In this document: positions 1 through 64,000 of the stretch, piece after piece
Layout: every line of letters begins with the position of its first letter
Position numbering within the stretch: position 1 is the stretch's first letter
Assembly: GCF_002210285.1 (NCBI RefSeq)
Contig: NZ_MWQE01000001.1
Location: 868,001 to 932,000 of the forward strand
DNA length: 64,000 nucleotides
From: Fibrobacter sp. UWR2
Lineage (GTDB): Bacteria > Fibrobacterota > Fibrobacteria > Fibrobacterales > Fibrobacteraceae
Reading direction: 5' to 3'
The notes under the pieces: generated by a model
What the model was told of the DNA's origin: nothing
The model's input: only the letters and a program-made list of their open reading frames with translations
Database searches by the model: none
Position numbers and translations under genes: made by a program

Positions 1-21
1 TGTTATTGGAAAGTTGCCGCA

Positions 22-711
22 ATGATTCACTTCACCCATGTCACGAAGTCCTACGAGGACAACTGGAAGGCGCTGAATAACATCACCTTCCGTATAAACA
101 AGGGTGAATTCGTGTTCCTTACGGGACATTCCGGCGCGGGTAAGTCGACCGTACTTAAGCTGATCTATATGGACGAACGTCCGGATGCGGAACGTGGCGG
201 CCAGGTGATGGTGAAGTTTACGGGCGACTGTGTCTATGATAGCAAGAGTACGCCCGATAGCAAAATTCAGGCTTTCCGCCGCAAGATGGGAATTATCTTC
301 CAGGATTTCAAACTTTTGCCGGATAGGAACGTCTTTGAAAACGTGGCGCTTGCATTGCGTATAGTGGGGACTCCAGGCAACAAGATTAATGCGGCTGTAT
401 TCGATGCTCTCGCCCTGGTTGGAATTAGCCAGAAGCGCTTTGCCATGCCCTACACGCTTTCGGGCGGTGAACAGCAGCGTGTGGCAATTGCCCGCGCGAT
501 GGTGCACAACCCTTACGTGCTCCTGGCAGACGAACCGACTGGTAACCTTGACCCGAAAAACGCCGAGGAAGTGTTCAAGATATTCAAGGAAATCAATGCT
601 CGTGGTACGACAGTCGTGATGGCGACCCATAACCCGGATTTTTACCTGAACAGCCCGTTCCGTCGCTTGGTCCTTGATCACGGTGAACTCCTGACGAGAG
701 ACCTGATTTAA
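22..711 (+). CDS. ftsE: Cell division ABC transporter ATPase FtsE
   Basis: ATP-binding subunit of the FtsEX complex, which couples ATP hydrolysis at the inner membrane to septal peptidoglycan hydrolase activation. The 229-residue length is normal. Visible motifs are Walker A GHSGAGKST (about residues 35-43), the Q-loop segment QDFKLLPDRNVFENV that is characteristic of FtsE, the signature LSGGEQQRVAIARA, Walker B VLLADEPTGNLD and the switch histidine in MATHNPD. A GGAAAG ribosome-binding site precedes the ATG. The usual partner ftsX, normally directly downstream, is not present; the next gene is a GH9 enzyme after 80 bases, so ftsX must lie elsewhere or upstream of the window. A LolD-type exporter ATPase is the main alternative, but the Q-loop wording favours FtsE. 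Confidence 0.88.
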   Translation: MIHFTHVTKSYEDNWKALNNITFRINKGEFVFLTGHSGAGKSTVLKLIYMDERPDAERGGQVMVKFTGDCVYDSKSTPDSKIQAFRRKMGIIFQDFKLLPDRNVFENVALALRIVGTPGNKINAAVFDALALVGISQKRFAMPYTLSGGEQQRVAIARAMVHNPYVLLADEPTGNLDPKNAEEVFKIFKEINARGTTVVMATHNPDFYLNSPFRRLVLDHGELLTRDLI

Positions 712-747
712 CCCCGTTCCTGTTTATTCCTGTATACGAAATCGGTG

Positions 748-774
748 TTTACGGTTGTGCGTTTACACCGTAAA
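748..774. promoter_or_regulatory. Inverted repeat upstream of the GH9 gene
   Basis: TTTACGG (748-754) is mirrored by CCGTAAA (768-774) with a 13-base spacer, and the symmetry extends imperfectly outward to GG and CC. It lies 17 bases before the GH9 start codon and is not followed by a T-run on either strand, so an operator fits better than a terminator. The factor is unknown. Confidence 0.35.
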
Positions 775-791
775 AAACCTATTCTTGTACC

Positions 792-2510
792 ATGGGCTTT
801 AAGGTGCGTTATAACCATGTCGGGTATACTCCGGTTTCGCCGAAGGTGTTCTTGCTGGCGGCAGAACCTGCCTGTGTTCCGGGAAAGGGGTTTGCTCCTG
901 CTTTTGAAGTGGTTTCGCAGTCCGGTTCGGTAGTGTATACGGCGGCGATGTCCGGCCAGAAGGTATGCGACTATACCGATGAATTTATCTGGAAAGGCGA
1001 TTTTTCACCTGTTAGGGAGCCCGGGCGTTACAAGGTCCGTGTGACAGAAGGTGAGAAAGTCCTTTCGGAATCGCATTTATTTGAAGTATCGGAAGGCATT
1101 GCCCCTGAACTATTGCGCCTTACGCTCAAGTCGTTCTATTTCCAGCGCAGTGGCGTAGAATTGCCTGCCGATAAGGCCGGCAAGTGGGCGAGGCCGGCGG
1201 CTCACCTGGACGACTGCATCGAATTCCACCCGAGCATGAATCGCGAGGGCACATGGAATGCGCATGGCGGCTGGTATGATGCCGGTGACTATGGCAAGTA
1301 TATCGTGAATGGCGGCGTCTCGCTTGCTACGCTCCTGCTGGCGGCTGAATTTACGGAAAAGAAGATGGCGGCGCCCGGTATTTGTTTCCCGGCGAACCGC
1401 TCGATGGACTTGCCCCTGTTCCGCAAGAACCTGCTTGACGAAATCCGGTTCGAACTGGAATTTTTCCTGCGTATGCAGGATACGGACGGAGGAGTGTTCT
1501 TCAAGGTTTCTCCAGCTCACTGGGATGGCTTCGTGACTCCGACGCAGTCCGATGAATCACAGAAACGCCAGATCTTGGGGAAGTCGACCACCTCGACATT
1601 GAATTTTGCCGGTGCGCTTGCTCAGGCACACCGCGTGTTTGAAAGTGTAGATTCTGCTTTTGCACAGCAGTGCCTTAGGGCGGCTATCCGGGCGTATGCC
1701 TGGGCGGTTGAAAATCCCGATGTCACCTACCCGCACAATACCGAAGGTAGCGGTGGCTATGGTGACGATCGTTACGATGATGAATTTTTCTGGGCTCGTG
1801 CCATGCTTTTCCGAGAAGTCTGTGACGGGGTGAAGTTTTGCACGGATTGCGAAAGGGGGTCCGACTGCAAGCTATCTCCTTCGTCTGGGAACCTGAGGGA
1901 TTTGCTCCTTCGCGATATGGAAAAGTGCCCGCCATCGCTTGGGCTAGACTGGCGCGATACGCAGAACCTGGGCTGGATTGCCCTCGCATTGCAGTCGCGC
2001 GACCTCGATTTGCAGGTACGTGCCCGCAATACGTTGAAGGTCGTTGCCGACGAAATCGTACGCCTTGCCGGCGAGGATGCCTATGGCCTTGCTCTGCGCC
2101 GGTTTATCTGGGGCTCTAACGGCGATATTGCGAACCATGCGCTCACGCTATTTTTGGTGAATAGCTGGAGCCCTTCTTCTACTTATGTGGATTGCGCGAA
2201 GAGAATGCTCGATTTTATTTTTGGCAAGAACCCTGTGGAACGCTGCTTTGTGTCCGGAGCTGCCTGGAGTTCCCCGAAATTCCTGCATCACAGGATTTGC
2301 CATTCCGACGGTATCGACGAACCCATTCCGGGGCTTGTCGCGGGCGGAATCAATGCCGACCGCCAGGACATGCATCGTTTCCCGCATTATCCGGGCGCGC
2401 AGCCGGGATTCTCGTATACCGACGAGCGAGTATCTTTCGCAAGTAACGAGACCGCAATAAACTGGAACGCCCCTCTTGTGGCTGCACTCTATTTTTGTGT
2501 TTGCGAGTAA
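792..2510 (+). CDS. Glycoside hydrolase family 9 protein (endoglucanase/cellodextrinase type)
   Basis: Inverting beta-1,4-glucanase-type enzyme. The 572 residues hold an N-terminal Ig-like CelD_N domain (about 1-100, beginning with the typical VRYNHVGYTP strand) and an (alpha/alpha)6 catalytic domain (about 105-570). The GH9 catalytic base motif WYDAGDYGKY is at 161-170 (Asp163 and Asp166), and the proton donor is Glu553 in FASNETAINWNAP. Odd features: there is no signal peptide, since the Ig domain starts at residue 3, and no ribosome-binding site before the ATG. In-frame sequence upstream reaches a stop at 771 without another start. The enzyme may therefore act on imported cellodextrins in the cytoplasm. 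GH9 also contains exo-glucosaminidases, so exact substrate specificity is not determined. The gene is monocistronic by position; hrpB converges 6 bases downstream. Confidence 0.88.
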   Translation: MGFKVRYNHVGYTPVSPKVFLLAAEPACVPGKGFAPAFEVVSQSGSVVYTAAMSGQKVCDYTDEFIWKGDFSPVREPGRYKVRVTEGEKVLSESHLFEVSEGIAPELLRLTLKSFYFQRSGVELPADKAGKWARPAAHLDDCIEFHPSMNREGTWNAHGGWYDAGDYGKYIVNGGVSLATLLLAAEFTEKKMAAPGICFPANRSMDLPLFRKNLLDEIRFELEFFLRMQDTDGGVFFKVSPAHWDGFVTPTQSDESQKRQILGKSTTSTLNFAGALAQAHRVFESVDSAFAQQCLRAAIRAYAWAVENPDVTYPHNTEGSGGYGDDRYDDEFFWARAMLFREVCDGVKFCTDCERGSDCKLSPSSGNLRDLLLRDMEKCPPSLGLDWRDTQNLGWIALALQSRDLDLQVRARNTLKVVADEIVRLAGEDAYGLALRRFIWGSNGDIANHALTLFLVNSWSPSSTYVDCAKRMLDFIFGKNPVERCFVSGAAWSSPKFLHHRICHSDGIDEPIPGLVAGGINADRQDMHRFPHYPGAQPGFSYTDERVSFASNETAINWNAPLVAALYFCVCE

Positions 2511-2516
2511 CCCGCT

Positions 2517-5219
2517 CTATTCAACTTTTTCGGGCCACGGGTGCTTGGGGTAGCGCCCGCGCAGTTCCTTGCGCACTTCGGCGTAGGTGTTCTGCCAGAA
2601 CCCGGTCAGGTCCCACGTCTTCTGGATGGTGCGGAAGTTCGGCGCGAGGATATCGTAACGCACCTTCAACTTGCCGTCGGCAATCTTGTGCTCGCCGCGC
2701 AACTGCATAAAATCTTCGATGCGGGCAGAAATCTCGACTAGTACGCCGTCAACGCTCTGTACGGATTTCCCGTCGTCGCTATTTGCTACGGCCTGGTAGC
2801 TGTAACGGGCGCGCTTGCCATTGGGGAGCACGTAGTGGTCGGGGAAGGTCTTGTTCAGCCAGGCGAGCATGGACTTGCCAAAAAAGTCCTCCACGATATT
2901 CCGGTAACGGTCTTCGTTGATGTCGCGGAGCAGGAACTTGCCGTCTGCAAAATCATCGAAGATGATTTGCATATCCTCGTCGTTGAATTCGGGAAGCCCG
3001 TATTCAGGGTAGAGCATTGCGGCAAGGCGCATCTTGGTAAGGAGTGTCTGCATCTGTTCGGTAAGGTAGCGCCCGCTCCAGTTTTCCTTCTCTATCTTTT
3101 CGCGCCATGCATCGACGCTTAACTTCTTCAGTTCTTCGAGAACCTTCGGGGCTGCCTCCTGCGTGAGGATTTCCTTGCGCGAAAGTTCAGTGACAGTGCC
3201 ATCGGTGTTCTTGCTTTCGCGGATTTCTACGCCGATAAACCGTTCCTGCCCGCTGCGCCACAGCAGTTCGTAGCGGGTAGCGGCGTTTTCGCCAGCAAGC
3301 ATTTCTTGCGCGATTGCGGCGTAGAGGTTCACCTTGAGTTCCGATTTCGTGGTGCCGGTACGCAGCATCGAGAGTGCGAGAATCGCATAGGGCGGTTCGG
3401 CGACTTGCAGGCGGATGACATTCTGGTTTGCAAGTTTATATGCGCTCCCGCTCGGGGTGGCGAGCCTGTCCGGGAATGCCTTGAGGAGCTGCTTGCAAAC
3501 GAAAGTGCGAGCGACTTCGTTAGTCATCCCCGCGGAGGCGGGCGGACAGCACTTAGAGCTTTGCTCTTTAGTGCGCATGGCCACCAAGGTGGGGATCTCC
3601 TTTAGCCCATCGCGGTAATCCCGCAACTGCCGGAGGGTAAAGCTCACTTCGCGCGGGACATTGATGTTTTTCGAAAGCGTGTCGGCGGCGAGCGTCAGGA
3701 TGTCGTAGGCGACCTTCGCCTTTTGCAAGAATTCCGTGCCGGAGTGGATCCATGCGAGCGCTGCGAGGAGCAGGTCGGGGAGGTCTTGCGGACCGTTTGC
3801 CGTGGCGAGGAGCAGCGCGAGCGGGATGCTTGAAACCGGAGTGCGGATGGCCTTGAGCCCGAGGGGCGTGATAGCTCCGTCCTGGAGCATCCCGAAACCT
3901 TCGAGAAGTTTTGTCGCCGCAATTTCACGCGTTTCCGGAATCGCTGTCGGCAGTTTAATGTCGCCCTGGAAGGAGTCCGCAGAACGACTGATAGGGTCCA
4001 TGGATTCGTCACACCGTTGCTGCGTGGTCGCACCCACGTCATACCGCAGCCGCGAAGCGGCAAGTGTGTCCATGGCTTCCAACGCCGCCTTCTGCAGCAG
4101 CAGTTCCGACGGCTCTATCTGCAACACTTCCGGAACGATTCCCTGCGGCATGCGCTTTTCGGATTCTTCGCTCCAGAGGCGGATGGCGCAGCCGTTCTGT
4201 GTACGGCCGCTACGTCCGCTGCGCTGGATGGCGTTCTGCATCGAGATGGGCATCGTGCGCAACACGTTCACCTTCTCGCTGTCGTCGTAGAGGCTCACGC
4301 GCTCGATACCGCTGTCGACCACGCCTGTAACGTTCGGAACGGTAATCGAGGTTTCCGCGATGTTCGTGGTGAATATGACCCGCGGGCGTTCGGTGACTTC
4401 AAAGATGCGGTCTTGCGTTTCGCGGTCCTGCCCGCCGTAGAGTTCCAGGAACTCGGCGCAGTTAGCACCCAGCGCTTCGGAGGCGGCGCTGTGGCAGCGG
4501 GCGATTTCGGCCTTGCCAGGCAAGAACACGAGCGTCGTCTGCCAGATGTTGTTGCGGTAGAGCGTCTTTAGCGCCCGCACCACTTCGGCGTCAAGGCCCA
4601 CGCCCGAAACGAGCGAGTTGCCTGTGGCGGGAGTCTGGTTGATAATTTGTACAGGGTACAGCGGGTGGCCGAGCTCAAGGCACTTGACGCCGAGAACCGT
4701 TTCGAGTTCGGAACGGCTCAGCGCCGCCGACATTACCGCAATGCGAGGCATTGTCATCCCCGGCGCCTGTTGCATTGTCATCCCCGGCTTGACCGGGGAT
4801 CTCCCGTTAAAATACGCGAACAGCAAATCCATGTCGGCCTTGCGCTCGTGGTATTCATCGAATACAATCCAGTCGGCATCGCATTTGCCGTGCAAAAGTT
4901 CCTGCAGAAAGTTTCCGTATGTCTGGAACAGGATGCGCGTGCCGGCGCTCTTGCAGCTGTCTTGCCTGAACTGGTAACCGACGGTCTTGCCGCAGGGCTC
5001 GTTGTGGAGTTTTGCCGAGAATTGTGCGAGTGCAAGTGCTGCAATACGGCGGGGCTGCAATACGACAACGCGCCCCTTGCAGTGCTTGCTCAAAAAGTAG
5101 GGAATGAATAGCGACTTGCCCGACCCCGTGGGCGCCTCGATAAGCAGATTACTGGACTGCGCAATCGCAGTCTCCAGTTTGTCTTCTTCTTCCGCGAGGG
5201 CTAAATCACCGTAAGTCAT
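2517..5219 (-). CDS. hrpB: ATP-dependent RNA helicase HrpB
   Basis: DEAH-type superfamily 2 helicase, about 900 residues against roughly 810-830 in typical HrpB. Visible are Walker A APTGSGKS (29-36), motif II DEYH (121-124, a variant of DEAH/DEFH), motif III SAA, motif V TNIAETSITVPNV and motif VI QRSGRSGR. The C-terminal HrpB-specific region ends in an NTYAEVRKELRGRYPKHPWP sequence, which is diagnostic. Two segments not expected in the family, about residues 140-158 and 540-566, coincide with copies of a palindromic DNA repeat inserted in frame (see repeats at 4753-4804 and 3523-3600). The first lies between motifs II and III, the second in the C-terminal half. The substrate RNA is unknown for this family. 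It is probably cotranscribed with the upstream small membrane protein gene. Confidence 0.9.
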   Translation of the reverse strand: MTYGDLALAEEEDKLETAIAQSSNLLIEAPTGSGKSLFIPYFLSKHCKGRVVVLQPRRIAALALAQFSAKLHNEPCGKTVGYQFRQDSCKSAGTRILFQTYGNFLQELLHGKCDADWIVFDEYHERKADMDLLFAYFNGRSPVKPGMTMQQAPGMTMPRIAVMSAALSRSELETVLGVKCLELGHPLYPVQIINQTPATGNSLVSGVGLDAEVVRALKTLYRNNIWQTTLVFLPGKAEIARCHSAASEALGANCAEFLELYGGQDRETQDRIFEVTERPRVIFTTNIAETSITVPNVTGVVDSGIERVSLYDDSEKVNVLRTMPISMQNAIQRSGRSGRTQNGCAIRLWSEESEKRMPQGIVPEVLQIEPSELLLQKAALEAMDTLAASRLRYDVGATTQQRCDESMDPISRSADSFQGDIKLPTAIPETREIAATKLLEGFGMLQDGAITPLGLKAIRTPVSSIPLALLLATANGPQDLPDLLLAALAWIHSGTEFLQKAKVAYDILTLAADTLSKNINVPREVSFTLRQLRDYRDGLKEIPTLVAMRTKEQSSKCCPPASAGMTNEVARTFVCKQLLKAFPDRLATPSGSAYKLANQNVIRLQVAEPPYAILALSMLRTGTTKSELKVNLYAAIAQEMLAGENAATRYELLWRSGQERFIGVEIRESKNTDGTVTELSRKEILTQEAAPKVLEELKKLSVDAWREKIEKENWSGRYLTEQMQTLLTKMRLAAMLYPEYGLPEFNDEDMQIIFDDFADGKFLLRDINEDRYRNIVEDFFGKSMLAWLNKTFPDHYVLPNGKRARYSYQAVANSDDGKSVQSVDGVLVEISARIEDFMQLRGEHKIADGKLKVRYDILAPNFRTIQKTWDLTGFWQNTYAEVRKELRGRYPKHPWPEKVE
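3523..3600 (+). repeat. Palindromic repeat inside hrpB (long form)
   Basis: The 78-base element begins GTCATCCCCGC and ends GTGGGGATCTCC, the same ends as the other copies in the window. Inside lies a second hairpin, GCACTTAGAGC against GCTCTTTAGTGC (about 3548-3573). The length is an exact multiple of three and the hrpB frame passes through without a stop, encoding about 26 residues that include SSKCCPPASAGMT. Confidence 0.75.
4753..4804 (+). repeat. Palindromic repeat inside hrpB (short form plus partial copy)
   Basis: A full 28-base copy (4777-4804) consists of GTCAT, arm CCCCGG, centre CTTGA, arm CCGGGG and ATCTCC. It is preceded by a 24-base partial copy starting GTCATCCCCGG (4753-4776). 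Read in the hrpB frame they encode a run with PGMT twice (VKPGMTM and QAPGMTM), between helicase motifs II and III. Confidence 0.78.
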
Positions 5220-5221
5220 TA

Positions 5222-5316
5222 TATAGAACCGGGGAGTTGCGGGGTGTCCCCGCTAGAAGGGGTGGCGAGCAACAGCGCTAGCGCTGTGCGAGGCAGGGGA
5301 AGGCATTCCCCTACTA
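5222..5316. repeat. Intergenic palindrome-rich segment
   Basis: This 95-base spacer between two minus-strand genes contains a perfect 16-base palindrome, ACAGCGCTAGCGCTGT (about 5272-5287), and a hairpin GGGGAA-GGCA-TTCCCC (about 5298-5313). There is no T-run for a terminator. It may be a dispersed intergenic repeat of another family; no coding potential was seen. Confidence 0.4.
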
Positions 5317-5781
5317 CTACCTCGGGTACTTCAGTTTTTCGCCGGTAGCCACGTCCATGTAAGGCGGCTTGCCTTCGCGGAACTTCTGGTTGATGACCAG
5401 GTTCTCGATACGGCGGCGCAGGCCCTGTTCCGTCTTGCAGAAGAAGTATACGACCTTGTTGGTGCCCGGCACGAGGAACATGGCGAGCTTGTATTTCTGC
5501 TTCACGGCGCGGCGGAAGAACATCATGTCCTCTTTCTTGGGCATGACGATGTTGCTGCCTTCCTTGGTCTCGCAGATCATGTCGGCATCGGCGAGGAGAG
5601 CCTTGGACTTCTGCTTCAGGGCGGCAAAGTTCGGGTCCGTGTTCTTCTTGATGGTTTCAAGATTGAACGCGCCACCGCCTTCCTTGAGCGCCTTGCGCAG
5701 TCCGCGGAATGCGAAAACGGCTAAAACGATAACAACGACGGCAATGAGCCAGGGCCAGTAGTTTGCGAGAAAGTCTAACAT
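5317..5781 (-). CDS. Small single-pass membrane protein of unknown function
   Basis: The protein has 154 residues. The ATG at 5781 is preceded by GAGGTG. An N-terminal hydrophobic helix (about residues 9-27, WPWLIAVVVIVLAVFAF) is followed by a soluble, basic C-terminal domain of about 120 residues with KKEDMMFFRRAVKQKYKLAMFLVPGTNKVVYFFCKTEQGLRRRIENLVINQKFREG. No known domain was recognised. The arrangement suggests an inner-membrane anchor with a cytoplasmic domain. It lies 97 bases upstream of hrpB on the same strand and diverges from an outer-membrane protein gene. Confidence 0.7.
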   Translation of the reverse strand: MLDFLANYWPWLIAVVVIVLAVFAFRGLRKALKEGGGAFNLETIKKNTDPNFAALKQKSKALLADADMICETKEGSNIVMPKKEDMMFFRRAVKQKYKLAMFLVPGTNKVVYFFCKTEQGLRRRIENLVINQKFREGKPPYMDVATGEKLKYPR

Positions 5782-5865
5782 AAACACCTCAATTTGACAG
5801 GGGTAAATATAGAATAATCCTCATTGTTTCGTGTTTTTCTATATTCTTGTTTCGTGTTAAAGTTT

Positions 5866-7188
5866 GTGAAAAGATGCGTATCGGTGGCTTTTTGGGGCAT
5901 GCTCGGGCTTGCCTATGCTGCGCCTGCAGCGCCTGCGGAATGTCAGGACGGAGTCGCCGTTTCGTCCATCGATTTCGATGGTCTAAAGCATACGAACCCC
6001 CGCGTGGTGGAGCGTGAACTCCTGAACCGTTCAGGAGAGCCGTTCTCGCAAGAAAAGTTCGAGGCCGAAAAACGCCGCCTGCAGGACCTTGACCTGTTCA
6101 CTGAGATTTCGGTTTCGTGCGAGGGTACAAAACTTACCTACCATTTCAAGGAAATCTTCCGCTGGATTCCCGCACCCGCGGGCAAGAAGACCGACCGCGA
6201 CGGCCTGATGCTCGGGGCAGCGCTAGCGAACCTGAACGTGGCGGGCGAGGACATCCGTGTCGAGGTGCAGTACCGCACGACGATCGACCCCTTCTTCGAC
6301 AAGCATGAATACGCCCTCTACGCAAGTTCGCCATACCTGTTCGGGCTTCCGCTTGGGTGGAACTTCGAGTTCCTCGTGACCGACAGCTACGACAACATCC
6401 GCAATTTCCAGGAACAAAGCATTTTGCTCGACCTGGATCTGGAATACAAGTTCCTGCCTCACTTGTCGCTGCTTGGGACTACCGCCTACCGTAGGCTGAA
6501 AGACTTTGCGAATCTTCCTGAAATAGGGCTTGGCTTTGCTTTCGATTATCGCGACAGCAAGCTCGATACGCGCGATGGCGTGTATTTCGAGTATATGCTC
6601 ACGCATGTAGGGGCGGGCGAGGAATTTGTTGCATGTGGCGCCGATTACGAATCCGGCGGACCGGTCGAAACGGAATCCCGCTTTTGCTACAGGGATTTAG
6701 GCGAGAACTTCTGGGAACTCCTTACGGATGCCCGCGCATACAAGACTTTCGGACGCTTTGTAACGGGGGCTACCGCGTTGGTACGCCTGCGTCCGGGTGA
6801 CGTGAAGTTCTACGATTACTACTACCATGGCGGTGCCAATACGTTTCGCGGGCACGACGCCGATTCGGGCTCTCTCGGGGTCCACGAGGTTCTGCTCACG
6901 CTCGAGGAACGCATTGTACTTATGGAAAGGCATGCCGCGAGCCTCTGGGGCATAAACTTCTTCTATGGGGTGCAGCTTGTGGCCGGCCTTGACGGGAGCC
7001 TGCTCTGGGACAAGGGCCACCCTGGCTGGGATAACTACGAGGGCGCCGTCTATGGCGGTATCCACCTCGTAATTCCTGCGCTCGACCGCATCCGCTTCGA
7101 GGTGGGGTACAGCCCTGACAGGGGCGAGCCGGTATTCTACTTCGGGCTGTTCGACAAGGTGACTTCGTCTAGATGGAGAAGTAGGTAA
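5866..7188 (+). CDS. Omp85-family outer-membrane protein (single POTRA, BamA/TamA-like)
   Basis: About 440 residues: a signal peptide (KRCVSVAFWGMLGLAYA), one POTRA-type domain (about residues 30-105, VSSIDFDGLKHTNPRVVERELLNRSGEPF through DLFTEISVSCEG) and a C-terminal 16-strand-type beta-barrel. The segment GGANTFRGHDADSGSLG matches the conserved RGF-type motif of the Omp85 barrel (here FRGH), and the C-terminal strand is typical. It is shorter than BamA, which has five POTRA domains, so it is an accessory member. The start is uncertain: TTG 5824, GTG 5854 and GTG 5866 are all in frame. A likely -10 box TATATT at 5840-5845 lies inside the longer versions, and GTG 5866 gives the most typical signal peptide. 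Confidence 0.75.
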   Translation: MKRCVSVAFWGMLGLAYAAPAAPAECQDGVAVSSIDFDGLKHTNPRVVERELLNRSGEPFSQEKFEAEKRRLQDLDLFTEISVSCEGTKLTYHFKEIFRWIPAPAGKKTDRDGLMLGAALANLNVAGEDIRVEVQYRTTIDPFFDKHEYALYASSPYLFGLPLGWNFEFLVTDSYDNIRNFQEQSILLDLDLEYKFLPHLSLLGTTAYRRLKDFANLPEIGLGFAFDYRDSKLDTRDGVYFEYMLTHVGAGEEFVACGADYESGGPVETESRFCYRDLGENFWELLTDARAYKTFGRFVTGATALVRLRPGDVKFYDYYYHGGANTFRGHDADSGSLGVHEVLLTLEERIVLMERHAASLWGINFFYGVQLVAGLDGSLLWDKGHPGWDNYEGAVYGGIHLVIPALDRIRFEVGYSPDRGEPVFYFGLFDKVTSSRWRSR

Positions 7189-7213
7189 GACCGCTCGCTG
7201 AGACCGCTCCTCC

Positions 7214-7242
7214 TTGACTATTTGTTATAAAAAAGTTAAATT
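7214..7242 (+). promoter_or_regulatory. Predicted sigma-70 promoter of ppa
   Basis: TTGACT (7214-7219), a 17-base spacer and TAAATT (7237-7242). A perfect palindrome ACGTTAACGT follows at 7244-7253, near the expected transcription start. The ppa start codon is 58 bases downstream. Confidence 0.55.
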
Positions 7243-7299
7243 TACGTTAACGTATTGAAAAATAAAGACTTAGGCCAAAGGTGGCCTATCGGAGAATAA

Positions 7300-7890
7300 A
7301 TGGCAATTAACTACCTGGATCTTCCTATCGGACGCAAGTATCCCTACGAAGTCGACTGCGTCGTGGAAATCGGCAAGGACACCAACCTCAAGTACGAGTA
7401 CGATGAGCGCCTGCACGTGTTCCGCCTGGACCGCTGCCTGCTCAGTTCCATGAGCTACCCCTGCACCTATGGATTTATCCCAAGTACCAAGGCCGATGAC
7501 GGCGATGCGCTCGACATGCTTATCTACAGTCCTGCCTCTATGATGACGGGTTCTGTCTGCACATGCCGCGTAATTGGGGCCCTTGACATGACTGACGGCG
7601 GCAAGAAGGACTATAAGGTCCTGGGTGTGCCTGTATTTAACCCGAGGCCCATCAAGGACATAGGCGATGTCGACCAGATGTTCCTCCGCATCACCAGGAA
7701 TTTCTTCCAGAACTACAAGGAACTGGAGGGCAAGGACGTGCAAATTGGTGATTGGCAAGATGCGACGTTCGCTCGTGAGCGCGTGATTGCTGCGCACAGG
7801 GCTTACTTCCAGAACCAGGTGCAGGTGCCCGAGACGTTCTATCAGGAACCCGAGAGCGCAGAGCACCTGCCGGCCGAGGAACTCATCTAG
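7300..7890 (+). CDS. ppa: Inorganic pyrophosphatase, family I
   Basis: Soluble cytoplasmic enzyme hydrolysing pyrophosphate to drive biosynthetic reactions. The 196 residues show the family I signature region ADDGDALDMLIY (around residue 67), a variant of the usual DGDPxDxL metal-binding motif. The neighbouring segments YEYDE and YPCTYGFIP are also conserved, as is the FFQNYKELEGKDV region near the C-terminus. GGAG lies 6 bases before the ATG. The gene has its own promoter and stands alone between an outer-membrane protein and a small secreted protein. Confidence 0.92.
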   Translation: MAINYLDLPIGRKYPYEVDCVVEIGKDTNLKYEYDERLHVFRLDRCLLSSMSYPCTYGFIPSTKADDGDALDMLIYSPASMMTGSVCTCRVIGALDMTDGGKKDYKVLGVPVFNPRPIKDIGDVDQMFLRITRNFFQNYKELEGKDVQIGDWQDATFARERVIAAHRAYFQNQVQVPETFYQEPESAEHLPAEELI

Positions 7891-8011
7891 CCTTTATCGG
7901 CGAAAAACTCTATTTTGTCGTAAATTTTTTCCAGCGTTGATCGATGCATGGAAAAAAGGTTATATTTACACCATAAACTTTTTTCTAAATCTTTTGTAAT
8001 AAGGAGAAAGA

Positions 8012-8425
8012 ATGAAACGTACCCTTCTTGCAGTCTTGGCTGCATCTCTTCTGCTTAGCTCTGGAGCATGGGCTGGCTTCTCTATTCACGTTGATAACAA
8101 GAAGACGGAACGTCGTAACGATCCTCCTCCTCCGCCTCCTCCTCCGCGTGAACGCCTGCAATGCCGCTTCGAAAAGCCGGATTGCCGCCCGCGCGACCGT
8201 CACTACCGTGTCGATTACCGCAACCGCCGTCCGATGGTCGAAGGCTATTGTGATCGTGGCGATGCCGAAGGCCGCTGGGATTACTACTGCAACGACGGCA
8301 CCCGCTGGATGACAGTCGACTTCCGTCGCAACCGTCCGGGCCGTGTTGACTGCCTTGACCCGCGCCGTGGCCGTATGTTTGCCGCCCGCAACGTGCGTGA
8401 ATGCGTCGATATCCACGACCGCTAG
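8012..8425 (+). CDS. Small secreted Arg- and Pro-rich protein
   Basis: The 137-residue product has a clear signal peptide (MKRTLLAVLAASLLLSSGAWA), a stretch of eight prolines (about residues 38-45) and a mature part very rich in arginine and tyrosine with six cysteines in the mature part, spaced as if for disulfides. AAGGAG precedes the ATG, and a TATATT -10 box lies about 45 bases upstream. A strong hairpin terminator follows. No family was recognised. The charge suggests binding to an acidic polymer, but that is speculation. Confidence 0.75.
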   Translation: MKRTLLAVLAASLLLSSGAWAGFSIHVDNKKTERRNDPPPPPPPPRERLQCRFEKPDCRPRDRHYRVDYRNRRPMVEGYCDRGDAEGRWDYYCNDGTRWMTVDFRRNRPGRVDCLDPRRGRMFAARNVRECVDIHDR

Positions 8426-8451
8426 TCTAGTCTGAATATTTAAGACAAAAT

Positions 8452-8485
8452 AAAAACCTTCCCCTGTTTGCGGGAAGGTTTTTTT
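8452..8485. terminator. Bidirectional rho-independent terminator
   Basis: AAAACCTTCCC, loop CTGTTTGC, GGGAAGGTTTTTTT. It lies between the convergent small secreted protein gene and metF and has A/T-runs on both sides. Confidence 0.85.
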
Positions 8486-8515
8486 GCATGGTTCGTTAGT
8501 GAACTGCTTCTGCCT

Positions 8516-9406
8516 TTATCCGGCAAAATTCTTCCCGAGAATCGCCGAGACATTCTTGAGAATGCCTTCGGCCACGTCGGGCTTGTTCATCGAGTAGACG
8601 TGTACGTTCGTGATGCCGTTGGCGTACAGGTCGATAATCTGGTCGCTTGCATAGATGATGCCCGCCTGTTTCATGGCGTCGGGGTCGCTGCCGAACTTGT
8701 CGACGAGCGACTTGAAGCGTTGTGGCATGAACGAGCCCGAAAGCTTGATGGCGCGTTCCACCTGATTCGCGTTGGTGATGGGCATGATGCCGGGGAGCAC
8801 CGGGCACGAAACGCCCGCATCGCGCAGCTTGTAGAGGAAACTGAAGAAGAGGTTGTTGTCGAACACCATCTGAGTGGTGAGGAAGTCTGCGCCCGCGTCG
8901 ACCTTCTCCTTGAGGTGCTTGATGTCTTCGGCCTGGTTTGGGCTTTCGGGATGCTTTTCGGGGTAGCAGGCCGCGCCGATACAGAAGTCCGAGTCGCTTT
9001 CCTTGAGTTCGCGGATGAGGTCAATGGCGTGCTTGTAGTCGCAGTTGTCGCGGCCGTTCTCGATCAGTTCGGGAGTGAGGTCGCCGCGCAGCGCCATCAC
9101 GTTCTTGATGCCGGCAGCCTTCATGTCTTCGATGCGCTGGCGCACCGTGTCCTTGCTGCTCGAGACGCAGGTGAGGTGGGCGAGCATCGGGATGTTGAAT
9201 TTTTGCTTGAGGTTTTTCGCGATTTCGAGAGTGTACTGGCTTACGCCACCACCAGCGCCATACGTGACACTCATAAACGCGGGGCCGAGAGCCGCAATCG
9301 ATTCTGTAGCAGCCTTCACGCTGTCGAAGCTAGTCTCCTTCTTGGGCGGAAAAACTTCAAAGGATAGGCTCATCTTGTCTTGCTTTAGAATATCGACGAT
9401 TTTCAT
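8516..9406 (-). CDS. metF: 5,10-methylenetetrahydrofolate reductase
   Basis: FAD-dependent TIM-barrel enzyme reducing 5,10-methylene-THF to 5-methyl-THF for methionine synthesis. The chosen ATG at 9406 (GAGGTG 3 bases upstream) gives 296 residues, exactly the size of the E. coli enzyme; an in-frame extension upstream lacks homology. Recognisable parts are LSFEVFPPKKETSF (the conserved N-terminal glutamate region), FMSVTYGAGGG, PMLAHLTCVS, NVMALRGD, CIGAACYPEKHPES and the TQMVFDNN segment. Two 11-base direct repeats lie upstream (9449-9477) and could control it. Confidence 0.93.
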   Translation of the reverse strand: MKIVDILKQDKMSLSFEVFPPKKETSFDSVKAATESIAALGPAFMSVTYGAGGGVSQYTLEIAKNLKQKFNIPMLAHLTCVSSSKDTVRQRIEDMKAAGIKNVMALRGDLTPELIENGRDNCDYKHAIDLIRELKESDSDFCIGAACYPEKHPESPNQAEDIKHLKEKVDAGADFLTTQMVFDNNLFFSFLYKLRDAGVSCPVLPGIMPITNANQVERAIKLSGSFMPQRFKSLVDKFGSDPDAMKQAGIIYASDQIIDLYANGITNVHVYSMNKPDVAEGILKNVSAILGKNFAG

Positions 9407-9448
9407 GTCACCTCGTGTCTTGTCGTGGTCGGACCGGCCGGTTAGGTT

Positions 9449-9477
9449 TATGCAAATATTTTGATATATGCAAATAT
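9449..9477. promoter_or_regulatory. 11-base direct repeat in the metF promoter region
   Basis: TATGCAAATAT occurs perfectly at 9449-9459 and 9467-9477, 18 bases start to start, about 43-71 bases before the metF ATG. Spacing near two helical turns suggests a tandem operator. No methionine or SAM riboswitch fold was noticed in the short leader. Confidence 0.4.
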
Positions 9478-9521
9478 AATAAAATGTGGCGAGAGGAGGG
9501 GGACTTTTTACGTGAAAAAAC

Positions 9522-9548
9522 AAAAAAAAGCCCCGGCTTGAAGCCGGG
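9522..9548 (-). terminator. Rho-independent terminator of the lipoprotein gene
   Basis: Stem CCCGGCTT/AAGCCGGG with a one-base loop, plus an A-run on the plus strand that becomes a T-run for minus-strand transcription. It sits 26 bases after the stop of the gene at 9574-10119. Confidence 0.85.
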
Positions 9549-9573
9549 ACCTTTACAATTGCGTGAGGCAGGA

Positions 9574-10119
9574 TTACTGCTGCTTCTCGATTTCTTCATC
9601 GAGTTCGGCGTAGGCCTTGTTGGCGGCGGCACGGATCTTGTTGGCGACAGCGTCGTCATAGGTGCCGGCAGCCTGGAGGCTCTTGATGAGTTCTTCGACG
9701 AGGTTGGCGTCGAGAGTCATGATGCCGTAGATCTTGAAGTGGCCGTTTTCGTCGGTTTCAACCTGCACGTCGGTGAGGGTGGCGCCGCTCATGTGGGTGT
9801 TCACGACCGTCTTGGAGGTGCTCTGGAAGTGTTCGGCGACCTGGTCGTTCACGTCTTCCTTGAAGTTCTTGATGAGAGCCTTCGTCTGGGCGTCGATTTC
9901 CTTGGCGAGGTCAACACGTGCGTTCTGGTCGGCCTTTTCCATGGCAATCTGTTCGTCGGTAGAAACACCGATGCCCATACCGGCCGGGACATGGTCCTTC
10001 AGGTAGGCCTTCTTCTTCATCTGCATTTCAATGAGCTTGTTGGCGGCCTTTTCCTGCGGGGTCGAGCTACAGCCAATCATGAGGAAAGCTGCGACGAGAG
10101 CGACGATTAACTTCTTCAT
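9574..10119 (-). CDS. LPP20-like lipoprotein
   Basis: The 181-residue product has a lipoprotein signal peptide (MKKLIVALVAAFLMIGC, lipobox LMIGC with Cys17). The mature part begins SSTPQEKAANKLIEMQMKK and contains GMGIGVSTDEQIAMEKADQNARVDLAKEIDAQ. That pattern is typical of LPP20/DUF400-like lipoproteins, in which a glycine-rich strand leads into an alpha-helix of AxxxAxxxAR type. The C-terminal third is helical and acidic. It is probably attached to the outer membrane; its function is unknown. AAGGAG-type ribosome-binding site and own terminator. Confidence 0.7.
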   Translation of the reverse strand: MKKLIVALVAAFLMIGCSSTPQEKAANKLIEMQMKKKAYLKDHVPAGMGIGVSTDEQIAMEKADQNARVDLAKEIDAQTKALIKNFKEDVNDQVAEHFQSTSKTVVNTHMSGATLTDVQVETDENGHFKIYGIMTLDANLVEELIKSLQAAGTYDDAVANKIRAAANKAYAELDEEIEKQQ

Positions 10120-10277
10120 AAAAAACTCCTTGTTTTATTGTTTTCCCCTTGGGGGCTTATGTGAAGTCTGTATGCAAAAATATTTTAAACAAATGTCAAA
10201 GTCAAGTCAAAAAACAGGAAATCTTATTTTTTTGTGATTTAGAGCGCAAAACAGCGAATGAAATGCGTTTTTAGGGG

Positions 10278-10979
10278 TCAGAAGAACTTTCCGAGAGCGA
10301 TAATCGCAGCTGTCCTTGCCCTGAGGCGCGTGTTCCCGAGATTAATGGAGGTGGATTTCCCTCGGCTGTAATTTTTTATGGATTCGATTTCCTTGGGCGA
10401 GAAACCGCCTTCCGGCCCGATGAGGAGTGTCGTGGGGCGTTCCAGTGGCGGGGCCTCTTTTTGCCCGTCGATATCGCAGAGGATAAGGTCGCCTTCGTAT
10501 GAATCAAGCCACTTGCCGAATTCAATGGGGCCTTCTATGCGGGTAAGCCACGGCTTCCGGGATTGCTTGAGGCTCACCAGGCTCTTGAGTTCGGCGCGGC
10601 GCACGAGCTTGTGCAGGTCGGAGTTTTTCGGTTCCTGTGAAAAGTCCGTCCGCAAAAAATAGATGGTATCGATTTCTGTCTGCGCGGCATGGAAAACGAC
10701 TTCTTCGAGGGCGTCGTCCTTGAGGCAGGCGATGGCGAGGCTCAGCAGGGGGCGCCTTGTGGATACCGTTTCGAACCTGTCGATGCGGACTATGCAGGCC
10801 TTCGGGTCTGCCTTTGTGATGGTCGCGTCGGCGAATCGGCCGTTTCCGTCGGAGAGCTGCAGTATGTCGCCCACGGTGGCGCGGCATACCCGGACGGCAT
10901 GGCTGCTTTCGTTTTCGTCCAGGGATATTTCGCCCACATCGATTTGCGGGCAGTAAAAACGGCTGTCGGGTGTTCTCAT
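10278..10979 (-). CDS. rsmE: 16S rRNA (uracil(1498)-N(3))-methyltransferase RsmE
   Basis: SPOUT-class methyltransferase that modifies U1498 of 16S rRNA in the assembled 30S subunit. The 233-residue protein has an N-terminal PUA-like domain (HAVRVCRATVGDILQLSDGNGRFADATI) and the C-terminal knotted SAM-binding domain with LLIGPEGGFSPKEI and NLGNTRLRARTAAIIAL. Both motifs are family-defining, although Leu/Arg wording differs slightly from the common LGxRILRxETA. It diverges from a HAD phosphatase gene with only 36 bases between start codons, so promoters overlap. Confidence 0.9.
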   Translation of the reverse strand: MRTPDSRFYCPQIDVGEISLDENESSHAVRVCRATVGDILQLSDGNGRFADATITKADPKACIVRIDRFETVSTRRPLLSLAIACLKDDALEEVVFHAAQTEIDTIYFLRTDFSQEPKNSDLHKLVRRAELKSLVSLKQSRKPWLTRIEGPIEFGKWLDSYEGDLILCDIDGQKEAPPLERPTTLLIGPEGGFSPKEIESIKNYSRGKSTSINLGNTRLRARTAAIIALGKFF

Positions 10980-11015
10980 GTGCTATAAAGTAGAAATTTT
11001 TCTACATTGGGGCAC

Positions 11016-11813
11016 ATGCAACACAAACCGGTAAAAGCCGTAGTTTTCGATTTGGATGGAACGCTGTACTTGAGCGGTCGCCCGTACCCGGGTGCCGTGG
11101 AAACGGTAAAGCGTGTCTCGAAGCAGGTGCCGGTCTATTACCTGAGCAACAACACGAGCAAGTCGCCTGTGTTTTACGAGAACCGCCTGAAGGTGATGGG
11201 GCTCCCGTTGCGCGACGATTCTATCATCTCGGCGTTGTACCTCGCACTCGATGCAATCCATGCGAAGGGCATAAAGAACGTGTTCTTTTTCGCTAACCCC
11301 GAGGTGTACGAGTGGTTTGCCGCGCAGGATCCGAGTTTGAACTTGAACCCCTCCGTAGAAAATACGGAACTTGTCTTGGTTGCCTATCACAATAGCTTTG
11401 ATTACCGGGAACTATGCGAACTCAGTTTCCGCGTGCAGCGGGGAATCCCGTTCTGGGTGACGCATACCGATTTCGTTTGCCCCGATGCGAACGGGCCCGT
11501 GCCCGATATCGGGAGCTTCATGGCGCTACTCAAGACGGCGTACGGCGTTGAACCGGAACGTAGTTTCGGCAAGCCGAATCCGGCGATGCTTGCAAATGTG
11601 CTTTCGCAGTTCGAACCCGAAGAAGTCCTCTTTGTGGGCGACCGCCTCTACACGGATTTTGAACTCGCCAAACGTGCGGGCTGCCGCTTTGTGCTCCCGC
11701 TATGCGGCGAGACAAAGCGCGAAGATGTAAAAAAACTCGAGACCAAGCCCGAGTTTATCGTAGAAAGCGTCAAGGATATCGATTTCGATAGCTTCTTCGC
11801 CGGGAAGATTTAA
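11016..11813 (+). CDS. HAD-superfamily hydrolase, NagD-like (subclass IIA)
   Basis: Phosphatase of the p-nitrophenylphosphatase/NagD group, 265 residues from ATG 11016 (a TTG at 11007 is possible). Motif I is VVFDLDGTLYLSG, motif II LSNNTSKSP, motif III lysine in FGKPNPAM, and motif IV VLFVGDRLYTDFELAKRAG. The IIA cap lies between motifs II and III. The substrate is probably a small sugar or nucleotide phosphate, but it cannot be read from sequence. A CTTGCCC-CGTA-GGGCAAG hairpin (11814-11831) follows immediately at the convergent junction. Confidence 0.85.
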   Translation: MQHKPVKAVVFDLDGTLYLSGRPYPGAVETVKRVSKQVPVYYLSNNTSKSPVFYENRLKVMGLPLRDDSIISALYLALDAIHAKGIKNVFFFANPEVYEWFAAQDPSLNLNPSVENTELVLVAYHNSFDYRELCELSFRVQRGIPFWVTHTDFVCPDANGPVPDIGSFMALLKTAYGVEPERSFGKPNPAMLANVLSQFEPEEVLFVGDRLYTDFELAKRAGCRFVLPLCGETKREDVKKLETKPEFIVESVKDIDFDSFFAGKI

Positions 11814-11831
11814 CTTGCCCCGTAGGGCAAG
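11814..11831. terminator. Hairpin between convergent genes
   Basis: CTTGCCC-CGTA-GGGCAAG overlaps the end region of the HAD gene and precedes the stop of the YfhO-like gene. No long T-run follows, so termination would be weak or factor-dependent. Confidence 0.45.
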
Positions 11832-11839
11832 GGCATCCA

Positions 11840-14599
11840 TTAAGACTTTTTACGCCTGATGGCGGCAAAGACTCCGAGTGCAATGAGGAGGATTGCCGCG
11901 AATACGCTCACCTTGATGCAGGCGTGTAGCGGCTTGCTGCGGTATTCCATGCGTACTTCGGACTTACCCTTCGGAATCTCTACGGCGCGGAGCGTGCCGA
12001 AAGCCTTGTAGACCTTCGCGGGGGCTCCGTTCACAGTCGCGTGCCAGTAGGGGTGGTAGTTGCCGGCGACGACCATGAAGCCAGCGCGGTCGCTTTTGAC
12101 TTCGAACACCTGCGTGTCCATCTTGGGGCTTGCGACAAGCTTCGCATGACCGTTCGCAACTCCGCCTTCACCCGCATGTTCGGGCTTTTCCGAAAGGATG
12201 ACGGTTTCGCGGTAGTAGAAGTTGTCGTCTACGGGTTCGACGGCGGGCTCGGCTGCAGCCTGTTCCGCGGCGGCCTCGTTTGCAGTGCTGTCTGCGGCTG
12301 CGGTTGTCGTCGAATCGCTTGATGCTGCCGTTGAATCCTCTGCGGCGGCAGGAGCGCTCTCTTCGGCCTTGGGCTTGCGGATGGCCGCCTTTTCGCGGAG
12401 AGTCCTGATGGCGCTAGCGTCGTCCATCGTCACGGACTGCCCGTAGATGTAGGCTTCGCCCATGGCCGTCGGGATAGGCATGAACGTCGTTCCCTGGCGG
12501 CTGTCGAAGATGATGGCGCCAATGTTCATCAGGTCGAGGAACGGATGGGCGGCATCGGGGTTGTTGATGTTCAGGAGGTAGTTTGCGTTCTGTTGGCCGC
12601 CGCGGAACTCGCGGTAGCTTGCAAGCTCGTTGTCGTGGAAACCGTCGGCGTTGCGCAGGTGGAACTGCGGGAAGGCATTCGCCCCGAGCGCCTTGTTGCG
12701 CGAAAGCGAAAGCACGCGCGGCGTATTGAGGGAATCCGCCTTGTACGGCGCCTTGAACGCGCTTACGACGGGGTTGTTCGGCTGCAGGTATTCGTTTGCA
12801 GGGACGTTCTGGATGAACGCTCCGTTGATGAAGAAGAGTTCCACTGCGGCGGCAACGGCAAGGATGCCTGCCTTGTAGGCGATGGAGCCATTCCAGCGGA
12901 AAATGAACAGCGAAAGCGCTACGATGACGAGGATAAGGATGAATCCGGGAATCACCGTGCCCGCGGTCGCATTCATGACAATTTCGTTGAGGGGCTTGAA
13001 GTACGGGCCGGCGACGGGGTCGGAGAGCAGGTCCTGCCCGCTCATGAGGAAGGCGCCGATGGCGGTAAACCCGAGTACGACGCAGGCTTCCACGATGCGG
13101 TTCGAACCGGGCAACTTGGCCTTGTAGGCATCCAGCAGGTTCGAAACCGTAAGTGCCTTGCCCTGGTCGTCGAGGTTCATCACGCCGATGCAGGCGATGC
13201 CGTACACGATGCAGGTGACAAGCCCGACGGGTCCGATGAACGTGGTCCAGTTGTAGCGAGCGATGACGACAAGTAGCAGGAGGATGGCGAACATCACGGC
13301 GCCGTGTGTAAGGGCGCGCATGTTGCGAGCGCGGTCGGCGGCTTCATCGGAAATGGCGCGGAGCACGGGGCCCGCCATCATCACGAGCAACAGTGGCAGC
13401 CAGAACAGAGCCATGCCCGGTGCGCGGAAGTTCTTGACGCCGGGGAGAATGGCGTACCAGAGCTTGAAGAGCGGGGAGTGTGCGCCCATGCCGTAACTGA
13501 GGGCGACAACGGTGCCCACGGCCCAGAACGTGGCCCAGCGGCGCTTGCCCGGCAAGAACAGGCAGAGGAACCCGAGGAAGGTGAGGAGTGCGCCTGCATT
13601 GTTGTGGTCGAGCTTAAAACTGTTGTGGCCCCAGTAGAACGGGCTTCCGGAAGATGCCATCTTGCGGTATTCGTCCATCGTGACGTTCACGAACGAACTG
13701 CCCACGAGGTCTCCCGTCTTTTCGTCTTGCTCGTACACGTCCACGCCGATAAATCCCGGCAGGAGCATCTGTGCAAGTTCTTCCTGGTGCAAGGACCAGC
13801 TGACGGCGTGCCCGTAGTTGGTGTGGTCGCCTTCGCCGCGCACGGACTGCGTTGTCGTGTACAGGTAAGGCGGTACCAGCTGGAAGCAGGCAAGTGCAAG
13901 CCCGAAGGCGAGGCCAGCGGCAGCGAGCCCGACGCGTTTGCCGCGGGTCTTGAATGTTTCGCAGTGGAAGGCTGCTTCGTACAGCGTGTAGAACCCGGCG
14001 CCCCACAGGAATAGGTATGTGAGCTGCAGATGGCTTCCGAGAATCATCCATGCGATGGAAAGCGCGAGTACAATCAGGTAGGGGAGGCTTCCGTTACGGA
14101 CAACCTTGCGGATAGCGAGGAGGGCGAGCGGGGCGATGGCGAAAACCATCATCTTGCCGTCATGGCCGCCATAAATGTAGGTGAAGTATTCCGGCGAGAA
14201 CGCGTAGAGGAACCCGAGGAGGGCGCCCCACCAGCGGTTGCCCGTAAGGTTCCAGGCGAGTAGCATCGCGCTCATGAAGGCGACCCATACGGTGAGCATG
14301 AACTTGAAGCCCACGGCGCGGGCCGGGTCCATCAGGAACTGAGTCCATACCAGCGGGTGGTAGGCGTCGGCGAACAATGCGTCAATCGTGGGCACGCCAC
14401 CAAGGCGGCTGTCGTCCCATTCGGTCACGATGGCGTTCTCGGCACGCAGAATGCGGCTTCCGATGCCGTTCAGCTGGTCGCTGTTGAGCATCAGCTGTGA
14501 GTCGTCGAATGCGAACCCGCGGAAAACGATGAGGAGGATTGCAAAGAAAAGCGCGGCCATCGCCGCGAAGAAAACGGGCTTCTTGTTTAGAAAGTTCAT
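11840..14599 (-). CDS. YfhO-like polytopic membrane protein
   Basis: The 919-residue protein has an N-terminal membrane helix and about 12-13 further hydrophobic segments up to roughly residue 620. A periplasmic C-terminal domain and one last helix (ASVFAAILLIALGVFAAI-like, near the end) follow. The pattern of an acidic early loop (DSQLMLNSDQ), WDDSRLGGVP and a C-terminal VNGAPAKVYKAFGTLRAVEIPKG domain is typical of the YfhO family (DUF6044/GT-C-like), implicated in glycosylating lipoteichoic acid in Firmicutes. The substrate here is unknown. An insertion of about 50 residues made almost only of A, E, S, T, P and D (about 740-795) interrupts the C-terminal domain. It is probably a flexible linker. 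Confidence 0.75.
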   Translation of the reverse strand: MNFLNKKPVFFAAMAALFFAILLIVFRGFAFDDSQLMLNSDQLNGIGSRILRAENAIVTEWDDSRLGGVPTIDALFADAYHPLVWTQFLMDPARAVGFKFMLTVWVAFMSAMLLAWNLTGNRWWGALLGFLYAFSPEYFTYIYGGHDGKMMVFAIAPLALLAIRKVVRNGSLPYLIVLALSIAWMILGSHLQLTYLFLWGAGFYTLYEAAFHCETFKTRGKRVGLAAAGLAFGLALACFQLVPPYLYTTTQSVRGEGDHTNYGHAVSWSLHQEELAQMLLPGFIGVDVYEQDEKTGDLVGSSFVNVTMDEYRKMASSGSPFYWGHNSFKLDHNNAGALLTFLGFLCLFLPGKRRWATFWAVGTVVALSYGMGAHSPLFKLWYAILPGVKNFRAPGMALFWLPLLLVMMAGPVLRAISDEAADRARNMRALTHGAVMFAILLLLVVIARYNWTTFIGPVGLVTCIVYGIACIGVMNLDDQGKALTVSNLLDAYKAKLPGSNRIVEACVVLGFTAIGAFLMSGQDLLSDPVAGPYFKPLNEIVMNATAGTVIPGFILILVIVALSLFIFRWNGSIAYKAGILAVAAAVELFFINGAFIQNVPANEYLQPNNPVVSAFKAPYKADSLNTPRVLSLSRNKALGANAFPQFHLRNADGFHDNELASYREFRGGQQNANYLLNINNPDAAHPFLDLMNIGAIIFDSRQGTTFMPIPTAMGEAYIYGQSVTMDDASAIRTLREKAAIRKPKAEESAPAAAEDSTAASSDSTTTAAADSTANEAAAEQAAAEPAVEPVDDNFYYRETVILSEKPEHAGEGGVANGHAKLVASPKMDTQVFEVKSDRAGFMVVAGNYHPYWHATVNGAPAKVYKAFGTLRAVEIPKGKSEVRMEYRSKPLHACIKVSVFAAILLIALGVFAAIRRKKS

Positions 14600-14610
14600 G
14601 CTTGGAAATA

Positions 14611-14643
14611 TAAAAATACCGCAGGCGCATATGCCTTGCGGTA
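14611..14643 (-). terminator. Terminator of the 36-residue membrane protein gene
   Basis: ATACCGCA arms enclose a GGC/GCC inner stem with a short loop (14615-14643). Read on the minus strand, the stem is followed by TTTTTATA. It lies 50 bases after the small gene and before the YfhO-like start. Confidence 0.75.
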
Positions 14644-14692
14644 TGGCAAAAAACGTCGAACCTGGGGCTCGACCGTGCCGGGCGCACTTTGG

Positions 14693-14803
14693 CTAGTCGG
14701 CGGTGTTCTCGTCGGTCTTGTTGTACTGGATGAGACTGTAGATGCCGAATGCGGAAATGATGCACACGGCGGCGATTACGATAAACTTGATAATCTTTCC
14801 CAT
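14693..14803 (-). CDS. 36-residue single-helix membrane protein
   Basis: This short reading frame starts at ATG 14803 and ends with TAG at 14693-14695. The product begins MGKIIKFIVIAAVCIISAFG and continues IYSLIQYNKTDENTAD. One transmembrane helix (about residues 4-26) follows a short positive N-terminus, and the tail is acidic. Support is unusually complete for so small a gene: AAGGAG 7 bases before the ATG, a promoter TTGTTT-17-TATCTT (14831-14859) and its own terminator. It does not match a family I know. Small helices of this kind often stabilise or regulate larger membrane complexes. Confidence 0.75.
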   Translation of the reverse strand: MGKIIKFIVIAAVCIISAFGIYSLIQYNKTDENTAD

Positions 14804-14830
14804 TGTAAACTCCTTAAATCGTCTTTTCTA

Positions 14831-14859
14831 AAGATATCTGTTTTTTTCTGAAAAAACAA
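14831..14859 (-). promoter_or_regulatory. Predicted promoter of the 36-residue gene
   Basis: On the minus strand TTGTTT (complement of 14854-14859), a 17-base spacer and TATCTT (complement of 14831-14836), about 30 bases before the start codon. Confidence 0.5.
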
Positions 14860-14878
14860 GTCTTTTTTACATTTGTTA

Positions 14879-15811
14879 TCAATTTTTTGTGAGAATCATG
14901 CAGATGACGGGGAGCTTCTTGTCCACCTCGTTCTCGCTCGGGATGATTTCGCTCTCGAGCACCTTGCAGTTGAACTCCTTCACGAAGAATTCGAGCTGGC
15001 TCTGGTCGAACCCGAGCCAAATATGCCCGTGGGTCGTGCGGAAGGATTCTTCCTTGTGCTGGGCCAGGTCGAGCAAGGCTAGCGTTCCACCCGGTTTCAG
15101 GATGCGGATGGCTTCCTTGAGGGCGAGTCGCGGGTCGGTCGCGTGGTGGAGTACCTGGCTCATGAGCACGAGGTCGGCGAAGTTGTCGGGGAGCCCTGTC
15201 TTCGTCATGTCGGCGACCTTGGGCGTGATGTTCTTGATGTTCTTCTGTTTCAGGATTTTCTGCAGGCCGCTGATGACTTTAGGGTCGCAGTCGAGCGACG
15301 TGACTTCCTTGCAGCGGTTGGCTAGCATCAGCGAGAGGTCTCCGCCTTCGCCGCAGCCGATGTCCACGGCATTTTCGAAGGGCTGCATGAGCTTGCTGAA
15401 CAGGCTGATTTGCGCCTTGAGGCTTCCGCCGGCCTGGTCCAGCTTGTGGATTTGCCCCTTGGTCTTGTCGGTGCGTTCTTGCAACACCTGGTCAGCACGG
15501 CAGCGGAGTACGTCCTTGTCGGGGAGTTCCCCGTATGCATCGCGGATTACGGAAAGTACTCGGTTGCTCATCAGGAGTTCTTCGCTCAGGCGGTAGTAGG
15601 CCTTGATGCCGTCACGGCGGTCTTTCAGGAGCCCGCAGGCCGAAAGCTTGGCGAGGTGTCGGCTGGCGTTACTCTGGTGTATGTCCAGGATGTCCTTGAT
15701 TTCGTTCACGGTGAATTCCGCGAGATCGAGGAGCATCAAAATCTTGAGCCGCATTTCGTCGGATACGGCACTGAAAAAATCCATCGTCGAGGTAATCGGT
15801 TCGCGTTGCAT
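14879..15811 (-). CDS. ArsR-family regulator fused to a SAM-dependent methyltransferase
   Basis: 310 residues from ATG 15811 (TTG 15823 also possible). The N-terminal 90 residues form an ArsR winged helix: FFSAVSDEMRLKILMLLDLAEFTVNEIKDIL, then recognition helix HQSNASRHLAKLSACGLLKDRRDG. Residues about 140-310 form a class I methyltransferase with motif I VDIGCGEGGDLS, acidic SLDCDP, motif IV LVLMSQVLHHATDP and motif V ILKPGGTLALLD. Such fusions are known in several phyla, often near methionine or S-adenosylmethionine recycling genes. No cysteine metal site typical of ArsR proper was seen in the helix region. It diverges from a PAP2 gene 38 bases away. Confidence 0.85.
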   Translation of the reverse strand: MQREPITSTMDFFSAVSDEMRLKILMLLDLAEFTVNEIKDILDIHQSNASRHLAKLSACGLLKDRRDGIKAYYRLSEELLMSNRVLSVIRDAYGELPDKDVLRCRADQVLQERTDKTKGQIHKLDQAGGSLKAQISLFSKLMQPFENAVDIGCGEGGDLSLMLANRCKEVTSLDCDPKVISGLQKILKQKNIKNITPKVADMTKTGLPDNFADLVLMSQVLHHATDPRLALKEAIRILKPGGTLALLDLAQHKEESFRTTHGHIWLGFDQSQLEFFVKEFNCKVLESEIIPSENEVDKKLPVICMILTKN

Positions 15812-15848
15812 ACTGCATTCCAATATAATTAATTAACTTTGACGGGTA

Positions 15849-16697
15849 ATGCCTAGGTCCTTGAAAATGTGTTTTTTTGTCGCCTTCCTTACGGGGGTGG
15901 CGTGCGCGCAGCTGGCAGAATCTGCCTCCTCGGTTGTAGAACCGCAGCGCCATTACGGTGTTTCGTTCGAAAAGGATTTGCCGTTGACGTTTGTGTCGGC
16001 ATTTGTGAGCATTTACGGGAACTACCGGCTCGGAAAGATGCATGTGCAGGACCCCTCCGAAATGAAGGCCGTTTCTGACCTGTTGCCGTGGGACCGCCCT
16101 GTGGCCGGCCGTTACAACAAGACTGCGGGCGATGTGAGCACCTGGGCTGCCGCCCTCGGGGTGGCTCCACTTGCCTTGGGGGCTGCCTCCTGGTACAGGG
16201 GCGATGCATTGGGGGCAGACCTTGCGGCATATTCCCTGATGTTTGCGCAGGCGCTCGCCCTCCAGAGCGGCCTGAACCTGGTCGTGCGCTCCATGTCGTT
16301 CTGGCCGCGCCCCTACATGTACGCGACCGAGGGCGAGGGCGCGGACGCGGCATTCGCCGCGGAGGGCGAGGCGTACGGGAGTTTCTTCAGCGGACATACC
16401 TCTGCCGCATTTACGGTAGCCGTTTTTACCGGCGAATGGTTTTCCGAGTTCTACCCGAATTCGGCCTACAAACCGCTTGTCTGGGCAACGTCGCTTTCCC
16501 TGGCGGGCTTTGTCGGGGCGCTTCGCATCGCTGCGGGTAAGCATTACCCGAGCGATGTTGTCGTAGGCGCCCTTGCGGGTACGGGAATAAGCCTCGCCGT
16601 CATCAAAATCCACAAAAAATCGGTACGAATTGGCCCGGTCGCCTTGGTTCAGGTCTTTGGCGGGCCCGATGCGCTCGGAATGACCTTCGCGTTCTAG
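15849..16697 (+). CDS. PAP2-family phosphatase, exported
   Basis: The 282-residue protein has an N-terminal signal or anchor sequence (MCFFVAFLTGVACAQLA after a short leader). It also carries the PAP2 catalytic motifs: SFWPRPYMY (first motif, Arg-Pro), FFSGHTSAAF (about residue 180, His general acid) and RIAAGKHYPSDVVVGA (about 225-240, nucleophile His). Several hydrophobic segments lie between. Members dephosphorylate undecaprenyl pyrophosphate, phosphatidic acid or lipid A; which one applies here is unknown. The second half of the first motif (KxxxxxxRP) lacks a clear lysine. GGGTA precedes the ATG. Confidence 0.85.
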   Translation: MPRSLKMCFFVAFLTGVACAQLAESASSVVEPQRHYGVSFEKDLPLTFVSAFVSIYGNYRLGKMHVQDPSEMKAVSDLLPWDRPVAGRYNKTAGDVSTWAAALGVAPLALGAASWYRGDALGADLAAYSLMFAQALALQSGLNLVVRSMSFWPRPYMYATEGEGADAAFAAEGEAYGSFFSGHTSAAFTVAVFTGEWFSEFYPNSAYKPLVWATSLSLAGFVGALRIAAGKHYPSDVVVGALAGTGISLAVIKIHKKSVRIGPVALVQVFGGPDALGMTFAF

Positions 16698-16843
16698 CCT
16701 CTTTCCCGTTTTGTGGCTGAAAATGGCTTTTTCCCTGCCTTTTCGAATGAAAAAACAAATAAACACAATTTTTTTGTGAGAACGTTCCTTTTTCGATTTG
16801 CGTATATATATTACTGAAAAAGTTAAACCCTCAGAGGTGTGGA

Positions 16844-17848
16844 ATGTTCAGTTTTGTTGGCCGTTTGGCAGTGGCCTTACTTGTTGTTGCAGAAGTATCT
16901 TACGCAGAACCCTCTATCCGTGATAACCGTGACGGAAAAATTTACAAGGCGATGTCTTCGGGCAGCCTGAACTGGTTTACCGATAACCTTTCATTTCAAA
17001 AAAAGGTGTCCTTCCGTGACGACGGGAAGAATGCCTACTATAAGCAGAAGGATTGGTCTGCTTCTTGCCCCGAAGGTTCGCATGTCCCCGATATCCAGGA
17101 ATGGACTGCTTTCTCCAAGGACCGCTTTACTGGCCCGCGCAAGGTGTCTAACGTGAAGTCCTTTGCCGGCAAGACGCGTGGCTTTTATGACCTGGCCGAT
17201 GCGACCAGGAAAATTCAGGGCAAGGATGCTGCCTATTTCGCGGTGAACGATCCCAACGATGTGCGAGCCATGATGCTCGATATCAAGCGCGGCAATGCGA
17301 AACTCGTGACGCTCCCGCCCGAGGCCGTGGTGACGGTGCGTTGCGTCGCGGAACGCGACCTGTATGCCGAAAAGTTTGTCAATCGCAAGGAGATGAAACT
17401 TACTGACCCGCGCGACAACCAGATGTACAAGGTGGAACAGCGCGACGACAAACTATGGATGCTTACGAACCTCAAGTATAGCCTTTCCAGTGCCAAGCAG
17501 TGCCTGCTCGAGGATACCACGTTCTGCAAGAAGTTTGGCCGCTTTTACACGTACAACGACGCAAAGAAGGCTTGCCCTGCGGGCTGGCACCTGCCCGACG
17601 ATGGCGAGTGGCGCGATTTCCAGAAGGACCGTGCGAAACTCAACTGGGACAATCTTGGCCGTGGCGGTTGCAAGGACTGGGACGGTTACTGCAATAGCGA
17701 ACTTACCGGGCACTACTGGTCTTCTACCTCCATCATGAAGAACACCGGGCGTTCCTGGGAGTTCCGCCGTCAGGCAAAAAGTATCGACCGCACAGACCAG
17801 AATGTGCAGAAGGGCCTTTATGTACGTTGTGTAACGGAGCTAAACTGA
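16844..17848 (+). CDS. FISUMP-domain secreted protein (two copies)
   Basis: The 334-residue protein begins with a signal peptide (FVGRLAVALLVVAEVSYA). It carries two copies of the Fibrobacter succinogenes major paralogous domain (TIGR02145). The C-terminal copy (about 188-333) is textbook: DPRDNQMYKVEQRDDKLWMLTNLKY, YTYNDAKKACPAGWHLPDDGEWRDF, HYWSS and GLYVRCV. The N-terminal copy (about 25-168) is degenerate but shows DNRDGKIYKAM, SCPEGSHVPDIQEW and VRCV. These domains are distantly C-type-lectin/SUMF-like and occur on many surface proteins of Fibrobacter. AGAGGTG precedes the ATG. The stop codon overlaps the start of the next gene (TGATG), indicating translational coupling. Confidence 0.87.
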   Translation: MFSFVGRLAVALLVVAEVSYAEPSIRDNRDGKIYKAMSSGSLNWFTDNLSFQKKVSFRDDGKNAYYKQKDWSASCPEGSHVPDIQEWTAFSKDRFTGPRKVSNVKSFAGKTRGFYDLADATRKIQGKDAAYFAVNDPNDVRAMMLDIKRGNAKLVTLPPEAVVTVRCVAERDLYAEKFVNRKEMKLTDPRDNQMYKVEQRDDKLWMLTNLKYSLSSAKQCLLEDTTFCKKFGRFYTYNDAKKACPAGWHLPDDGEWRDFQKDRAKLNWDNLGRGGCKDWDGYCNSELTGHYWSSTSIMKNTGRSWEFRRQAKSIDRTDQNVQKGLYVRCVTELN

Positions 17849-18552
17849 TGAACAGGAAACTTAGTTTATTCAAAATATGCGCGGTCGTTGCTGCCGCTGC
17901 ATTCTTTGCTGCGGGCTGTTCCGATGATACGTCTGCGAACTGCACCGATAGCTGTATCGATAGCGGGGATACCATTGATATCCCGATACCGGGCGACAAG
18001 ACCGAGGGTGGTTCCGAGGCGAAGTCCAGCTCGAGTGCCGGCAAGACCGCCAGCAGTTCTTCTGTGAAGGAAGAGGCTGCTGTTTCGAGTGCGGATGAAC
18101 CGGCAAGTTCCGAGACGGCATCGGAAGACTGGCGTGACTACTGCCTGGAGGTTGTGAATGCAAAGCGTGCAACCGAAAACCTGCCGCCCTTGGAACGCGC
18201 CTCCGAGGAGCGTGAAAAGTGCGTGGCGACGCAGGCGGCAGACGATATGGATGCGGGCAAGGGGCATGCGAACTTCGGAGACTGCAAGGAATCCGCGCAG
18301 AACTCCGGCCCCAACATCAATCCCAAGTGGTACAAGACCGAAAAGGAAATTGTGGATGCTTACGTGAACATGATGTGGGATGACGAGAAGAAACTCGTGA
18401 CCAACGGAGAGCGCGATCCGAACAAGGACTCCGATTATTCCTACATCGGGCATTACCTGAACATGAAGAACGCACAGTACAAGTCGCTTGCCTGCGGGAT
18501 TGCCTATAGTACTGACGGCACCAAGGCTTGGTTCAACATGAATTTTTACTAA
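17848..18552 (+). CDS. CAP-domain (SCP/PR-1-like) lipoprotein
   Basis: 234 residues from the ATG overlapping the upstream stop codon. The lipoprotein signal peptide has lipobox FAAGC. Then comes a Ser/Glu/Ala-rich linker of about 70 residues (SSSSAGK repeats) and a C-terminal CAP domain (about 100-234) starting YCLEVVNAKRATENLPPL. It contains CVATQAADDMDAGKGHANFGDC, in which the histidine matches the CAP cavity, SAQNSGPNI, DAYVNMMWDDEK, HYLNMKNAQYKSLACGIAYS and a final FNMNFY strand. Cysteines are placed for disulfides. It is presumably surface exposed and coexpressed with the FISUMP protein. The function of bacterial CAP proteins is mostly unknown. Confidence 0.85.
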   Translation: MNRKLSLFKICAVVAAAAFFAAGCSDDTSANCTDSCIDSGDTIDIPIPGDKTEGGSEAKSSSSAGKTASSSSVKEEAAVSSADEPASSETASEDWRDYCLEVVNAKRATENLPPLERASEEREKCVATQAADDMDAGKGHANFGDCKESAQNSGPNINPKWYKTEKEIVDAYVNMMWDDEKKLVTNGERDPNKDSDYSYIGHYLNMKNAQYKSLACGIAYSTDGTKAWFNMNFY

Positions 18553-18569
18553 TTAAATGAGTGACATTA

Positions 18570-18602
18570 AAAAACGCCGGCATTGATTGCCGGCGTTTTT
18601 TC
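18570..18602. terminator. Strong bidirectional terminator
   Basis: AAAACGCCGGCA, loop TTGAT, TGCCGGCGTTTTTT, between the convergent CAP lipoprotein gene and the porin-like gene. Confidence 0.9.
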
Positions 18603-18617
18603 TTGGAGGAGAATCTG

Positions 18618-19658
18618 TTACTTGATTGTCGAGGTAAGGCGGAAGGCGAGGCCCACGTCGCTCATCTCGTTTTCACTGTAGACACTGAACTGCAGCTTCG
18701 AGGAACCGATCTTCTTGACCCAGGCGACGGTCCATGCCCAGTCGTCGTAGGTGTGCTCCTGTGCTGCATACAGGTTGTCGCGCTTGTCGATGAATTCCCA
18801 TTCCACCATGAAGTTGCTCATGAGGGTATTCAGGATGCCAGTCTGGGGGGCAAAGTCGAGACCCAGGTAGAACGGCTGGAAGTAGATGCCCGGCAGGTAG
18901 TACTTGGTCTCGGGAGCGATGTAGTTGTCTGCGGTCTTGTCGAGCTTGTCGTTCTGGGTGTAGATGCAGGAGTATTCGCCGTACACGCGCAGTTCCGGAA
19001 TGACATTGTAACTTGCATAGGCTGCAAGGCGGTGCGTCAGGTAGGCGGTGTTTTGCAGTACGTCGACCACGTTGGAACGGTAGGCGACCTTCATCTCGAG
19101 CGGGAACGTGAACTTCATGTCCTCTTCGATGCGCAGGTAGCCGCGGTTCGCATTGCCGTCCTGGGTGGCGAGCATGGCGTTCAACTGGCTCAGGCCGTGC
19201 TTCCAGCCGAGCTCAACGGCATTGTGGCTATAGTCGCGCATCCAGAGTCCGCGCTTTGTGAGTTCCTTGTCCACGTAGGTGCCGAAATGGGTGGACTGCG
19301 ACCAGTCCGTCTTCCAGCGACCGAGCTTCAGGTTGAGCATGTCGTTTTCGCCCAGGTTCCACTTGTAGTTTACCCAGTACAAGTCGGCAAGAATCTTGTC
19401 GTACATCTTGCCTTCGATCTTGTTGCCGAATTCCGGAGCGAAGATGCGCAGCATGATAAGGCCTTCGAGGCTTTCCCCTTTGTACTGGCCGCCTACGTTG
19501 GCGCGGAACCAGCCGCTGCTGAAGTTGTGCTCGTCATCGGCAATGGATTTTGTTACTTGGGTCTGGACATTTCCCTTGAGCGAAAAGTCTCCGTCGAGCG
19601 CGAAGGCGAATGTTGCCATGCCAAAAATAAGGGCAGTGGCTATCTTGCTGTACTTCAT
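18618..19658 (-). CDS. Porin-like outer-membrane beta-barrel protein
   Basis: 346 residues from ATG 19658 (AGGAG upstream). The signal peptide MKYSKIATALIFGMATFAFA is followed by alternating hydrophobic/polar strands with many aromatic girdle residues (WFRANVGGQYKG, LYWVNYKWNLGENDMLNLKLGRWK, YYLPGIYFQPFYLGLDFAP). It ends in an amphipathic strand VGLAFRLTSTIK. This is characteristic of an outer-membrane channel. No sequence family was recognised beyond that. It diverges from an OmpA-family gene, with a 215-base intergenic region holding a small hairpin. Confidence 0.72.
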   Translation of the reverse strand: MKYSKIATALIFGMATFAFALDGDFSLKGNVQTQVTKSIADDEHNFSSGWFRANVGGQYKGESLEGLIMLRIFAPEFGNKIEGKMYDKILADLYWVNYKWNLGENDMLNLKLGRWKTDWSQSTHFGTYVDKELTKRGLWMRDYSHNAVELGWKHGLSQLNAMLATQDGNANRGYLRIEEDMKFTFPLEMKVAYRSNVVDVLQNTAYLTHRLAAYASYNVIPELRVYGEYSCIYTQNDKLDKTADNYIAPETKYYLPGIYFQPFYLGLDFAPQTGILNTLMSNFMVEWEFIDKRDNLYAAQEHTYDDWAWTVAWVKKIGSSKLQFSVYSENEMSDVGLAFRLTSTIK

Positions 19659-19754
19659 GAATTCTCCTATGTTGGTTGCCCTTTTTGGGGCCTTTTGCAT
19701 CGGATTGTAAAATTATGGCCTAAAAAATAGAATTATGTGGAGATTTTGGAAACG

Positions 19755-19779
19755 AAAAAAGAGCCTTTTGCTCTTTTTT
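19755..19779. other. Hairpin in a divergent intergenic region
   Basis: AAAAAAGAGC, loop CTTTT, GCTCTTTTTT. It looks like a terminator on both strands, yet it lies between the start codons of two diverging genes (19658 minus, 19874 plus). It could be attenuation of one leader or the end of a short RNA. Confidence 0.5.
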
Positions 19780-19873
19780 GTGATTTTTTGTGCTGAGTTT
19801 TATGTATTTTTGGGCGCGTATGTGTTGAATTACCCCGAAAAAAACAGCGCCGGGGAAACTTTTTGAGGTTCAT

Positions 19874-20590
19874 ATGCGAAAAATGCCTGTGGTTGTCGCC
19901 TTGTCCCTGCTTGCGGTGGCGGTTGTTGCGCCTTGTGCTGCCGAACTTACGCCCAACAAGACCCATGCCGTGTTGAACGTGACCTACACGAACTACGATG
20001 ATGTTCCGCAGGCAAAAAAGAAGCTCGTTTTCGTGGGCCAGAAAAAGCCGAAAAACAAGATTGTTGTTACCACGGACATGTATGGCGAAACGGCATTCCT
20101 GATTCCGCGCGAAGATGCTTACACCATACTCTGCGAGAGCCTTACCGGACCATTCGAATGTGGTGAAACGCCCTATGTCTCGAGTACGGCAAGTACGGGT
20201 GGCATTACGGTGCTGTTCGATGACACGCGTGCCGAACTCACGGGTGTGAACTTCAAGGTGGGCAGTGCGGAACTGATTCCCGGTTCACTCAAGACGCTCG
20301 ACAACGCCATCGCCGGCCTCAAGAGGAACGCGAAGGCCAAGGTCGAAATTGAAGGCCATACCAGTAGCGAAGGTAGCGAGAGTTTTAACCAGCAACTTTC
20401 GGAAGACCGTGCGAATAGCGTCATGGAATATATGATCCGCAAGGGGATTTCGAAGGACCGCGTGACGGCCGTGGGTTATGGTTCGAGCCGCCCGAAGGCG
20501 GATAATGCAACGGAAGCGGGCCGCAAGGAAAACCGCCGCATCGAAATCCGCGTCGTGAACAAGGACGAAGTGAATATTTCCGAAGAGTAG
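19874..20590 (+). CDS. OmpA-family peptidoglycan-associated protein
   Basis: The 238 residues comprise a signal peptide (residues 1-23, ending APCAA), an N-terminal beta-sandwich-like domain (about 25-115) and a C-terminal OmpA domain (about 122-232). The last begins VNFKVGSAELIPGSLKTLD and includes VEIEGHTSSEGSESFNQQLSEDRANSVMEYM, the DxxR-type peptidoglycan-binding helix and GYGSSRPKADNATEAGRKENRRIEIRV. It probably links the envelope to diaminopimelate in peptidoglycan. Lacking a lipobox, it is periplasmic rather than a Pal lipoprotein. The hairpin GGGCTTACC/GGTAAGCCC follows its stop. Confidence 0.9.
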   Translation: MRKMPVVVALSLLAVAVVAPCAAELTPNKTHAVLNVTYTNYDDVPQAKKKLVFVGQKKPKNKIVVTTDMYGETAFLIPREDAYTILCESLTGPFECGETPYVSSTASTGGITVLFDDTRAELTGVNFKVGSAELIPGSLKTLDNAIAGLKRNAKAKVEIEGHTSSEGSESFNQQLSEDRANSVMEYMIRKGISKDRVTAVGYGSSRPKADNATEAGRKENRRIEIRVVNKDEVNISEE

Positions 20591-20620
20591 GGCTTACCGG
20601 GCGGTAAGCCCGGAATTTTA
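20590..20620. terminator. Terminator between convergent ompA-like and cvfB genes
   Basis: GGGCTTACC-GGGC-GGTAAGCCC (20590-20611) followed by GGAATTTT. The stem begins at the last base of the OmpA stop codon. Confidence 0.7.
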
Positions 20621-21454
20621 GCGCGTGGCCCTAATCCCGTCTTCGTCGATGGTGATTTTGCCATCGCGGAAGAGCCCGCCGATAATCTTCTTGAAAGTCT
20701 TTTTCGATATGTCGAATTCCTGGCGGATTGTTTCGGGGTCGCTGTTGTCGCCGTAAGGTAAGAAGCCGCCGGCCTCCTCGAGTTTTTGCATGATGGCGCT
20801 TGGGCTGTCGCTCTGCATGATGCCCTTGTAGCCTACGGGAGTGAGGTTCAGGGTGATTTTCCCGTCGTTCGTTATCCGCTGGATAAATCCCGGCATCGTG
20901 TCGCCGATGTAGATGCGCTCCATGCCGCGTGTAATCTGCAGTCTTCCTGTGTAGCGGTAGTCTACGAGGCAGTCTACGTAATCGGGCGTTACTTCGTATG
21001 CAGCGAGTTGCACGCGCTGCCCCACATGGAGTTCACTCGTGTCCAGGTCTAGGAAACTCTTTATCTTTTCGGTCGCGACAAGTCTTCCGCTCTTTTCATC
21101 AACGAGGACGTAGACGACGCAGCGGTCGCCCTTGCGCAAGTCTCCCAGTTGCTGCTTGTAGGGGAGGAACAGGTCCTTGTTCAGCCCCCAGTCCAGGAAT
21201 GCCCCTACGCGGTTAACGTCCTTCACGGTGAGTACGGCAAATTCGCCTGCTTGTGCATAGGGCTTGTCGAGTGTGGCGATGGGACGGTCCTCGGAGTCCA
21301 TGTAGACGAACGCGTCGATGATTTCGCCCTCTTCGAGCGAAAACAGGTTCTTGTTTCCGGGGAGCAGTACGCGGCCTCCGGTCTCGAGTTCGAGGTAGTA
21401 GCCTTGCGGCATGACGGCGTCGACGCGCGCGCGGTTGATCTTTCCGATTTCCAT
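20618..21454 (-). CDS. cvfB: S1-domain RNA-binding protein, CvfB/YitL family
   Basis: 278 residues from ATG 21454 (GGAAAGG upstream). Three S1-like OB-folds are followed by a C-terminal winged helix, as in Streptococcus CvfB: the first S1 is at about 1-65, the second contains VGAFLDWGLNKDLFLPYKQQ (about 80-130), and the third about 150-215. The winged helix is DPETIRQEFDISKKTFKKIIGGLFRDGKITID. DWGLNKDLFLP is the hallmark of this family. It probably modulates mRNA stability or translation. It stands between an OmpA gene (convergent) and a DUF5662-type gene (same strand, 83 bases upstream). Confidence 0.88.
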   Translation of the reverse strand: MEIGKINRARVDAVMPQGYYLELETGGRVLLPGNKNLFSLEEGEIIDAFVYMDSEDRPIATLDKPYAQAGEFAVLTVKDVNRVGAFLDWGLNKDLFLPYKQQLGDLRKGDRCVVYVLVDEKSGRLVATEKIKSFLDLDTSELHVGQRVQLAAYEVTPDYVDCLVDYRYTGRLQITRGMERIYIGDTMPGFIQRITNDGKITLNLTPVGYKGIMQSDSPSAIMQKLEEAGGFLPYGDNSDPETIRQEFDISKKTFKKIIGGLFRDGKITIDEDGIRATR

Positions 21455-21537
21455 AATAAGCCTTTCCGTCCAGGTAATTTGCCGCGACCATCCGCGACAT
21501 GCCAAATATAGAATTTGCCCGCCCGCATCAAAGGGGG

Positions 21538-22083
21538 CTATGTGTCGGCGAGTGGTATATCCTTGCAGTGCCTTACGAACCGGAGAGTCTCTTTTTCTCC
21601 CTTTTCGGCAAGCATCTTCAGCAGGTATAGAAGCTTGCGGTACGTCTTTTCTGTCATCTTTTCATGGGCGGTGCTTCTTGTTAGGTAGAGCAGGGGAGAT
21701 TCCTGCGTGTAGCTGTCCCTGTTGTATGTCTTGGATGCGGCGATGCGGTCGCAGAACATTTCCTTGATGTAGCGGTCGGGCATGTCCATCGGTACAATCT
21801 TCTTGGTCGCCATTTCATAGTCGTACCAGAATTCAAAGTGATGCTTGTTCCGCCCTTTGTGGTGCATCCATGCGAGGCTCATTCCGGTATCGCGGCGCTC
21901 CCCGTTGTTTGGGGATTCCTTTCCACTGTAGTACTTTGCTCCCGGTAGAAATTCTGTCGGGGTATATTTCGAAAGATCGTGGAATAGCCCCTGGAACCCG
22001 ATACCCGCCTTGAAGCACAGCCGCATGACTTCGTTGCGGTGTCTCGTGATGGTGATGAAATGCCTAATCGGGTGAAAATTCAT
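21538..22083 (-). CDS. DUF5662-family protein
   Basis: The 181-residue protein shows an N-terminal histidine-rich pattern: FHPIRHFITITRHRNEVMRLCFKAGIGFQGLFHDLSKYTPTEF, then SLAWMHHKGRNKHHFEFW. The HDLSKYTPTEF and HHKGRNKHHFE blocks are what I know from the DUF5662 family of gut bacteria. The spaced His/Asp residues resemble an HD-type metal site. No signal peptide. The function is unknown. The gene is divergent from an XRE regulator by 99 bases. Confidence 0.75.
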   Translation of the reverse strand: MNFHPIRHFITITRHRNEVMRLCFKAGIGFQGLFHDLSKYTPTEFLPGAKYYSGKESPNNGERRDTGMSLAWMHHKGRNKHHFEFWYDYEMATKKIVPMDMPDRYIKEMFCDRIAASKTYNRDSYTQESPLLYLTRSTAHEKMTEKTYRKLLYLLKMLAEKGEKETLRFVRHCKDIPLADT

Positions 22084-22182
22084 GCGTTAAACGATAGGAA
22101 TTTTAATGGGGAGTGTGACGGAACCTTAGGTTTTTACAATTTGTGTATGTAAAAAATAATAAAAATAACAACTTGTAGTCAT

Positions 22183-22578
22183 ATGGAGACACTGTGGAAT
22201 GGTGACTGTTGTTATTTTCTGTATATGGGAATGGATTATAAAGACACAGCCGTCTTCGCGACGGCTTTTCAGAAACTGCTTATAGGCGTTAGAAGAGATA
22301 CGCTGGTAACGCAGACGGAGCTATCAAAATCAGCCGGGCTTACACGACAGTCTATCTCAATGATGGAAAGTGGCAAGCGAGTAGCGTCGTTCCAGACGTT
22401 CTGTATCCTTGCACAGGGCCTGGGTATTTCGCCAGTTGAACTCATGCGGATGTTTGTTCGCATATGTGAGACGGAATCGATTGCCCGTCACGGGCTGGGC
22501 GAGGCAAAAAGTAGGGCTCTGGAGTATATTGTGAACTTGCGATCCACGCAGGGTGGACATCCCGGCGACAAGGTTTAA
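22183..22578 (+). CDS. XRE-family helix-turn-helix transcriptional regulator
   Basis: Up to 131 residues. The HTH_3 domain covers TAFQKLLIGVRRDTLVTQTELSKSAGLTRQSISMMESGKRVASFQTFCILAQGLGISPVELM. Turn and recognition-helix residues TQTELSKSAGLTRQSISMMESGKR are canonical. The C-terminal tail is short and lacks a ligand-binding domain. The start is uncertain: ATG 22183, 22225 or 22231 are in frame, none with a strong ribosome-binding site. It lies directly before groES and could act nearby, but no evidence links them. Confidence 0.82.
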   Translation: METLWNGDCCYFLYMGMDYKDTAVFATAFQKLLIGVRRDTLVTQTELSKSAGLTRQSISMMESGKRVASFQTFCILAQGLGISPVELMRMFVRICETESIARHGLGEAKSRALEYIVNLRSTQGGHPGDKV

Positions 22579-22707
22579 ATCAAGAAAAGCGTTTAATTTT
22601 GAAACAAACGGTGTCTTTGTTTCTTTTTTAAACATGATTTCTTGCGATTTATGCACTTTGGGGCTTCTTTTAGACATATAAATGCAAATTTCGTGCCGGG
22701 AAAAGGG

Positions 22708-22725
22708 TTGGCACACCTTTTGCTA
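22708..22725 (+). promoter_or_regulatory. Sequence matching a sigma-54 (-24/-12) promoter before groESL
   Basis: TTGGCACACCTTTTGCTA: GG at 22710-22711 and GC at 22722-22723 are separated by exactly 10 bases, with TGGCAC and TTGCT both agreeing with the consensus TGGCAC-N5-TTGCW. A sigma-70 alternative (TAATAAT at 22724-22730) has no good -35. The start of transcription would be near 22735, about 53 bases before groES. Confidence 0.5.
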
Positions 22726-22747
22726 ATAATAGGGCGAACAAAAAATG

Positions 22748-22760
22748 GTCCAATATGGAC
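22748..22760. promoter_or_regulatory. Inverted repeat in the groES leader
   Basis: GTCCA-ATA-TGGAC lies about 28 bases before the groES ATG. It differs from the CIRCE element (TTAGCACTC-N9-GAGTGCTAA), which is absent. It may be an operator or an RNA hairpin in the leader. Confidence 0.35.
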
Positions 22761-22787
22761 TAACACTTTAACAAGAGGAAAAACAAA

Positions 22788-23069
22788 ATGATCAAGCCTT
22801 TAGCAGATCGAATCGTTGTCAAGCCGGCCGAAGCCGAACAGAAGACCTCCTCGGGTCTCTTCATTCCGGACAATGCCAAGGAAAAGCCCATGCAGGGCAA
22901 GGTTGTGGCCGTGGGCCCGGGCCGCAAGAATGACAAGGGCGAAATCGTCCCGATGGAAGTCAAGGTGGGCGACGTGGTGCTCTACGGCAAGTACAGCGGC
23001 ACCGAAGTCACCGTCGACGGCGAAAACTACCTCATCGTGAAGGAACCGGACGTCATCGCGACGCTCTAA
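22788..23069 (+). CDS. groES: Co-chaperonin GroES
   Basis: Heptameric lid of the GroEL folding chamber. The 93 residues contain the conserved start [27 protein letters not shown] with the mobile loop (about 16-33), GKVVAVGPG and the C-terminal [29 protein letters not shown] purine-rich AAGAGGAAAAAC site precedes the ATG. It is 37 bases upstream of groEL in the usual two-gene operon. Confidence 0.97.
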
Positions 23070-23085
23070 TCACAAAAAGTTTTAA

Positions 23086-24741
<1,656 letters not shown>

Positions 24742-24780
24742 TCTAGCGCCTTGCTAACAAGATTCTCCTCCTAACAAAAG

Positions 24781-24810
24781 CACTCGGTTCGAAAGAGCCG
24801 GGTGTTTTTT
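24781..24810 (+). terminator. groESL terminator
   Basis: CACTCGGTTC-GAAA-GAGCCGGGTG followed by TTTTTT. Confidence 0.9.
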
Positions 24811-24811
24811 G

Positions 24812-24840
24812 TTGCGTAATATGCGAATCCTTTATATATA
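24812..24840 (+). promoter_or_regulatory. Orphan promoter downstream of groEL
   Basis: TTGCGT (24812-24817), a 17-base spacer and TATATA (24835-24840). It points into about 200 bases without a convincing gene; the next gene (tgt) is on the opposite strand. Confidence 0.4.
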
Positions 24841-24844
24841 GTTG

Positions 24845-25043
24845 GCTTCGGATATGGCTTGCACACTCACACTCACACTTCGTTTAAGTGTTCGCTTAGC
24901 AAGTCATATTCCTCCGCCAAGAATATGCGAAGGCTCCGGTAGGAATTTGTTTGTTGCTTTGTCGCACAAAACGGGATGTGTATTCCGGGAGGAAAACCTA
25001 GTGACTGTTAGTCCCTGCGGTTTTCCTTTAAACTGCTAGCCTT
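24845..25043 (+). other. Intergenic region with candidate non-coding RNA
   Basis: About 200 bases lie between groEL and the end of tgt. They hold a CATATTC-GAATATG hairpin (24905-24927) and a second pairing GGAAAACC/GGTTTTCC (about 24992-25028) enclosing ACT-GTT-AGT. A 62- to 65-codon open frame exists (starting TTG 24842 or ATG 24854) but shows no ribosome-binding site and an unconvincing protein (SHIPPPRICEGSGRN). A small RNA or a dispersed repeat fits better. Confidence 0.35.
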
Positions 25044-26222
<1,179 letters not shown>

Positions 26223-26252
26223 AGTCCTTTTCAAGATTCTTAATCTAAGCGA

Positions 26253-27665
26253 TTAGAAGTTGAACACGGTTTCGACACCGAAGCGGAGACCCACGTCGTC
26301 GTCGTTGTCGCCGATAGGAATGTCAACCATACCGAAGGCGGTGATGTCGAGGTTCTCGACCGGAGTGAGGTAGAGACGGCCACCGACATCGATAGTCTTG
26401 GTTTCGTCGTCGGAATCGCCATCGTAGGCATGGGTGTGGAATTCAACCGGGATACCGAACTTCATGAAGCCACCCACCTTGAGAGCGGGTTCGGCGTAGA
26501 TGAAGAAGTATTCGGGGATTTCGCCGGACATCACGTCGTTGCCTTCGCCAGCGATACCTGCGTCGCCATCGTCGATGAAGGCGAAGAAGAATGCGGTCTT
26601 GATCTGGAACATGGCGACGTCGAAGGAAGGTTCAGCCAAGATGGCGTGAGCCGTGGAGGTCCAATCCTCATCGTCGACGACATCTTCGTCGTCTCCGAGG
26701 TAGTCGGCATGGAAGCCGTACACAGCGCGGAAGCTGAAGCCACCGATGGTGAGGCCTGCATCGATACCGGCGTGCAGTTCGTTGTGTTCCTTCTGCTGGT
26801 AGCTCTTGTAGTCGAAGTACGGACGGAGGTGCTGACCGGCGTAGTCGAATTCGTAGGCAACGTGGGCGTTGTAGACCTTGCCGCCAGCTTCTTCACCGGC
26901 TTCTGCATAGCGGTCGTTGGCGCCACGGCCAAAGCCGATGCCGAGTTCGAGACCGGCGAGGTCGACCTGGATACCGCGGATATCATGTTCCCTCATACCG
27001 GCAGCCCAGTAGGTCGGGTCATCGTAGCCGTAGTAGGACTTGAAAGCGCCTTCCACGAACGTCAGGTCACCGAACTTGATGTCGAAGAAGTCGGCCGGCT
27101 TGTACTGCACGAAGGCTCCGTTGTAGCCGACACCCGGATTGTCGACCGGGCCGTCAGCTTCGAGACCTACGTGGGCAGACCACTTCTCGTTGAACTTCAC
27201 GTCGATGTTGAAGTCGAAGGTGGTCCAGTAGGAGTGGTTCACGTCTTCGTCGTTGAGGAGGTCGCCTGTGTAGGCGTCAAATTCGACGTTACCGGAGAAC
27301 TTCACTTCCATGTTGGCAGCGGAAGTTCCTTCGCTCATGCTGGCCTTGAGCATGCTGAATGCGTTGCCGGCAGCGTTGGCGACTTCACCCGGATTGGTGT
27401 TTTCGGCCGGCTTGGAATCATCGGCCTTGGCTTCTTCAGCAGCCTTTTCTTCTTCGGCCTTCTTGGCTTCTTCAGCAGCCTTGGCTTCTTCGGCCTTCTT
27501 GGCTTCTTCAGCCTTCTTGGCCTCTTCGGCAGCCTTCACGGAGTCAGCCGGGGCAGCGACAGTCTTTTCAGTGGGAGCCGCAGCCGGAGCAGCGGCGGGA
27601 GCCTGGGCAAACGCACCAGCGGCGGCGAGGCCGAGCACGATTGCGGAGAGCGTCATCTTTTTCAT
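26253..27665 (-). CDS. Outer-membrane barrel protein with Ala/Glu/Lys coiled-coil segment
   Basis: The 470-residue protein has a signal peptide (MKKMTLSAIVLGLAAAGAFA), an Ala/Pro stretch and a tandem AEEAKKAEE-type repeat (about residues 45-85) predicted to form a charged helix or coiled coil. A C-terminal barrel of about 350 residues follows, with strands such as VKFSGNVEFDAYTG, AHVGLEADG and LRPYFDYKSYQQ and a terminal DDVGLRFGVETVFNF ending in phenylalanine as outer-membrane proteins do. The helix may span the periplasm toward peptidoglycan; this is inference. GGAGAC precedes the ATG. The strong GAA/AAG codon bias hints at high expression. Confidence 0.75.
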   Translation of the reverse strand: MKKMTLSAIVLGLAAAGAFAQAPAAAPAAAPTEKTVAAPADSVKAAEEAKKAEEAKKAEEAKAAEEAKKAEEEKAAEEAKADDSKPAENTNPGEVANAAGNAFSMLKASMSEGTSAANMEVKFSGNVEFDAYTGDLLNDEDVNHSYWTTFDFNIDVKFNEKWSAHVGLEADGPVDNPGVGYNGAFVQYKPADFFDIKFGDLTFVEGAFKSYYGYDDPTYWAAGMREHDIRGIQVDLAGLELGIGFGRGANDRYAEAGEEAGGKVYNAHVAYEFDYAGQHLRPYFDYKSYQQKEHNELHAGIDAGLTIGGFSFRAVYGFHADYLGDDEDVVDDEDWTSTAHAILAEPSFDVAMFQIKTAFFFAFIDDGDAGIAGEGNDVMSGEIPEYFFIYAEPALKVGGFMKFGIPVEFHTHAYDGDSDDETKTIDVGGRLYLTPVENLDITAFGMVDIPIGDNDDDVGLRFGVETVFNF

Positions 27666-27871
27666 TTGTGTCTCCTTTGATGAGAGATTGATTTGTGACG
27701 GCGTTAAATTTAGTTAGGTTTACCCCTTTTTGGCTCTTCTTTTTTAGAAAAAAGTAAAAAAATGTATCATTTTTGTAGCATTTGCCGTTAAACCGTGTTT
27801 TGCGTCACGTGTTGGACGGGCCATTTTCGTAAATCGTTGAGTATAATAGAGATATGATATAGGGGGAACAA

Positions 27872-27906
27872 TAAAAAAGACCCGGTTTTACCCGAGTCTT
27901 TTTTTC
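27872..27906 (-). terminator. Terminator after tRNA-Leu
   Basis: AAAAAGACCCGG and CCGAGTCTTTTTT form a GC-rich stem (with one wobble pair) around TTTTA. The A-run at the low-coordinate end supplies the minus-strand T-run; a plus-strand T-run is also present, so it may act both ways. Confidence 0.8.
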
Positions 27907-27990
27907 TGCGGTCGGACAGACTTGAACTGTCATGGGATCGCTCCCACTAGCACCTCAAGCTAGCGTGTCTACCAATTCCACCACGACCGC
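27907..27990 (-). tRNA. tRNA-Leu (anticodon GAG)
   Basis: On the minus strand GCGGTCG opens the acceptor and CGACCGC closes it, with A as discriminator. The D-arm GTGGAATTGGTAGACAC, anticodon stem-loop GCTAGC-TTGAGGT-GCTAGT (anticodon GAG), a long variable arm typical of a class II tRNA and the T-arm ACAGTTCAAGTCTGT are all visible. The 3' CCA is not encoded. A terminator follows directly. Confidence 0.95.
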
Positions 27991-28078
27991 GTGGTCCTTA
28001 GCGGAACGGCAACAAATTTAGATTGATTTGCGCCGTTTGTAAAGGGGTAAGTGGCAATTTTTTTGAAAAAAATCAAAA

Positions 28079-29440
28079 TTAAATTGCCGCGACTAGTTTG
28101 TCGAACACCTGTCCGCGGACTTTGTAGTTCTTGAACAGTCCAAAGCTTGCGCAGGCGGGGCTCATGATGACGGTTCCGCCCTTGCCGATGGCTAGGCTGT
28201 CGGCGAAGGCTTCCTCGAGGGTGGGGAAGATCTTGGCCTCGATGCCCGCGGCGTCCAGCCCGGCCTGCGAGAGCGATTCGAGCATGCGTTCGGCAGTGGC
28301 GCCGATGAGCGCTATCCGCTTGAGGTTCGGGCGTTCCTTCACCAGGATGTTCGATAGTTCGGTGAAGTCCGCGTTCTTCTCGGAACCGCCGAGGATGAGC
28401 GCGAAGGGGCGCGTCATGCTGGCAGTCGCGGCGATCGTCGCGTCGGGGCGGGTGGCGTAACTGTCGTTGAAGAATTCTATCCCGTTCTTTTCGCCCTTGA
28501 ATTCCATGCGGAAGGGGAGAGTCTCGTAGCTCTTCAGGGCCTCGAACGCGTCGGCCACCTTGATTCCCAAGGCCTTGCAGGCGAGGGTCGCCGCGGCCAT
28601 GTTCTCCAGCTGGTAGATGCCACGCACCTTGCAGTCTGCAAGGTACAGCTTCTCGCTGTCGATGGCGAGGGTGGCGCCTTCGATCACTGCATCTCCGTCA
28701 CCGGCACCGTCGCCATCGGCGTGGCATACGGCATACTTCGTTCCGGCAGGGCTTTCCCCCGCAATCTTTGCCGAGGGGGCGGCATCCTTCAGGTACACGC
28801 AGGTCCCGGCACGCTTCTGCCAGCGTACCAGGTTGGCCTTAGCGTCCCGGTATTCCTCGACGCTCTTGTGCCAGTCCAGGTGTTCGGTCGAAACGCGCAG
28901 CACCACGCCCACGTCGGGCGATAGCGAAAGCGTCATCAGCTGGAAACTGGAAAGTTCGAGAATGCTGATGCGGTCGGGCGTCTCTGTCTCGAGCAGGTCG
29001 AGCGCGGGCACGCCGAAGTTTCCGCCAATTTCGTTTTCTACGCCGCACTTCGTCAAGATGTGGCTTATCATGCTTACGGTAGAACCCTTGCCGAGCGTTC
29101 CCGTAACACCTACGACCTTCTTGGATTTAGTTTGTTCTAAAAATAGCTGGATCTGGCTCGTCATGATGCCGCCGTTCATCTGGAACTTGAACAGATCCTG
29201 GCTCATTGGGTACACACCTGCCGAACGCACGACGGTCACGCAGTCCTTGAGCCCATCCAGGTAGCCTTCGCCACTGAATGTCTTCACGGTTACGCCCGCG
29301 GGAACTTCCGGCAATGTTACCGGATTCTTGTCCATCACGACGATTTCCTTGATACCGCTGCGTACTAGATAATTGAATGTGCTCTGGCCTTCGACGCCAA
29401 AGCCGAGAACGCCTACCGGCGCTACAAGATTGCTACTCAT
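28079..29440 (-). CDS. murD: UDP-N-acetylmuramoylalanine--D-glutamate ligase
   Basis: Adds D-glutamate to UDP-MurNAc-L-Ala in the cytoplasm. 453 residues from ATG 29440. The N-terminal Rossmann motif is VLGFGVEGQSTFNYL. The ATP-binding loop reads GVTGTLGKGSTVSMI, whereas most MurD have GTNGKST/T; the extra glycine resembles the FolC loop. LELSSFQL, STEHLDWHKS, the lysine-containing region DAKANLVRW, FNDSYATRPDAT and SPACASFGLFKNYKVRGQVF are diagnostic for MurD. A short GDGAGDGD insertion lies in the central domain. The gene is isolated here from the usual dcw cluster and lies downstream of secG and tpiA on the same strand. Confidence 0.92.
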   Translation of the reverse strand: MSSNLVAPVGVLGFGVEGQSTFNYLVRSGIKEIVVMDKNPVTLPEVPAGVTVKTFSGEGYLDGLKDCVTVVRSAGVYPMSQDLFKFQMNGGIMTSQIQLFLEQTKSKKVVGVTGTLGKGSTVSMISHILTKCGVENEIGGNFGVPALDLLETETPDRISILELSSFQLMTLSLSPDVGVVLRVSTEHLDWHKSVEEYRDAKANLVRWQKRAGTCVYLKDAAPSAKIAGESPAGTKYAVCHADGDGAGDGDAVIEGATLAIDSEKLYLADCKVRGIYQLENMAAATLACKALGIKVADAFEALKSYETLPFRMEFKGEKNGIEFFNDSYATRPDATIAATASMTRPFALILGGSEKNADFTELSNILVKERPNLKRIALIGATAERMLESLSQAGLDAAGIEAKIFPTLEEAFADSLAIGKGGTVIMSPACASFGLFKNYKVRGQVFDKLVAAI

Positions 29441-29512
29441 AAAATGAAATATAGAAAACTCACCATAGGTGAAATCTGAGCCCGAGCATGAACTTATTTT
29501 GGTAAAAAAAGC

Positions 29513-29543
29513 AAAAGGCCCGTTCTTGGGAACGGACCTTTTT
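29513..29543 (-). terminator. Terminator of the tpiA-secG unit
   Basis: AAAAGGCCCGTTC-TTGG-GAACGGACCTTTTT, with further A-runs at lower coordinates for the minus strand. Confidence 0.8.
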
Positions 29544-29544
29544 A

Positions 29545-29557
29545 TGCGGTCGGACAG
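29545..29557 (-). pseudogene. Possible tRNA-Leu 3'-end remnant
   Basis: TGCGGTCGGACAG here is identical to 27907-27919, the discriminator, acceptor and first T-stem bases of tRNA-Leu(GAG). In both places it follows a terminator hairpin. The rest of a tRNA is absent. Confidence 0.3.
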
Positions 29558-29586
29558 GCTGGGCCCGAAGGGCCTGCCGGTCAAAC

Positions 29587-30003
29587 TTATTCAGCAGCCG
29601 GAGCCGGGACTTCGGTAGCCGGTGCGGCCGGAGCTTCGGCAGCGGGAGCCGCAGGGGCTTCAACAGCCGGAGCGGCGAAATCGCCCGGGAGAGCCGGGAC
29701 GGGAGCCTGCTGTTCAGCATTCTCGCGGGTGGCCTTCTGCATGGCGGATTCTCCGACAGTCTGGTCCTGCTTGGCGGTAATGAGGCCGAGAGCGAACACG
29801 ACGATGAAGAAGATGACAGCCACTACACGGGTCAGCTTCTGGATGAAGGTTGCGGCACCAGCGGTGGAGAATGCGGACTGGGATGTCATGCCACCGAGCC
29901 CTGCGAGGCCGCCCATCTTGTCGTTCTGCACGAGAACGAGCAGGGAGAGGAACAGGCAGAGGAAGACGTGGACGACAATCAGAATCCAAAAGAGAGTTGT
30001 CAT
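29587..30003 (-). CDS. secG: Protein-export membrane protein SecG
   Basis: Auxiliary subunit of the SecYEG translocon. The 138 residues contain two transmembrane helices (about 3-22 and 55-78) flanking the conserved VLVQNDKMGGLAGLGG and TFIQKLTR segments. The C-terminus is an unusual tail of about 50 residues made mainly of Ala, Pro and Glu (APAVEAPAAPAAEAP), absent from most SecG. It lies 36 bases downstream of tpiA on the same strand, a pairing seen in many bacteria. Confidence 0.92.
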   Translation of the reverse strand: MTTLFWILIVVHVFLCLFLSLLVLVQNDKMGGLAGLGGMTSQSAFSTAGAATFIQKLTRVVAVIFFIVVFALGLITAKQDQTVGESAMQKATRENAEQQAPVPALPGDFAAPAVEAPAAPAAEAPAAPATEVPAPAAE

Positions 30004-30039
30004 GTGAAGATTCCTTGTTTTAAGTTTCTAGCCGCGAAA

Positions 30040-30801
30040 TTACTTGGCTTCGGCAGCGTCGATGATTTCCTTGAAGGTGTTGGCCTTGAGGCCTGCACCG
30101 CCGATGAGGCCACCGTCGATGTCCTTCTGGGCGAGGAGGCCGGCAGCGTTGGCGCCCTTCATGGAGCCACCGTACTGGATGCGCATGCCTTCGGCAACGG
30201 CTTCGCCGTAGATTTCCTTGACAACGGAGCGGACGTAGGCCTGAGTATCTTCAGCCTGTTCGTCGGTAGCGGTAACGCCGGTACCGATTGCCCAAACCGG
30301 TTCGTAAGCGAGCACGCACTTGGCGGCGTCTTCGGCGGAAACGTCCTTGAAGGCGCCCTTGACCTGGGTGCTGAGCACGGCTTCGAGCTTGCCGCCGTTA
30401 CGTTCGTCGAGAGTTTCGCCAATGCAGATGATCGGCTTCAGACCGGCTTCGAGGGTCTTCTTGACCTTGAGGTTCACGGTCTCGTCAGTTTCGTGGAAGT
30501 ACTGGCGCTGTTCGGAGTGGCCAATGATGATGTATTCGGCGCCGATTTCCTTGACCATGTCAACGGAAACCTTACCGGTGAATGCGCCCTGGTCCTTCCA
30601 GTGGATGTCCTGGATGGCGAGCTTCACGTTGGAACCCTTGATGACGTCGGCGACCTTGGCGGCGGCGAGGTAAGTCGGGGCGATGACCACTTCGGTCTTC
30701 TTCACGTCCTTGACGGCTTCCACGATATCCTTAGCGAGCTGAATGGATTCGCTAACGGTCTTGTTCATCTTCCAGTTACCAGCAATGATATACTGACGCA
30801 T
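30040..30801 (-). CDS. tpiA: Triosephosphate isomerase
   Basis: Glycolytic interconversion of dihydroxyacetone phosphate and glyceraldehyde 3-phosphate. The 253-residue TIM barrel shows IIAGNWKMNKT (catalytic Lys/Asn), YIIIGHSEQRQYFHE (catalytic His; the usual GHSERR reads GHSEQR), VLAYEPVWAIGTGVTAT (catalytic Glu) and IQYGGSMKGANAAGLLAQKDIDGGLIGGAGL. AAGGAGT precedes the ATG. It is first gene of a tpiA-secG unit. Confidence 0.97.
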   Translation of the reverse strand: MRQYIIAGNWKMNKTVSESIQLAKDIVEAVKDVKKTEVVIAPTYLAAAKVADVIKGSNVKLAIQDIHWKDQGAFTGKVSVDMVKEIGAEYIIIGHSEQRQYFHETDETVNLKVKKTLEAGLKPIICIGETLDERNGGKLEAVLSTQVKGAFKDVSAEDAAKCVLAYEPVWAIGTGVTATDEQAEDTQAYVRSVVKEIYGEAVAEGMRIQYGGSMKGANAAGLLAQKDIDGGLIGGAGLKANTFKEIIDAAEAK

Positions 30802-30847
30802 AATTGACTCCTTGAGAGGTTTAAAATTTAACGCGCCTAAATTTAGT

Positions 30848-30879
30848 AAAAAAAGCCGCCTTTTGAAAGGCGACTTTTT
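30848..30879 (-). terminator. Terminator of the BamE-like lipoprotein gene
   Basis: AAAAAGCCGCCTTT-TG-AAAGGCGACTTTTT, symmetrical, 20 bases after the stop at 30900. Confidence 0.85.
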
Positions 30880-30899
30880 AAACTAAGGCCGTAAAAAGG

Positions 30900-31343
30900 C
30901 TAGTTGTAGTTGCTGGAACGGCTCGAAGTGGGGGCCGGGGAGCCACCGTAGCGGTCGCCCTCGATTTTTTCGAGGATCCATTCGTTCTCGTAACCCTTCA
31001 GGCGTGCCTGGTCGGGGTGCTTCCAGATGAGGCGGGTAATCAGCTTGCCTTCGACGGTGTAGTATTCCCACACGCTGCTGGTGTCGGTTTCGACTTCGTG
31101 GTCAGGAGGGCCCCAGAGCAGGTTCACCATGTCGTTGGTCATGCCTTCTTCGATATAGCCCTGCTTGAACACGTCCTTGAGGCGCTTGTCGATGCCCATG
31201 CTTTCCTTCGTGACGAAGTATTCGCGTTCGTATTCGTTCTGGCCTACGCCACGTTCAATAAGGATGGGGGAGGATGTCTTGTTTGCGCAGCCCCAGAAGA
31301 GCAGACCGCTCAGGGCTAGTACACACAGATAAGAAAGTTTCAT
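30900..31343 (-). CDS. BamE/SmpA-like small lipoprotein
   Basis: 147 residues. The signal peptide ends in lipobox LLFWGC (Cys19). The middle segment GYIEEGMTNDMVNLLWGPPDHEVETDTSSVWEYYT has the helix followed by LWGxPD and WxY pattern of the SmpA/OmlA/BamE fold, and a Ser-rich tail closes the protein. In proteobacteria BamE assists outer-membrane protein assembly, but the fold is widespread and the role here is inferred. It is monocistronic, divergent from a beta-barrel gene. Confidence 0.65.
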   Translation of the reverse strand: MKLSYLCVLALSGLLFWGCANKTSSPILIERGVGQNEYEREYFVTKESMGIDKRLKDVFKQGYIEEGMTNDMVNLLWGPPDHEVETDTSSVWEYYTVEGKLITRLIWKHPDQARLKGYENEWILEKIEGDRYGGSPAPTSSRSSNYN

Positions 31344-31425
31344 AGGTTCTCCTATAAGATTTTGTGTTCACAAAATAAGAATTTCTAGAGCGATTGGATA
31401 AATATTTTTTAGATTTTACATTGAA

Positions 31426-32400
31426 ATGCAGTTTTTCTGTCGTCAAATAAGGATTTCGCTTGTTTCTGTGCTTCTGGCGTTCGCCCTGTCCATGGGCGAC
31501 GGCTTCGACCAGAGTGCACAGTTCGGCTTGCGCTATGGCCCGAACCTCTCCTGGGGCATCATGGGCAACACGCCGTTTGTATGGGGGCAGTGGCTTCCCC
31601 AGCTAGCCGCCGATGTGCACTATACCTGGCTCGAACCCATTGAACCGCTCAATTATGGCGAGAAGATGGGCAAGAACCCGACCTTCCTCAAGATGGAAGC
31701 CGCACTGGAAATTTCCTCGTTCTATGCGGGTTACCAGGTGGGGCTTGGCCTGCGTCCGTTCAAGACTAACCCGCAGGTGGAGGTTTCGGCTACTTACGAA
31801 AGCTTCTTCTACCTGATGAGCAATCTTGAAATGGTCACGTCGGACGTGCTGGGCGAGGGGCGTATCGCCGAGACCTGGAATGCGGACTACATAGTGGACC
31901 ACGCCTATGACGGGGATGAGTTCGACTACGCCCAGCTATTCGATATTGCGGTCAAGATAGAGTATTTCTTCCCGAAGTCAGCCCTTTTGGGGGTTAACAT
32001 GCACTATATCCTCACGGATATCAGCACGGACTTTTCGGGAAAGAGCTATGACTACAAGCTTAACATGCCTGTGTTCAGTCGCGACTTTATCCTGGACTTT
32101 GAGTTCTTCGGGCACCTTCTGCTCAATGACTTCGTCTCGATGCTGGTGGAAACTTCGGTGTTCAGTACGGGCTTCCTGCGCGACGGCGATGTTGTTGAAA
32201 AGGAATCCCTCAAGTACATGATGGTAAAACTTGGCCCGCATATTTCCCTAAATAACGGGAAGCACGAATTTACGCTGGAACTGGGTTTCTGGAAGCGCCT
32301 GAAGGACCAGTTCTATGACGGAAATCTCTCGCAGCAGTTTATCGTGCAGTTGCAGTATCAGGGTTACTTCTCTTTCCCGATCCACAAGGACGCGCGGTAG
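31426..32400 (+). CDS. Predicted outer-membrane protein of unknown family
   Basis: The 324-residue protein has a signal peptide (ISLVSVLLAFALSMG). The mature region is rich in aromatic-flanked amphipathic strands (FGLRYGPNLSWG, FYAGYQVGLGLRPF, VSATYESFFYLMS, FTLELGFWKRL) and ends with FIVQLQYQGYFSFPI. This suggests a barrel. No known family was recognised. Its last 37 bases overlap the 3' end of a convergent gene. Confidence 0.65.
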   Translation: MQFFCRQIRISLVSVLLAFALSMGDGFDQSAQFGLRYGPNLSWGIMGNTPFVWGQWLPQLAADVHYTWLEPIEPLNYGEKMGKNPTFLKMEAALEISSFYAGYQVGLGLRPFKTNPQVEVSATYESFFYLMSNLEMVTSDVLGEGRIAETWNADYIVDHAYDGDEFDYAQLFDIAVKIEYFFPKSALLGVNMHYILTDISTDFSGKSYDYKLNMPVFSRDFILDFEFFGHLLLNDFVSMLVETSVFSTGFLRDGDVVEKESLKYMMVKLGPHISLNNGKHEFTLELGFWKRLKDQFYDGNLSQQFIVQLQYQGYFSFPIHKDAR

Positions 32401-33086
32401 TCGTGCCCGAATTTCAGAAGGTTTTCCCGTAACGGATCGCGGTTCAGGTCTTCGATGGGGTAGGCCGAGCGTATCCAGAATTTACCGCGATAGTCCATGC
32501 TGGCCACAGTCACAAGGGTCGGCAGCATGACTCCCGAAAGCTCTTTCCAGGAGTCGATTCTCATTTCGCGTTTTTCCTTGAATGCACCACGCATGGTCAC
32601 GAGGTGCGGCATGGGGAGCGAATCGCTTGCGATGCTCCACCACATCTGCGAGAACGCGGTCGAGAATATGGTCGGTTTCTGGACCGTTGAATCCTTGCAT
32701 ACAAATAGCCCGTGGGCGAGGAGTTCTAGGTCGTCGTACCTGACGGGCGTGTTGCCGATTTCTTCTTTCAGGTGGTGCATTGCCATCTGCCGGCGGATGC
32801 GCGGGGAATCCTTCTCGATGTAGCGGCTTGTTTCGGCGGTAATGTACTTGTACGATGGCGTGTTCGGCAAGTGGATGAAGAACGTGTCGAGCTTGTCTGC
32901 CTCGTGGTGTCGCCATTCAATGTCGATCCTTGCGCGAGAATGCTGTGGATTGATGAACCTGCCTTCCATGTTCACTATCATGTCCTTGTCCAGGAACGTA
33001 TGCGGGCAGAGTTCCTGCGCCTGCACCGTAAAGGCGAGCGCGGCTGTCAGCAATGTGGCCGGAATGATGGTGTGAACAAACTTCAT
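32364..33086 (-). CDS. Secreted protein of unknown function
   Basis: 240 residues from ATG 33086, with signal peptide VHTIIPATLLTAALAFTVQA. The frame stays open far upstream only because it is antisense-free sequence of recA's end, so the signal-peptide start is preferred. The mature part contains DKDMIVNMEGRFINPQHSRARIDIEWRHH, MWWSIASDSLPMPHLVTMRG and MDYRGKFWIRSAYPIEDLNRDP. No domain was recognised. It is a periplasmic or surface candidate. The 3' end overlaps a convergent beta-barrel gene by 37 bases. Confidence 0.65.
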   Translation of the reverse strand: MKFVHTIIPATLLTAALAFTVQAQELCPHTFLDKDMIVNMEGRFINPQHSRARIDIEWRHHEADKLDTFFIHLPNTPSYKYITAETSRYIEKDSPRIRRQMAMHHLKEEIGNTPVRYDDLELLAHGLFVCKDSTVQKPTIFSTAFSQMWWSIASDSLPMPHLVTMRGAFKEKREMRIDSWKELSGVMLPTLVTVASMDYRGKFWIRSAYPIEDLNRDPLRENLLKFGHDYRASLWIGKEK

Positions 33087-33094
33087 GCGAGGAA

Positions 33095-33151
33095 AAATAA
33101 AAAACTCCGCTCTTTCCCAATGGCTAAAAGAGAGAACGGAGTTCGTTTTTA
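33095..33151 (-). terminator. recA terminator
   Basis: AAAACTCCGCTCTTT pairs with AGAGAACGGAGTTCG around a loop of about 15 bases. A-runs at 33091-33104 give the T-run on the minus strand. It lies 52 bases beyond the recA stop. Confidence 0.75.
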
Positions 33152-33202
33152 AGGAAGAAAATGTATGGCGGTGGTAGGCTCGCCTTGGCAAAGGGCGAGG
33201 GA

Positions 33203-34300
33203 CTAGCCTTCGGCTACTTCGACGGCTTCTTCGTCGTCGCCGGCTTCGAGGGCGTCGTTCTCGCCGAGCTTGAAGAGCTCCACGTCCTTCATGCTCTCGC
33301 GGATCTTCTGCTCGATTTCGTTGCAGAGTTCCGGATTGTCCTTCAGGAACAGGCGGGTGTTCTCGCGGCCCTGACCGATGCGCTCGTTGTTGTAGCTGAA
33401 CCAGGAACCGCTCTTCTGGATGATGTCGAGTTCGCTGGCGAGGTCGAGGATGGAGGCTTCGCGGGAGATGCCGCAACCGTAGAGGATGTCGAACTCGCAC
33501 TGGGTGAACGGGGCCGCGACTTTGTTCTTCACGACCTTCACGCGGGTACGGTTGCCAATGACCTCTTCACCGTCCTTGATGGCGGCGATGCGGCGGATGT
33601 CGATACGCTGCGTTGCGTAGAACTTGAGGGCGTTACCGCCGGTGGTGGTCTCGGGGTTACCGAACATCACGCCGATCTTCATGCGGAGCTGGTTGATGAA
33701 CAGCATGCAGGTATTGGACTTCGAGAGGATGCCGGTGAGCTTGCGGAGGGCTTGGCTCATGAGGCGTGCCTGAAGGCCGACGTGGTTATCGCCCATTTCG
33801 CCGTTGATTTCGGCCTGCGGGACGAGGGCTGCCACGGAGTCGATTACGATGATGTCGATAGCGCCGGAACGCACGAGGGTCTCGGCGATGTCGAGGGCCT
33901 GCTCGCCCGTATCGGGCTGGGAAACGAGGAGGGATTCGATGTCGACGCCGAGCTTGCGGGCGTAGACTGCGTCGAATGCGTGTTCCGCATCGATGAAGGC
34001 GGCGACGCCGCCGAGCTTCTGGGCTTCGGCGATGGCATGCAGGGTAAGCGTCGTCTTGCCGGAAGATTCGGGACCGTAGATTTCGATGATGCGGCCGCGG
34101 GGGAAACCTCCCACGCCGAGGGCCATGTCGAGCTGGATGCAGCCGGACGGAATGACCGGGATTTCTTCGACCGGCTGGCTGCCGAGGGCCATGATGGAAC
34201 CTTTACCATAATTCTTTTCGATCTGCGCAATCGCGGCTTCGACCGCTTTTGCCTTGTCGGCGGAAAGGTTGCTAGTGGGTGTTGTGTTCTTCTTTGCCAT
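33203..34300 (-). CDS. recA: Recombinase RecA
   Basis: DNA strand exchange and SOS co-protease. The 365 residues contain Walker [10 protein letters not shown] (76-84), FIDAEHAFD, Walker [13 protein letters not shown], loop regions around [47 protein letters not shown], and an acidic C-terminal tail ([12 protein letters not shown]) as usual. The A of the standard AEHALD motif is kept, but LD is FD here. cinA lies directly upstream, as in many bacteria, and a LexA-like box lies between (34347-34360). Confidence 0.98.
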
Positions 34301-34342
34301 GTTGGACTCCTTTTTTTTGTTTTTCTTGTCTAAATATACTAT

Positions 34343-34945
34343 TTAGTGTTCACTTGTGCAAGTGCTTTTTTGGTTATTTATCAAAAAAAGTAACTTGCCC
34401 AGCACTATATAAACGGTTTGGACCCTTACTTTGAGCCTGTCCCCTGCGAAAATTTTACAAAAATTGTCGTTTTGCAAACAGTTGTTACCAGAAATCCAGG
34501 AAATCGACATCCAGACGGTGCCCACGGGCTTGCCCGGGACGGCGCCGCCGGGGCCAGCGATGCCCGAGGTTGATACTGCCCACTGGCAGCCGAACTGCCT
34601 GAGGGCGCCTGCGGCCATTTCTTTTACGGTCTGTTCGCTTACGGCGCCGTACGTCTCGAGGGTCTCGTGGCGGACTCCCAGGAGCTTTTCCTTGATTTCG
34701 TTCTGGTAGGCGACGATGCCGCCGGCAAGTACTGCCGAAGAGCCGGCTTCGTTCACGATGCTGCTGGCTACAAGCCCGCCCGTGCAGGATTCTGCGGTAG
34801 CCATCATTTCGCCGCGTGCGATGAGCGCCTCCTTGATGGCCTTGACCAGCAGGGAGATTTCTCTTTCGATGTCCTGCACGCTCATGCCTTCGAGTTTTTT
34901 CTCGATGTCTGCGCCCTGGAAATCAAAACCTTTTGTGTCGCTCAT
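34343..34945 (-). CDS. CinA C-terminal domain protein (NMN deamidase type, PncC)
   Basis: 200 residues from ATG 34945 (GGAG 7 bases upstream; ATG 34951 also in frame). It is a single CinA C-terminal domain without the N-terminal MoaB-like part. Visible motifs are LIARGEMMATAESCTGGLVASSIVNEAGSS, GGIVAYQNEIKEKLLGV, YGAVSEQTVKEMAAGAL, VSTSGIAGPGG-type active site and PVGTVWMSIS, with FAGDRLKVR near the end. Family enzymes convert nicotinamide mononucleotide to nicotinate mononucleotide. The last dozen residues (NNQKSTCTSEH) are encoded by DNA that includes the recA LexA-like box. Confidence 0.88.
   Translation of the reverse strand: MSDTKGFDFQGADIEKKLEGMSVQDIEREISLLVKAIKEALIARGEMMATAESCTGGLVASSIVNEAGSSAVLAGGIVAYQNEIKEKLLGVRHETLETYGAVSEQTVKEMAAGALRQFGCQWAVSTSGIAGPGGAVPGKPVGTVWMSISWISGNNCLQNDNFCKIFAGDRLKVRVQTVYIVLGKLLFLINNQKSTCTSEH
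34347..34360. promoter_or_regulatory. Candidate LexA (SOS) box upstream of recA
   Basis: TGTTCACTTGTGCA differs at one position from TGCNCN4GTGCA, the LexA motif I recall as reported for Fibrobacter succinogenes. It overlaps a perfect dyad CACTTG-TG-CAAGTG (34351-34364). It lies 47 bases before the recA start codon and within the 3' end of the cinA-type gene. Confidence 0.55.
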
Positions 34946-35072
34946 TTTCATACTCCGTAATTTAGAATTTAGTTGTGACATAAAATGTCAATTCTGTATT
35001 TTCCCGTAAAAAATATAGTCAGATTATTGCCGCCTGGTCAAAAAATCCCTAGAGTTTCTATATTTCAGGACG

Positions 35073-36110
35073 ATGTCTGTGCGCTCGTTTATAATTTGTC
35101 TTGTTTTTGCCGCTGTTTTTGGAGGTGCCGCCTGGGCGCAGTCCGATTCAGTAACTACGGACGCACCGGATCCTGTGGCGGTTCCTGATTCTGCGGTTGC
35201 CGATACGGTCGCGGGTGACCCGCTGGTGAAGGGCAAGACGGGCATCCTCGCAATCGACACGCTCCCTGTGAACGAGTGGGATATCCCCACAAAGCGCAAT
35301 TCGCTCCCGCTGACCATGCTCCTGAGTATTTTGCCCGGTGGCGGCCACTACTATACGGAACACTACGTGCGTGGCGGGTTCATTACGGGCATAGAGGCTC
35401 TGCTCATATACGAAGTGTACATCAACAAGGCCTGGCAAAAGGACCGCGTGCTCGAACAGGCTCAGCCCTTCCGCGATTCGGTGTCGATGATTACGAAACT
35501 CATCATGGAAAATACCGACCGCGATACCCTGAGGGCACTCCAGGATAAGCGAAATGAGTATGCTGCCCGCGTCCGCGAGAAAAGCGACAAGAAGATGGAG
35601 CAGGAGGATCTGCGCTATGCCGAAAATGCATGGCTGTTCGGCTTGCATCTGTACGGGATGTTCGATGCCTTCGGTATCTGGTACAACAATAACCACAGGA
35701 GTGTGGAACTCCGCAGTATGAAGGCAGCAGTACTGTGGGGGCTTATCCCGGGGTTTGGGCAGATGTACAATGGCGAGTTCGGCAAGGCGGGATTACTTTA
35801 TATGGGGCTTATCGGTGCCGCTGCCAGTATCCACACCTCGCAGAATATGGTGGAATACTACCTCGACCGCAAGCATTTCCTGGCTGCGGAGGGTTCTAAT
35901 TCCAAGGAACTTGAACGTGTGACCGAGCGTGTTACGTACTACCGCAAGAACAGAAACCAGTATATCTGGGGGCTTGCACTTATTTATCTGTATTCCCTTG
36001 GCGATGCCGCGGTCGATGCCCTGTTGAGCGACTTTGACAACCCGGTGCATTTCGCCCTGCTGCCGAACCTCACGGGTGGCGCGCAGGCCTTGCTTTCACT
36101 AGACTTTTAG
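35073..36110 (+). CDS. DUF5683-like membrane protein
   Basis: The 345 residues comprise a signal peptide (FIICLVFAAVFGGAAWA), an Asp/Ala/Pro-rich segment and paired hydrophobic hairpins. Two glycine-rich motifs, LLSILPGGGHYYTEHYVRGG (about 85-105) and WGLIPGFGQMYNGEFGKAGLLYM (about 225-250), are of the PGxGQxYN type of DUF5683/TM2-like proteins. Between them lies a charged helical region (about 130-190). It is probably in the inner or outer membrane; its role is unknown. The stop overlaps the convergent phosphatase gene by 4 bases. Confidence 0.65.
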   Translation: MSVRSFIICLVFAAVFGGAAWAQSDSVTTDAPDPVAVPDSAVADTVAGDPLVKGKTGILAIDTLPVNEWDIPTKRNSLPLTMLLSILPGGGHYYTEHYVRGGFITGIEALLIYEVYINKAWQKDRVLEQAQPFRDSVSMITKLIMENTDRDTLRALQDKRNEYAARVREKSDKKMEQEDLRYAENAWLFGLHLYGMFDAFGIWYNNNHRSVELRSMKAAVLWGLIPGFGQMYNGEFGKAGLLYMGLIGAAASIHTSQNMVEYYLDRKHFLAAEGSNSKELERVTERVTYYRKNRNQYIWGLALIYLYSLGDAAVDALLSDFDNPVHFALLPNLTGGAQALLSLDF

Positions 36111-36724
36111 TCCATTATGAGCGGAGGCATCTTGATGCCTTCGTGCACCGTCGTGAATGTCCCGCGGAAGTGTCCTTCGCTGTTGCGCTTGAACTCAAAA
36201 CGGTTCACCATCGTGTAGCTGAACATGCCCTCTACAAAGACTTCGTCGGGTAACCCGCAGGCAAAGTGCTGGAGCGCCGCGATGACGCCTGCATGTGTGA
36301 CCCACAGGAACTCGCCGTCGTCGTCGAGCGTGTCCAGGAGGGCCTCTACGCGCTTGTCCACGTCGTGGAAACTTTCACCTTCGGGGAACCGGAAACCGCG
36401 CCAGTCGCCCTTCCATGCGGCCATCTCGGTGCGCGGGACTGCCGTAAGTTTCTGGCCTTCCCAAGTGCCGAAGTTTATTTCCATGAGGCGGTCGTCTTTC
36501 TCAATGTCGAGCTTGGTGGCCTCGGATACTTTTTCGGCGAGCCGCATGCAGCGGAGTAGCGGGCTTGCGAACAGGCGGGTCGGTCTTGGACCGGCCTTCA
36601 GAAAATCTTCTATGGCGCTAGAGGATTCATCGGGGAATGTATCGGACACGTCGAAGTCGAGTCTGCCGTAGCAGACGTCCTTGGGGTTATAGGGCTTGGT
36701 ATGGCGAAAAGTCCAAAGGATCAT
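36107..36724 (-). CDS. Histidine phosphatase family protein (alpha-ribazole phosphatase-like)
   Basis: The 205-residue enzyme of the phosphoglycerate mutase superfamily has RHTKPYNPKDVCYGRLD at the N-terminus (catalytic His8, with RHT in place of RHG, as in many CobC proteins), FASPLLRCMRLAEKV, DRLMEINFGTWEGQ and the second histidine in VTHAGVIAAL. CYGRLDxDVS is typical of alpha-ribazole-5'-phosphate phosphatase of cobalamin synthesis. No other cobalamin gene is nearby, so the substrate stays open. It is transcribed toward the DUF5683-like gene; the structured RNA lies just upstream. Confidence 0.8.
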   Translation of the reverse strand: MILWTFRHTKPYNPKDVCYGRLDFDVSDTFPDESSSAIEDFLKAGPRPTRLFASPLLRCMRLAEKVSEATKLDIEKDDRLMEINFGTWEGQKLTAVPRTEMAAWKGDWRGFRFPEGESFHDVDKRVEALLDTLDDDGEFLWVTHAGVIAALQHFACGLPDEVFVEGMFSYTMVNRFEFKRNSEGHFRGTFTTVHEGIKMPPLIMD

Positions 36725-36732
36725 ATCAAATA

Positions 36733-36856
36733 AAAAAGCCCCGAAGGGGGCAAAAAAGAAATCCTAGGCGACCTGAGCACATAAAAATTCACAAGTCCGT
36801 TGCTGCTTTCGCCCTGGCGTGTTGCCCGCAAATAGTCATTGCGCAGGGCCTAGGAA
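36733..36856 (-). ncRNA. ffs: Probable small signal recognition particle RNA (4.5S RNA)
   Basis: This is a self-contained transcription unit on the minus strand. A -10 box TATATT (complement of 36862-36867) is followed by an RNA of about 92 bases whose ends CCTAGG (36849-36854) and CCTAGG (36763-36768) pair, and by a terminator GCCCCC-TTC-GGGGC-TTTTTT (36732-36751). The inner arms pair (CAACACGCC with GGACTTGTG), and the apex reads CAGG-GC-GAAA-GC-AGCA. This matches the conserved SRP helix 8: CAGG opposite AGCA under a GNRA tetraloop (usually GGAA). The apical stem is only two pairs, shorter than usual. A different hairpin RNA remains possible. Confidence 0.65.
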
Positions 36857-36963
36857 CCTCAAATATAGATAGAAATGGGTGATTTTTAAAGGCCCGGATA
36901 CTCCAAATTGGAACGAAAAAACGTGAAAATACCTTTTTTTTTTAATGAAAAACGCCAAATTTG

Positions 36964-36995
36964 ACAAAAATGTGCGATGTGGACTACATGTCCAC
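36964..36995 (+). promoter_or_regulatory. Conserved upstream element of giant gene 1
   Basis: ACAAAAA is followed by GCGA-TGTGGA-CTAC (36974-36987, CRP-like half-sites with mismatches) and a perfect dyad GTGGAC-TACAT-GTCCAC (36979-36995). A related arrangement occurs upstream of giant gene 2 (42529-42561). It lies about 65 bases before the start codon. Confidence 0.4.
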
Positions 36996-37060
36996 GGGAA
37001 TAGTAAAAATATCGTTACTTTTGGCCTGATTTTTTGGGTATATTAGTACCGAGGGCTATT

Positions 37061-40000
37061 ATGTTGAAACGGTTGATAAAAAGATTTTACCTAGCCGTAG
37101 CTCTGCTCGGCCTACTTGGCGCAGTATTTGCTGCCGAGGTTGAGCCGTTTGTTTTTGCAAACATTGCCGCCGACCATGATTCCCAGCAGGCTCAGTTCGA
37201 GTATATGCTGAAGTACAAACTGTTCGGTAGGGATTACCTGCAGATGGGGCGTCGCGTAATTATTCCTGACGCATCTGGTTGGAATGGTTCTGCAAATAAC
37301 ATTACTTCCGCTGAACAAATTTCGTTGGGTGGCCCTACATTAGCGGGTGGCTCAATTTCACTTGGTAATGAATGTAAATTGACGACTGGCCCGATTCGTG
37401 CAACATCATTAACAGCTGGTAATGATAACGGGGCTTCTTTGTTCGCTGGAACAATCTGTTTGGAAAATACAAGTGTTACTTCTGAAGTTCAGAGGGGTAT
37501 TGATAGGGCTAATGGTAATGTAACAGATAATTGCCCTGAACTGCCAAACCCGCCTGCCGATTTGTCCATACCGACAATTACCTGGCCAAGTGAGGGGTAT
37601 ATTGACGATATTATTGTAAATGCGAATAATGGCGAGGCTGGTAGCGTCGCGTATATTGATGTGCCTGATGGTGAAGGTACATATGATATTTATATTCACA
37701 AAATTTATTTGAACTATGGTACTGGTAAGAATGGGGCCAAACTTTACATTAGAATGCAGGATGGTGGTCGTTTGACACGAATTTTCGTTGAGGACTTAAA
37801 AATTGGAAACCATTCAACGTTTAATGTGGTCTATAGAACTGATGAAGGCGAAGTAATCCAGACACAGAAACAGTATCGTGGAAATGTGATGTTCTATTCC
37901 AACAATGACATTACGTTTTCAAATACAGACAATGTGCCCATACAAGGTACCTTTATTACCACGGGAAAGATTAGCTTGAATTGTAATTTAGATTTCGCTG
38001 GTCAGTTGCTTGCAAACCAGTTGTATGTTGGAGATGATTTCAAGGGAGAAAACTTCAAGTTTGTTCCCTTCGACCCGCCTATACTCGACATCAAGTTCCC
38101 GGAACTCGGTGAGGACGGAGGCCTCCGGGAGAACGACCAGACCGTTTCGATTCCCATTAGCCTGGATACGAACGCCAATGTTGATGTGTACTTTACGTAC
38201 TGCTTCGACTTGAGGGACGGCGTGGAATTGTCGGACTTCAACTACGGAGTAACTGATTTCCCCGTATGCGGAGTATCTACGCCGGTGAAGGTGATGATTC
38301 CTGAAGGCAGCACGGTTGCGGATAGGAATATCGAAATCAACGTCAAGGTCGATACTCTTACTGAACTGAACGACTGGCTAGTCATCAAGATTGAAATCGA
38401 GTCTGGCGCGGTCCTTCCGGGCAATAAGACCTCTGGCGAACTGAAGGTGAAAATCATCGACGCCGATGCTAAGGTCAAGCCTTCCTTTGATACGACGAAG
38501 GTGTATTCCGAGAGGGAGAACTATACCGGTTTCGTGGATGCCATCCGGGTCGTCAACAAAACGGATTCTACGACGATTCTGCTGGATTCCGCATATAGCG
38601 GGCGTTACTCGCTGGATCCCGTGACCGGCGCGCTAACCTTGCTTACCCCGGTGAACTACGAGGTCACGCAGAAAGACACAATCAAGGTGACATTGCAGAA
38701 TGGGAGTGATGCCCCCATTATGAGGTACTTCCCGATTACTGTTATTGATGTGAACGAGAAGCCGAACGTTAGAGATACCGTATTCACGGTGAACGAGAAT
38801 GCGACTGCAGGCTCGTTTGTGGGTAAGGTGTCTGCTAGCGACCCCGATGTACTCAACCAGGCATTTGGAAAACTGACCTACTCTCTTGCAGATTCTACGG
38901 CAGGTATGAAGCGCAACTTCACGATTGACGGTAGCGGTAATGTCAAGGTGGCTTCTGGTGCGACACTCGATTACGAGACCATGCCTGCCGAGTTCTACGT
39001 GAAGGTTATTGTGAAGGACCCGCAGGGCCTTGCCGATACGTCGGTTATGACCATCAGGTTGAAAGATGTCGATGAAGATCCGAAGATTATTGTTGACGAT
39101 GATGATAATGGTAAGGACGATACCGAGGACGAGGAGAAGTGTGTCTCGGGTTGCACTACGGATAATCGCGGCAGTGGTCCTGACAGTATTCTCACTGTGG
39201 GGGTCAAAGAGAATGTGCCCACGGGAACGGTCGTGTTCGAGTACGTTGTGTCGGACGAAGACCGCGATGAGGTCGGACGCCTTATCCCGGAACTCCGTGA
39301 CAACAATGGTACTGGCGTGGATTCGCTCTTCGCTATCGATGTGAAGCAGGATGCGCAGACTGGCAAATGGAAAGTAGTCGTGTCTGTGAAGGACAGTTCG
39401 AAACTTGACTTCGAGAATGTGAAGCAGAATCACGAGGTGACTGTAGTGGTGAGGGACTCTACGAACCGTGCAGACTCCATTGTGCGAGTCATCCGGATTA
39501 TAGATGTGAACGAAATGCCGACGCTCGCGGAGCAGAAGTTCGAACTCAATGAACACGAGTCGAGCGGTGCTGTCGTGGGCACTATCGAGTCGGGCGATAT
39601 GGACAATGATCCGAAGTTCACTCAGAACGTATTCAAGGCAGTTTCTGGCGATACGGCGTTCTTTGCGGTTTCTGCCGATGGCGTGATTACGGCAAAGAAG
39701 GAATTTGACTACGAGACCGAGCGCACGACATACGAAATCGTGGTTGCCGTGACAGACAAGAACGACCCGACGCTCACTGTTACCGAAACCATGACCATCG
39801 ACATCAAGAATATGCCGGAAGTTCCGCACATTACGGATACCGAATTCGAGATAGAGGAGAATGTGGCAGATTCTACCGAAATCGGAACGATAACCTCGAA
39901 GGATCCCGATGGCGAAAATGACCCGAGAACTTACAATCTCGTGGAAGAAAGCGACTACGTGATTGTGACCGAAGACGGCAGGATTCTGGTAAAGGACTCC

Positions 40001-42430
40001 TCCAAGTTCGACTACGAAACCGTGACGAGCATAAGCATCAAGGTTTCCGTAACGGATTTGGACAACCTTTCTTCGGATACGGTTATTACCATAAAGCTCA
40101 TTGATGTAAATGAGGCTCCGGATGTTCCGGACCAGACCATAACGGTGAAGGAAGATGCCGAGGTAGGTTCTGATGTGGGGCACATCAAGGCGACTGATCC
40201 GGATTCCCTTACGCCGGAATACAGTCACTTGACGTATGAACTTGTGGAAGAGAGCGAACAGTTCGACGTGAAGGAAGACGGTACTGTGGTGCTCAAGAAG
40301 GAACTGGACTACGAGACGGATTCCGTGTTCGTAATCAAGGTGCGCGTGACCGATGGTGAACTTGCGGATACGGCGCTTGTGACCGTGAAGGTCGGTAACG
40401 TCATCGAGAAGTCCGAGGTGGAAATCACCCGCGCCGAGACCCGTGATTCCGTATGGCTGAATCCTGATACCATCTATATCAATACGACTGACCTCTGCAT
40501 TGAATGGAAGGCCGACGGTGTGCTCATGGGGCCCGATTGCGACCTTGAACTCGAAGAGGGTAAAAATATCATCACGAGGGAGTATAGGGATCCGGGCAAG
40601 GATAGTTCCGGCATCGATACGCTTGTCGTATTCGTGAGCACGCAGAGCCCCATCGTGACGGTGACGAAGGCTGTCGACGAGGGTAAGAAACCGAATATAT
40701 TCACGATTGTCGAGGAACAGGATTCCCGTGACAGCGCCTTCTACGTGAACAGCAAGAATAACGATATCCTTGTAACAGTGAAGGACCCTGTCTCTGGTTC
40801 GAAGGAATCGTTTGTCGTGAATGTGGACCTTGAAACGGTGGACATTCCGTCGAAGACGTTTACCAAGACGCTCGAGGGCTTCGTAGATGCGGGCCTTACC
40901 CTGAACGAGAATCCGGCTTCCGGTACGGTTCACACGCCGGTCAACGACGACAAGATTGCGGTCAGCTATACCGAGGTCGTGAATGGTCAGGATCTCACCG
41001 TTACCTACTACACCGACAAGGACGGCCGTATCATCAGGAACGAGGATGGCGTAAAGGTCATGACGGTCACCTACGAGACGAAGGTGGGCGGTGATACCGT
41101 GCGAATCTCCTACCAGGTCGATGCGGTCACGGGAGAACTGGTGAAGACTTCCGGTGGCTATGCGAAGGTCTCTGAATCCTCGGATAAGGAATCCGCCGAA
41201 AACGATGTGGCGTTTACGGTTACCTACGACTATGTCGACAAAACGGGAAACGTGATGACCGTTTCCTATGGCGTCGACAAGAAGGGGAATCTCGTGAAGA
41301 ACGAGGATGGCAACCTTGGTTACGAAGTCAGCTACACCTACACGAACAAGTATGGCAATTCGGCCACGCAGTCCGTGTTCATCGTGCTTGACCAGATTCC
41401 GCCCAAGGTGGAAATCCTCTCTCCGCTGGAAGGTGAAATCCTCTACTCGAACTTTGTGGAGGTGAAGTGGACTGTGGATATCGGCGATGGCCGCGGCGCG
41501 ATTGTACAGGACACCCTCGTTACGCAGGGCCTAGACAAGGGTGGCAATGTCATTGTGCGCTTCTACCGTGACAAGGCGGGCAACGAGGCCAGCGATACGA
41601 TACGCGTCATCATGAAGAACGCGAAGGACGTGGATATAGCGGTCGAGAAGCCGGTGACGGTCGTGACCCGTGACAAGGTGGACGAATACTACGCGAAGAA
41701 CGAGCCCGAGGAGGGCGAGACCTTTGCGGTGAGCATCTACAATTCCAAGGCGGACAAGGAAATCGAGACGATGGTCGGAGGCGAGTTCGACAGCAAGAAG
41801 GGTAGCGGTGACGAACCCTATCCAGGACTCACGGGTCACCTTGGCCCCACGCTCGGAATCGAGACTAAGGTCCCGACTGTGAATGCCGTGGGTGGACTTG
41901 CGACTCTTGACGACCTAGTCAATTCCGATGGCCTTGTGGTGCTCCAGGAGGTCGAGGGCGGCAAGAAGGTCTCTGTCGAGGAATATGTGGAAAAATACTG
42001 CTCCGACGAGTTCGTGGAGAGTGTCGGTAGCGATATCTCGAGCGCAAACCTCTTCAAGACCAGGATGCGGGTGAAGATCTGGATTTACACGAGCCTTGGG
42101 CAGTTTGTGGACTACTATTCGTTCACGCAGGACCTGGATGACCCGAATTATGTGAACGATGCGGGCCTCCTCACGCTCTACTTCGAGATGAAACCCGACC
42201 GCGATGGCAATGTCCGCTCGGAAACGGGCCGCCTGTATGCGACCGGAGCCTATGTCTACAAGACCGAGGTCGAGCTCAAGTCTACGCTGCGCTGCTCGCT
42301 GCCTCCGTTCCATAAGAACTCGAAGGGCGAATTCGTCCCGAAGAAGGGCGACCATGTGAAGGGCTCGGCCAGGACTGTAAAAGAAGACCTGCTGAAGAGT
42401 TTTGGCTATAAACGCCCGAAAATGAAGTAA
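37061..42430 (+). CDS. Giant secreted cadherin-repeat protein 1
   Basis: 1789 residues from ATG 37061 (GAGGG 6 bases upstream; a longer TTG start is unlikely). A signal peptide (FYLAVALLGLLGAVFA) leads to a beta-rich domain (about 25-335) with glycine-rich turns such as LGGPTLAGGSISLGN and GTFITTGKISLN. A Calx-beta-like domain follows (about 337-470). About six cadherin-like repeats (about 475-1120) show VNEN, DPD, LDYE and DVNE calcium-binding motifs. One linker is strongly acidic (DDDDNGKDDTEDEE). The C-terminal 660 residues hold Ig-like segments and a final FlgD-like domain (KIWIYTSLGQFVDYYSF to ATGAYVYKTEV) ending SFGYKRPKMK. It is probably surface exposed, calcium stabilised and adhesive. 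It is a paralogue of the next gene. Confidence 0.88.
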   Translation: MLKRLIKRFYLAVALLGLLGAVFAAEVEPFVFANIAADHDSQQAQFEYMLKYKLFGRDYLQMGRRVIIPDASGWNGSANNITSAEQISLGGPTLAGGSISLGNECKLTTGPIRATSLTAGNDNGASLFAGTICLENTSVTSEVQRGIDRANGNVTDNCPELPNPPADLSIPTITWPSEGYIDDIIVNANNGEAGSVAYIDVPDGEGTYDIYIHKIYLNYGTGKNGAKLYIRMQDGGRLTRIFVEDLKIGNHSTFNVVYRTDEGEVIQTQKQYRGNVMFYSNNDITFSNTDNVPIQGTFITTGKISLNCNLDFAGQLLANQLYVGDDFKGENFKFVPFDPPILDIKFPELGEDGGLRENDQTVSIPISLDTNANVDVYFTYCFDLRDGVELSDFNYGVTDFPVCGVSTPVKVMIPEGSTVADRNIEINVKVDTLTELNDWLVIKIEIESGAVLPGNKTSGELKVKIIDADAKVKPSFDTTKVYSERENYTGFVDAIRVVNKTDSTTILLDSAYSGRYSLDPVTGALTLLTPVNYEVTQKDTIKVTLQNGSDAPIMRYFPITVIDVNEKPNVRDTVFTVNENATAGSFVGKVSASDPDVLNQAFGKLTYSLADSTAGMKRNFTIDGSGNVKVASGATLDYETMPAEFYVKVIVKDPQGLADTSVMTIRLKDVDEDPKIIVDDDDNGKDDTEDEEKCVSGCTTDNRGSGPDSILTVGVKENVPTGTVVFEYVVSDEDRDEVGRLIPELRDNNGTGVDSLFAIDVKQDAQTGKWKVVVSVKDSSKLDFENVKQNHEVTVVVRDSTNRADSIVRVIRIIDVNEMPTLAEQKFELNEHESSGAVVGTIESGDMDNDPKFTQNVFKAVSGDTAFFAVSADGVITAKKEFDYETERTTYEIVVAVTDKNDPTLTVTETMTIDIKNMPEVPHITDTEFEIEENVADSTEIGTITSKDPDGENDPRTYNLVEESDYVIVTEDGRILVKDSSKFDYETVTSISIKVSVTDLDNLSSDTVITIKLIDVNEAPDVPDQTITVKEDAEVGSDVGHIKATDPDSLTPEYSHLTYELVEESEQFDVKEDGTVVLKKELDYETDSVFVIKVRVTDGELADTALVTVKVGNVIEKSEVEITRAETRDSVWLNPDTIYINTTDLCIEWKADGVLMGPDCDLELEEGKNIITREYRDPGKDSSGIDTLVVFVSTQSPIVTVTKAVDEGKKPNIFTIVEEQDSRDSAFYVNSKNNDILVTVKDPVSGSKESFVVNVDLETVDIPSKTFTKTLEGFVDAGLTLNENPASGTVHTPVNDDKIAVSYTEVVNGQDLTVTYYTDKDGRIIRNEDGVKVMTVTYETKVGGDTVRISYQVDAVTGELVKTSGGYAKVSESSDKESAENDVAFTVTYDYVDKTGNVMTVSYGVDKKGNLVKNEDGNLGYEVSYTYTNKYGNSATQSVFIVLDQIPPKVEILSPLEGEILYSNFVEVKWTVDIGDGRGAIVQDTLVTQGLDKGGNVIVRFYRDKAGNEASDTIRVIMKNAKDVDIAVEKPVTVVTRDKVDEYYAKNEPEEGETFAVSIYNSKADKEIETMVGGEFDSKKGSGDEPYPGLTGHLGPTLGIETKVPTVNAVGGLATLDDLVNSDGLVVLQEVEGGKKVSVEEYVEKYCSDEFVESVGSDISSANLFKTRMRVKIWIYTSLGQFVDYYSFTQDLDDPNYVNDAGLLTLYFEMKPDRDGNVRSETGRLYATGAYVYKTEVELKSTLRCSLPPFHKNSKGEFVPKKGDHVKGSARTVKEDLLKSFGYKRPKMK

Positions 42431-42451
42431 ATTTGAGAAAAAAGCGCTTTT

Positions 42452-42476
42452 AAGAGGCCTGTGGGGCCTCTTTTTT
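42452..42476 (+). terminator. Terminator of giant gene 1
   Basis: AAGAGGCC-TGTG-GGGCCTCTTTTTT, 22 bases after the stop codon. It suggests the two giant genes are separately transcribed. Confidence 0.88.
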
Positions 42477-42528
42477 GTTTTTTGGGGAGGGATTTCAGTG
42501 GAGCCTGTTTCGTGTAAACAAAAATTTT

Positions 42529-42561
42529 ACAAAAAGGCGTGACGTGGCTCACATGTTGTGG
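42529..42561 (+). promoter_or_regulatory. Conserved upstream element of giant gene 2 with CRP-like site
   Basis: ACAAAAA, then GTGA-CGTGGC-TCAC (42539-42552), a perfect match to the CRP/FNR-type GTGA-N6-TCAC core, then ATGTTGTGG. Similar in order and wording to 36964-36995 upstream of giant gene 1. About 140 bases before the start codon. Confidence 0.45.
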
Positions 42562-42693
42562 TTTAGGTCGGAAAAATGGGAAAAATGCTCCCGTTTTCCC
42601 CATTGGGGACCTTGGAATGTAATAATATTTTAGTATTTTTAGGCCGGTGTTAAATGGGTTGGAGTCATCCATTTTTCCAATATGGTGGAGAAA

Positions 42694-45600
42694 ATGAAAA
42701 AATTAAAGTGTTTGGCAGTTTTGCTTGTTGGTCTTATACCGACGTTCGCTTTCGCTAAAGCTAGCGTAGCTCCGTTGCAGTTTACGGGTGTCCCCGCAAG
42801 CCAGCAGGAGGCTCGTTGGGATTCCCTGATGAAATACAAGATTTGGGGAACAGACTCCATTCGTTTCCATGAAGAGGATTTTATCTCTGACACGGTCGGC
42901 TACAACGGAACTAGGGGCCCGATGTACTTAATGTACGGCCAGCGCGAGCTTGGCGGCCCGATTCTTGTGGGCGGCAACATGGTGTTCGACAATGGCGAAA
43001 AAGATGTTTTGCTTGCTGGTCCGGTGCGTGTGGAGGGAAATCTCCGGCTTAGCAATCAGGGCGGAAATAAGATGCCGAAAGTGTGGTGCGTAAAGGGGAG
43101 CATTACCGCGCAACACAATAACGGGTCTGAAGCTCAATGGAACAGTTTGATTGGTTCCTTGTATACTGATGAAACGAATGCCGTTTATACAAGTAAGGCA
43201 GGTGATTATTCTTCTTGTCCGACCAAAGTTCCTCCGCTTGAAGATTTGACGGTTCCCTATTTGGCGGACGCCGACTGGCAGGGCTCGGATAACTTCGGAA
43301 TGACGGTTACACATGGGGAAACTAGATATATACATGTTCCTCCTGATTCCGTATATACGAATACATACGGAACATATGATAAGTATTACGAAAATTTTCA
43401 GGTGAGCGGCTCCTTGGGTAAGACCCTTTATATTGTGATGCCTCCCAACGGAAGACTGACGAGAATTTTTGCGAAAAATGGCTTCGATTTTGATAACGCA
43501 GTTAACGACTTTAAAATTCAGGTTGTCTATGTTAAAGAGGGCACGAAATTTGCAAATGGTGAATGGGATTTGACGGATAAAGACGAGTTTAAGTATTTGA
43601 GCAATGCTGATTATGCTGGTAACTTGCTGTTTTACACAAATAAAAAAATTCAGTGGAATTGGTGGGATAATGCGTCTTTCCAGGGTACTTGGATAACGAC
43701 TGATTCGATTCAGATTGGTGGCCATTTCAAGTTGGCTGGTCAAATTATTGCTAAGTCTATTAATTTCCTTGCAAAAATCAAGGGAGACTTCCAGTACATG
43801 CCGTTTGACCCCCCTTGGATTGATATCAATCCAGAAGCGCGTACTTGGGGAACCCTCTACGAAGGAAAATCTGGTAAGCAGGCGCTCAATATTCGCTTGA
43901 ATGAAGCCCCGACGACTGATGTCACTTTCAAGTATTGCTTTATTTTCACAGGCAATCAGGCGAACAACAGGGATACGGACCCGGATTCGTTGCAGGCGTT
44001 CGCCAGCTTGGACGACGTCGTCACATCAGATTTGCCTATTTGTAACGGTGCTAATTCAACCAACTTCAAGACGGTGTCAATCCCCAAGGGCTCTCTCGTT
44101 CCGACAAGTCCGGTTGGGGTGGAAGTCAAGGATGAACTTGTCGAGGAATGGGGCGAAATGTTCACGATTCGCGTGTTCGACATGGTGGGCGCCGTGCTCC
44201 CGAACAAGAGCCGTGAAGGCGAGTTCCTAATCGAAATTGAGGATGACGACAGGGCTCCGCTCAGCAAGGATACCACGTTCGTCGGCATTGAAGACGAAGA
44301 CAACGCTTTTGTCAGGTTCCCGGCCCTTACTGGTAACGGCCAGCCTCTGACAGATTTCTTTGTGAAGATTGAATCGTTGCCGATGCACAACAGCAGTGTC
44401 GCCGGTAAGTTGATTTATGATGGCAACGTCGTTGATGCCGCTACCATTGCTGCGGGCCTCATTATTCCGAGTGCCGATATCGGTAAGCTCGTATATCGCG
44501 GGGAACCGAATGCATATGGAACCGGAGTCGCTTCGTTTACCTTTAGGATTATCAACAAGGATGTCCCTGCTGTTAGTAACAATGTGGTTGCCATCAACTT
44601 GAATGCCGTGAACGACGCCCCGACGGTGAACAACCCGACGGTCAAAGTCAAGGAGAATGTCGCTGGCGAAACTACTCCCAATGCGGTGAGCGGCAAGATT
44701 ACCGTGAACGACGTGGATGATACCCAGTTTACCTATGCGTTCGATACTGGGGATGCGAATTATGCCAAGGTAACTTCCTTGTACACCATCAATTCGTCGA
44801 CGGGCAAGATTTCCGTGAAGAGCGGCGTCAAGCTGAATTACGAATCGGCGGATAGCCTCCTGAAGATCAAGGTGAATGTTACGGACGCCGCCTCTACGAC
44901 TTCCGGTACGGGGAAGATTACGGTCAAGTCTACCGTGACCATCAAGATTACCGACGATAATGACAAGCCCGTCATTAGAGACACGACATTGACGGTTGCT
45001 GAAAATTCGGCTGCTGGTACCGAAGTGGGCAAGGTTACCGCAGAAGACGAAGATATCTGGAAGGTGCTTTCGTTCTCGCTTGCCGATATGCCGGGGAATG
45101 CGAACACGGCTAGCCTGTTTACGATAGATGGAAACGGTGTAATCAAGGTGGCTACGGGCGCCAATCTCGACTACGAGACGAAGAAGGAATACAAACTCTA
45201 CGCCATCGTGACGGATAACGGCGAAAGCAAGGGCTTTTCGAACAAGAAGGATACTGCCGAAGTTACAATCAAGCTTACGGACGCTAATGATCCGCCCATC
45301 ATTGTCGACATCAAGGACGATTACAACGTTGTTGAAAACACCAAGACTGGGGTTGTTTTTGCAAAGTTCAAGGTTGTCGATGTGGATGCCGCCGATGGCA
45401 GCACTACCCTGAGCGCCACTGTAACGGATAAGAACCCGGTTTCGGGCTCCGTTAACGCCGGCCAGCTCTTCAAGGCGACAGTTTCAGCGCACAATGGCGA
45501 TACACTGTATGTCAACCTTCTTGTGAAGGATAGCGCCCTGTTGGACTACGAAGCCCTCTACAAGGCTGATACGGTCAGCTACAATGTGACCGTGTCCATA

Positions 45601-48600
45601 AAGGATGGCGGCAACAGCACCGTTTCTGCAGATACGAAGATCTTTGTGACGGACGAAAACGAAACTCCGGATGCGAAGGACGGCGCGTTTACCGTTGCCG
45701 AAAATGCCCCTGCGGGAACGCTTGTGGGTACAGTTAGCGCTTCTGACCCGGATACATGTAATGCGACTTACAGCAAACTCAAGTATGTACTTGTCGGCTC
45801 TTCTAGCCGCTATGCGGTTGCAAGTGCGACCGGCAAGATTACGGTGAAGCAGGGTGCGGTAATTGACTACGAGACGACCCCGAACCACAAGGACACCATC
45901 AAGGTCAAGGTTACCGACAAGAACGGTAGCGGCCTCACGTCGCGTACTGCTACTATAGTGATTACCATTACCAACACGAACGAAGACCCGGAACTCAATT
46001 GCGTTACGGGCGATACCAAGTGCAACGGCCCGTTCGAAATTGCTGAAAATTCCGCCACGGGAACTGTAATCCATACCTTCGCGATTACGGATGTGGATGC
46101 GAACGATGCTGGTCACTTGACGGTCGATATCGTCGACAAGAACGGCAGCAACGCGAAGACGCTCTTCGACGTGAAGACGAATACCGCAAATACGGAAATG
46201 ATTGTGTTCGTGAAGGACAAGTCTAAGCTTAACTACGAAGCCGTGGATTCCACATATGTGGTATACCTGATTGTGAAGGATGCCGGCAATGCCGCCGATA
46301 CGCTTGTCCGTACCATCAAGGTAATCGATGTGAACGAAACCCCGACCCTTGCGGGCAAGACGGTTTCGTTGGCTGAAAACAGCCCGAAGAACAAGCTTGT
46401 TGCAACCCTTACGGCTACTGACCCGGATACGAAGCATGTGGTGGAATTTGGCCACCTGGATTACTCCGTCATTACGGAGGGTGCTCCGTTCTGGATGGAT
46501 TCAAATAAGGTGAAGGTTCTCGATTCTACAAAGCTTGACTTCGAAACGACTCCGGTCTTTACGTTTGATGTGGAAGTCAAGAACTGCACGAAGAATACCT
46601 CTACGGGCAAGTACACCGATGGCTGCCTCATGGATACCGCTGCCGTGACGGTCAGGCTTTCGAACGTGAACGAAGAACCGGAACTCAAGTGCATTTCTGG
46701 CGATACCAAGTGCAACGGTCCGTTTGAAATTGCTGAAAACTCCGCTACGGGAACTGAAATCCACACCTTCGCGATTAGTGATATTGATGCTGATGATGCT
46801 GGCCAGTTGACGGTCGACCTTGTCGACAAGAATGGCCGCGATGCAAAGACGCTCTTTGACGTGAAGACGAATACCGCTAACACGGAAATGATTGTCTTTG
46901 TGAAGGACAAGTCCAAGCTTGACTACGAAGCGGTGGATGCCCAGTATGTCGTGTACCTGATTGTGAAGGACGCCAACAATGCTGCCGACACGCTTGTCCG
47001 AACCATCAAGGTTATTGACGTGAACGAAACCCCGAGCATCCAGCCGTTTAGCAAGACGATTGACGAAAATCTCCCGAACGGTACCAAGGTGGGTGACCTT
47101 GTTGCTTCTGATCTGGATACCAAGAACGAAGCGTTCCGCAAGCTGACCTACACTATCCTCGGTGCAGACACGGTGCCGTTTAGGCTGGATTCTAATGTCA
47201 TCAAGGTGGCCGATAGTTCGAAGTTGGACTATGAAAAGAAGAAGCAGTTCAAGTTCAAGGTCCAGGTGTCGGATGGCGCTCTCAAGGATACGGCTCTCGT
47301 GACAATCACTCTCAAGGATGTTGACGAAAGACCGAAGATTATCGTTGACGACGATGACGATGGCGACGACGATTCCGAAGACAAGTGCATTGCTCACTGT
47401 GATACGACCCATCGTGGCTCCGGTGACGAACACGGCAAGGATGCCTTGACCGTAGGCGTGAAGGAAAATTCTTCTACCGGTACGGTCGTGATGCAGTACT
47501 GGGTGTATGACGAAGATTCCGAAGATGTCAAGAAACTTGTTCCTACGCTTGACCAAATTGAAGCGACGGTCGGTGGCCTCACTGCAAACGACCTCTTCAC
47601 GATTACCAAAGTGCAAGAAGGTAACAGGTGGAAGATTGTCGTGAAAGTCAAGGATGGCAGCCTTCTCGACTATGAAGCCCTTGGCAAGGTTGACCCCGTT
47701 ACGAACCTGGTTCCGCAGTATACCGTGAATATCATCTTGACCGACCCGGTGGATCCTTCGAATGCCAATTCCAAGGAACTGAAGGACACGATTGTTCGCG
47801 TAATCGAAGTTCTCGATGTGAACGAATCTCCGCTTTTCGACGTGAGACCGTGTGAAATCGCAGAAAACAACCAAGTCGGTGATTCTCTTGGCAGAATCGA
47901 ACACCCGAGCGATATTGACTCGTTGTCTAAACATCTCGATTACTATGATAACCAGTTCAGACTCGTGGGTGGCGATACGGCCCTGTTTGACCTAAGGTAT
48001 GATGAACCTATTGACGGTAGGCCGAATATAACGCTTGTGGCCAAGGTTGTCTTTGATTGCGAAACGGAACCGTACAAGAACAGGTGCGGCGTTGATAGCG
48101 CATTCCATGTGGTAATCGACTACTTTGACAAGCACGACACGACGAACAAGATGAGAAAGGATGTGCCGATTAAGCTTATCGATGTGAACGAAAAGCCGAA
48201 GATCCTCACGGATTCCGTGGAAGTCAAGGAAAACGTGAAGAAGGGGACTGTTGTCGATACGGTCAAGGCGACTGACACCGACTTGTACGATACTGTGCTG
48301 ACCTTTACGCTAGTCGAGGACAGGAGCGGTTGCTTTGATGTCTCTACGAGTGGTGTCATTACGGTCAAGAAGGACAATTGCCCGGACTTGAACTACGAAA
48401 AGAATAAGGAACTCCCGATTAAGGTGAAGGTGACCGACAATGGTACCGACGGCTCTGGGGAAGGAACCTTGTCTGATACAAAGACGATCATCGTGAAGAT
48501 TAAGGACGTGAACGAAGCTCCGGAAATCCCGGATCAGGAATTCACTGTGCCTGAAGATACGAAGCCTGGCAAGAAGGTTGCCGTGGTCGAAGCCTCTGAC

Positions 48601-50880
48601 CCGGATGTCGAGGAAGAATACAGCACGCTGACCTTCTCCCTCGTGGAAGAGAGCGAGGAATTCGATGTCAAGGAAGACGGTACTGTCATTCTGAAGAAGC
48701 CGCTTGACTACGAAAAGGATTCTGTGTACGAAATCAAGGTCCGCGTGACGGACGGTGAACTTTCGGATACGGCGAATGTCACCATCAAGGTGGGCAACGT
48801 CTACGAACAGCCGAAGGTCGAAATTACCCTCGCCGAAACGGTGGACTCGTCTTGGACTGATCCGGATACGATTTTCATCAACAACAAGAGTCTGTGCATT
48901 GAATGGGTTGCCATGGAACGCAAGTCCGAGAAGACGTTGTTGGATTCTTCTGAATGCGGTATTGAACTCGATGAAGGCGAGAACCTCGTCATCCGCAAGT
49001 TCGAAGACCCGACAATGGATGAACCGGGCTACGATACCCTCGTGGTGTACGTGAATACGCAGACTCCGATTGTTACCGTGGGCAAGTCGACCGACAAGTT
49101 TGCTGATCCGAACATCTTTACCGTGGTGGAACAGAACTCGAAGGGCGATACGGCGTTCTACGTGAACGACCCGAGCAACGATATTTTTGTGACGATTGAA
49201 GATCCGGCCGAAAAGACCAAGGAAAAGTTTACGGTGAAACTTGACCTGGATACGGTAAAGGTTCCGTCCAAGACCTACAAGACGGTTTCTGATATCGCAG
49301 ACAATGGTATCGCCTTGAATGAAAAGGCCTCTAATGCGACGCATACGCCTGTTAACGGTGAGAAAATTGCTGTAACGTATACTGAAAAGGTTAACGGCAA
49401 GAAAGTCCAGATTACGTACTACACGGATTCCAAGGGAGAGCTCATCGAGAATGCCGATGGCGTGGTCGAGATGACGGTTGCCTATACCGAGACCATCAAC
49501 GGTATCGATGTGAAGATTTCCTACCAGGCTGACGCGGTCACGGGTTCTGTTATCAAGACAAGTGGTGGCTACGTGAAGTCCGAAGAATCTTCTGAAGGCG
49601 GTAAGAATGGTAAGGGTGGTAAGAATGGCAAGTCTTCTAAGGATTCCGAGAAAAAAGTCGTGTACACCGTCTCTTATGACTATGTGGATGACGCCGGCAA
49701 CACTATAAAGATTTCCTATGGTGTCGACGCCGATGGCGATATCGTGAGAAACGAATTCGGTAGCATCGGCTACGAACTCACCTATACCTACATGAACAAG
49801 TACGGCAACGCCTCTACGCAGTCTATCTTCGTGGTTCTCGATGAGGTGGCGCCCGAGGTCAAGATCCTTTACCCGACCGAAGGCGAAATCATCTATGCGA
49901 ACTACGTTGATGTGAAGTGGACTGTCGATATTGGCGATGGCAAGGGCCCGATTGTCCAGGATACCCTCGTGACGCAGAGCCTCAACAAGGGTGGTAACGG
50001 TATCGTGCGCTTCTACCGCGACAAGGCAGGCAATATTGCTAGCGATACGGTGCGCGTCATCATGAAGAATGCGAAGGACGTGGACATTGCTGTCGAACAG
50101 CCGGTTACACTCGTAACGCAGGAAAAGGTTGACGATTACTACGCCGTGAACGAGCCTGAAGAGGGCGAAACGTTTGCCGTGTCTATCTACAACCCGAAGA
50201 CGGATAAGGAAGTCGAAACCCAGGTCGGTGGCGAGTTTGACCCGAAGGAAGGTAGTGGAGACGAACCGTATCCGGGACTTGCAGGCCACTTGGGCCCGAC
50301 CCTCGGTATCGATACGAAGGTGCCGGCCGTGAATGCCGTTGGCGGTCTTGCAACGCTTGATGACCTTGTGAATTCGGAAGGCCTTGTGGCCCTGCAGGAA
50401 GTCGACGGCGGTAAGAAGATTACTGTCGATGAATACGTGGAGGAATACTGCTCTGACGAATTCGCTGAGAGTGTCGGTAGCGATCTGAGCCGGGTGAACC
50501 TGTACAAGACCAAGATGCGCGTAAAGATCTGGATCTACACGACTCTTGGAGAGTATGTGGACTACTACGCCTTCACGCAGGACCTCAACAATCCTGATTA
50601 TGCAAGTGACGCTGGCCTCCTCACGCTCTACTTCGAAATGAAGCCGGACCGTGATGGCAATGTGCGTACGGCTGAAGGTCGCCTGATGGCTACGGGTGCA
50701 TACATCTACAAGACTGAGGTCGAGTTGAACACCACGCTCCGTTGCTCGCTCCCGCCGTTCGAGAAGAAGGCCGACAAGACGTTTGCTCCGAAGAAGAAGG
50801 ATAACCTCAAGGGCTCTACTCGTAAGGTCACTGAGGAAATGCTCAAGAGTTTCGGTTACAAGCGCCCCGAAAAGAAATAA
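42694..50880 (+). CDS. Giant secreted cadherin-repeat protein 2
   Basis: 2728 residues from ATG 42694 (GGTGGAG just upstream; ATG 42682 lacks a ribosome-binding site). Same plan as its neighbour: a signal peptide (MKKLKCLAVLLVGLIPTFAFA), a beta-rich domain ending FDPPWIDI (about 22-370) and a Calx-beta-like domain (about 372-525). About thirteen cadherin-like repeats (about 530-2040) carry AENS, DPD, LDYE and DVNE motifs, and the C-terminal module is closely related to protein 1, ending SFGYKRPEKK. Two repeats are nearly identical (45988-46345 and 46678-47035). Gly/Lys/Ser-rich GGKNGKGGKNGKSSK occurs near residue 2310. Codons favour GAA strongly, unlike protein 1. Probable surface adhesin or matrix protein. 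Confidence 0.88.
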   Translation: MKKLKCLAVLLVGLIPTFAFAKASVAPLQFTGVPASQQEARWDSLMKYKIWGTDSIRFHEEDFISDTVGYNGTRGPMYLMYGQRELGGPILVGGNMVFDNGEKDVLLAGPVRVEGNLRLSNQGGNKMPKVWCVKGSITAQHNNGSEAQWNSLIGSLYTDETNAVYTSKAGDYSSCPTKVPPLEDLTVPYLADADWQGSDNFGMTVTHGETRYIHVPPDSVYTNTYGTYDKYYENFQVSGSLGKTLYIVMPPNGRLTRIFAKNGFDFDNAVNDFKIQVVYVKEGTKFANGEWDLTDKDEFKYLSNADYAGNLLFYTNKKIQWNWWDNASFQGTWITTDSIQIGGHFKLAGQIIAKSINFLAKIKGDFQYMPFDPPWIDINPEARTWGTLYEGKSGKQALNIRLNEAPTTDVTFKYCFIFTGNQANNRDTDPDSLQAFASLDDVVTSDLPICNGANSTNFKTVSIPKGSLVPTSPVGVEVKDELVEEWGEMFTIRVFDMVGAVLPNKSREGEFLIEIEDDDRAPLSKDTTFVGIEDEDNAFVRFPALTGNGQPLTDFFVKIESLPMHNSSVAGKLIYDGNVVDAATIAAGLIIPSADIGKLVYRGEPNAYGTGVASFTFRIINKDVPAVSNNVVAINLNAVNDAPTVNNPTVKVKENVAGETTPNAVSGKITVNDVDDTQFTYAFDTGDANYAKVTSLYTINSSTGKISVKSGVKLNYESADSLLKIKVNVTDAASTTSGTGKITVKSTVTIKITDDNDKPVIRDTTLTVAENSAAGTEVGKVTAEDEDIWKVLSFSLADMPGNANTASLFTIDGNGVIKVATGANLDYETKKEYKLYAIVTDNGESKGFSNKKDTAEVTIKLTDANDPPIIVDIKDDYNVVENTKTGVVFAKFKVVDVDAADGSTTLSATVTDKNPVSGSVNAGQLFKATVSAHNGDTLYVNLLVKDSALLDYEALYKADTVSYNVTVSIKDGGNSTVSADTKIFVTDENETPDAKDGAFTVAENAPAGTLVGTVSASDPDTCNATYSKLKYVLVGSSSRYAVASATGKITVKQGAVIDYETTPNHKDTIKVKVTDKNGSGLTSRTATIVITITNTNEDPELNCVTGDTKCNGPFEIAENSATGTVIHTFAITDVDANDAGHLTVDIVDKNGSNAKTLFDVKTNTANTEMIVFVKDKSKLNYEAVDSTYVVYLIVKDAGNAADTLVRTIKVIDVNETPTLAGKTVSLAENSPKNKLVATLTATDPDTKHVVEFGHLDYSVITEGAPFWMDSNKVKVLDSTKLDFETTPVFTFDVEVKNCTKNTSTGKYTDGCLMDTAAVTVRLSNVNEEPELKCISGDTKCNGPFEIAENSATGTEIHTFAISDIDADDAGQLTVDLVDKNGRDAKTLFDVKTNTANTEMIVFVKDKSKLDYEAVDAQYVVYLIVKDANNAADTLVRTIKVIDVNETPSIQPFSKTIDENLPNGTKVGDLVASDLDTKNEAFRKLTYTILGADTVPFRLDSNVIKVADSSKLDYEKKKQFKFKVQVSDGALKDTALVTITLKDVDERPKIIVDDDDDGDDDSEDKCIAHCDTTHRGSGDEHGKDALTVGVKENSSTGTVVMQYWVYDEDSEDVKKLVPTLDQIEATVGGLTANDLFTITKVQEGNRWKIVVKVKDGSLLDYEALGKVDPVTNLVPQYTVNIILTDPVDPSNANSKELKDTIVRVIEVLDVNESPLFDVRPCEIAENNQVGDSLGRIEHPSDIDSLSKHLDYYDNQFRLVGGDTALFDLRYDEPIDGRPNITLVAKVVFDCETEPYKNRCGVDSAFHVVIDYFDKHDTTNKMRKDVPIKLIDVNEKPKILTDSVEVKENVKKGTVVDTVKATDTDLYDTVLTFTLVEDRSGCFDVSTSGVITVKKDNCPDLNYEKNKELPIKVKVTDNGTDGSGEGTLSDTKTIIVKIKDVNEAPEIPDQEFTVPEDTKPGKKVAVVEASDPDVEEEYSTLTFSLVEESEEFDVKEDGTVILKKPLDYEKDSVYEIKVRVTDGELSDTANVTIKVGNVYEQPKVEITLAETVDSSWTDPDTIFINNKSLCIEWVAMERKSEKTLLDSSECGIELDEGENLVIRKFEDPTMDEPGYDTLVVYVNTQTPIVTVGKSTDKFADPNIFTVVEQNSKGDTAFYVNDPSNDIFVTIEDPAEKTKEKFTVKLDLDTVKVPSKTYKTVSDIADNGIALNEKASNATHTPVNGEKIAVTYTEKVNGKKVQITYYTDSKGELIENADGVVEMTVAYTETINGIDVKISYQADAVTGSVIKTSGGYVKSEESSEGGKNGKGGKNGKSSKDSEKKVVYTVSYDYVDDAGNTIKISYGVDADGDIVRNEFGSIGYELTYTYMNKYGNASTQSIFVVLDEVAPEVKILYPTEGEIIYANYVDVKWTVDIGDGKGPIVQDTLVTQSLNKGGNGIVRFYRDKAGNIASDTVRVIMKNAKDVDIAVEQPVTLVTQEKVDDYYAVNEPEEGETFAVSIYNPKTDKEVETQVGGEFDPKEGSGDEPYPGLAGHLGPTLGIDTKVPAVNAVGGLATLDDLVNSEGLVALQEVDGGKKITVDEYVEEYCSDEFAESVGSDLSRVNLYKTKMRVKIWIYTTLGEYVDYYAFTQDLNNPDYASDAGLLTLYFEMKPDRDGNVRTAEGRLMATGAYIYKTEVELNTTLRCSLPPFEKKADKTFAPKKKDNLKGSTRKVTEEMLKSFGYKRPEKK
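45988..46345 (+). repeat. Duplicated cadherin repeat, copy A
   Basis: Encodes PELNCVTGDTKCNGPFEIAE onward to KVIDVNETP. Most residues are identical to copy B, with high nucleotide similarity, so the duplication is recent or homogenised. Confidence 0.8.
46678..47035 (+). repeat. Duplicated cadherin repeat, copy B
   Basis: Encodes PELKCISGDTKCNGPFEIAE onward to KVIDVNETP. It starts 690 bases after copy A, with one different repeat between them, so the duplicated unit may be two repeats long. Confidence 0.8.
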
Positions 50881-50898
50881 TTGCTAATCATTATTGAT

Positions 50899-50926
50899 AA
50901 TCCCCGCCATGTGCGGGGATTTTTTA
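50899..50926 (+). terminator. Terminator of giant gene 2
   Basis: AATCCCCGC-CATGT-GCGGGGATTTTTT, 18 bases after the stop codon and 12 bases before the nfo start. Confidence 0.9.
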
Positions 50927-50937
50927 TTTTTAGGAAT

Positions 50938-51765
50938 ATGCTTATAGGTTGCCATCTTTCGAGTGCTGCAGGCTTCAAGGCGATGGGCGAGGACGCCCTC
51001 TCCATAGGGGCCAACGTGTTCCAGTTCTTTACCCGTAACCCGCGCGGGGGCGCTGCTAAGCCCTTTGACAAGGTTGACGCCGACGCGCTGGTGCAGTTGA
51101 TGCGCGAAAACAAGTTCGGGCCTGCGCTTGCGCATGCTCCCTACACGCTGAACCCGTGTGCTGCGGACGAGGGCCTGCGGCAGTATGCCCGCGACGTGAT
51201 GAAGGATGACCTGTGGCGCATGGACCACTTCCCTGGAGCGATGTACAACTTTCATCCCGGAAGCCACGTGAAGCAGGGGGCCGAAAGGGGCATCGAGCTG
51301 ATTGCGGAACACCTGAATGCGATACTGCGCCCGGACTTGAAGACTCTCGTGCTTCTAGAAACGATGGCGGGGAAGGGGAGCGAGGTTGGCCGAACCTTCG
51401 AGGAACTGCGTGCGATTATAGACCGTGTGGAACTATCGGACAAGGTCGGGGTCTGTCTGGATACCTGCCACGTGCATGACGGCGGTTACGATATTGTGAA
51501 CCGCCTGGACTGGGTGCTGGAACAGTTCGACAAGGTCATCGGTTTAAAGCGCCTGCATGCAATCCATCTGAACGACAGCAAGAACCCGCTGGCGAGCCAC
51601 AAGGACCGTCATGAGGTTATCGGTGCAGGGTTTATCGGGCTCGATGCGCTGGTGCGTGTGGTGAACCATCCGGCACTGAAGGACCTGCCGTTCTACCTGG
51701 AGACCCCGAACGAACTCCCTGGGTACGCCAAGGAAATCGCCCTGATGAGGAGTCGATACGCATAG
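50938..51765 (+). CDS. nfo: Endonuclease IV (AP endonuclease)
   Basis: Zinc-dependent TIM-barrel enzyme incising at abasic sites in base excision repair. 275 residues from ATG 50938. Visible are [11 protein letters not shown] (start; His6), [35 protein letters not shown] (zinc His), [19 protein letters not shown] (zinc Glu), [17 protein letters not shown] (Asp/His), [26 protein letters not shown] and FYLETPNE. All metal ligands appear present. A TAGGAA site precedes the ATG. A palindromic repeat begins 3 bases after the stop. Confidence 0.96.
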
Positions 51766-51767
51766 TT

Positions 51768-51795
51768 GTCATGGCGCACTTGTTGCGCCATCTCC
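51768..51795 (+). repeat. Palindromic repeat, intergenic short form
   Basis: GTCAT, arm GGCGCA, centre CTTGT, arm TGCGCC, ATCTCC: exactly 28 bases, as the short form at 4777-4804. The arms differ completely from that copy yet pair with each other. It lies 3 bases after nfo and may serve as its 3' hairpin. Confidence 0.75.
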
Positions 51796-51857
51796 ACGAA
51801 AAAAGGCGTTTAAAAGCGAAAAAACGAAAAAAATATTCTTTTTTCCCGAATTTCCCC

Positions 51858-51885
51858 TTGACAACGGACGTTGTTTATCTATATT
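51858..51885 (+). promoter_or_regulatory. Strong sigma-70 promoter of tRNA-Asn
   Basis: TTGACA (51858-51863), 16-base spacer, TATATT (51880-51885); transcription start expected near 51892, followed by the tRNA at 51906. Confidence 0.8.
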
Positions 51886-51905
51886 TGGGGGCGTCTAACA
51901 GACGA

Positions 51906-51978
51906 TGCTTCATAGCTCAGTTGGTAGAGCCCGCGACTGTTAATCGCGTTGTCCTTGGTTCGAGTCCAAGTGAAGCAG
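51906..51978 (+). tRNA. tRNA-Asn (anticodon GTT)
   Basis: Acceptor TGCTTCA pairs with TGAAGCA, discriminator G. The D-arm AGCTCAGTTGGTAGAGC, anticodon arm CGCGACTGTTAATCGCG (anticodon GTT) and T-arm CCTTGGTTCGAGTCCAAG are all canonical. The 3' CCA is not encoded. Confidence 0.97.
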
Positions 51979-51981
51979 CTT

Positions 51982-52012
51982 AGAACCCCGTTCGAAAGAG
52001 CGGGGTTCTTTG
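51982..52012 (+). terminator. Terminator after tRNA-Asn
   Basis: AGAACCCCGTTC-GAAA-GAGCGGGGTTCTTT. Confidence 0.88.
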
Positions 52013-52033
52013 TATTTGCTATATTGTGCATAT

Positions 52034-52435
52034 ATGATTAAGAACCTGCTTATCGCTATTCTCGCTGCTGCAGCCTTTACGTTTGCGGCTGACCCTGTTA
52101 CGATCGAAGGCCGCTTGACCGAAATCCCGGGCAAGATGCCGAGCAATGACCTCTACAGCTACGTGTATGTGTTCAAGTACAAGGTGTTGAAGGTTGTCTC
52201 TGGCAAGCTCGATGCGAAGGAAGTGCTGGTGGGCGTGTATAACCCGCTTATCGCACGCGGCAAGGTCAAGGACAAGATGGCCGACAAGAGCAAGGGCAAT
52301 GTGGGCGAGTTCAAGGCGAAGGCCAAGCACACGCTCAAGATTGTGCCGCTCGAGGGAAACTGGGATGGTGCCGTCGAGGACGAGTACTTTGACGACGAAG
52401 CTCCGCGCTACCTGGCGATTGAAGTGAACGAGTAG
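52034..52435 (+). CDS. Small secreted protein upstream of algI
   Basis: 133 residues from ATG 52034. The signal peptide IKNLLIAILAAAAFTFA leads to a compact domain with VTIEGRLTEIPGKMPSNDLYSYVYVFKYKVLKVVSG, VLVGVYNPLIARGKVKDKM and a final RYLAIEVNE. The strand-rich pattern suggests an OB-like or beta-sandwich fold, but no family was recognised. Its stop is 3 bases before the algI GTG, so the two are cotranscribed. A periplasmic accessory role in polysaccharide acylation is a reasonable inference. Confidence 0.75.
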   Translation: MIKNLLIAILAAAAFTFAADPVTIEGRLTEIPGKMPSNDLYSYVYVFKYKVLKVVSGKLDAKEVLVGVYNPLIARGKVKDKMADKSKGNVGEFKAKAKHTLKIVPLEGNWDGAVEDEYFDDEAPRYLAIEVNE

Positions 52436-52438
52436 GCC

Positions 52439-53857
52439 GTGGTCTTCTCTTCCCAGATTTTCTTGTTCTATTTTCTGCCGACGTTCCTGGTCGGCTACTT
52501 TGTGCTGTTCCGTGCCGGGGTCAAGCATTCCGGCCTGAATTTCTTTATCACGATTTTCAGTTACATCTTTTACGGCTGGCTCGAACCGTGGCTCGTCTTT
52601 TTGATGTTCGGCTCCACGCTCGTGGTGTACGTGAGCGGGCGGTTCATCTCTGCGCCGGGAGCGAGCAAGCGGCAACGTAACCTGGCGCTCCTCGCGGCGA
52701 TTGTCGTGAACCTCGGTGCGCTCGGGTTCTTCAAGTATTACATGTTCGGCATGGGCGTTATCAACGACGTGGTGGCGAAGCTCGGTTGCGAGCCGTTCTC
52801 GGTGATGACGGTGCTGTTGCCGGTGGGCATCTCGTTCTATACGTTCCAGTCCATGAGCTACGCGATTGACGTGTGGCGCGGCACGGCCCCTCCGGTCAAG
52901 GACTTCGTGACGTTCGCCTGCTACGTGGCGCTGTTCCCGCAGCTTGTCGCGGGCCCGATTGTGCGTTACAATACGGTGGCCGAGGAACTTGCGACCCGCA
53001 CGCACACGCTCGAGAATTTCGTTCGCGGCATCATGTTCTTCAGTTTTGGATTTGCCGAGAAGATTTTCCTCGCGAACCAGGTGGGCATCATCGCCGACCG
53101 CGTGTTTGCGGCGGACGCTCCCGGCGTGCTGAACTGCTGGTGGGGTAGCCTTGCCTACATGTTCCAGATCTACTTCGATTTCTCGGCGTACAGCAACATG
53201 GCGATTGGCCTTGGCCTGATGCTCGGGTTCCATTTCCCGCGCAACTTCAACGGCCCGTACCGCTCGGGGAGCATTACCGAATTCTGGAAGCGCTGGCATA
53301 TTTCACTCACGAGCTGGTTCCGCGATTACCTCTACATCGCCCTCGGTGGAAACCGCGTGGGCAAGAAGCACCTTTATTTTAATTTGTTCATGGTCATGTT
53401 CCTGAGCGGTGTGTGGCACGGCGCGAACTGGACGTTCGTCTGCTGGGGCCTTTTCCATGCCTTCTTCATGATTGTGGAACGTGCGAATAACAAGAATGCG
53501 CTCTACTACAAGGCGCCGCGCGTGGTGCAGATAATTATTACGCAGGTGATTGTGCTGTTCGGCTGGGTGCTGTTCCGTGCCGATAACATTGGCGAGGCGT
53601 GGCGCATGTGGAAATCGATGCTCGGGCTTATGCCGGTAAGCGGCGCCGATACCATCTTGACTGCCGAGATCTTCACGCCCACGTGCATCGTGTTCATGGC
53701 CGTGGCAGCCCTGCTTTCGTTCTGGAAGTTCCGCAGTTTCGACTGGTGCAGCGAGGTGAAGACCTGGAAGGCCGCAGTCGCGCTCGGGCTCTTTGTTCTC
53801 GCGACACTTGCGCTCTTTACCCAGAGCTACAACCCGTTCCTGTATTTCCAGTTCTAA
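52439..53857 (+). CDS. MBOAT-family O-acyltransferase, AlgI-like
   Basis: The 472-residue polytopic membrane protein starts with GTG. It begins VFSSQIFLFYFLPTFLVGYFVLF, the usual AlgI/PatA/DltB start. The core YTFQSMSYAIDVWRG, ACYVALFPQLVAGPIVRY, YFDFSAYSNMAIGLGLMLGFHFPRNFNGPYRSGSITEFWKRWHISLTSWFRDYLYI and the catalytic histidine in FLSGVWHGANWTFVCWG are all present. Members transfer acetyl groups across the membrane to alginate, cellulose, peptidoglycan or teichoic acid. The customary downstream SGNH/AlgX-J partner is missing; scpB follows instead. Confidence 0.93.
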   Translation: MVFSSQIFLFYFLPTFLVGYFVLFRAGVKHSGLNFFITIFSYIFYGWLEPWLVFLMFGSTLVVYVSGRFISAPGASKRQRNLALLAAIVVNLGALGFFKYYMFGMGVINDVVAKLGCEPFSVMTVLLPVGISFYTFQSMSYAIDVWRGTAPPVKDFVTFACYVALFPQLVAGPIVRYNTVAEELATRTHTLENFVRGIMFFSFGFAEKIFLANQVGIIADRVFAADAPGVLNCWWGSLAYMFQIYFDFSAYSNMAIGLGLMLGFHFPRNFNGPYRSGSITEFWKRWHISLTSWFRDYLYIALGGNRVGKKHLYFNLFMVMFLSGVWHGANWTFVCWGLFHAFFMIVERANNKNALYYKAPRVVQIIITQVIVLFGWVLFRADNIGEAWRMWKSMLGLMPVSGADTILTAEIFTPTCIVFMAVAALLSFWKFRSFDWCSEVKTWKAAVALGLFVLATLALFTQSYNPFLYFQF

Positions 53858-53885
53858 ATCGCGAAAGGCGCTAAGTTAGGACTGC

Positions 53886-53925
53886 GCCCCGCACAATGCC
53901 CGTTTTAGGACTGTGCGGGCCTTTT
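53886..53925 (+). terminator. Probable terminator after algI
   Basis: GCCCCGCACA pairs with TGTGCGGGC across a 16-base loop, followed by CTTTT. The T-run is short. Confidence 0.55.
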
Positions 53926-53953
53926 CGGCGTGTTTTTTACTATCTTACCGAAT

Positions 53954-54661
53954 ATGAGTGAAAACCCGCAGAATGTAGAAGAGGCCGAGGAACTCGAGGA
54001 AGAACTCCCGAAAGTCGAGAGCAGCGAGGACCTTGCCCGCATTATCCAGGCTATCGTATTTGCATCGCCCGACATCGTGACCTTGAAGAAGTTGCGCGAG
54101 ATTCTGGGCGACTTCCTGGATGCCCGTACCGTATCGGATGCGCTTATTGCCGCGAATGATTCCCTGAACAAGATCAATTCGCCGTTCGAGATTGTGGAAC
54201 AGGCGGGCGGCTACCGTTTCCGCACGCGTGCGAAGTACTACCCGTGGGTCCGCAAGCTTTTCCCCGAGGCGAACGCACGCCGCCTGAGCCAGGCCGCACT
54301 CGAGACGCTCGCGGTGATTGCCTACCAGCAGCCGATTACGAAGGCGGCAATCGAGCAGGTGCGCGGTGTTTCTTCTGTGGATGGCCCGATCAGGAACTTG
54401 CTCGACAAGGGCTTTATTGCACTGGGTGCCCGCGCCGAGACGGTCGGCAACCCCTATACCTACGTGACGACGCAGGAATTCATGAAGTATTTCGGCATCA
54501 ACCGCATTCCCGAGGACCTGCCGCGCCTGCGCGAGTTCAGCGAACTCCTGGAAGCGGGGACGCTCGTGCCGCAGTACGCGAAGCCCGAGACCGCCCCGAC
54601 GGAACCGACTCCTCCCGAGGAGAATCCGGAGCAGATTGAACTGTCGATGGGAGACTTGTAA
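53954..54661 (+). CDS. scpB: Segregation and condensation protein B
   Basis: Subunit of the SMC-ScpAB condensin. 235 residues from ATG 53954 (a GTG at 53930 is in frame but without homology). An acidic N-terminus leads to two winged-helix domains: ARIIQAIVFASPDIVTLKKLREIL and the hallmark LSQAALETLAVIAYQQPITKAAIEQVRGVSSVDGPIRNLLDKGFIALGARAETVGNPYTYVTTQEFMKYFGI. The tail is Pro/Glu rich. The stop overlaps the mutS start (TAATG), so the two are coupled. scpA and smc are not in the window. Confidence 0.94.
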   Translation: MSENPQNVEEAEELEEELPKVESSEDLARIIQAIVFASPDIVTLKKLREILGDFLDARTVSDALIAANDSLNKINSPFEIVEQAGGYRFRTRAKYYPWVRKLFPEANARRLSQAALETLAVIAYQQPITKAAIEQVRGVSSVDGPIRNLLDKGFIALGARAETVGNPYTYVTTQEFMKYFGINRIPEDLPRLREFSELLEAGTLVPQYAKPETAPTEPTPPEENPEQIELSMGDL

Positions 54662-57273
54662 TGGCTGTCACCCCGTTGATGCAGCAGTATTACGAGATCA
54701 AGAAACAGAACCCGGGCTGCATTTTATTTTTCCGCATGGGCGACTTCTTCGAACTGTTCGAGGACGACGCCGTCATAGCATCCAAGATTCTTGGACTTAC
54801 GCTCACGAGCCGCAACAACGGCGCCTCGGGAGCGACCCCGCTTTGCGGGTTCCCGCACCATGCTGCCGACCGCTACGTGCCGAAGATGGTGGCGGCGGGT
54901 TACCGTATTGCGATTTGCGAGCAGGTGGAAGACCCGAAACTCGCGAAGGGCATCGTGAAGCGCGATATCGTGGAGATTATCAGCGCCGGTACCGCGATGG
55001 ACGAATCGAACCTGAACGCGAAGGAGGCGAACTACCTGTTTGCCTACGTGCCAGCCGAGAAGGAGGCCGCGTTTGCCGTTGCCGACGTGACGACGGGCTA
55101 CCTTGCCGTGTGTAGGAGTTCCATCCAGTCTTTCGAGTGCGAGTTCAGCCGTCGCATGCCCAAGGAAATCGTGATACCCGAGGGTGTCGAGATTCCGTCG
55201 AGCATCATGGACATGGTCAAGGCGGACAACGTGCTGGTGACGCAGATTCCCGAATTCATGTTCGGGGAGGAGCAGAGCCGCGACGTTCTGTTTAGCCACT
55301 TCAAGGTGGAATCGCTGGTGGGCCTCGGGCTCGATGGCCGCGATGCGGAAACGAAGGTCGCGGGTGCCCTGATGGCCTACCTGATGGACCAGAAGAAGTC
55401 GGAACTTTCGCACTTTACGGGTCTCGAGATATTGAATCTCGATGACTACATGACGCTTGACCCGAGCACGCTACGGAACCTGGAACTTACGCGCCCGCTG
55501 AATGCGGACGACTACTCGAGCACGCTCTGCTCGGTGTTGGACCATACGGTGACGGCGATGGGCGGGCGCACGCTCAAGGACTGGGTGAGCCACCCGTTGA
55601 TTTCTGTGGACCGCATCCGCGAGCGCGAGGAAGCGGTTGCGGAACTGGTGCAGAACCCCGTGGCCCTTGACGAACTTAAGGAATCGCTCACGAGCATCCT
55701 CGACATGGAACGCCTGATGGGGCGTGTGGGGAGTGGGCGTGCCAACGCGCGCGACCTCGCGGGTATGGGCCGTTCGCTTTCGCAGGCATCGAAGGTGGCC
55801 GACGTGCTCGAGGGCCTGCGTTCCTCCATATTCGAAGGGCTCCGCAGCACGCTGGAAAATGCGCGTGGGCGTGGCGAGGAACTGTTGACGCAGTTCAACG
55901 AGGACTTACCGCTTACGGTGCGCGAGGGCGGGATGATTCGCCCGGGCGCGAATGCGGAACTTGACGCGATGAACGCCGACATCAAGGAAAAACGCGAATG
56001 GATTGCCTCGCTGGAAGGCCGCGAGCGCGAACGCCTCGGAATCCCGAGCCTGAAGGTCGGTTACAACCGCGTGTTCGGCTACTACATCGAGATTACCAAG
56101 GCCCAGATGGCGAAGGCGACAGGCCCGATCCCTGAGGAATATATCCGCAAGCAGACGACGGTGAACGGCGAGCGCTACATTACGCCCGAGATGAAGGAAT
56201 GCGAATCCATCATCAGCAACGCCGAAGTGAATATCCACGACCTGGAATACCGTATTTTCTGTAGCCTGCGCGACCGCGTGAATGGCTGGCGTGGCGAACT
56301 CCAGGAGATTGCCGACGCGATTGCGAAGGTCGACACGCTCTACAGTTTTGCGCGGGCGGCCCGCAAGTACAACTACGCATGCCCCGAAGTTTTCGAGGGC
56401 TCGGGAATCGAGATCCGTGGCGGTTTCCATCCGGTGATTGTCGCCGTGAACCCGGACCTGGATTTTATCCCGAACGACGTTTCTCTTTCGCCCGATGGCA
56501 CGCGCCTGATGCTCATCACGGGCCCGAACATGGCGGGTAAGTCGACTTACCTGCGCCAGACAGGACTCATCGTATTGATGGCGCAAATCGGCTGCTTCGT
56601 GCCGGCGGAATCTGCCCGCATTGGGGTAGTGGATCGCATATTCACCCGCGTGGGGGCGAGTGACCGCCTGAGTCGCGGGCTCAGTACCTTCATGGTCGAG
56701 ATGATCGAGACCGCAAACATCTTGCGGAACGCGACTCCGCACAGCCTTGTGCTGCTCGATGAAATCGGGCGCGGCACGAGCACCTTCGACGGGCTTTCCA
56801 TCGCCTGGGCGATTGTGGAGACCCTCCACGACGAGCCCGCACGGCAGGCGCTGACCCTCTTCGCGACGCACTACCACGAACTCACCGGGCTCGTGGAAAG
56901 CCTCGAGCATGCGGGCAACTTCCAGGTGGCCGTGCAGGAGAAGGGCGACAAGCTCGTGTTCCTCCACAAGATTCTGGCGGGCGCCTGCGATTCTAGTTAT
57001 GGTATCCATGTGGCCGAGATGGCGGGCCTCCCGAACAACGTTGTCCGCAGGGCGAGGAAGATTCTTCTCCGACTCGAGAAGGAAAAGATTGACCCGAGTG
57101 ACGGCGCCGTGAAGAAAAAGCAGAAGGAACACCCGCAGCTCGACATGTTTGCGCCGCCCGACGAGAACACGCAGCTGTTGAAGGACGAAATCCGTAGGCT
57201 CAAGCCCGAGGAAATGACCCCGATGCAGGCGCTCCAGCGCTTGATGGAACTGAAGGAAGCGTACGGGAAATAA
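54661..57273 (+). CDS. mutS: DNA mismatch repair protein MutS
   Basis: Mismatch recognition ATPase, 870 residues. The N-terminal mismatch-binding motif reads RMGDFFELF (the usual FYE is FFE; Phe and Glu kept). Connector, lever and clamp regions follow. The ATPase is near residue 621 (TGPNMAGKSTYLRQ), with Walker B VLLDEIGRGTSTFDGLSIAWA and ATHYHELTGL. The C-terminal helix-turn-helix region (LRLEKEKIDPSDGA onward) is of normal length with a dimerisation tail. It is the second gene of an scpB-mutS unit. A palindromic repeat lies 11 bases after its stop. Confidence 0.97.
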   Translation: MAVTPLMQQYYEIKKQNPGCILFFRMGDFFELFEDDAVIASKILGLTLTSRNNGASGATPLCGFPHHAADRYVPKMVAAGYRIAICEQVEDPKLAKGIVKRDIVEIISAGTAMDESNLNAKEANYLFAYVPAEKEAAFAVADVTTGYLAVCRSSIQSFECEFSRRMPKEIVIPEGVEIPSSIMDMVKADNVLVTQIPEFMFGEEQSRDVLFSHFKVESLVGLGLDGRDAETKVAGALMAYLMDQKKSELSHFTGLEILNLDDYMTLDPSTLRNLELTRPLNADDYSSTLCSVLDHTVTAMGGRTLKDWVSHPLISVDRIREREEAVAELVQNPVALDELKESLTSILDMERLMGRVGSGRANARDLAGMGRSLSQASKVADVLEGLRSSIFEGLRSTLENARGRGEELLTQFNEDLPLTVREGGMIRPGANAELDAMNADIKEKREWIASLEGRERERLGIPSLKVGYNRVFGYYIEITKAQMAKATGPIPEEYIRKQTTVNGERYITPEMKECESIISNAEVNIHDLEYRIFCSLRDRVNGWRGELQEIADAIAKVDTLYSFARAARKYNYACPEVFEGSGIEIRGGFHPVIVAVNPDLDFIPNDVSLSPDGTRLMLITGPNMAGKSTYLRQTGLIVLMAQIGCFVPAESARIGVVDRIFTRVGASDRLSRGLSTFMVEMIETANILRNATPHSLVLLDEIGRGTSTFDGLSIAWAIVETLHDEPARQALTLFATHYHELTGLVESLEHAGNFQVAVQEKGDKLVFLHKILAGACDSSYGIHVAEMAGLPNNVVRRARKILLRLEKEKIDPSDGAVKKKQKEHPQLDMFAPPDENTQLLKDEIRRLKPEEMTPMQALQRLMELKEAYGK

Positions 57274-57284
57274 CTGCTATGCAA

Positions 57285-57335
57285 GGAGATCCCCGCCGGA
57301 GCCTGCCCTGAGCAAGCCGAACGGGTGGGGATGAC
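57285..57335 (-). repeat. Palindromic repeat, intergenic medium form
   Basis: Read on the minus strand it starts GTCATCCCC and ends GGGGATCTCC, 51 bases, with an inner CGGCTTG centre. Same terminal motifs as the copies at 3523, 4777 and 51768. It lies between mutS and the HD-domain gene. Confidence 0.72.
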
Positions 57336-57343
57336 GATGTAGT

Positions 57344-57856
57344 ATGATAGACTTTGCTGCCATAATGGAACATGCTTTCGCGAACCGTCCGTACCTTTCG
57401 GACGTTCACGGCATAGAGCATTGGCACCAGGTGGAAGCCAACGGCCTTTTTTTGGCTTCGCGGACGGGAGCCGATGTTGATATCGTTCGCCTGTTTGCCA
57501 TATTCCACGACAGCAAGCGCTTTGACGACGGTTACGACCCCGAGCACGGTGAGCGCGGTGCCGAATTTGCAAAGGAATGCCGCGAGGCGAAACTGTTCGA
57601 AATCGATGCCGCCCGCTTTGAAAAGCTTTATCATGCGTGTATGTTCCATACGCACGAGCGGAGCGCCGGTGACCCGACAATCGACACCTGCTATGACGCT
57701 GACAGGCTCGACTTGGGTAGGGTAGGGTTCCCGCTCGACCCGCAAAAAATGGCCACCTCTTTCGGTAGCCAGATTGCTTCACTTTCGCTGAAGCAGCAGG
57801 TTTCTGTTTTTGCAATGCGCGAATGGTTACGCGCGCTGCCGCCGGGTCTTCGCTAG
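57344..57856 (+). CDS. HD-domain phosphohydrolase-like protein
   Basis: 170 residues. HD-superfamily metal residues appear in order: GIEHWHQVEANG (first His), LFAIFHDSKRFDD (HD pair), DPEHGERGAEF (His) and TCYDADRLDLGRVG (final Asp). The pattern resembles single-domain HD proteins acting on small phosphorylated molecules or nucleotides. No ribosome-binding site is obvious because the palindromic repeat ends 8 bases upstream. The stop overlaps the convergent barrel gene by 4 bases. Confidence 0.78.
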   Translation: MIDFAAIMEHAFANRPYLSDVHGIEHWHQVEANGLFLASRTGADVDIVRLFAIFHDSKRFDDGYDPEHGERGAEFAKECREAKLFEIDAARFEKLYHACMFHTHERSAGDPTIDTCYDADRLDLGRVGFPLDPQKMATSFGSQIASLSLKQQVSVFAMREWLRALPPGLR

Positions 57857-59106
57857 AAGCCCAGGCTGATCTGCCCCATATAGATACGTTCTTCGTCCTG
57901 ACCGGTGAAGTAGCCGAGTTCTTCTGCCCATGTCGCGAATTCAAACGTCACGAAGCGCAGTACTTCGAGGCTCACGCCGGCAGAGGGGTAACCGCCCTTG
58001 AAACCGCCGGCAAGTCGCAAGCTCAGTGCTCGGATTTCGTTGTTGTAGCCGGGCCAGGCGAGCAGGGTCTGTTCCACTTCTAAGCCGAAGTTCAGGTGAG
58101 AAAGCGGCTTGTAGTTCTTCTCGGAATTAAAGGCGTCGGCATAGTCGCAGGCGAAGTTGAACTTACGGGCGTAAGCCGTGTTCTTGTTAAAGAATCTCGG
58201 GCTGTAGTTGAAGCCGACGCTCAGGTTCGGCGTAATCTTGTCGCCGGCGAGTTCCTTGAAGTACACGTCGCGCAGCGAGGCACCCACGCGGATTTCGCGA
58301 GTGAGCTGGTAGAGCACGCCGAAGTCGAGGCCGAACGAGATGGACTCGAAATCAAAGATGCTGTGGGTCGCATCGTCATATCGGTCTTCGAGGGTGTCCT
58401 GGATCGAGGCGTAGTTCAAGATATCGATGGTAATCACTTCGACCTTGTGGCGCTTTGCGGCCTTTGCACCGATACCTACGGAGAACTTGTCGGTGAAACC
58501 GTAGGCGAAACCGCCCTGCACCACGCCGTCCACATAGAACGTGTCTACGCCGAGGAACGGGAGCACGAGGCCGCCGTCAAGGTACGGGGCTACGCTGGCG
58601 TCGACCCACACGGCACCGCCGAAACCGTGGATGGCGAGTTCCGCGTCCATCTTGAGTTTCATGGAGAGGTACTTGTGGTCGTAGGAGTTAATCTGGTGCA
58701 CAAGTTCAGGATGGGCGGAAAGGGTGTCCATCAGGAGGTCGCTCTCGCTCACGCCCAAGGCATCGGCCGCATCGTGTACACGCTGGTAGAGTTTCTGCAG
58801 GTCCTTTGCCACGTTATAGGTGGAGAAGTAGCTTTCGAACGGGCCTGCACCGCCCAAGTTCAGGCGGGCATCACCGAAGAAGTTACGCGGGTAGTAACCC
58901 TGTTCGGGGCGCTTGTCGTAGTTACCCAGGCGGTTGATCTGGGAAAGGCCGGCATAGTTGTAATAGATGGCTTCCTTGTCGTCGACGACAGCCACATGGG
59001 CGTTACCCATGGATTCGCCACGCATGGAATGGTGCGTCGGTGCCTTGGCGGCAAAGACCGCAGTTGCCAGTCCGAGGGAAATAAGGGCAGCAATAATCCG
59101 TTTCAT
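57853..59106 (-). CDS. Outer-membrane beta-barrel protein (FadL/PorV/TraF-like fold)
   Basis: 417 residues from ATG 59106. The signal peptide RIIAALISLGLATAVFA leads to MRGESMGNAHVAVVDDKEAIYYNYAGLSQI, a pattern of the FadL/PorV/TraF-like barrels (GxGxAxVAxxDDxxAxYYNPAG). Strand-rich sequence follows: HGFGGAVWVDASVAPYLDGGL, FAYGFTDKFSVGIGAKAAK, ISFGLDFGVLYQLTREIRVGASLRDVYF. It ends RIYMGQISLGF, with a terminal phenylalanine. It starts 2 bases after the stop of the TPR lipoprotein, whose last codons contain its GGGAGGG ribosome-binding site. Confidence 0.75.
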   Translation of the reverse strand: MKRIIAALISLGLATAVFAAKAPTHHSMRGESMGNAHVAVVDDKEAIYYNYAGLSQINRLGNYDKRPEQGYYPRNFFGDARLNLGGAGPFESYFSTYNVAKDLQKLYQRVHDAADALGVSESDLLMDTLSAHPELVHQINSYDHKYLSMKLKMDAELAIHGFGGAVWVDASVAPYLDGGLVLPFLGVDTFYVDGVVQGGFAYGFTDKFSVGIGAKAAKRHKVEVITIDILNYASIQDTLEDRYDDATHSIFDFESISFGLDFGVLYQLTREIRVGASLRDVYFKELAGDKITPNLSVGFNYSPRFFNKNTAYARKFNFACDYADAFNSEKNYKPLSHLNFGLEVEQTLLAWPGYNNEIRALSLRLAGGFKGGYPSAGVSLEVLRFVTFEFATWAEELGYFTGQDEERIYMGQISLGF

Positions 59107-59108
59107 CG

Positions 59109-60401
59109 TTAATCCCTCCCTTCGAACCACTTGAGGAAGGTTTCTTCGGTGTAGCCGGCCCAGCATCCGCCGATGTTTGTCTTGCGCCATGCGAGGTCGT
59201 ACTTGATGTTGTTCACGTCGGTATCCTGCTTGACCAGGTTCTTGAGGTCGGTCAGCGTCAGCTCGACTGAATAGTGCCAGAAGCCTTCTGCAGAGAAGGC
59301 GACAAACCTATGGTCGCCAACGAGGTCGCGGTCGTTGGAATTCTCGATATTGAAAGTCCTCTCCGGTTCGTCGGCCTTTTGGCCGTTCATGTCGATATCA
59401 AGTTCGTCGTAGAATTCGTCGGACTTGACGGACTGGACTTGGCCGAACTTGTGCTTGAGGAGGTCAGTCTCGAGGACGAGAAGCTTGTTGTTGCGCATGT
59501 CTTCGTCGACGAGCCCGTCGCCATCGTTGTCGTAACCGTCTGCGATTTCTTCGTCGATACAGCCGTCGCCGTCGTTGTCCATCATGTCGCCCATCGAGGT
59601 GTAGCTCAGGATGCCGTCAGAACTCTTCTCGACGGCGTCGCTTGCGGTAATGAGGTACGATGCCATGGTCTCGGTGGCAACGGTGAGTCCGCTATCGGAG
59701 AGGAGGGCAGCCTCCGGCACATAGGAACGCAGCACTTCGGTAGCGATGCTCGGGTCGGCTGCGACGGCCTGGCCGATATCGCCTAGGGTGCCGAACAGTT
59801 CCACTGCCGTTTCGCCCATTTCCTTCATGGAACTCCAGTCGATGTCGATGGAGGGCGGGTTCGTGGAAACGTTAAACATCTTGGTCAGGTCTTTAGAGGA
59901 GTTGCGGAGAATAAGTGCGGCCTTGGTAAGGTGGAGAACCGTGTAGCTGGCCGAAATGGTCTTGAACGTCACCTTCTTGTCGGTCCTGTCGGTAGAGTCC
60001 CTGTCGATGAACGGGGTGAGGACCTTCATTACGGAATCGATGCCGTTCTTGTAGTGCTCGGCGGTGGAATCGTCCATGTTCATGAATCCGCTCTGGCCGT
60101 TTTTCGAGTTCGCGTACTTGAGCATTTCGAAAACGTTCAGCTTCTGCTGGTTCAGAACGCTCTTGGCGAGCCCGTACCATGCTTCCGAGGCGGTAGAATC
60201 CACGGCAAGCGCCTTTTCGAAGTATACCCTTGCCTGGGTATATTCGGCCTTGCGGAAATAGATATAGCCTTCGTAGGTGAGAGCTTCCACGTCGTCGGAG
60301 TTGATGTTTACGGATTCGGTCGGGTTGAACAGGTTACAGCCCGCAATCCCTGCAGTGAGCGCAAGCGCCGTATACAACCACAGTTTCTTTATACGTTTCA
60401 T
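59109..60401 (-). CDS. TPR lipoprotein with DxDxDG calcium-binding motifs
   Basis: The 430-residue protein has a lipoprotein signal peptide (lipobox GIAGC, Cys22) and a tetratricopeptide region (about 38-80: ALTYEGYIYFRKAEYTQARVYFEKALAVDSTASEAWYGLAKSVL). A helical central domain follows, then a pair of acidic motifs DNDGDGCIDEE and DNDGDGLVDED (about 272-300) of the thrombospondin-3/EF-hand-like type, and a C-terminal domain with WHYSVELTLTDL. It forms an operon with the barrel gene immediately downstream. Together they may be a surface export or assembly pair; this is inference. Confidence 0.8.
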   Translation of the reverse strand: MKRIKKLWLYTALALTAGIAGCNLFNPTESVNINSDDVEALTYEGYIYFRKAEYTQARVYFEKALAVDSTASEAWYGLAKSVLNQQKLNVFEMLKYANSKNGQSGFMNMDDSTAEHYKNGIDSVMKVLTPFIDRDSTDRTDKKVTFKTISASYTVLHLTKAALILRNSSKDLTKMFNVSTNPPSIDIDWSSMKEMGETAVELFGTLGDIGQAVAADPSIATEVLRSYVPEAALLSDSGLTVATETMASYLITASDAVEKSSDGILSYTSMGDMMDNDGDGCIDEEIADGYDNDGDGLVDEDMRNNKLLVLETDLLKHKFGQVQSVKSDEFYDELDIDMNGQKADEPERTFNIENSNDRDLVGDHRFVAFSAEGFWHYSVELTLTDLKNLVKQDTDVNNIKYDLAWRKTNIGGCWAGYTEETFLKWFEGRD

Positions 60402-60550
60402 AGACCATTCCTAAAAAGCGAGTTTTCGAAAGGAATTCGATAAGAAAAAAATAACTTTCTTTGTATGAATTGTTTTGCTTTTATGGGGTATTCCTGGTGT
60501 TTATGGCTCAAAAGTCTTTTTTTCCCGTCTAAAATGGACAAAAGCGGCTA

Positions 60551-61324
60551 ATGAAGATATATTTGTGCCCGATGGAACTTTGTCGCGACTATTTTCCGAC
60601 CCGAGCCTACAGGATTGCCGAGATGCGCCTGGGGTCTTTGCTGGGTGCGGAACGTGACCGCCTGGATGCGATTGCGGAACGGCTCGGGCGCGACTATGCC
60701 ATTGGCCCCGACAACCTCAAGGCGGAACTTGCGAGTATCGTGTCGTTTGCGGAAAACTACCATGCCGCGTACGATGCCTACCTGAAGGCGGTTCTGCCGC
60801 AGCAGGAAAAAACCATCCAGTGCAGGGCGGCCTGCGGGAACTGTTGCCACCATTACCCGATGTCGGTGGAACCTTTCGAACTGATTTTTCTGTATCAGAA
60901 ATTGCGTGAACGCGACGACCTGATTACGGTGATGGAATCTTGCCGCCTTCGCACGGATACCTTTAATAACTTGTTTGAAAAGCGCCTGGAATCCGTAGGT
61001 TCGGAAGACGAGGCCGAAGACCTCGCTCTGCATGATTATTTCGCGGAATGGATGCCCTGCCCGTTTTCGGACAGGAAGGGCGATTGCGGAATCTACGGGC
61101 TGCGTCCGGTATCTTGCCGCATGTACTTTAGCCAGACGGACCCGTGCTTCTGCAGGCCCGAGACTCTCCAGACTCCGCAGAACGAGAGCTACATCGTTTA
61201 CCTTCCCGACAATATCGAGGAGGCGCTCGTCGGTATTTCGGAACATTATGCCGGCCTTGAACTCCCCGAAAGCTATTTTGGCGGGCTCCTGTCGATGAAC
61301 GTTTTTGAAGGGGTGCTGGACTGA
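60551..61324 (+). CDS. YkgJ-family cysteine-cluster protein
   Basis: The 257-residue protein has the CxxxCxxCC cluster at CRAACGNCCHH (about residues 92-101), then MPCPFSDRKGDCGIYGLRPVSCRMY, the second half of the YkgJ zinc/iron-sulfur-type site. A helical N-terminal extension of about 80 residues precedes them. The function of the family is unknown; metal binding is likely. The stop codon overlaps the start of the SprT-like gene (TGATG), so translation is coupled. Confidence 0.85.
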   Translation: MKIYLCPMELCRDYFPTRAYRIAEMRLGSLLGAERDRLDAIAERLGRDYAIGPDNLKAELASIVSFAENYHAAYDAYLKAVLPQQEKTIQCRAACGNCCHHYPMSVEPFELIFLYQKLRERDDLITVMESCRLRTDTFNNLFEKRLESVGSEDEAEDLALHDYFAEWMPCPFSDRKGDCGIYGLRPVSCRMYFSQTDPCFCRPETLQTPQNESYIVYLPDNIEEALVGISEHYAGLELPESYFGGLLSMNVFEGVLD

Positions 61325-62133
61325 TGGCCGATAACGGACAGATGAATTTCTTCGACCAGCTGGGGCTCCCTCTTGAGGAGCCTATCGGCCCCGATCCGGC
61401 ACTTGCCCGCAAGATGTCGAAGTGTTCCGCGAACGGCCTCGTGCATTTCAAGTATAACCCGCGCATGAAACGCAGCATAAGGTGCAAGGCGAACTTCCTG
61501 TTCGGGCATCCGGAGGTCTTGCTGCCCGAATACATGGCGGCGCCCGAGTTTGCCGCGGCACGTGAACTTGCTGCCGAGTGGGCCGAACATGCCGTAAAGC
61601 GCAAGACCAAGAAAAACAAGGAAATTGTCAAGGACCTGGTGGCGCGCTTTTGGACCGTGGTAGACCAGGTGCTTGTCGACAAGGGGCGCGCTCCGCTCGA
61701 GAGCGGGGGGAGGCTACCGCCCATAAGGCCGAAGGGCAAGTACTTTAATCTTGACGATGTGCTAGAGGCGATTAACCACACGTATTTCGAGGATTCCCTG
61801 CAGTGCCGCATTACGTGGAGTAACCGTGTGGGTGGGCTAAGTTACCATTCCATGCGCAAGGACCCGCTGACGGGCGAGGAATTCCACCTGATAAGCATAA
61901 GCAAGGGGTACGATGCCGCGAACTGCCCGCTCTATGCGGTTGCAGGAGTGGTGTACCATGAATGCCTGCATGTCGTGATTCCTGTCGAGGAGAAGAACGG
62001 CAGGCGCGTTGTCCACGGGCGCGTCTTTAGGCAGCGCGAACGTCAGTATATCTATTACGACGAGTGGATCAAGTGGCACAAGGAAGTGCTGCCCAGGAAT
62101 ATCCGGGCGATGCACCGCCATAAGGAACTCTAG
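61324..62133 (+). CDS. SprT-like zinc metallopeptidase-domain protein
   Basis: The 269-residue protein has a C-terminal SprT-like domain: FNLDDVLEAINHTYFEDSLQCRITWSNRVGG, ISISKGYD, then VVYHECLHVVIPV with HExxH at 212-216 and a downstream histidine region RRVVHGRVFRQRERQYIYYDEWIKWHKE. The N-terminal 110 residues are Lys/Arg rich and unassigned. Eukaryotic SprT proteins cleave DNA-protein crosslinks; bacterial members are poorly known. Translation is coupled to the YkgJ gene, and the 3' end overlaps the convergent ywlG-like gene by 4 bases. Confidence 0.78.
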   Translation: MADNGQMNFFDQLGLPLEEPIGPDPALARKMSKCSANGLVHFKYNPRMKRSIRCKANFLFGHPEVLLPEYMAAPEFAAARELAAEWAEHAVKRKTKKNKEIVKDLVARFWTVVDQVLVDKGRAPLESGGRLPPIRPKGKYFNLDDVLEAINHTYFEDSLQCRITWSNRVGGLSYHSMRKDPLTGEEFHLISISKGYDAANCPLYAVAGVVYHECLHVVIPVEEKNGRRVVHGRVFRQRERQYIYYDEWIKWHKEVLPRNIRAMHRHKEL

Positions 62134-62729
62134 AATTTCGGATAGCCGTCCTTGAGGCGCTCGTCGTAGACGGCGCGTTCACCGCCGATAAACTTCGGGC
62201 GGGTGCGGGCGGCGATAACGGATGCCTGCCCGATGGTCTTCTGCAAAAGGCGGAGGGGGACAGCGACTTCTTTCAGGTGCATCCCGATGAGGGTGCCGCC
62301 GATGTCGAGGCCCGCATCGGCCCTGATATGCTCGATGGCTACTGGATTCCTGAATGCCTTGTAGCAGGCGGTGGCAAACGACCCGCCTGCCTTGGGCTGC
62401 GGGACAACGTTCACGATGTCGGCATTCGGAACGGCCTCGTGCTCGATGATGATGGCCCGGTTCAGGTGCTCGCAGCACTGTGCGGCGATGTAGATGCCGC
62501 GCGGTGCGAATACGCCCTGGAGCGCTTCGAAAATGGCCTTGCCGGCCTCGGGTACGGAATGGCTCCCGAGCTTTTGCCCGAGCGTCTCGCTGGTACTGCA
62601 GCCGATGACCACGATTTGGCCTTTTCCGAGGTGTGCTGCTTCTACGAGTTCTTCAGCAATGCGTTTTGCGTCGCCTTGGATCTGTTCCAGGATGCTTTTG
62701 TCGTCAATTTCGTAAGTTATGCCCGCCAT
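62130..62729 (-). CDS. YwlG/TIGR01440 family protein
   Basis: The 199-residue cytoplasmic protein has the family patterns VVIGCSTSETLGQKLGSHSVPEAG, IAAQCCEHLNRAIIIEHEAV, VVPQPKAGGSFATACYKAF and DIGGTLIGMHLKEVAVPLR. In Bacillus the homologue ywlG lies between ywlF/rpiB-type genes and glyA; its biochemical role is not established. AAGGAG precedes the ATG. It diverges from the radical SAM gene across a 125-base AT-rich region. Confidence 0.9.
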   Translation of the reverse strand: MAGITYEIDDKSILEQIQGDAKRIAEELVEAAHLGKGQIVVIGCSTSETLGQKLGSHSVPEAGKAIFEALQGVFAPRGIYIAAQCCEHLNRAIIIEHEAVPNADIVNVVPQPKAGGSFATACYKAFRNPVAIEHIRADAGLDIGGTLIGMHLKEVAVPLRLLQKTIGQASVIAARTRPKFIGGERAVYDERLKDGYPKF

Positions 62730-62854
62730 CTTAGGCTCCTTTTTTGTTTCGCAATAAAAGATAGGTAAAAATTGTGAGGATGATGCTTGCTTTTTTGTTC
62801 ACTATGTGTTATATTTATACTGCACAAAGGTTCAAGTGAATAAATGAGTATAGT

Positions 62855-64000
62855 ATGGATGTCCGTGAAAAGCTGAATATTCTTTCTGCCGCCGCCAAGT
62901 ACGATGTTTCGTGTACATCGAGCGGTTCGCGTCGTTCTGCACCGCCGCGAGGCCTGGGCGATGCTTGCCCAGCTGGTATTTGCCACACGTGGTCTTCGGA
63001 CGGGCGCTGCGTTTCGCTCCTGAAAATACTGCTTTCGAATGCCTGCAAGTACGACTGCGCGTACTGCGCGAACCGCCGGAGCAACGATATCCCGCGGGCG
63101 ACATTCACCCCGAAGGAGGTTATAGACCTCACGCTGGAATTTTACCGCCGTAACTATATTGAGGGCCTGTTCCTGAGTTCTGCGGTGGTGGGCTCGCCGG
63201 ATACCACGATGGAGAGGCTCGTAAGGGTGGCGAAGGAACTGCGCAGGGTCCACAGGTTCGGCGGATATATCCACCTGAAAAGCATTCCGGGGGCATCCGA
63301 GGCGCTGCTACACGAGGCGGGGCTCTATGCAGATCGCACCAGCGTGAATATCGAGGTCCCGTCGGAGCGGTCGCTTACATACCTCGCGCCCGAGAAAAAC
63401 TACGCCTCCGTGTACGCTCCGATGAATTACTTTGCCGAACGCAAGATTGAATATTCGGCGGGCCGTATCGGGCGCTACACCCCGAATTTCTTGCCTGCGG
63501 GGCAGAGCACGCAGATGATCGTGGGAGCCTCGGGCGAGAGCGACTTGCAGATTCTTACACTGTCGGCGGGGTTCTACAAGCAGCAGCGCCTGAAGCGAGT
63601 GTACTTCTCGGGATACGTGCCAGTCAATGCCGACAAGCGCCTGCCTGCCTTGACCACCAAGCCGCCTCTGGTGCGCGAACACCGGCTTTACCAGGCGGAC
63701 TGGCTCATGCGCTTCTACAAGTTCGACTACGACGAGATTCTCGACGCGAAGCACCCGAACCTGGACCTGAATCTCGACCCGAAGGCGGGCTGGGCGCTGA
63801 GGCATCCGGAGTTCTTCCCGGTTGACCTTCAGACGGCGGACTACGAGATGATTCTGCGGGTTCCCGGTATCGGCGTAAAGTCGGCGCAACTTATAGTCTC
63901 GAGCCGCAGGTACTGCAAGATACGCCTAGAAACCCTCAAGAAGATGGGTGTCGTCCTCAAGCGGGCGAAATACTTCATCTACCATCCCGACATACCCGCG
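62855..64000 (+). CDS. Radical SAM protein of the putative DNA modification/repair type (partial)
   Basis: Open from ATG 62855 to the window end (382 codons, no stop). The start of the protein is MDVREKLNILSAAAKYDVSC, and the iron-sulfur motif CxxxCxxC is CKYDCAYC (Cys64, 68, 71). Further conserved stretches are FLSSAVVGSPDTTMERL, SVNIEVPSERSLTYLAPEK, MIVGASGESD and YYFSGYVPV-like YFSGYVPVNADKRLP. A helix-hairpin-helix DNA-binding motif LRVPGIGVKSAQLI lies near residue 335. This combination matches the TIGR03916-type family, normally next to a UDG-like partner gene, which would be beyond the window end. Confidence 0.85.
   Translation, partial: MDVREKLNILSAAAKYDVSCTSSGSRRSAPPRGLGDACPAGICHTWSSDGRCVSLLKILLSNACKYDCAYCANRRSNDIPRATFTPKEVIDLTLEFYRRNYIEGLFLSSAVVGSPDTTMERLVRVAKELRRVHRFGGYIHLKSIPGASEALLHEAGLYADRTSVNIEVPSERSLTYLAPEKNYASVYAPMNYFAERKIEYSAGRIGRYTPNFLPAGQSTQMIVGASGESDLQILTLSAGFYKQQRLKRVYFSGYVPVNADKRLPALTTKPPLVREHRLYQADWLMRFYKFDYDEILDAKHPNLDLNLDPKAGWALRHPEFFPVDLQTADYEMILRVPGIGVKSAQLIVSSRRYCKIRLETLKKMGVVLKRAKYFIYHPDIPA

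What the first reader, a model, noticed from the sequence alone, without database searches (positions are those of the whole stretch)
3523..4804. Palindromic DNA repeats living inside the hrpB reading frame
Two copies of a dispersed palindromic element (78 bases at 3523-3600; 52 bases at 4753-4804) are translated as part of the helicase. Both keep the frame without stops. They encode proline-rich peptides (PASAGMT, PGMT) at places where HrpB proteins are not expected to have extra residues, one of them between helicase motifs II and III. This parallels Rickettsia palindromic elements that add peptides to proteins. The element's sequence seems compatible with translation in this frame.
Basis: partly seen in the sequence, partly recalled or inferred. 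Interest (0 to 1): 0.66.

Follow-up and report, generated by a model that had tools for sequence, protein, structure and literature searches.

The report
Repeat DNA translated inside Fibrobacter enzymes
Short palindromic DNA repeats scattered around a rumen bacterium's genome also sit inside working genes such as the helicase hrpB, where they are read as extra floppy protein loops; in related species the same loops hold other, unrelated repeats, so repeat DNA keeps rebuilding the same loops.

Summary
The two elements (3523-3600; 4753-4804, the latter a full unit plus a 24-bp half unit) are copies of a dispersed REP-like palindrome, core GTCATCCCCG-n-CGGGGATC. The genome has 62 structured copies, 14 of them inside genes. 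Both keep the hrpB frame, in a gene under strong purifying selection (dN/dS about 0.08). AlphaFold2 gives pLDDT <50 at three stretches that match the two inserts and a third, overlooked one (about 3957-4076). In 59 distinct Fibrobacter HrpBs the same three loops carry different repeat-encoded peptides of at least five kinds; outgroup loops are short and near constant in length. Loops in four further genes that I aligned (UvrA-like, TopB, RsmG, aminotransferase) behave alike, some with empty sites. The 78-bp variant also lies in three unrelated genes of other species, same frame and orientation. The element fits CGTC-tagged REPs (Di Nocera 2013), which include Rickettsia RPE-4 and RPE-6. Best reading: tolerated, nearly neutral in-frame insertions in surface loops, orientation-filtered (10 of 10 sites antisense), probably because the sense hairpin plus T-tract resembles a terminator. 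The kind is known; new are the lineage, the recurrent multi-family use of the same loops and the orientation rule. Translation, function and mobility are not shown.

The parts
2517..5219 (-). hrpB, DEAH-type ATP-dependent helicase gene hosting the inserts (900 aa)
   Evidence: the ORF listing; Pfam HrpB_C, Helicase_C, DEAD; core dN/dS about 0.08
3523..3600 (+). 78-bp long variant of the palindromic element: GTCATCCCCGC...GGTGGGGATCTCC with an inner hairpin; translated on the minus strand as residues 541-566 (site S1)
   Evidence: two more copies in the own genome (L020, L044) and eight in other Fibrobacter genomes, inner stem kept by double changes
4777..4804 (+). full short element GTCATCCCCGGCTTGACCGGGGATCTCC (8-bp stem, 5-nt loop); translated on the minus strand as R-SPVKPGMT (site S2)
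   Evidence: same form elsewhere in the own genome and the genus
4753..4776 (+). 24-bp half element, tandem partial duplication of the same unit with its flank; translated as MQQAPGMT
   Evidence: relative L127 has only the full unit at this site; tandem half units in genes are 24, 21, 27 and 24 bp, all multiples of 3
   Evidence: four dispersed partial matches in the own genome at E<=0.0013, 79-89% identity

Best explanation
The elements are copies of a CGTC-type REP family that is abundant in Fibrobacter. They were inserted into hrpB in frame and are read as extra residues of the helicase. They persist because they lie in surface-exposed, disordered loops (between motifs II and III; between the RecA2 part and the following helical part; and in a later helical part) that tolerate almost any in-frame sequence. 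Selection removes copies that shift the frame, carry a stop, hit the folded core, or lie in the sense orientation, where the hairpin followed by a T-tract resembles an intrinsic terminator. What remains are antisense copies read mainly as (E/K)IPAxAGMT or xSPxKxGMT, less often as GDPRLRGDD. The same loops are hit again and again, so different species carry peptides of different, unrelated repeat families there. Shown: dispersed element, reading frame, position in variable and low-confidence (probably disordered) loops, recurrence across species and genes, orientation bias. Inferred: that the peptides are made, that they are nearly neutral, the terminator-based orientation filter, and mobilisation by an unknown enzyme or by repeat-templated recombination.
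For: Element count against the reversed control: 73 versus 0; 62 structured copies, 14 in genes. Genus-wide: 33 of 37 Fibrobacter genomes, one of 23 other Fibrobacterota. HrpB inserts hit repeated DNA outside hrpB in 82 of 177 cases, against 2 of 353 for core segments of equal length, and at three or more places in 42 of 177 against 0 of 353. Length changes in Fibrobacter HrpB are concentrated in the three sites, with only 37 gappy columns elsewhere. Core dN/dS is about 0.08. pLDDT is <50 at 142-155, 397-418 and 542-565, and the helicase domains are otherwise well predicted. On a core-gene tree the xGMT kind needs 5, 9 and 8 changes at the three sites. Other genes: UvrA-like linker; TopB, aminotransferase and RsmG, with occupied, differently occupied and empty sites. 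The long variant is in the same frame and orientation in three unrelated genes of other species. Orientation is antisense at 10 of 10 in-gene sites, while intergenic copies follow a gene 3' end with the tag side in 36 of 47 cases.
Against: No protein evidence. In-gene orientation rests on 10 sites in one genome, and sense-oriented in-gene copies do occur in other species (HPREGGDL in UvrA-like L189 and L190). The change counts on the tree could be raised by recombination between species. No target-site duplication or mobilising enzyme was found (no Y1 transposase). The insert families other than the CGTC element were defined by peptide motifs, and the terminator idea was not tested.
Confidence: 0.8

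Rival explanations
1. The loops are merely hypervariable linkers, and repeat sequence arrives there mostly by repeat-templated recombination or gene conversion between dispersed copies (replacement of one loop by another) rather than by insertion of a mobile element. This is a rival on the route of arrival only, so its probability overlaps with the main explanation.
For: The same site holds mixtures and tandems of different families. Flanking DNA is duplicated together with units (L048, L033; hrpB half unit). No transposase of the RAYT type. No obvious target-site duplication.
Against: Empty sites exist (TopB L246, L247, L261; aminotransferase L273, L274, L279), so something was gained in some lineages. 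Most copies are intergenic, at unrelated places.
Confidence: 0.35
2. The inserted peptides have been recruited for a function (binding, regulation or species-specific tuning of HrpB) and are maintained by positive selection.
For: About two thirds of Fibrobacter HrpBs carry recognisable repeat peptides in the MID loop (40 of 59). The genes hit are often nucleic-acid enzymes (HrpB, TopB, UvrA-like, rRNA and tRNA modification), as Di Nocera 2013 noted for other species.
Against: The peptides differ between species, seem to decay (DVSAGMI, DGASAGTT in L096 and L127) and can be nearly absent (S2 of 7 residues in L071 and L074). AlphaFold2 gives them no confident structure.
Confidence: 0.08
3. The hairpins are skipped or removed at the RNA or translation level (bypassing or processing), so that the mature proteins lack the repeat peptides.
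For: The inserts form stable hairpins on the coding strand (z -2.6 and -3.05).
Against: The copies found in genes are in frame and stop-free, and tandem partial copies in genes are multiples of 3 (4 of 4) while intergenic ones are so in 3 of 6. Bypassing would not need this.
Confidence: 0.03
4. Artefact: assembly error, pseudogene or chance palindromes.
For: Most relatives compared are metagenome-assembled genomes.
Against: The pattern recurs in dozens of independent assemblies. The gene is intact with dN/dS about 0.08. Copy number is far above the reversed control.
Confidence: 0.01

Closest known systems
CGTC-tagged REPs, families CGTC-1 and CGTC-2 (Di Nocera et al. 2013, PMC3733652)
   Same: CGTC/TGTC tag, 8-bp stem beginning with AT, loop of 4 or 5 nt, tens of copies, mostly next to gene 3' ends and between convergent or unidirectional genes, some in genes (uvrA, uvrB, RNA helicases), no dedicated transposase.
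   Different: Fibrobacter is not mentioned there. Tail CTTT/CTCC rather than CCA. Singletons and head-to-tail partial tandems rather than head-to-head dimers. One site occupied by several unrelated repeat families across a whole genus.
Rickettsia palindromic elements (RPE-1, RPE-4, RPE-6; Ogata et al. 2000, as reviewed in PMC2229807)
   Same: Palindromic repeats in frame within conserved genes as well as between genes; peptides apparently tolerated; RPE-4 and RPE-6 are CGTC REPs.
   Different: Classical RPEs are 105-146 bp, unlike the 24-28 bp and 78 bp elements here. Free-living gut bacterium of another phylum, not a reduced intracellular genome.
Neisseria dRS3 repeats
   Same: CGTC-1 type element with the same tag and stem logic.
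   Different: Clustered and, to my knowledge, intergenic; not described as protein-coding in what I read.

Membership tests
CGTC-tagged REP (CGTC-1/CGTC-2) | CGTC (or TGTC/CCTC) unpaired tag before the stem | tested here: met
   Base before GTC is T in 31, C in 10 and A in 1 of 42 short copies; in the window it is A for 3523 and T for 4753 and 4777
CGTC-tagged REP (CGTC-1/CGTC-2) | 8-bp stem with AT at positions 1-2 and a loop of 4-5 nt | tested here: met
   Stem 8 in 38 of 42; main loops GAAG/GGAG/GCAG (4 nt) and CTTGA (5 nt). The 78-bp variant departs by its long structured loop
CGTC-tagged REP (CGTC-1/CGTC-2) | Short tail, mostly CCA | tested here: not met
   Tail is CTTT, CTCC or CTTC in 31 of 42. 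Di Nocera gives CCA for most, not all, so I call it CGTC-like rather than a certain member
CGTC-tagged REP (CGTC-1/CGTC-2) | Predominantly head-to-head dimers | tested here: not met
   One possible inverted partner in 42 copies; tandem partial copies are head-to-tail
CGTC-tagged REP (CGTC-1/CGTC-2) | No dedicated transposase | tested here: inconclusive
   No Y1_Tnp match in the own genome, with controls ringing; other transposase types not tested
Rickettsia palindromic element (protein-coding palindrome) | In-frame insertion into conserved genes, absent from orthologues | tested here: met
   HrpB; TopB, aminotransferase and RsmG with empty or short sites
Rickettsia palindromic element (protein-coding palindrome) | Size of classical RPEs (105-146 bp) | tested here: not met
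   Elements are 24-28 bp or 78 bp; no direct sequence comparison with RPEs was run
Rickettsia palindromic element (protein-coding palindrome) | Host protein is translated with the insert | not testable with these tools
   Needs proteomics
GTAG REP/REPIN mobilised by RAYT | GTAG tag and a RAYT (Y1 transposase) gene | tested here: not met
   Tag is T/C-GTC; no Y1_Tnp in the own genome

The most novel reading that the evidence does not exclude
Fibrobacter has an active process that preferentially delivers or exchanges short repeat cassettes of several unrelated families at the same surface loops of many enzymes, amounting to a genus-wide, repeat-driven diversification of protein loops, rather than random insertion followed by purging.
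Probability: 0.15. Interest if true: 0.85.

Novelty: new variant of a known kind. Interest (0 to 1): 0.58.

Why it matters
Protein-coding palindromes are best known from Rickettsia, where the small, intracellular genome invites the view that they are junk tolerated by decaying genes. Here the same thing happens in a free-living gut bacterium with a functioning core gene, and many species can be compared at one site. This makes it possible to test whether repeat DNA is a regular source of new protein loops, how such inserts are tolerated, and why one orientation prevails in genes. It also warns annotators that these peptides are not necessarily spurious.

Tried and rejected
RAYT/Y1 transposase as mobiliser: no match in the own genome. 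Rfam: no family in 2400-5400. Target-site duplication: none obvious from eye comparison of occupied and empty sites; not tested rigorously. First repeat-content run was spoiled by imperfect masking of hrpB and was redone. Many in-ORF hits were rejected as spurious reverse-frame or upstream ORFs (L032, L034, L038, L053, L058, L062); L037 left out as doubtful. A Fibrobacter-specific literature report was sought and not found. Assembly artefact and pseudogene rejected.

Full report
Observation. The gene on the minus strand at 2517-5219 is an intact 900-aa HrpB. The element at 3523-3600 is read as residues 541-566 and the one at 4753-4804 as residues 139-156, without stops. The core GTCATCCCCG occurs 73 times in the genome against 0 for the reversed pattern, and 62 of these have the closing arm. 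The second site is a full unit plus a 24-bp half unit. Such half-plus-full tandems recur (L001, L008, L018, L033, L035, L039). The first site is a 78-bp variant with an inner hairpin, also present at two other places in this genome and in other Fibrobacter genomes. There the inner stem differs by changes on both sides: the inner arms read AGAGC/GCTCT, AGAAC/GTTCT, AACAAC/GTTGTT and AGCACT/AGTGCT (pairing read by eye). This argues for a structured nucleic-acid element. No Rfam family matches.

Insert or native? Fibrobacter HrpBs show three length-variable sites: S2 (after DMDLLFAY), MID (after PSELLLQKAALE) and S1 (after RQLRDYR). In 59 distinct proteins S2 ranges from 6 to 81, MID from 5 to 82 and S1 from 14 to 74 residues. 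HrpBs from outside the genus have 11-13, 5-8 and 18-23 residues by slightly different bounds. Only 37 core columns are gappy. The sites hold peptides of several kinds: xGMT (the present element), EAKQS/HASNEAR, VEGS/PERS, DERRxxRDER, SDQAQAGR, DPISRP, LAASxLR, GVAGPATEAP and GSPTL. Insert DNA matches other, non-hrpB Fibrobacter DNA in 82 of 177 cases against 2 of 353 control segments of equal length. On a tree of the core, the xGMT kind needs 5, 9 and 8 changes at the three sites. This suggests repeated gain or loss, though recombination could raise the counts.

Working gene. The core evolves with median dN/dS about 0.08. AlphaFold2 on a 49-sequence alignment gives mean pLDDT 79. The main segments under 50 (142-155, 397-418, 542-565) coincide with the three sites; two short ones lie elsewhere.

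Other genes. In this genome the element is inside nine genes at ten sites, including an aminotransferase, TopB, a UvrA-like protein, an ABC ATPase, a TrmB-like methyltransferase, TilS-like and RsmG. For the UvrA-like linker, TopB, RsmG and the aminotransferase I aligned about 30 species each. The insertion point is empty or short in some, holds the same element in others, and holds other repeat families in still others. TopB L261 reads QAQYLLED-KVAVFE where the own protein has QAQYVKQETKEDTRSPAKPGMTNDGL-KVAVFE. The 78-bp variant is in frame in three further unrelated genes of other species, always as (E/K)IPTLVAMRTKxQxxKCCPPAxAGMT. On the antisense strand only this frame is free of stops (direct reading).

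Orientation. All ten in-gene sites read the strand opposite to the tag. In unidirectional gene pairs the intergenic copies are 12 sense to 7 antisense (Fisher p 0.001; the gene calls are my own). Intergenic copies have the tag side facing a gene that reads towards it in 36 of 47 cases, often within tens of bases of its end, and many are followed by a run of T. I infer that sense copies would act as terminators inside genes. Exceptions exist in other species (HPREGGDL in UvrA-like proteins). Tandem partial units in genes are 24, 21, 27 and 24 bp, against 20, 22, 39, 21, 52 and 45 bp between genes, as expected if the reading frame is kept by selection.

Distribution. A subset pattern (7-base spacer, one mismatch) is found in 33 of 37 Fibrobacter genomes (own included) and in one of 23 other Fibrobacterota.

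Known context. The element fits the structural definition of CGTC-1/CGTC-2 REPs in tag, stem and loop, but not in tail or dimer habit. Di Nocera et al. report intragenic CGTC REPs, identify RPE-4 and RPE-6 with them, note repair genes as frequent hosts and find no transposase. They do not mention Fibrobacter. For Rickettsia gmk the RPE-bearing enzyme is made and active, with changed substrate affinity (PMC2229807). So the kind is known. The lineage, the genus-wide reuse of the same loops by several repeat families, and the orientation rule are what I did not find reported.

Limits. No protein data; insert families other than the CGTC element rest on peptide motifs; one genome for orientation; most relatives are metagenome assemblies; literature search limited to open-licence papers.

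Noticed in passing
window 3957-4076: A third repeat-derived insert in HrpB (MID), with partial dispersed matches at C13, C2, C7 and C1 of the genome.
   Followed up: partly
window 5222-5325: The gap between hrpB and the next gene holds another palindrome-rich sequence (around agcgctagcgct); two short dispersed matches in the genome, possibly a further small repeat family.
   Followed up: partly
L042 and L054 (also L021, L034, L035, L058): The same outer arms enclose other long inserts: CTATACGATACTTGGCAACTTGTTGCC... in L042 and L054, and CCCTCACCTCCGTGAGGGCAGGCTCCGG-like loops in others, so the element has several composite forms.
   Followed up: no
window 38700-49900: Many divergent direct repeats (families D2-D6, with GATGTGAACGAA...CCG motifs), looking like a large protein made of repeated domains.
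   Followed up: no
window 27367-27543: Tandem repeats of about 18 bp (TTCTTCGGCCTTCTTGGC) that would encode an alanine/glutamate/lysine-rich stretch on the minus strand.
   Followed up: no
L264 (TopB-like), L175 (UvrA-like): Some Fibrobacter linkers have become arrays of many repeat peptides of several families (over 80 residues in TopB).
   Followed up: no
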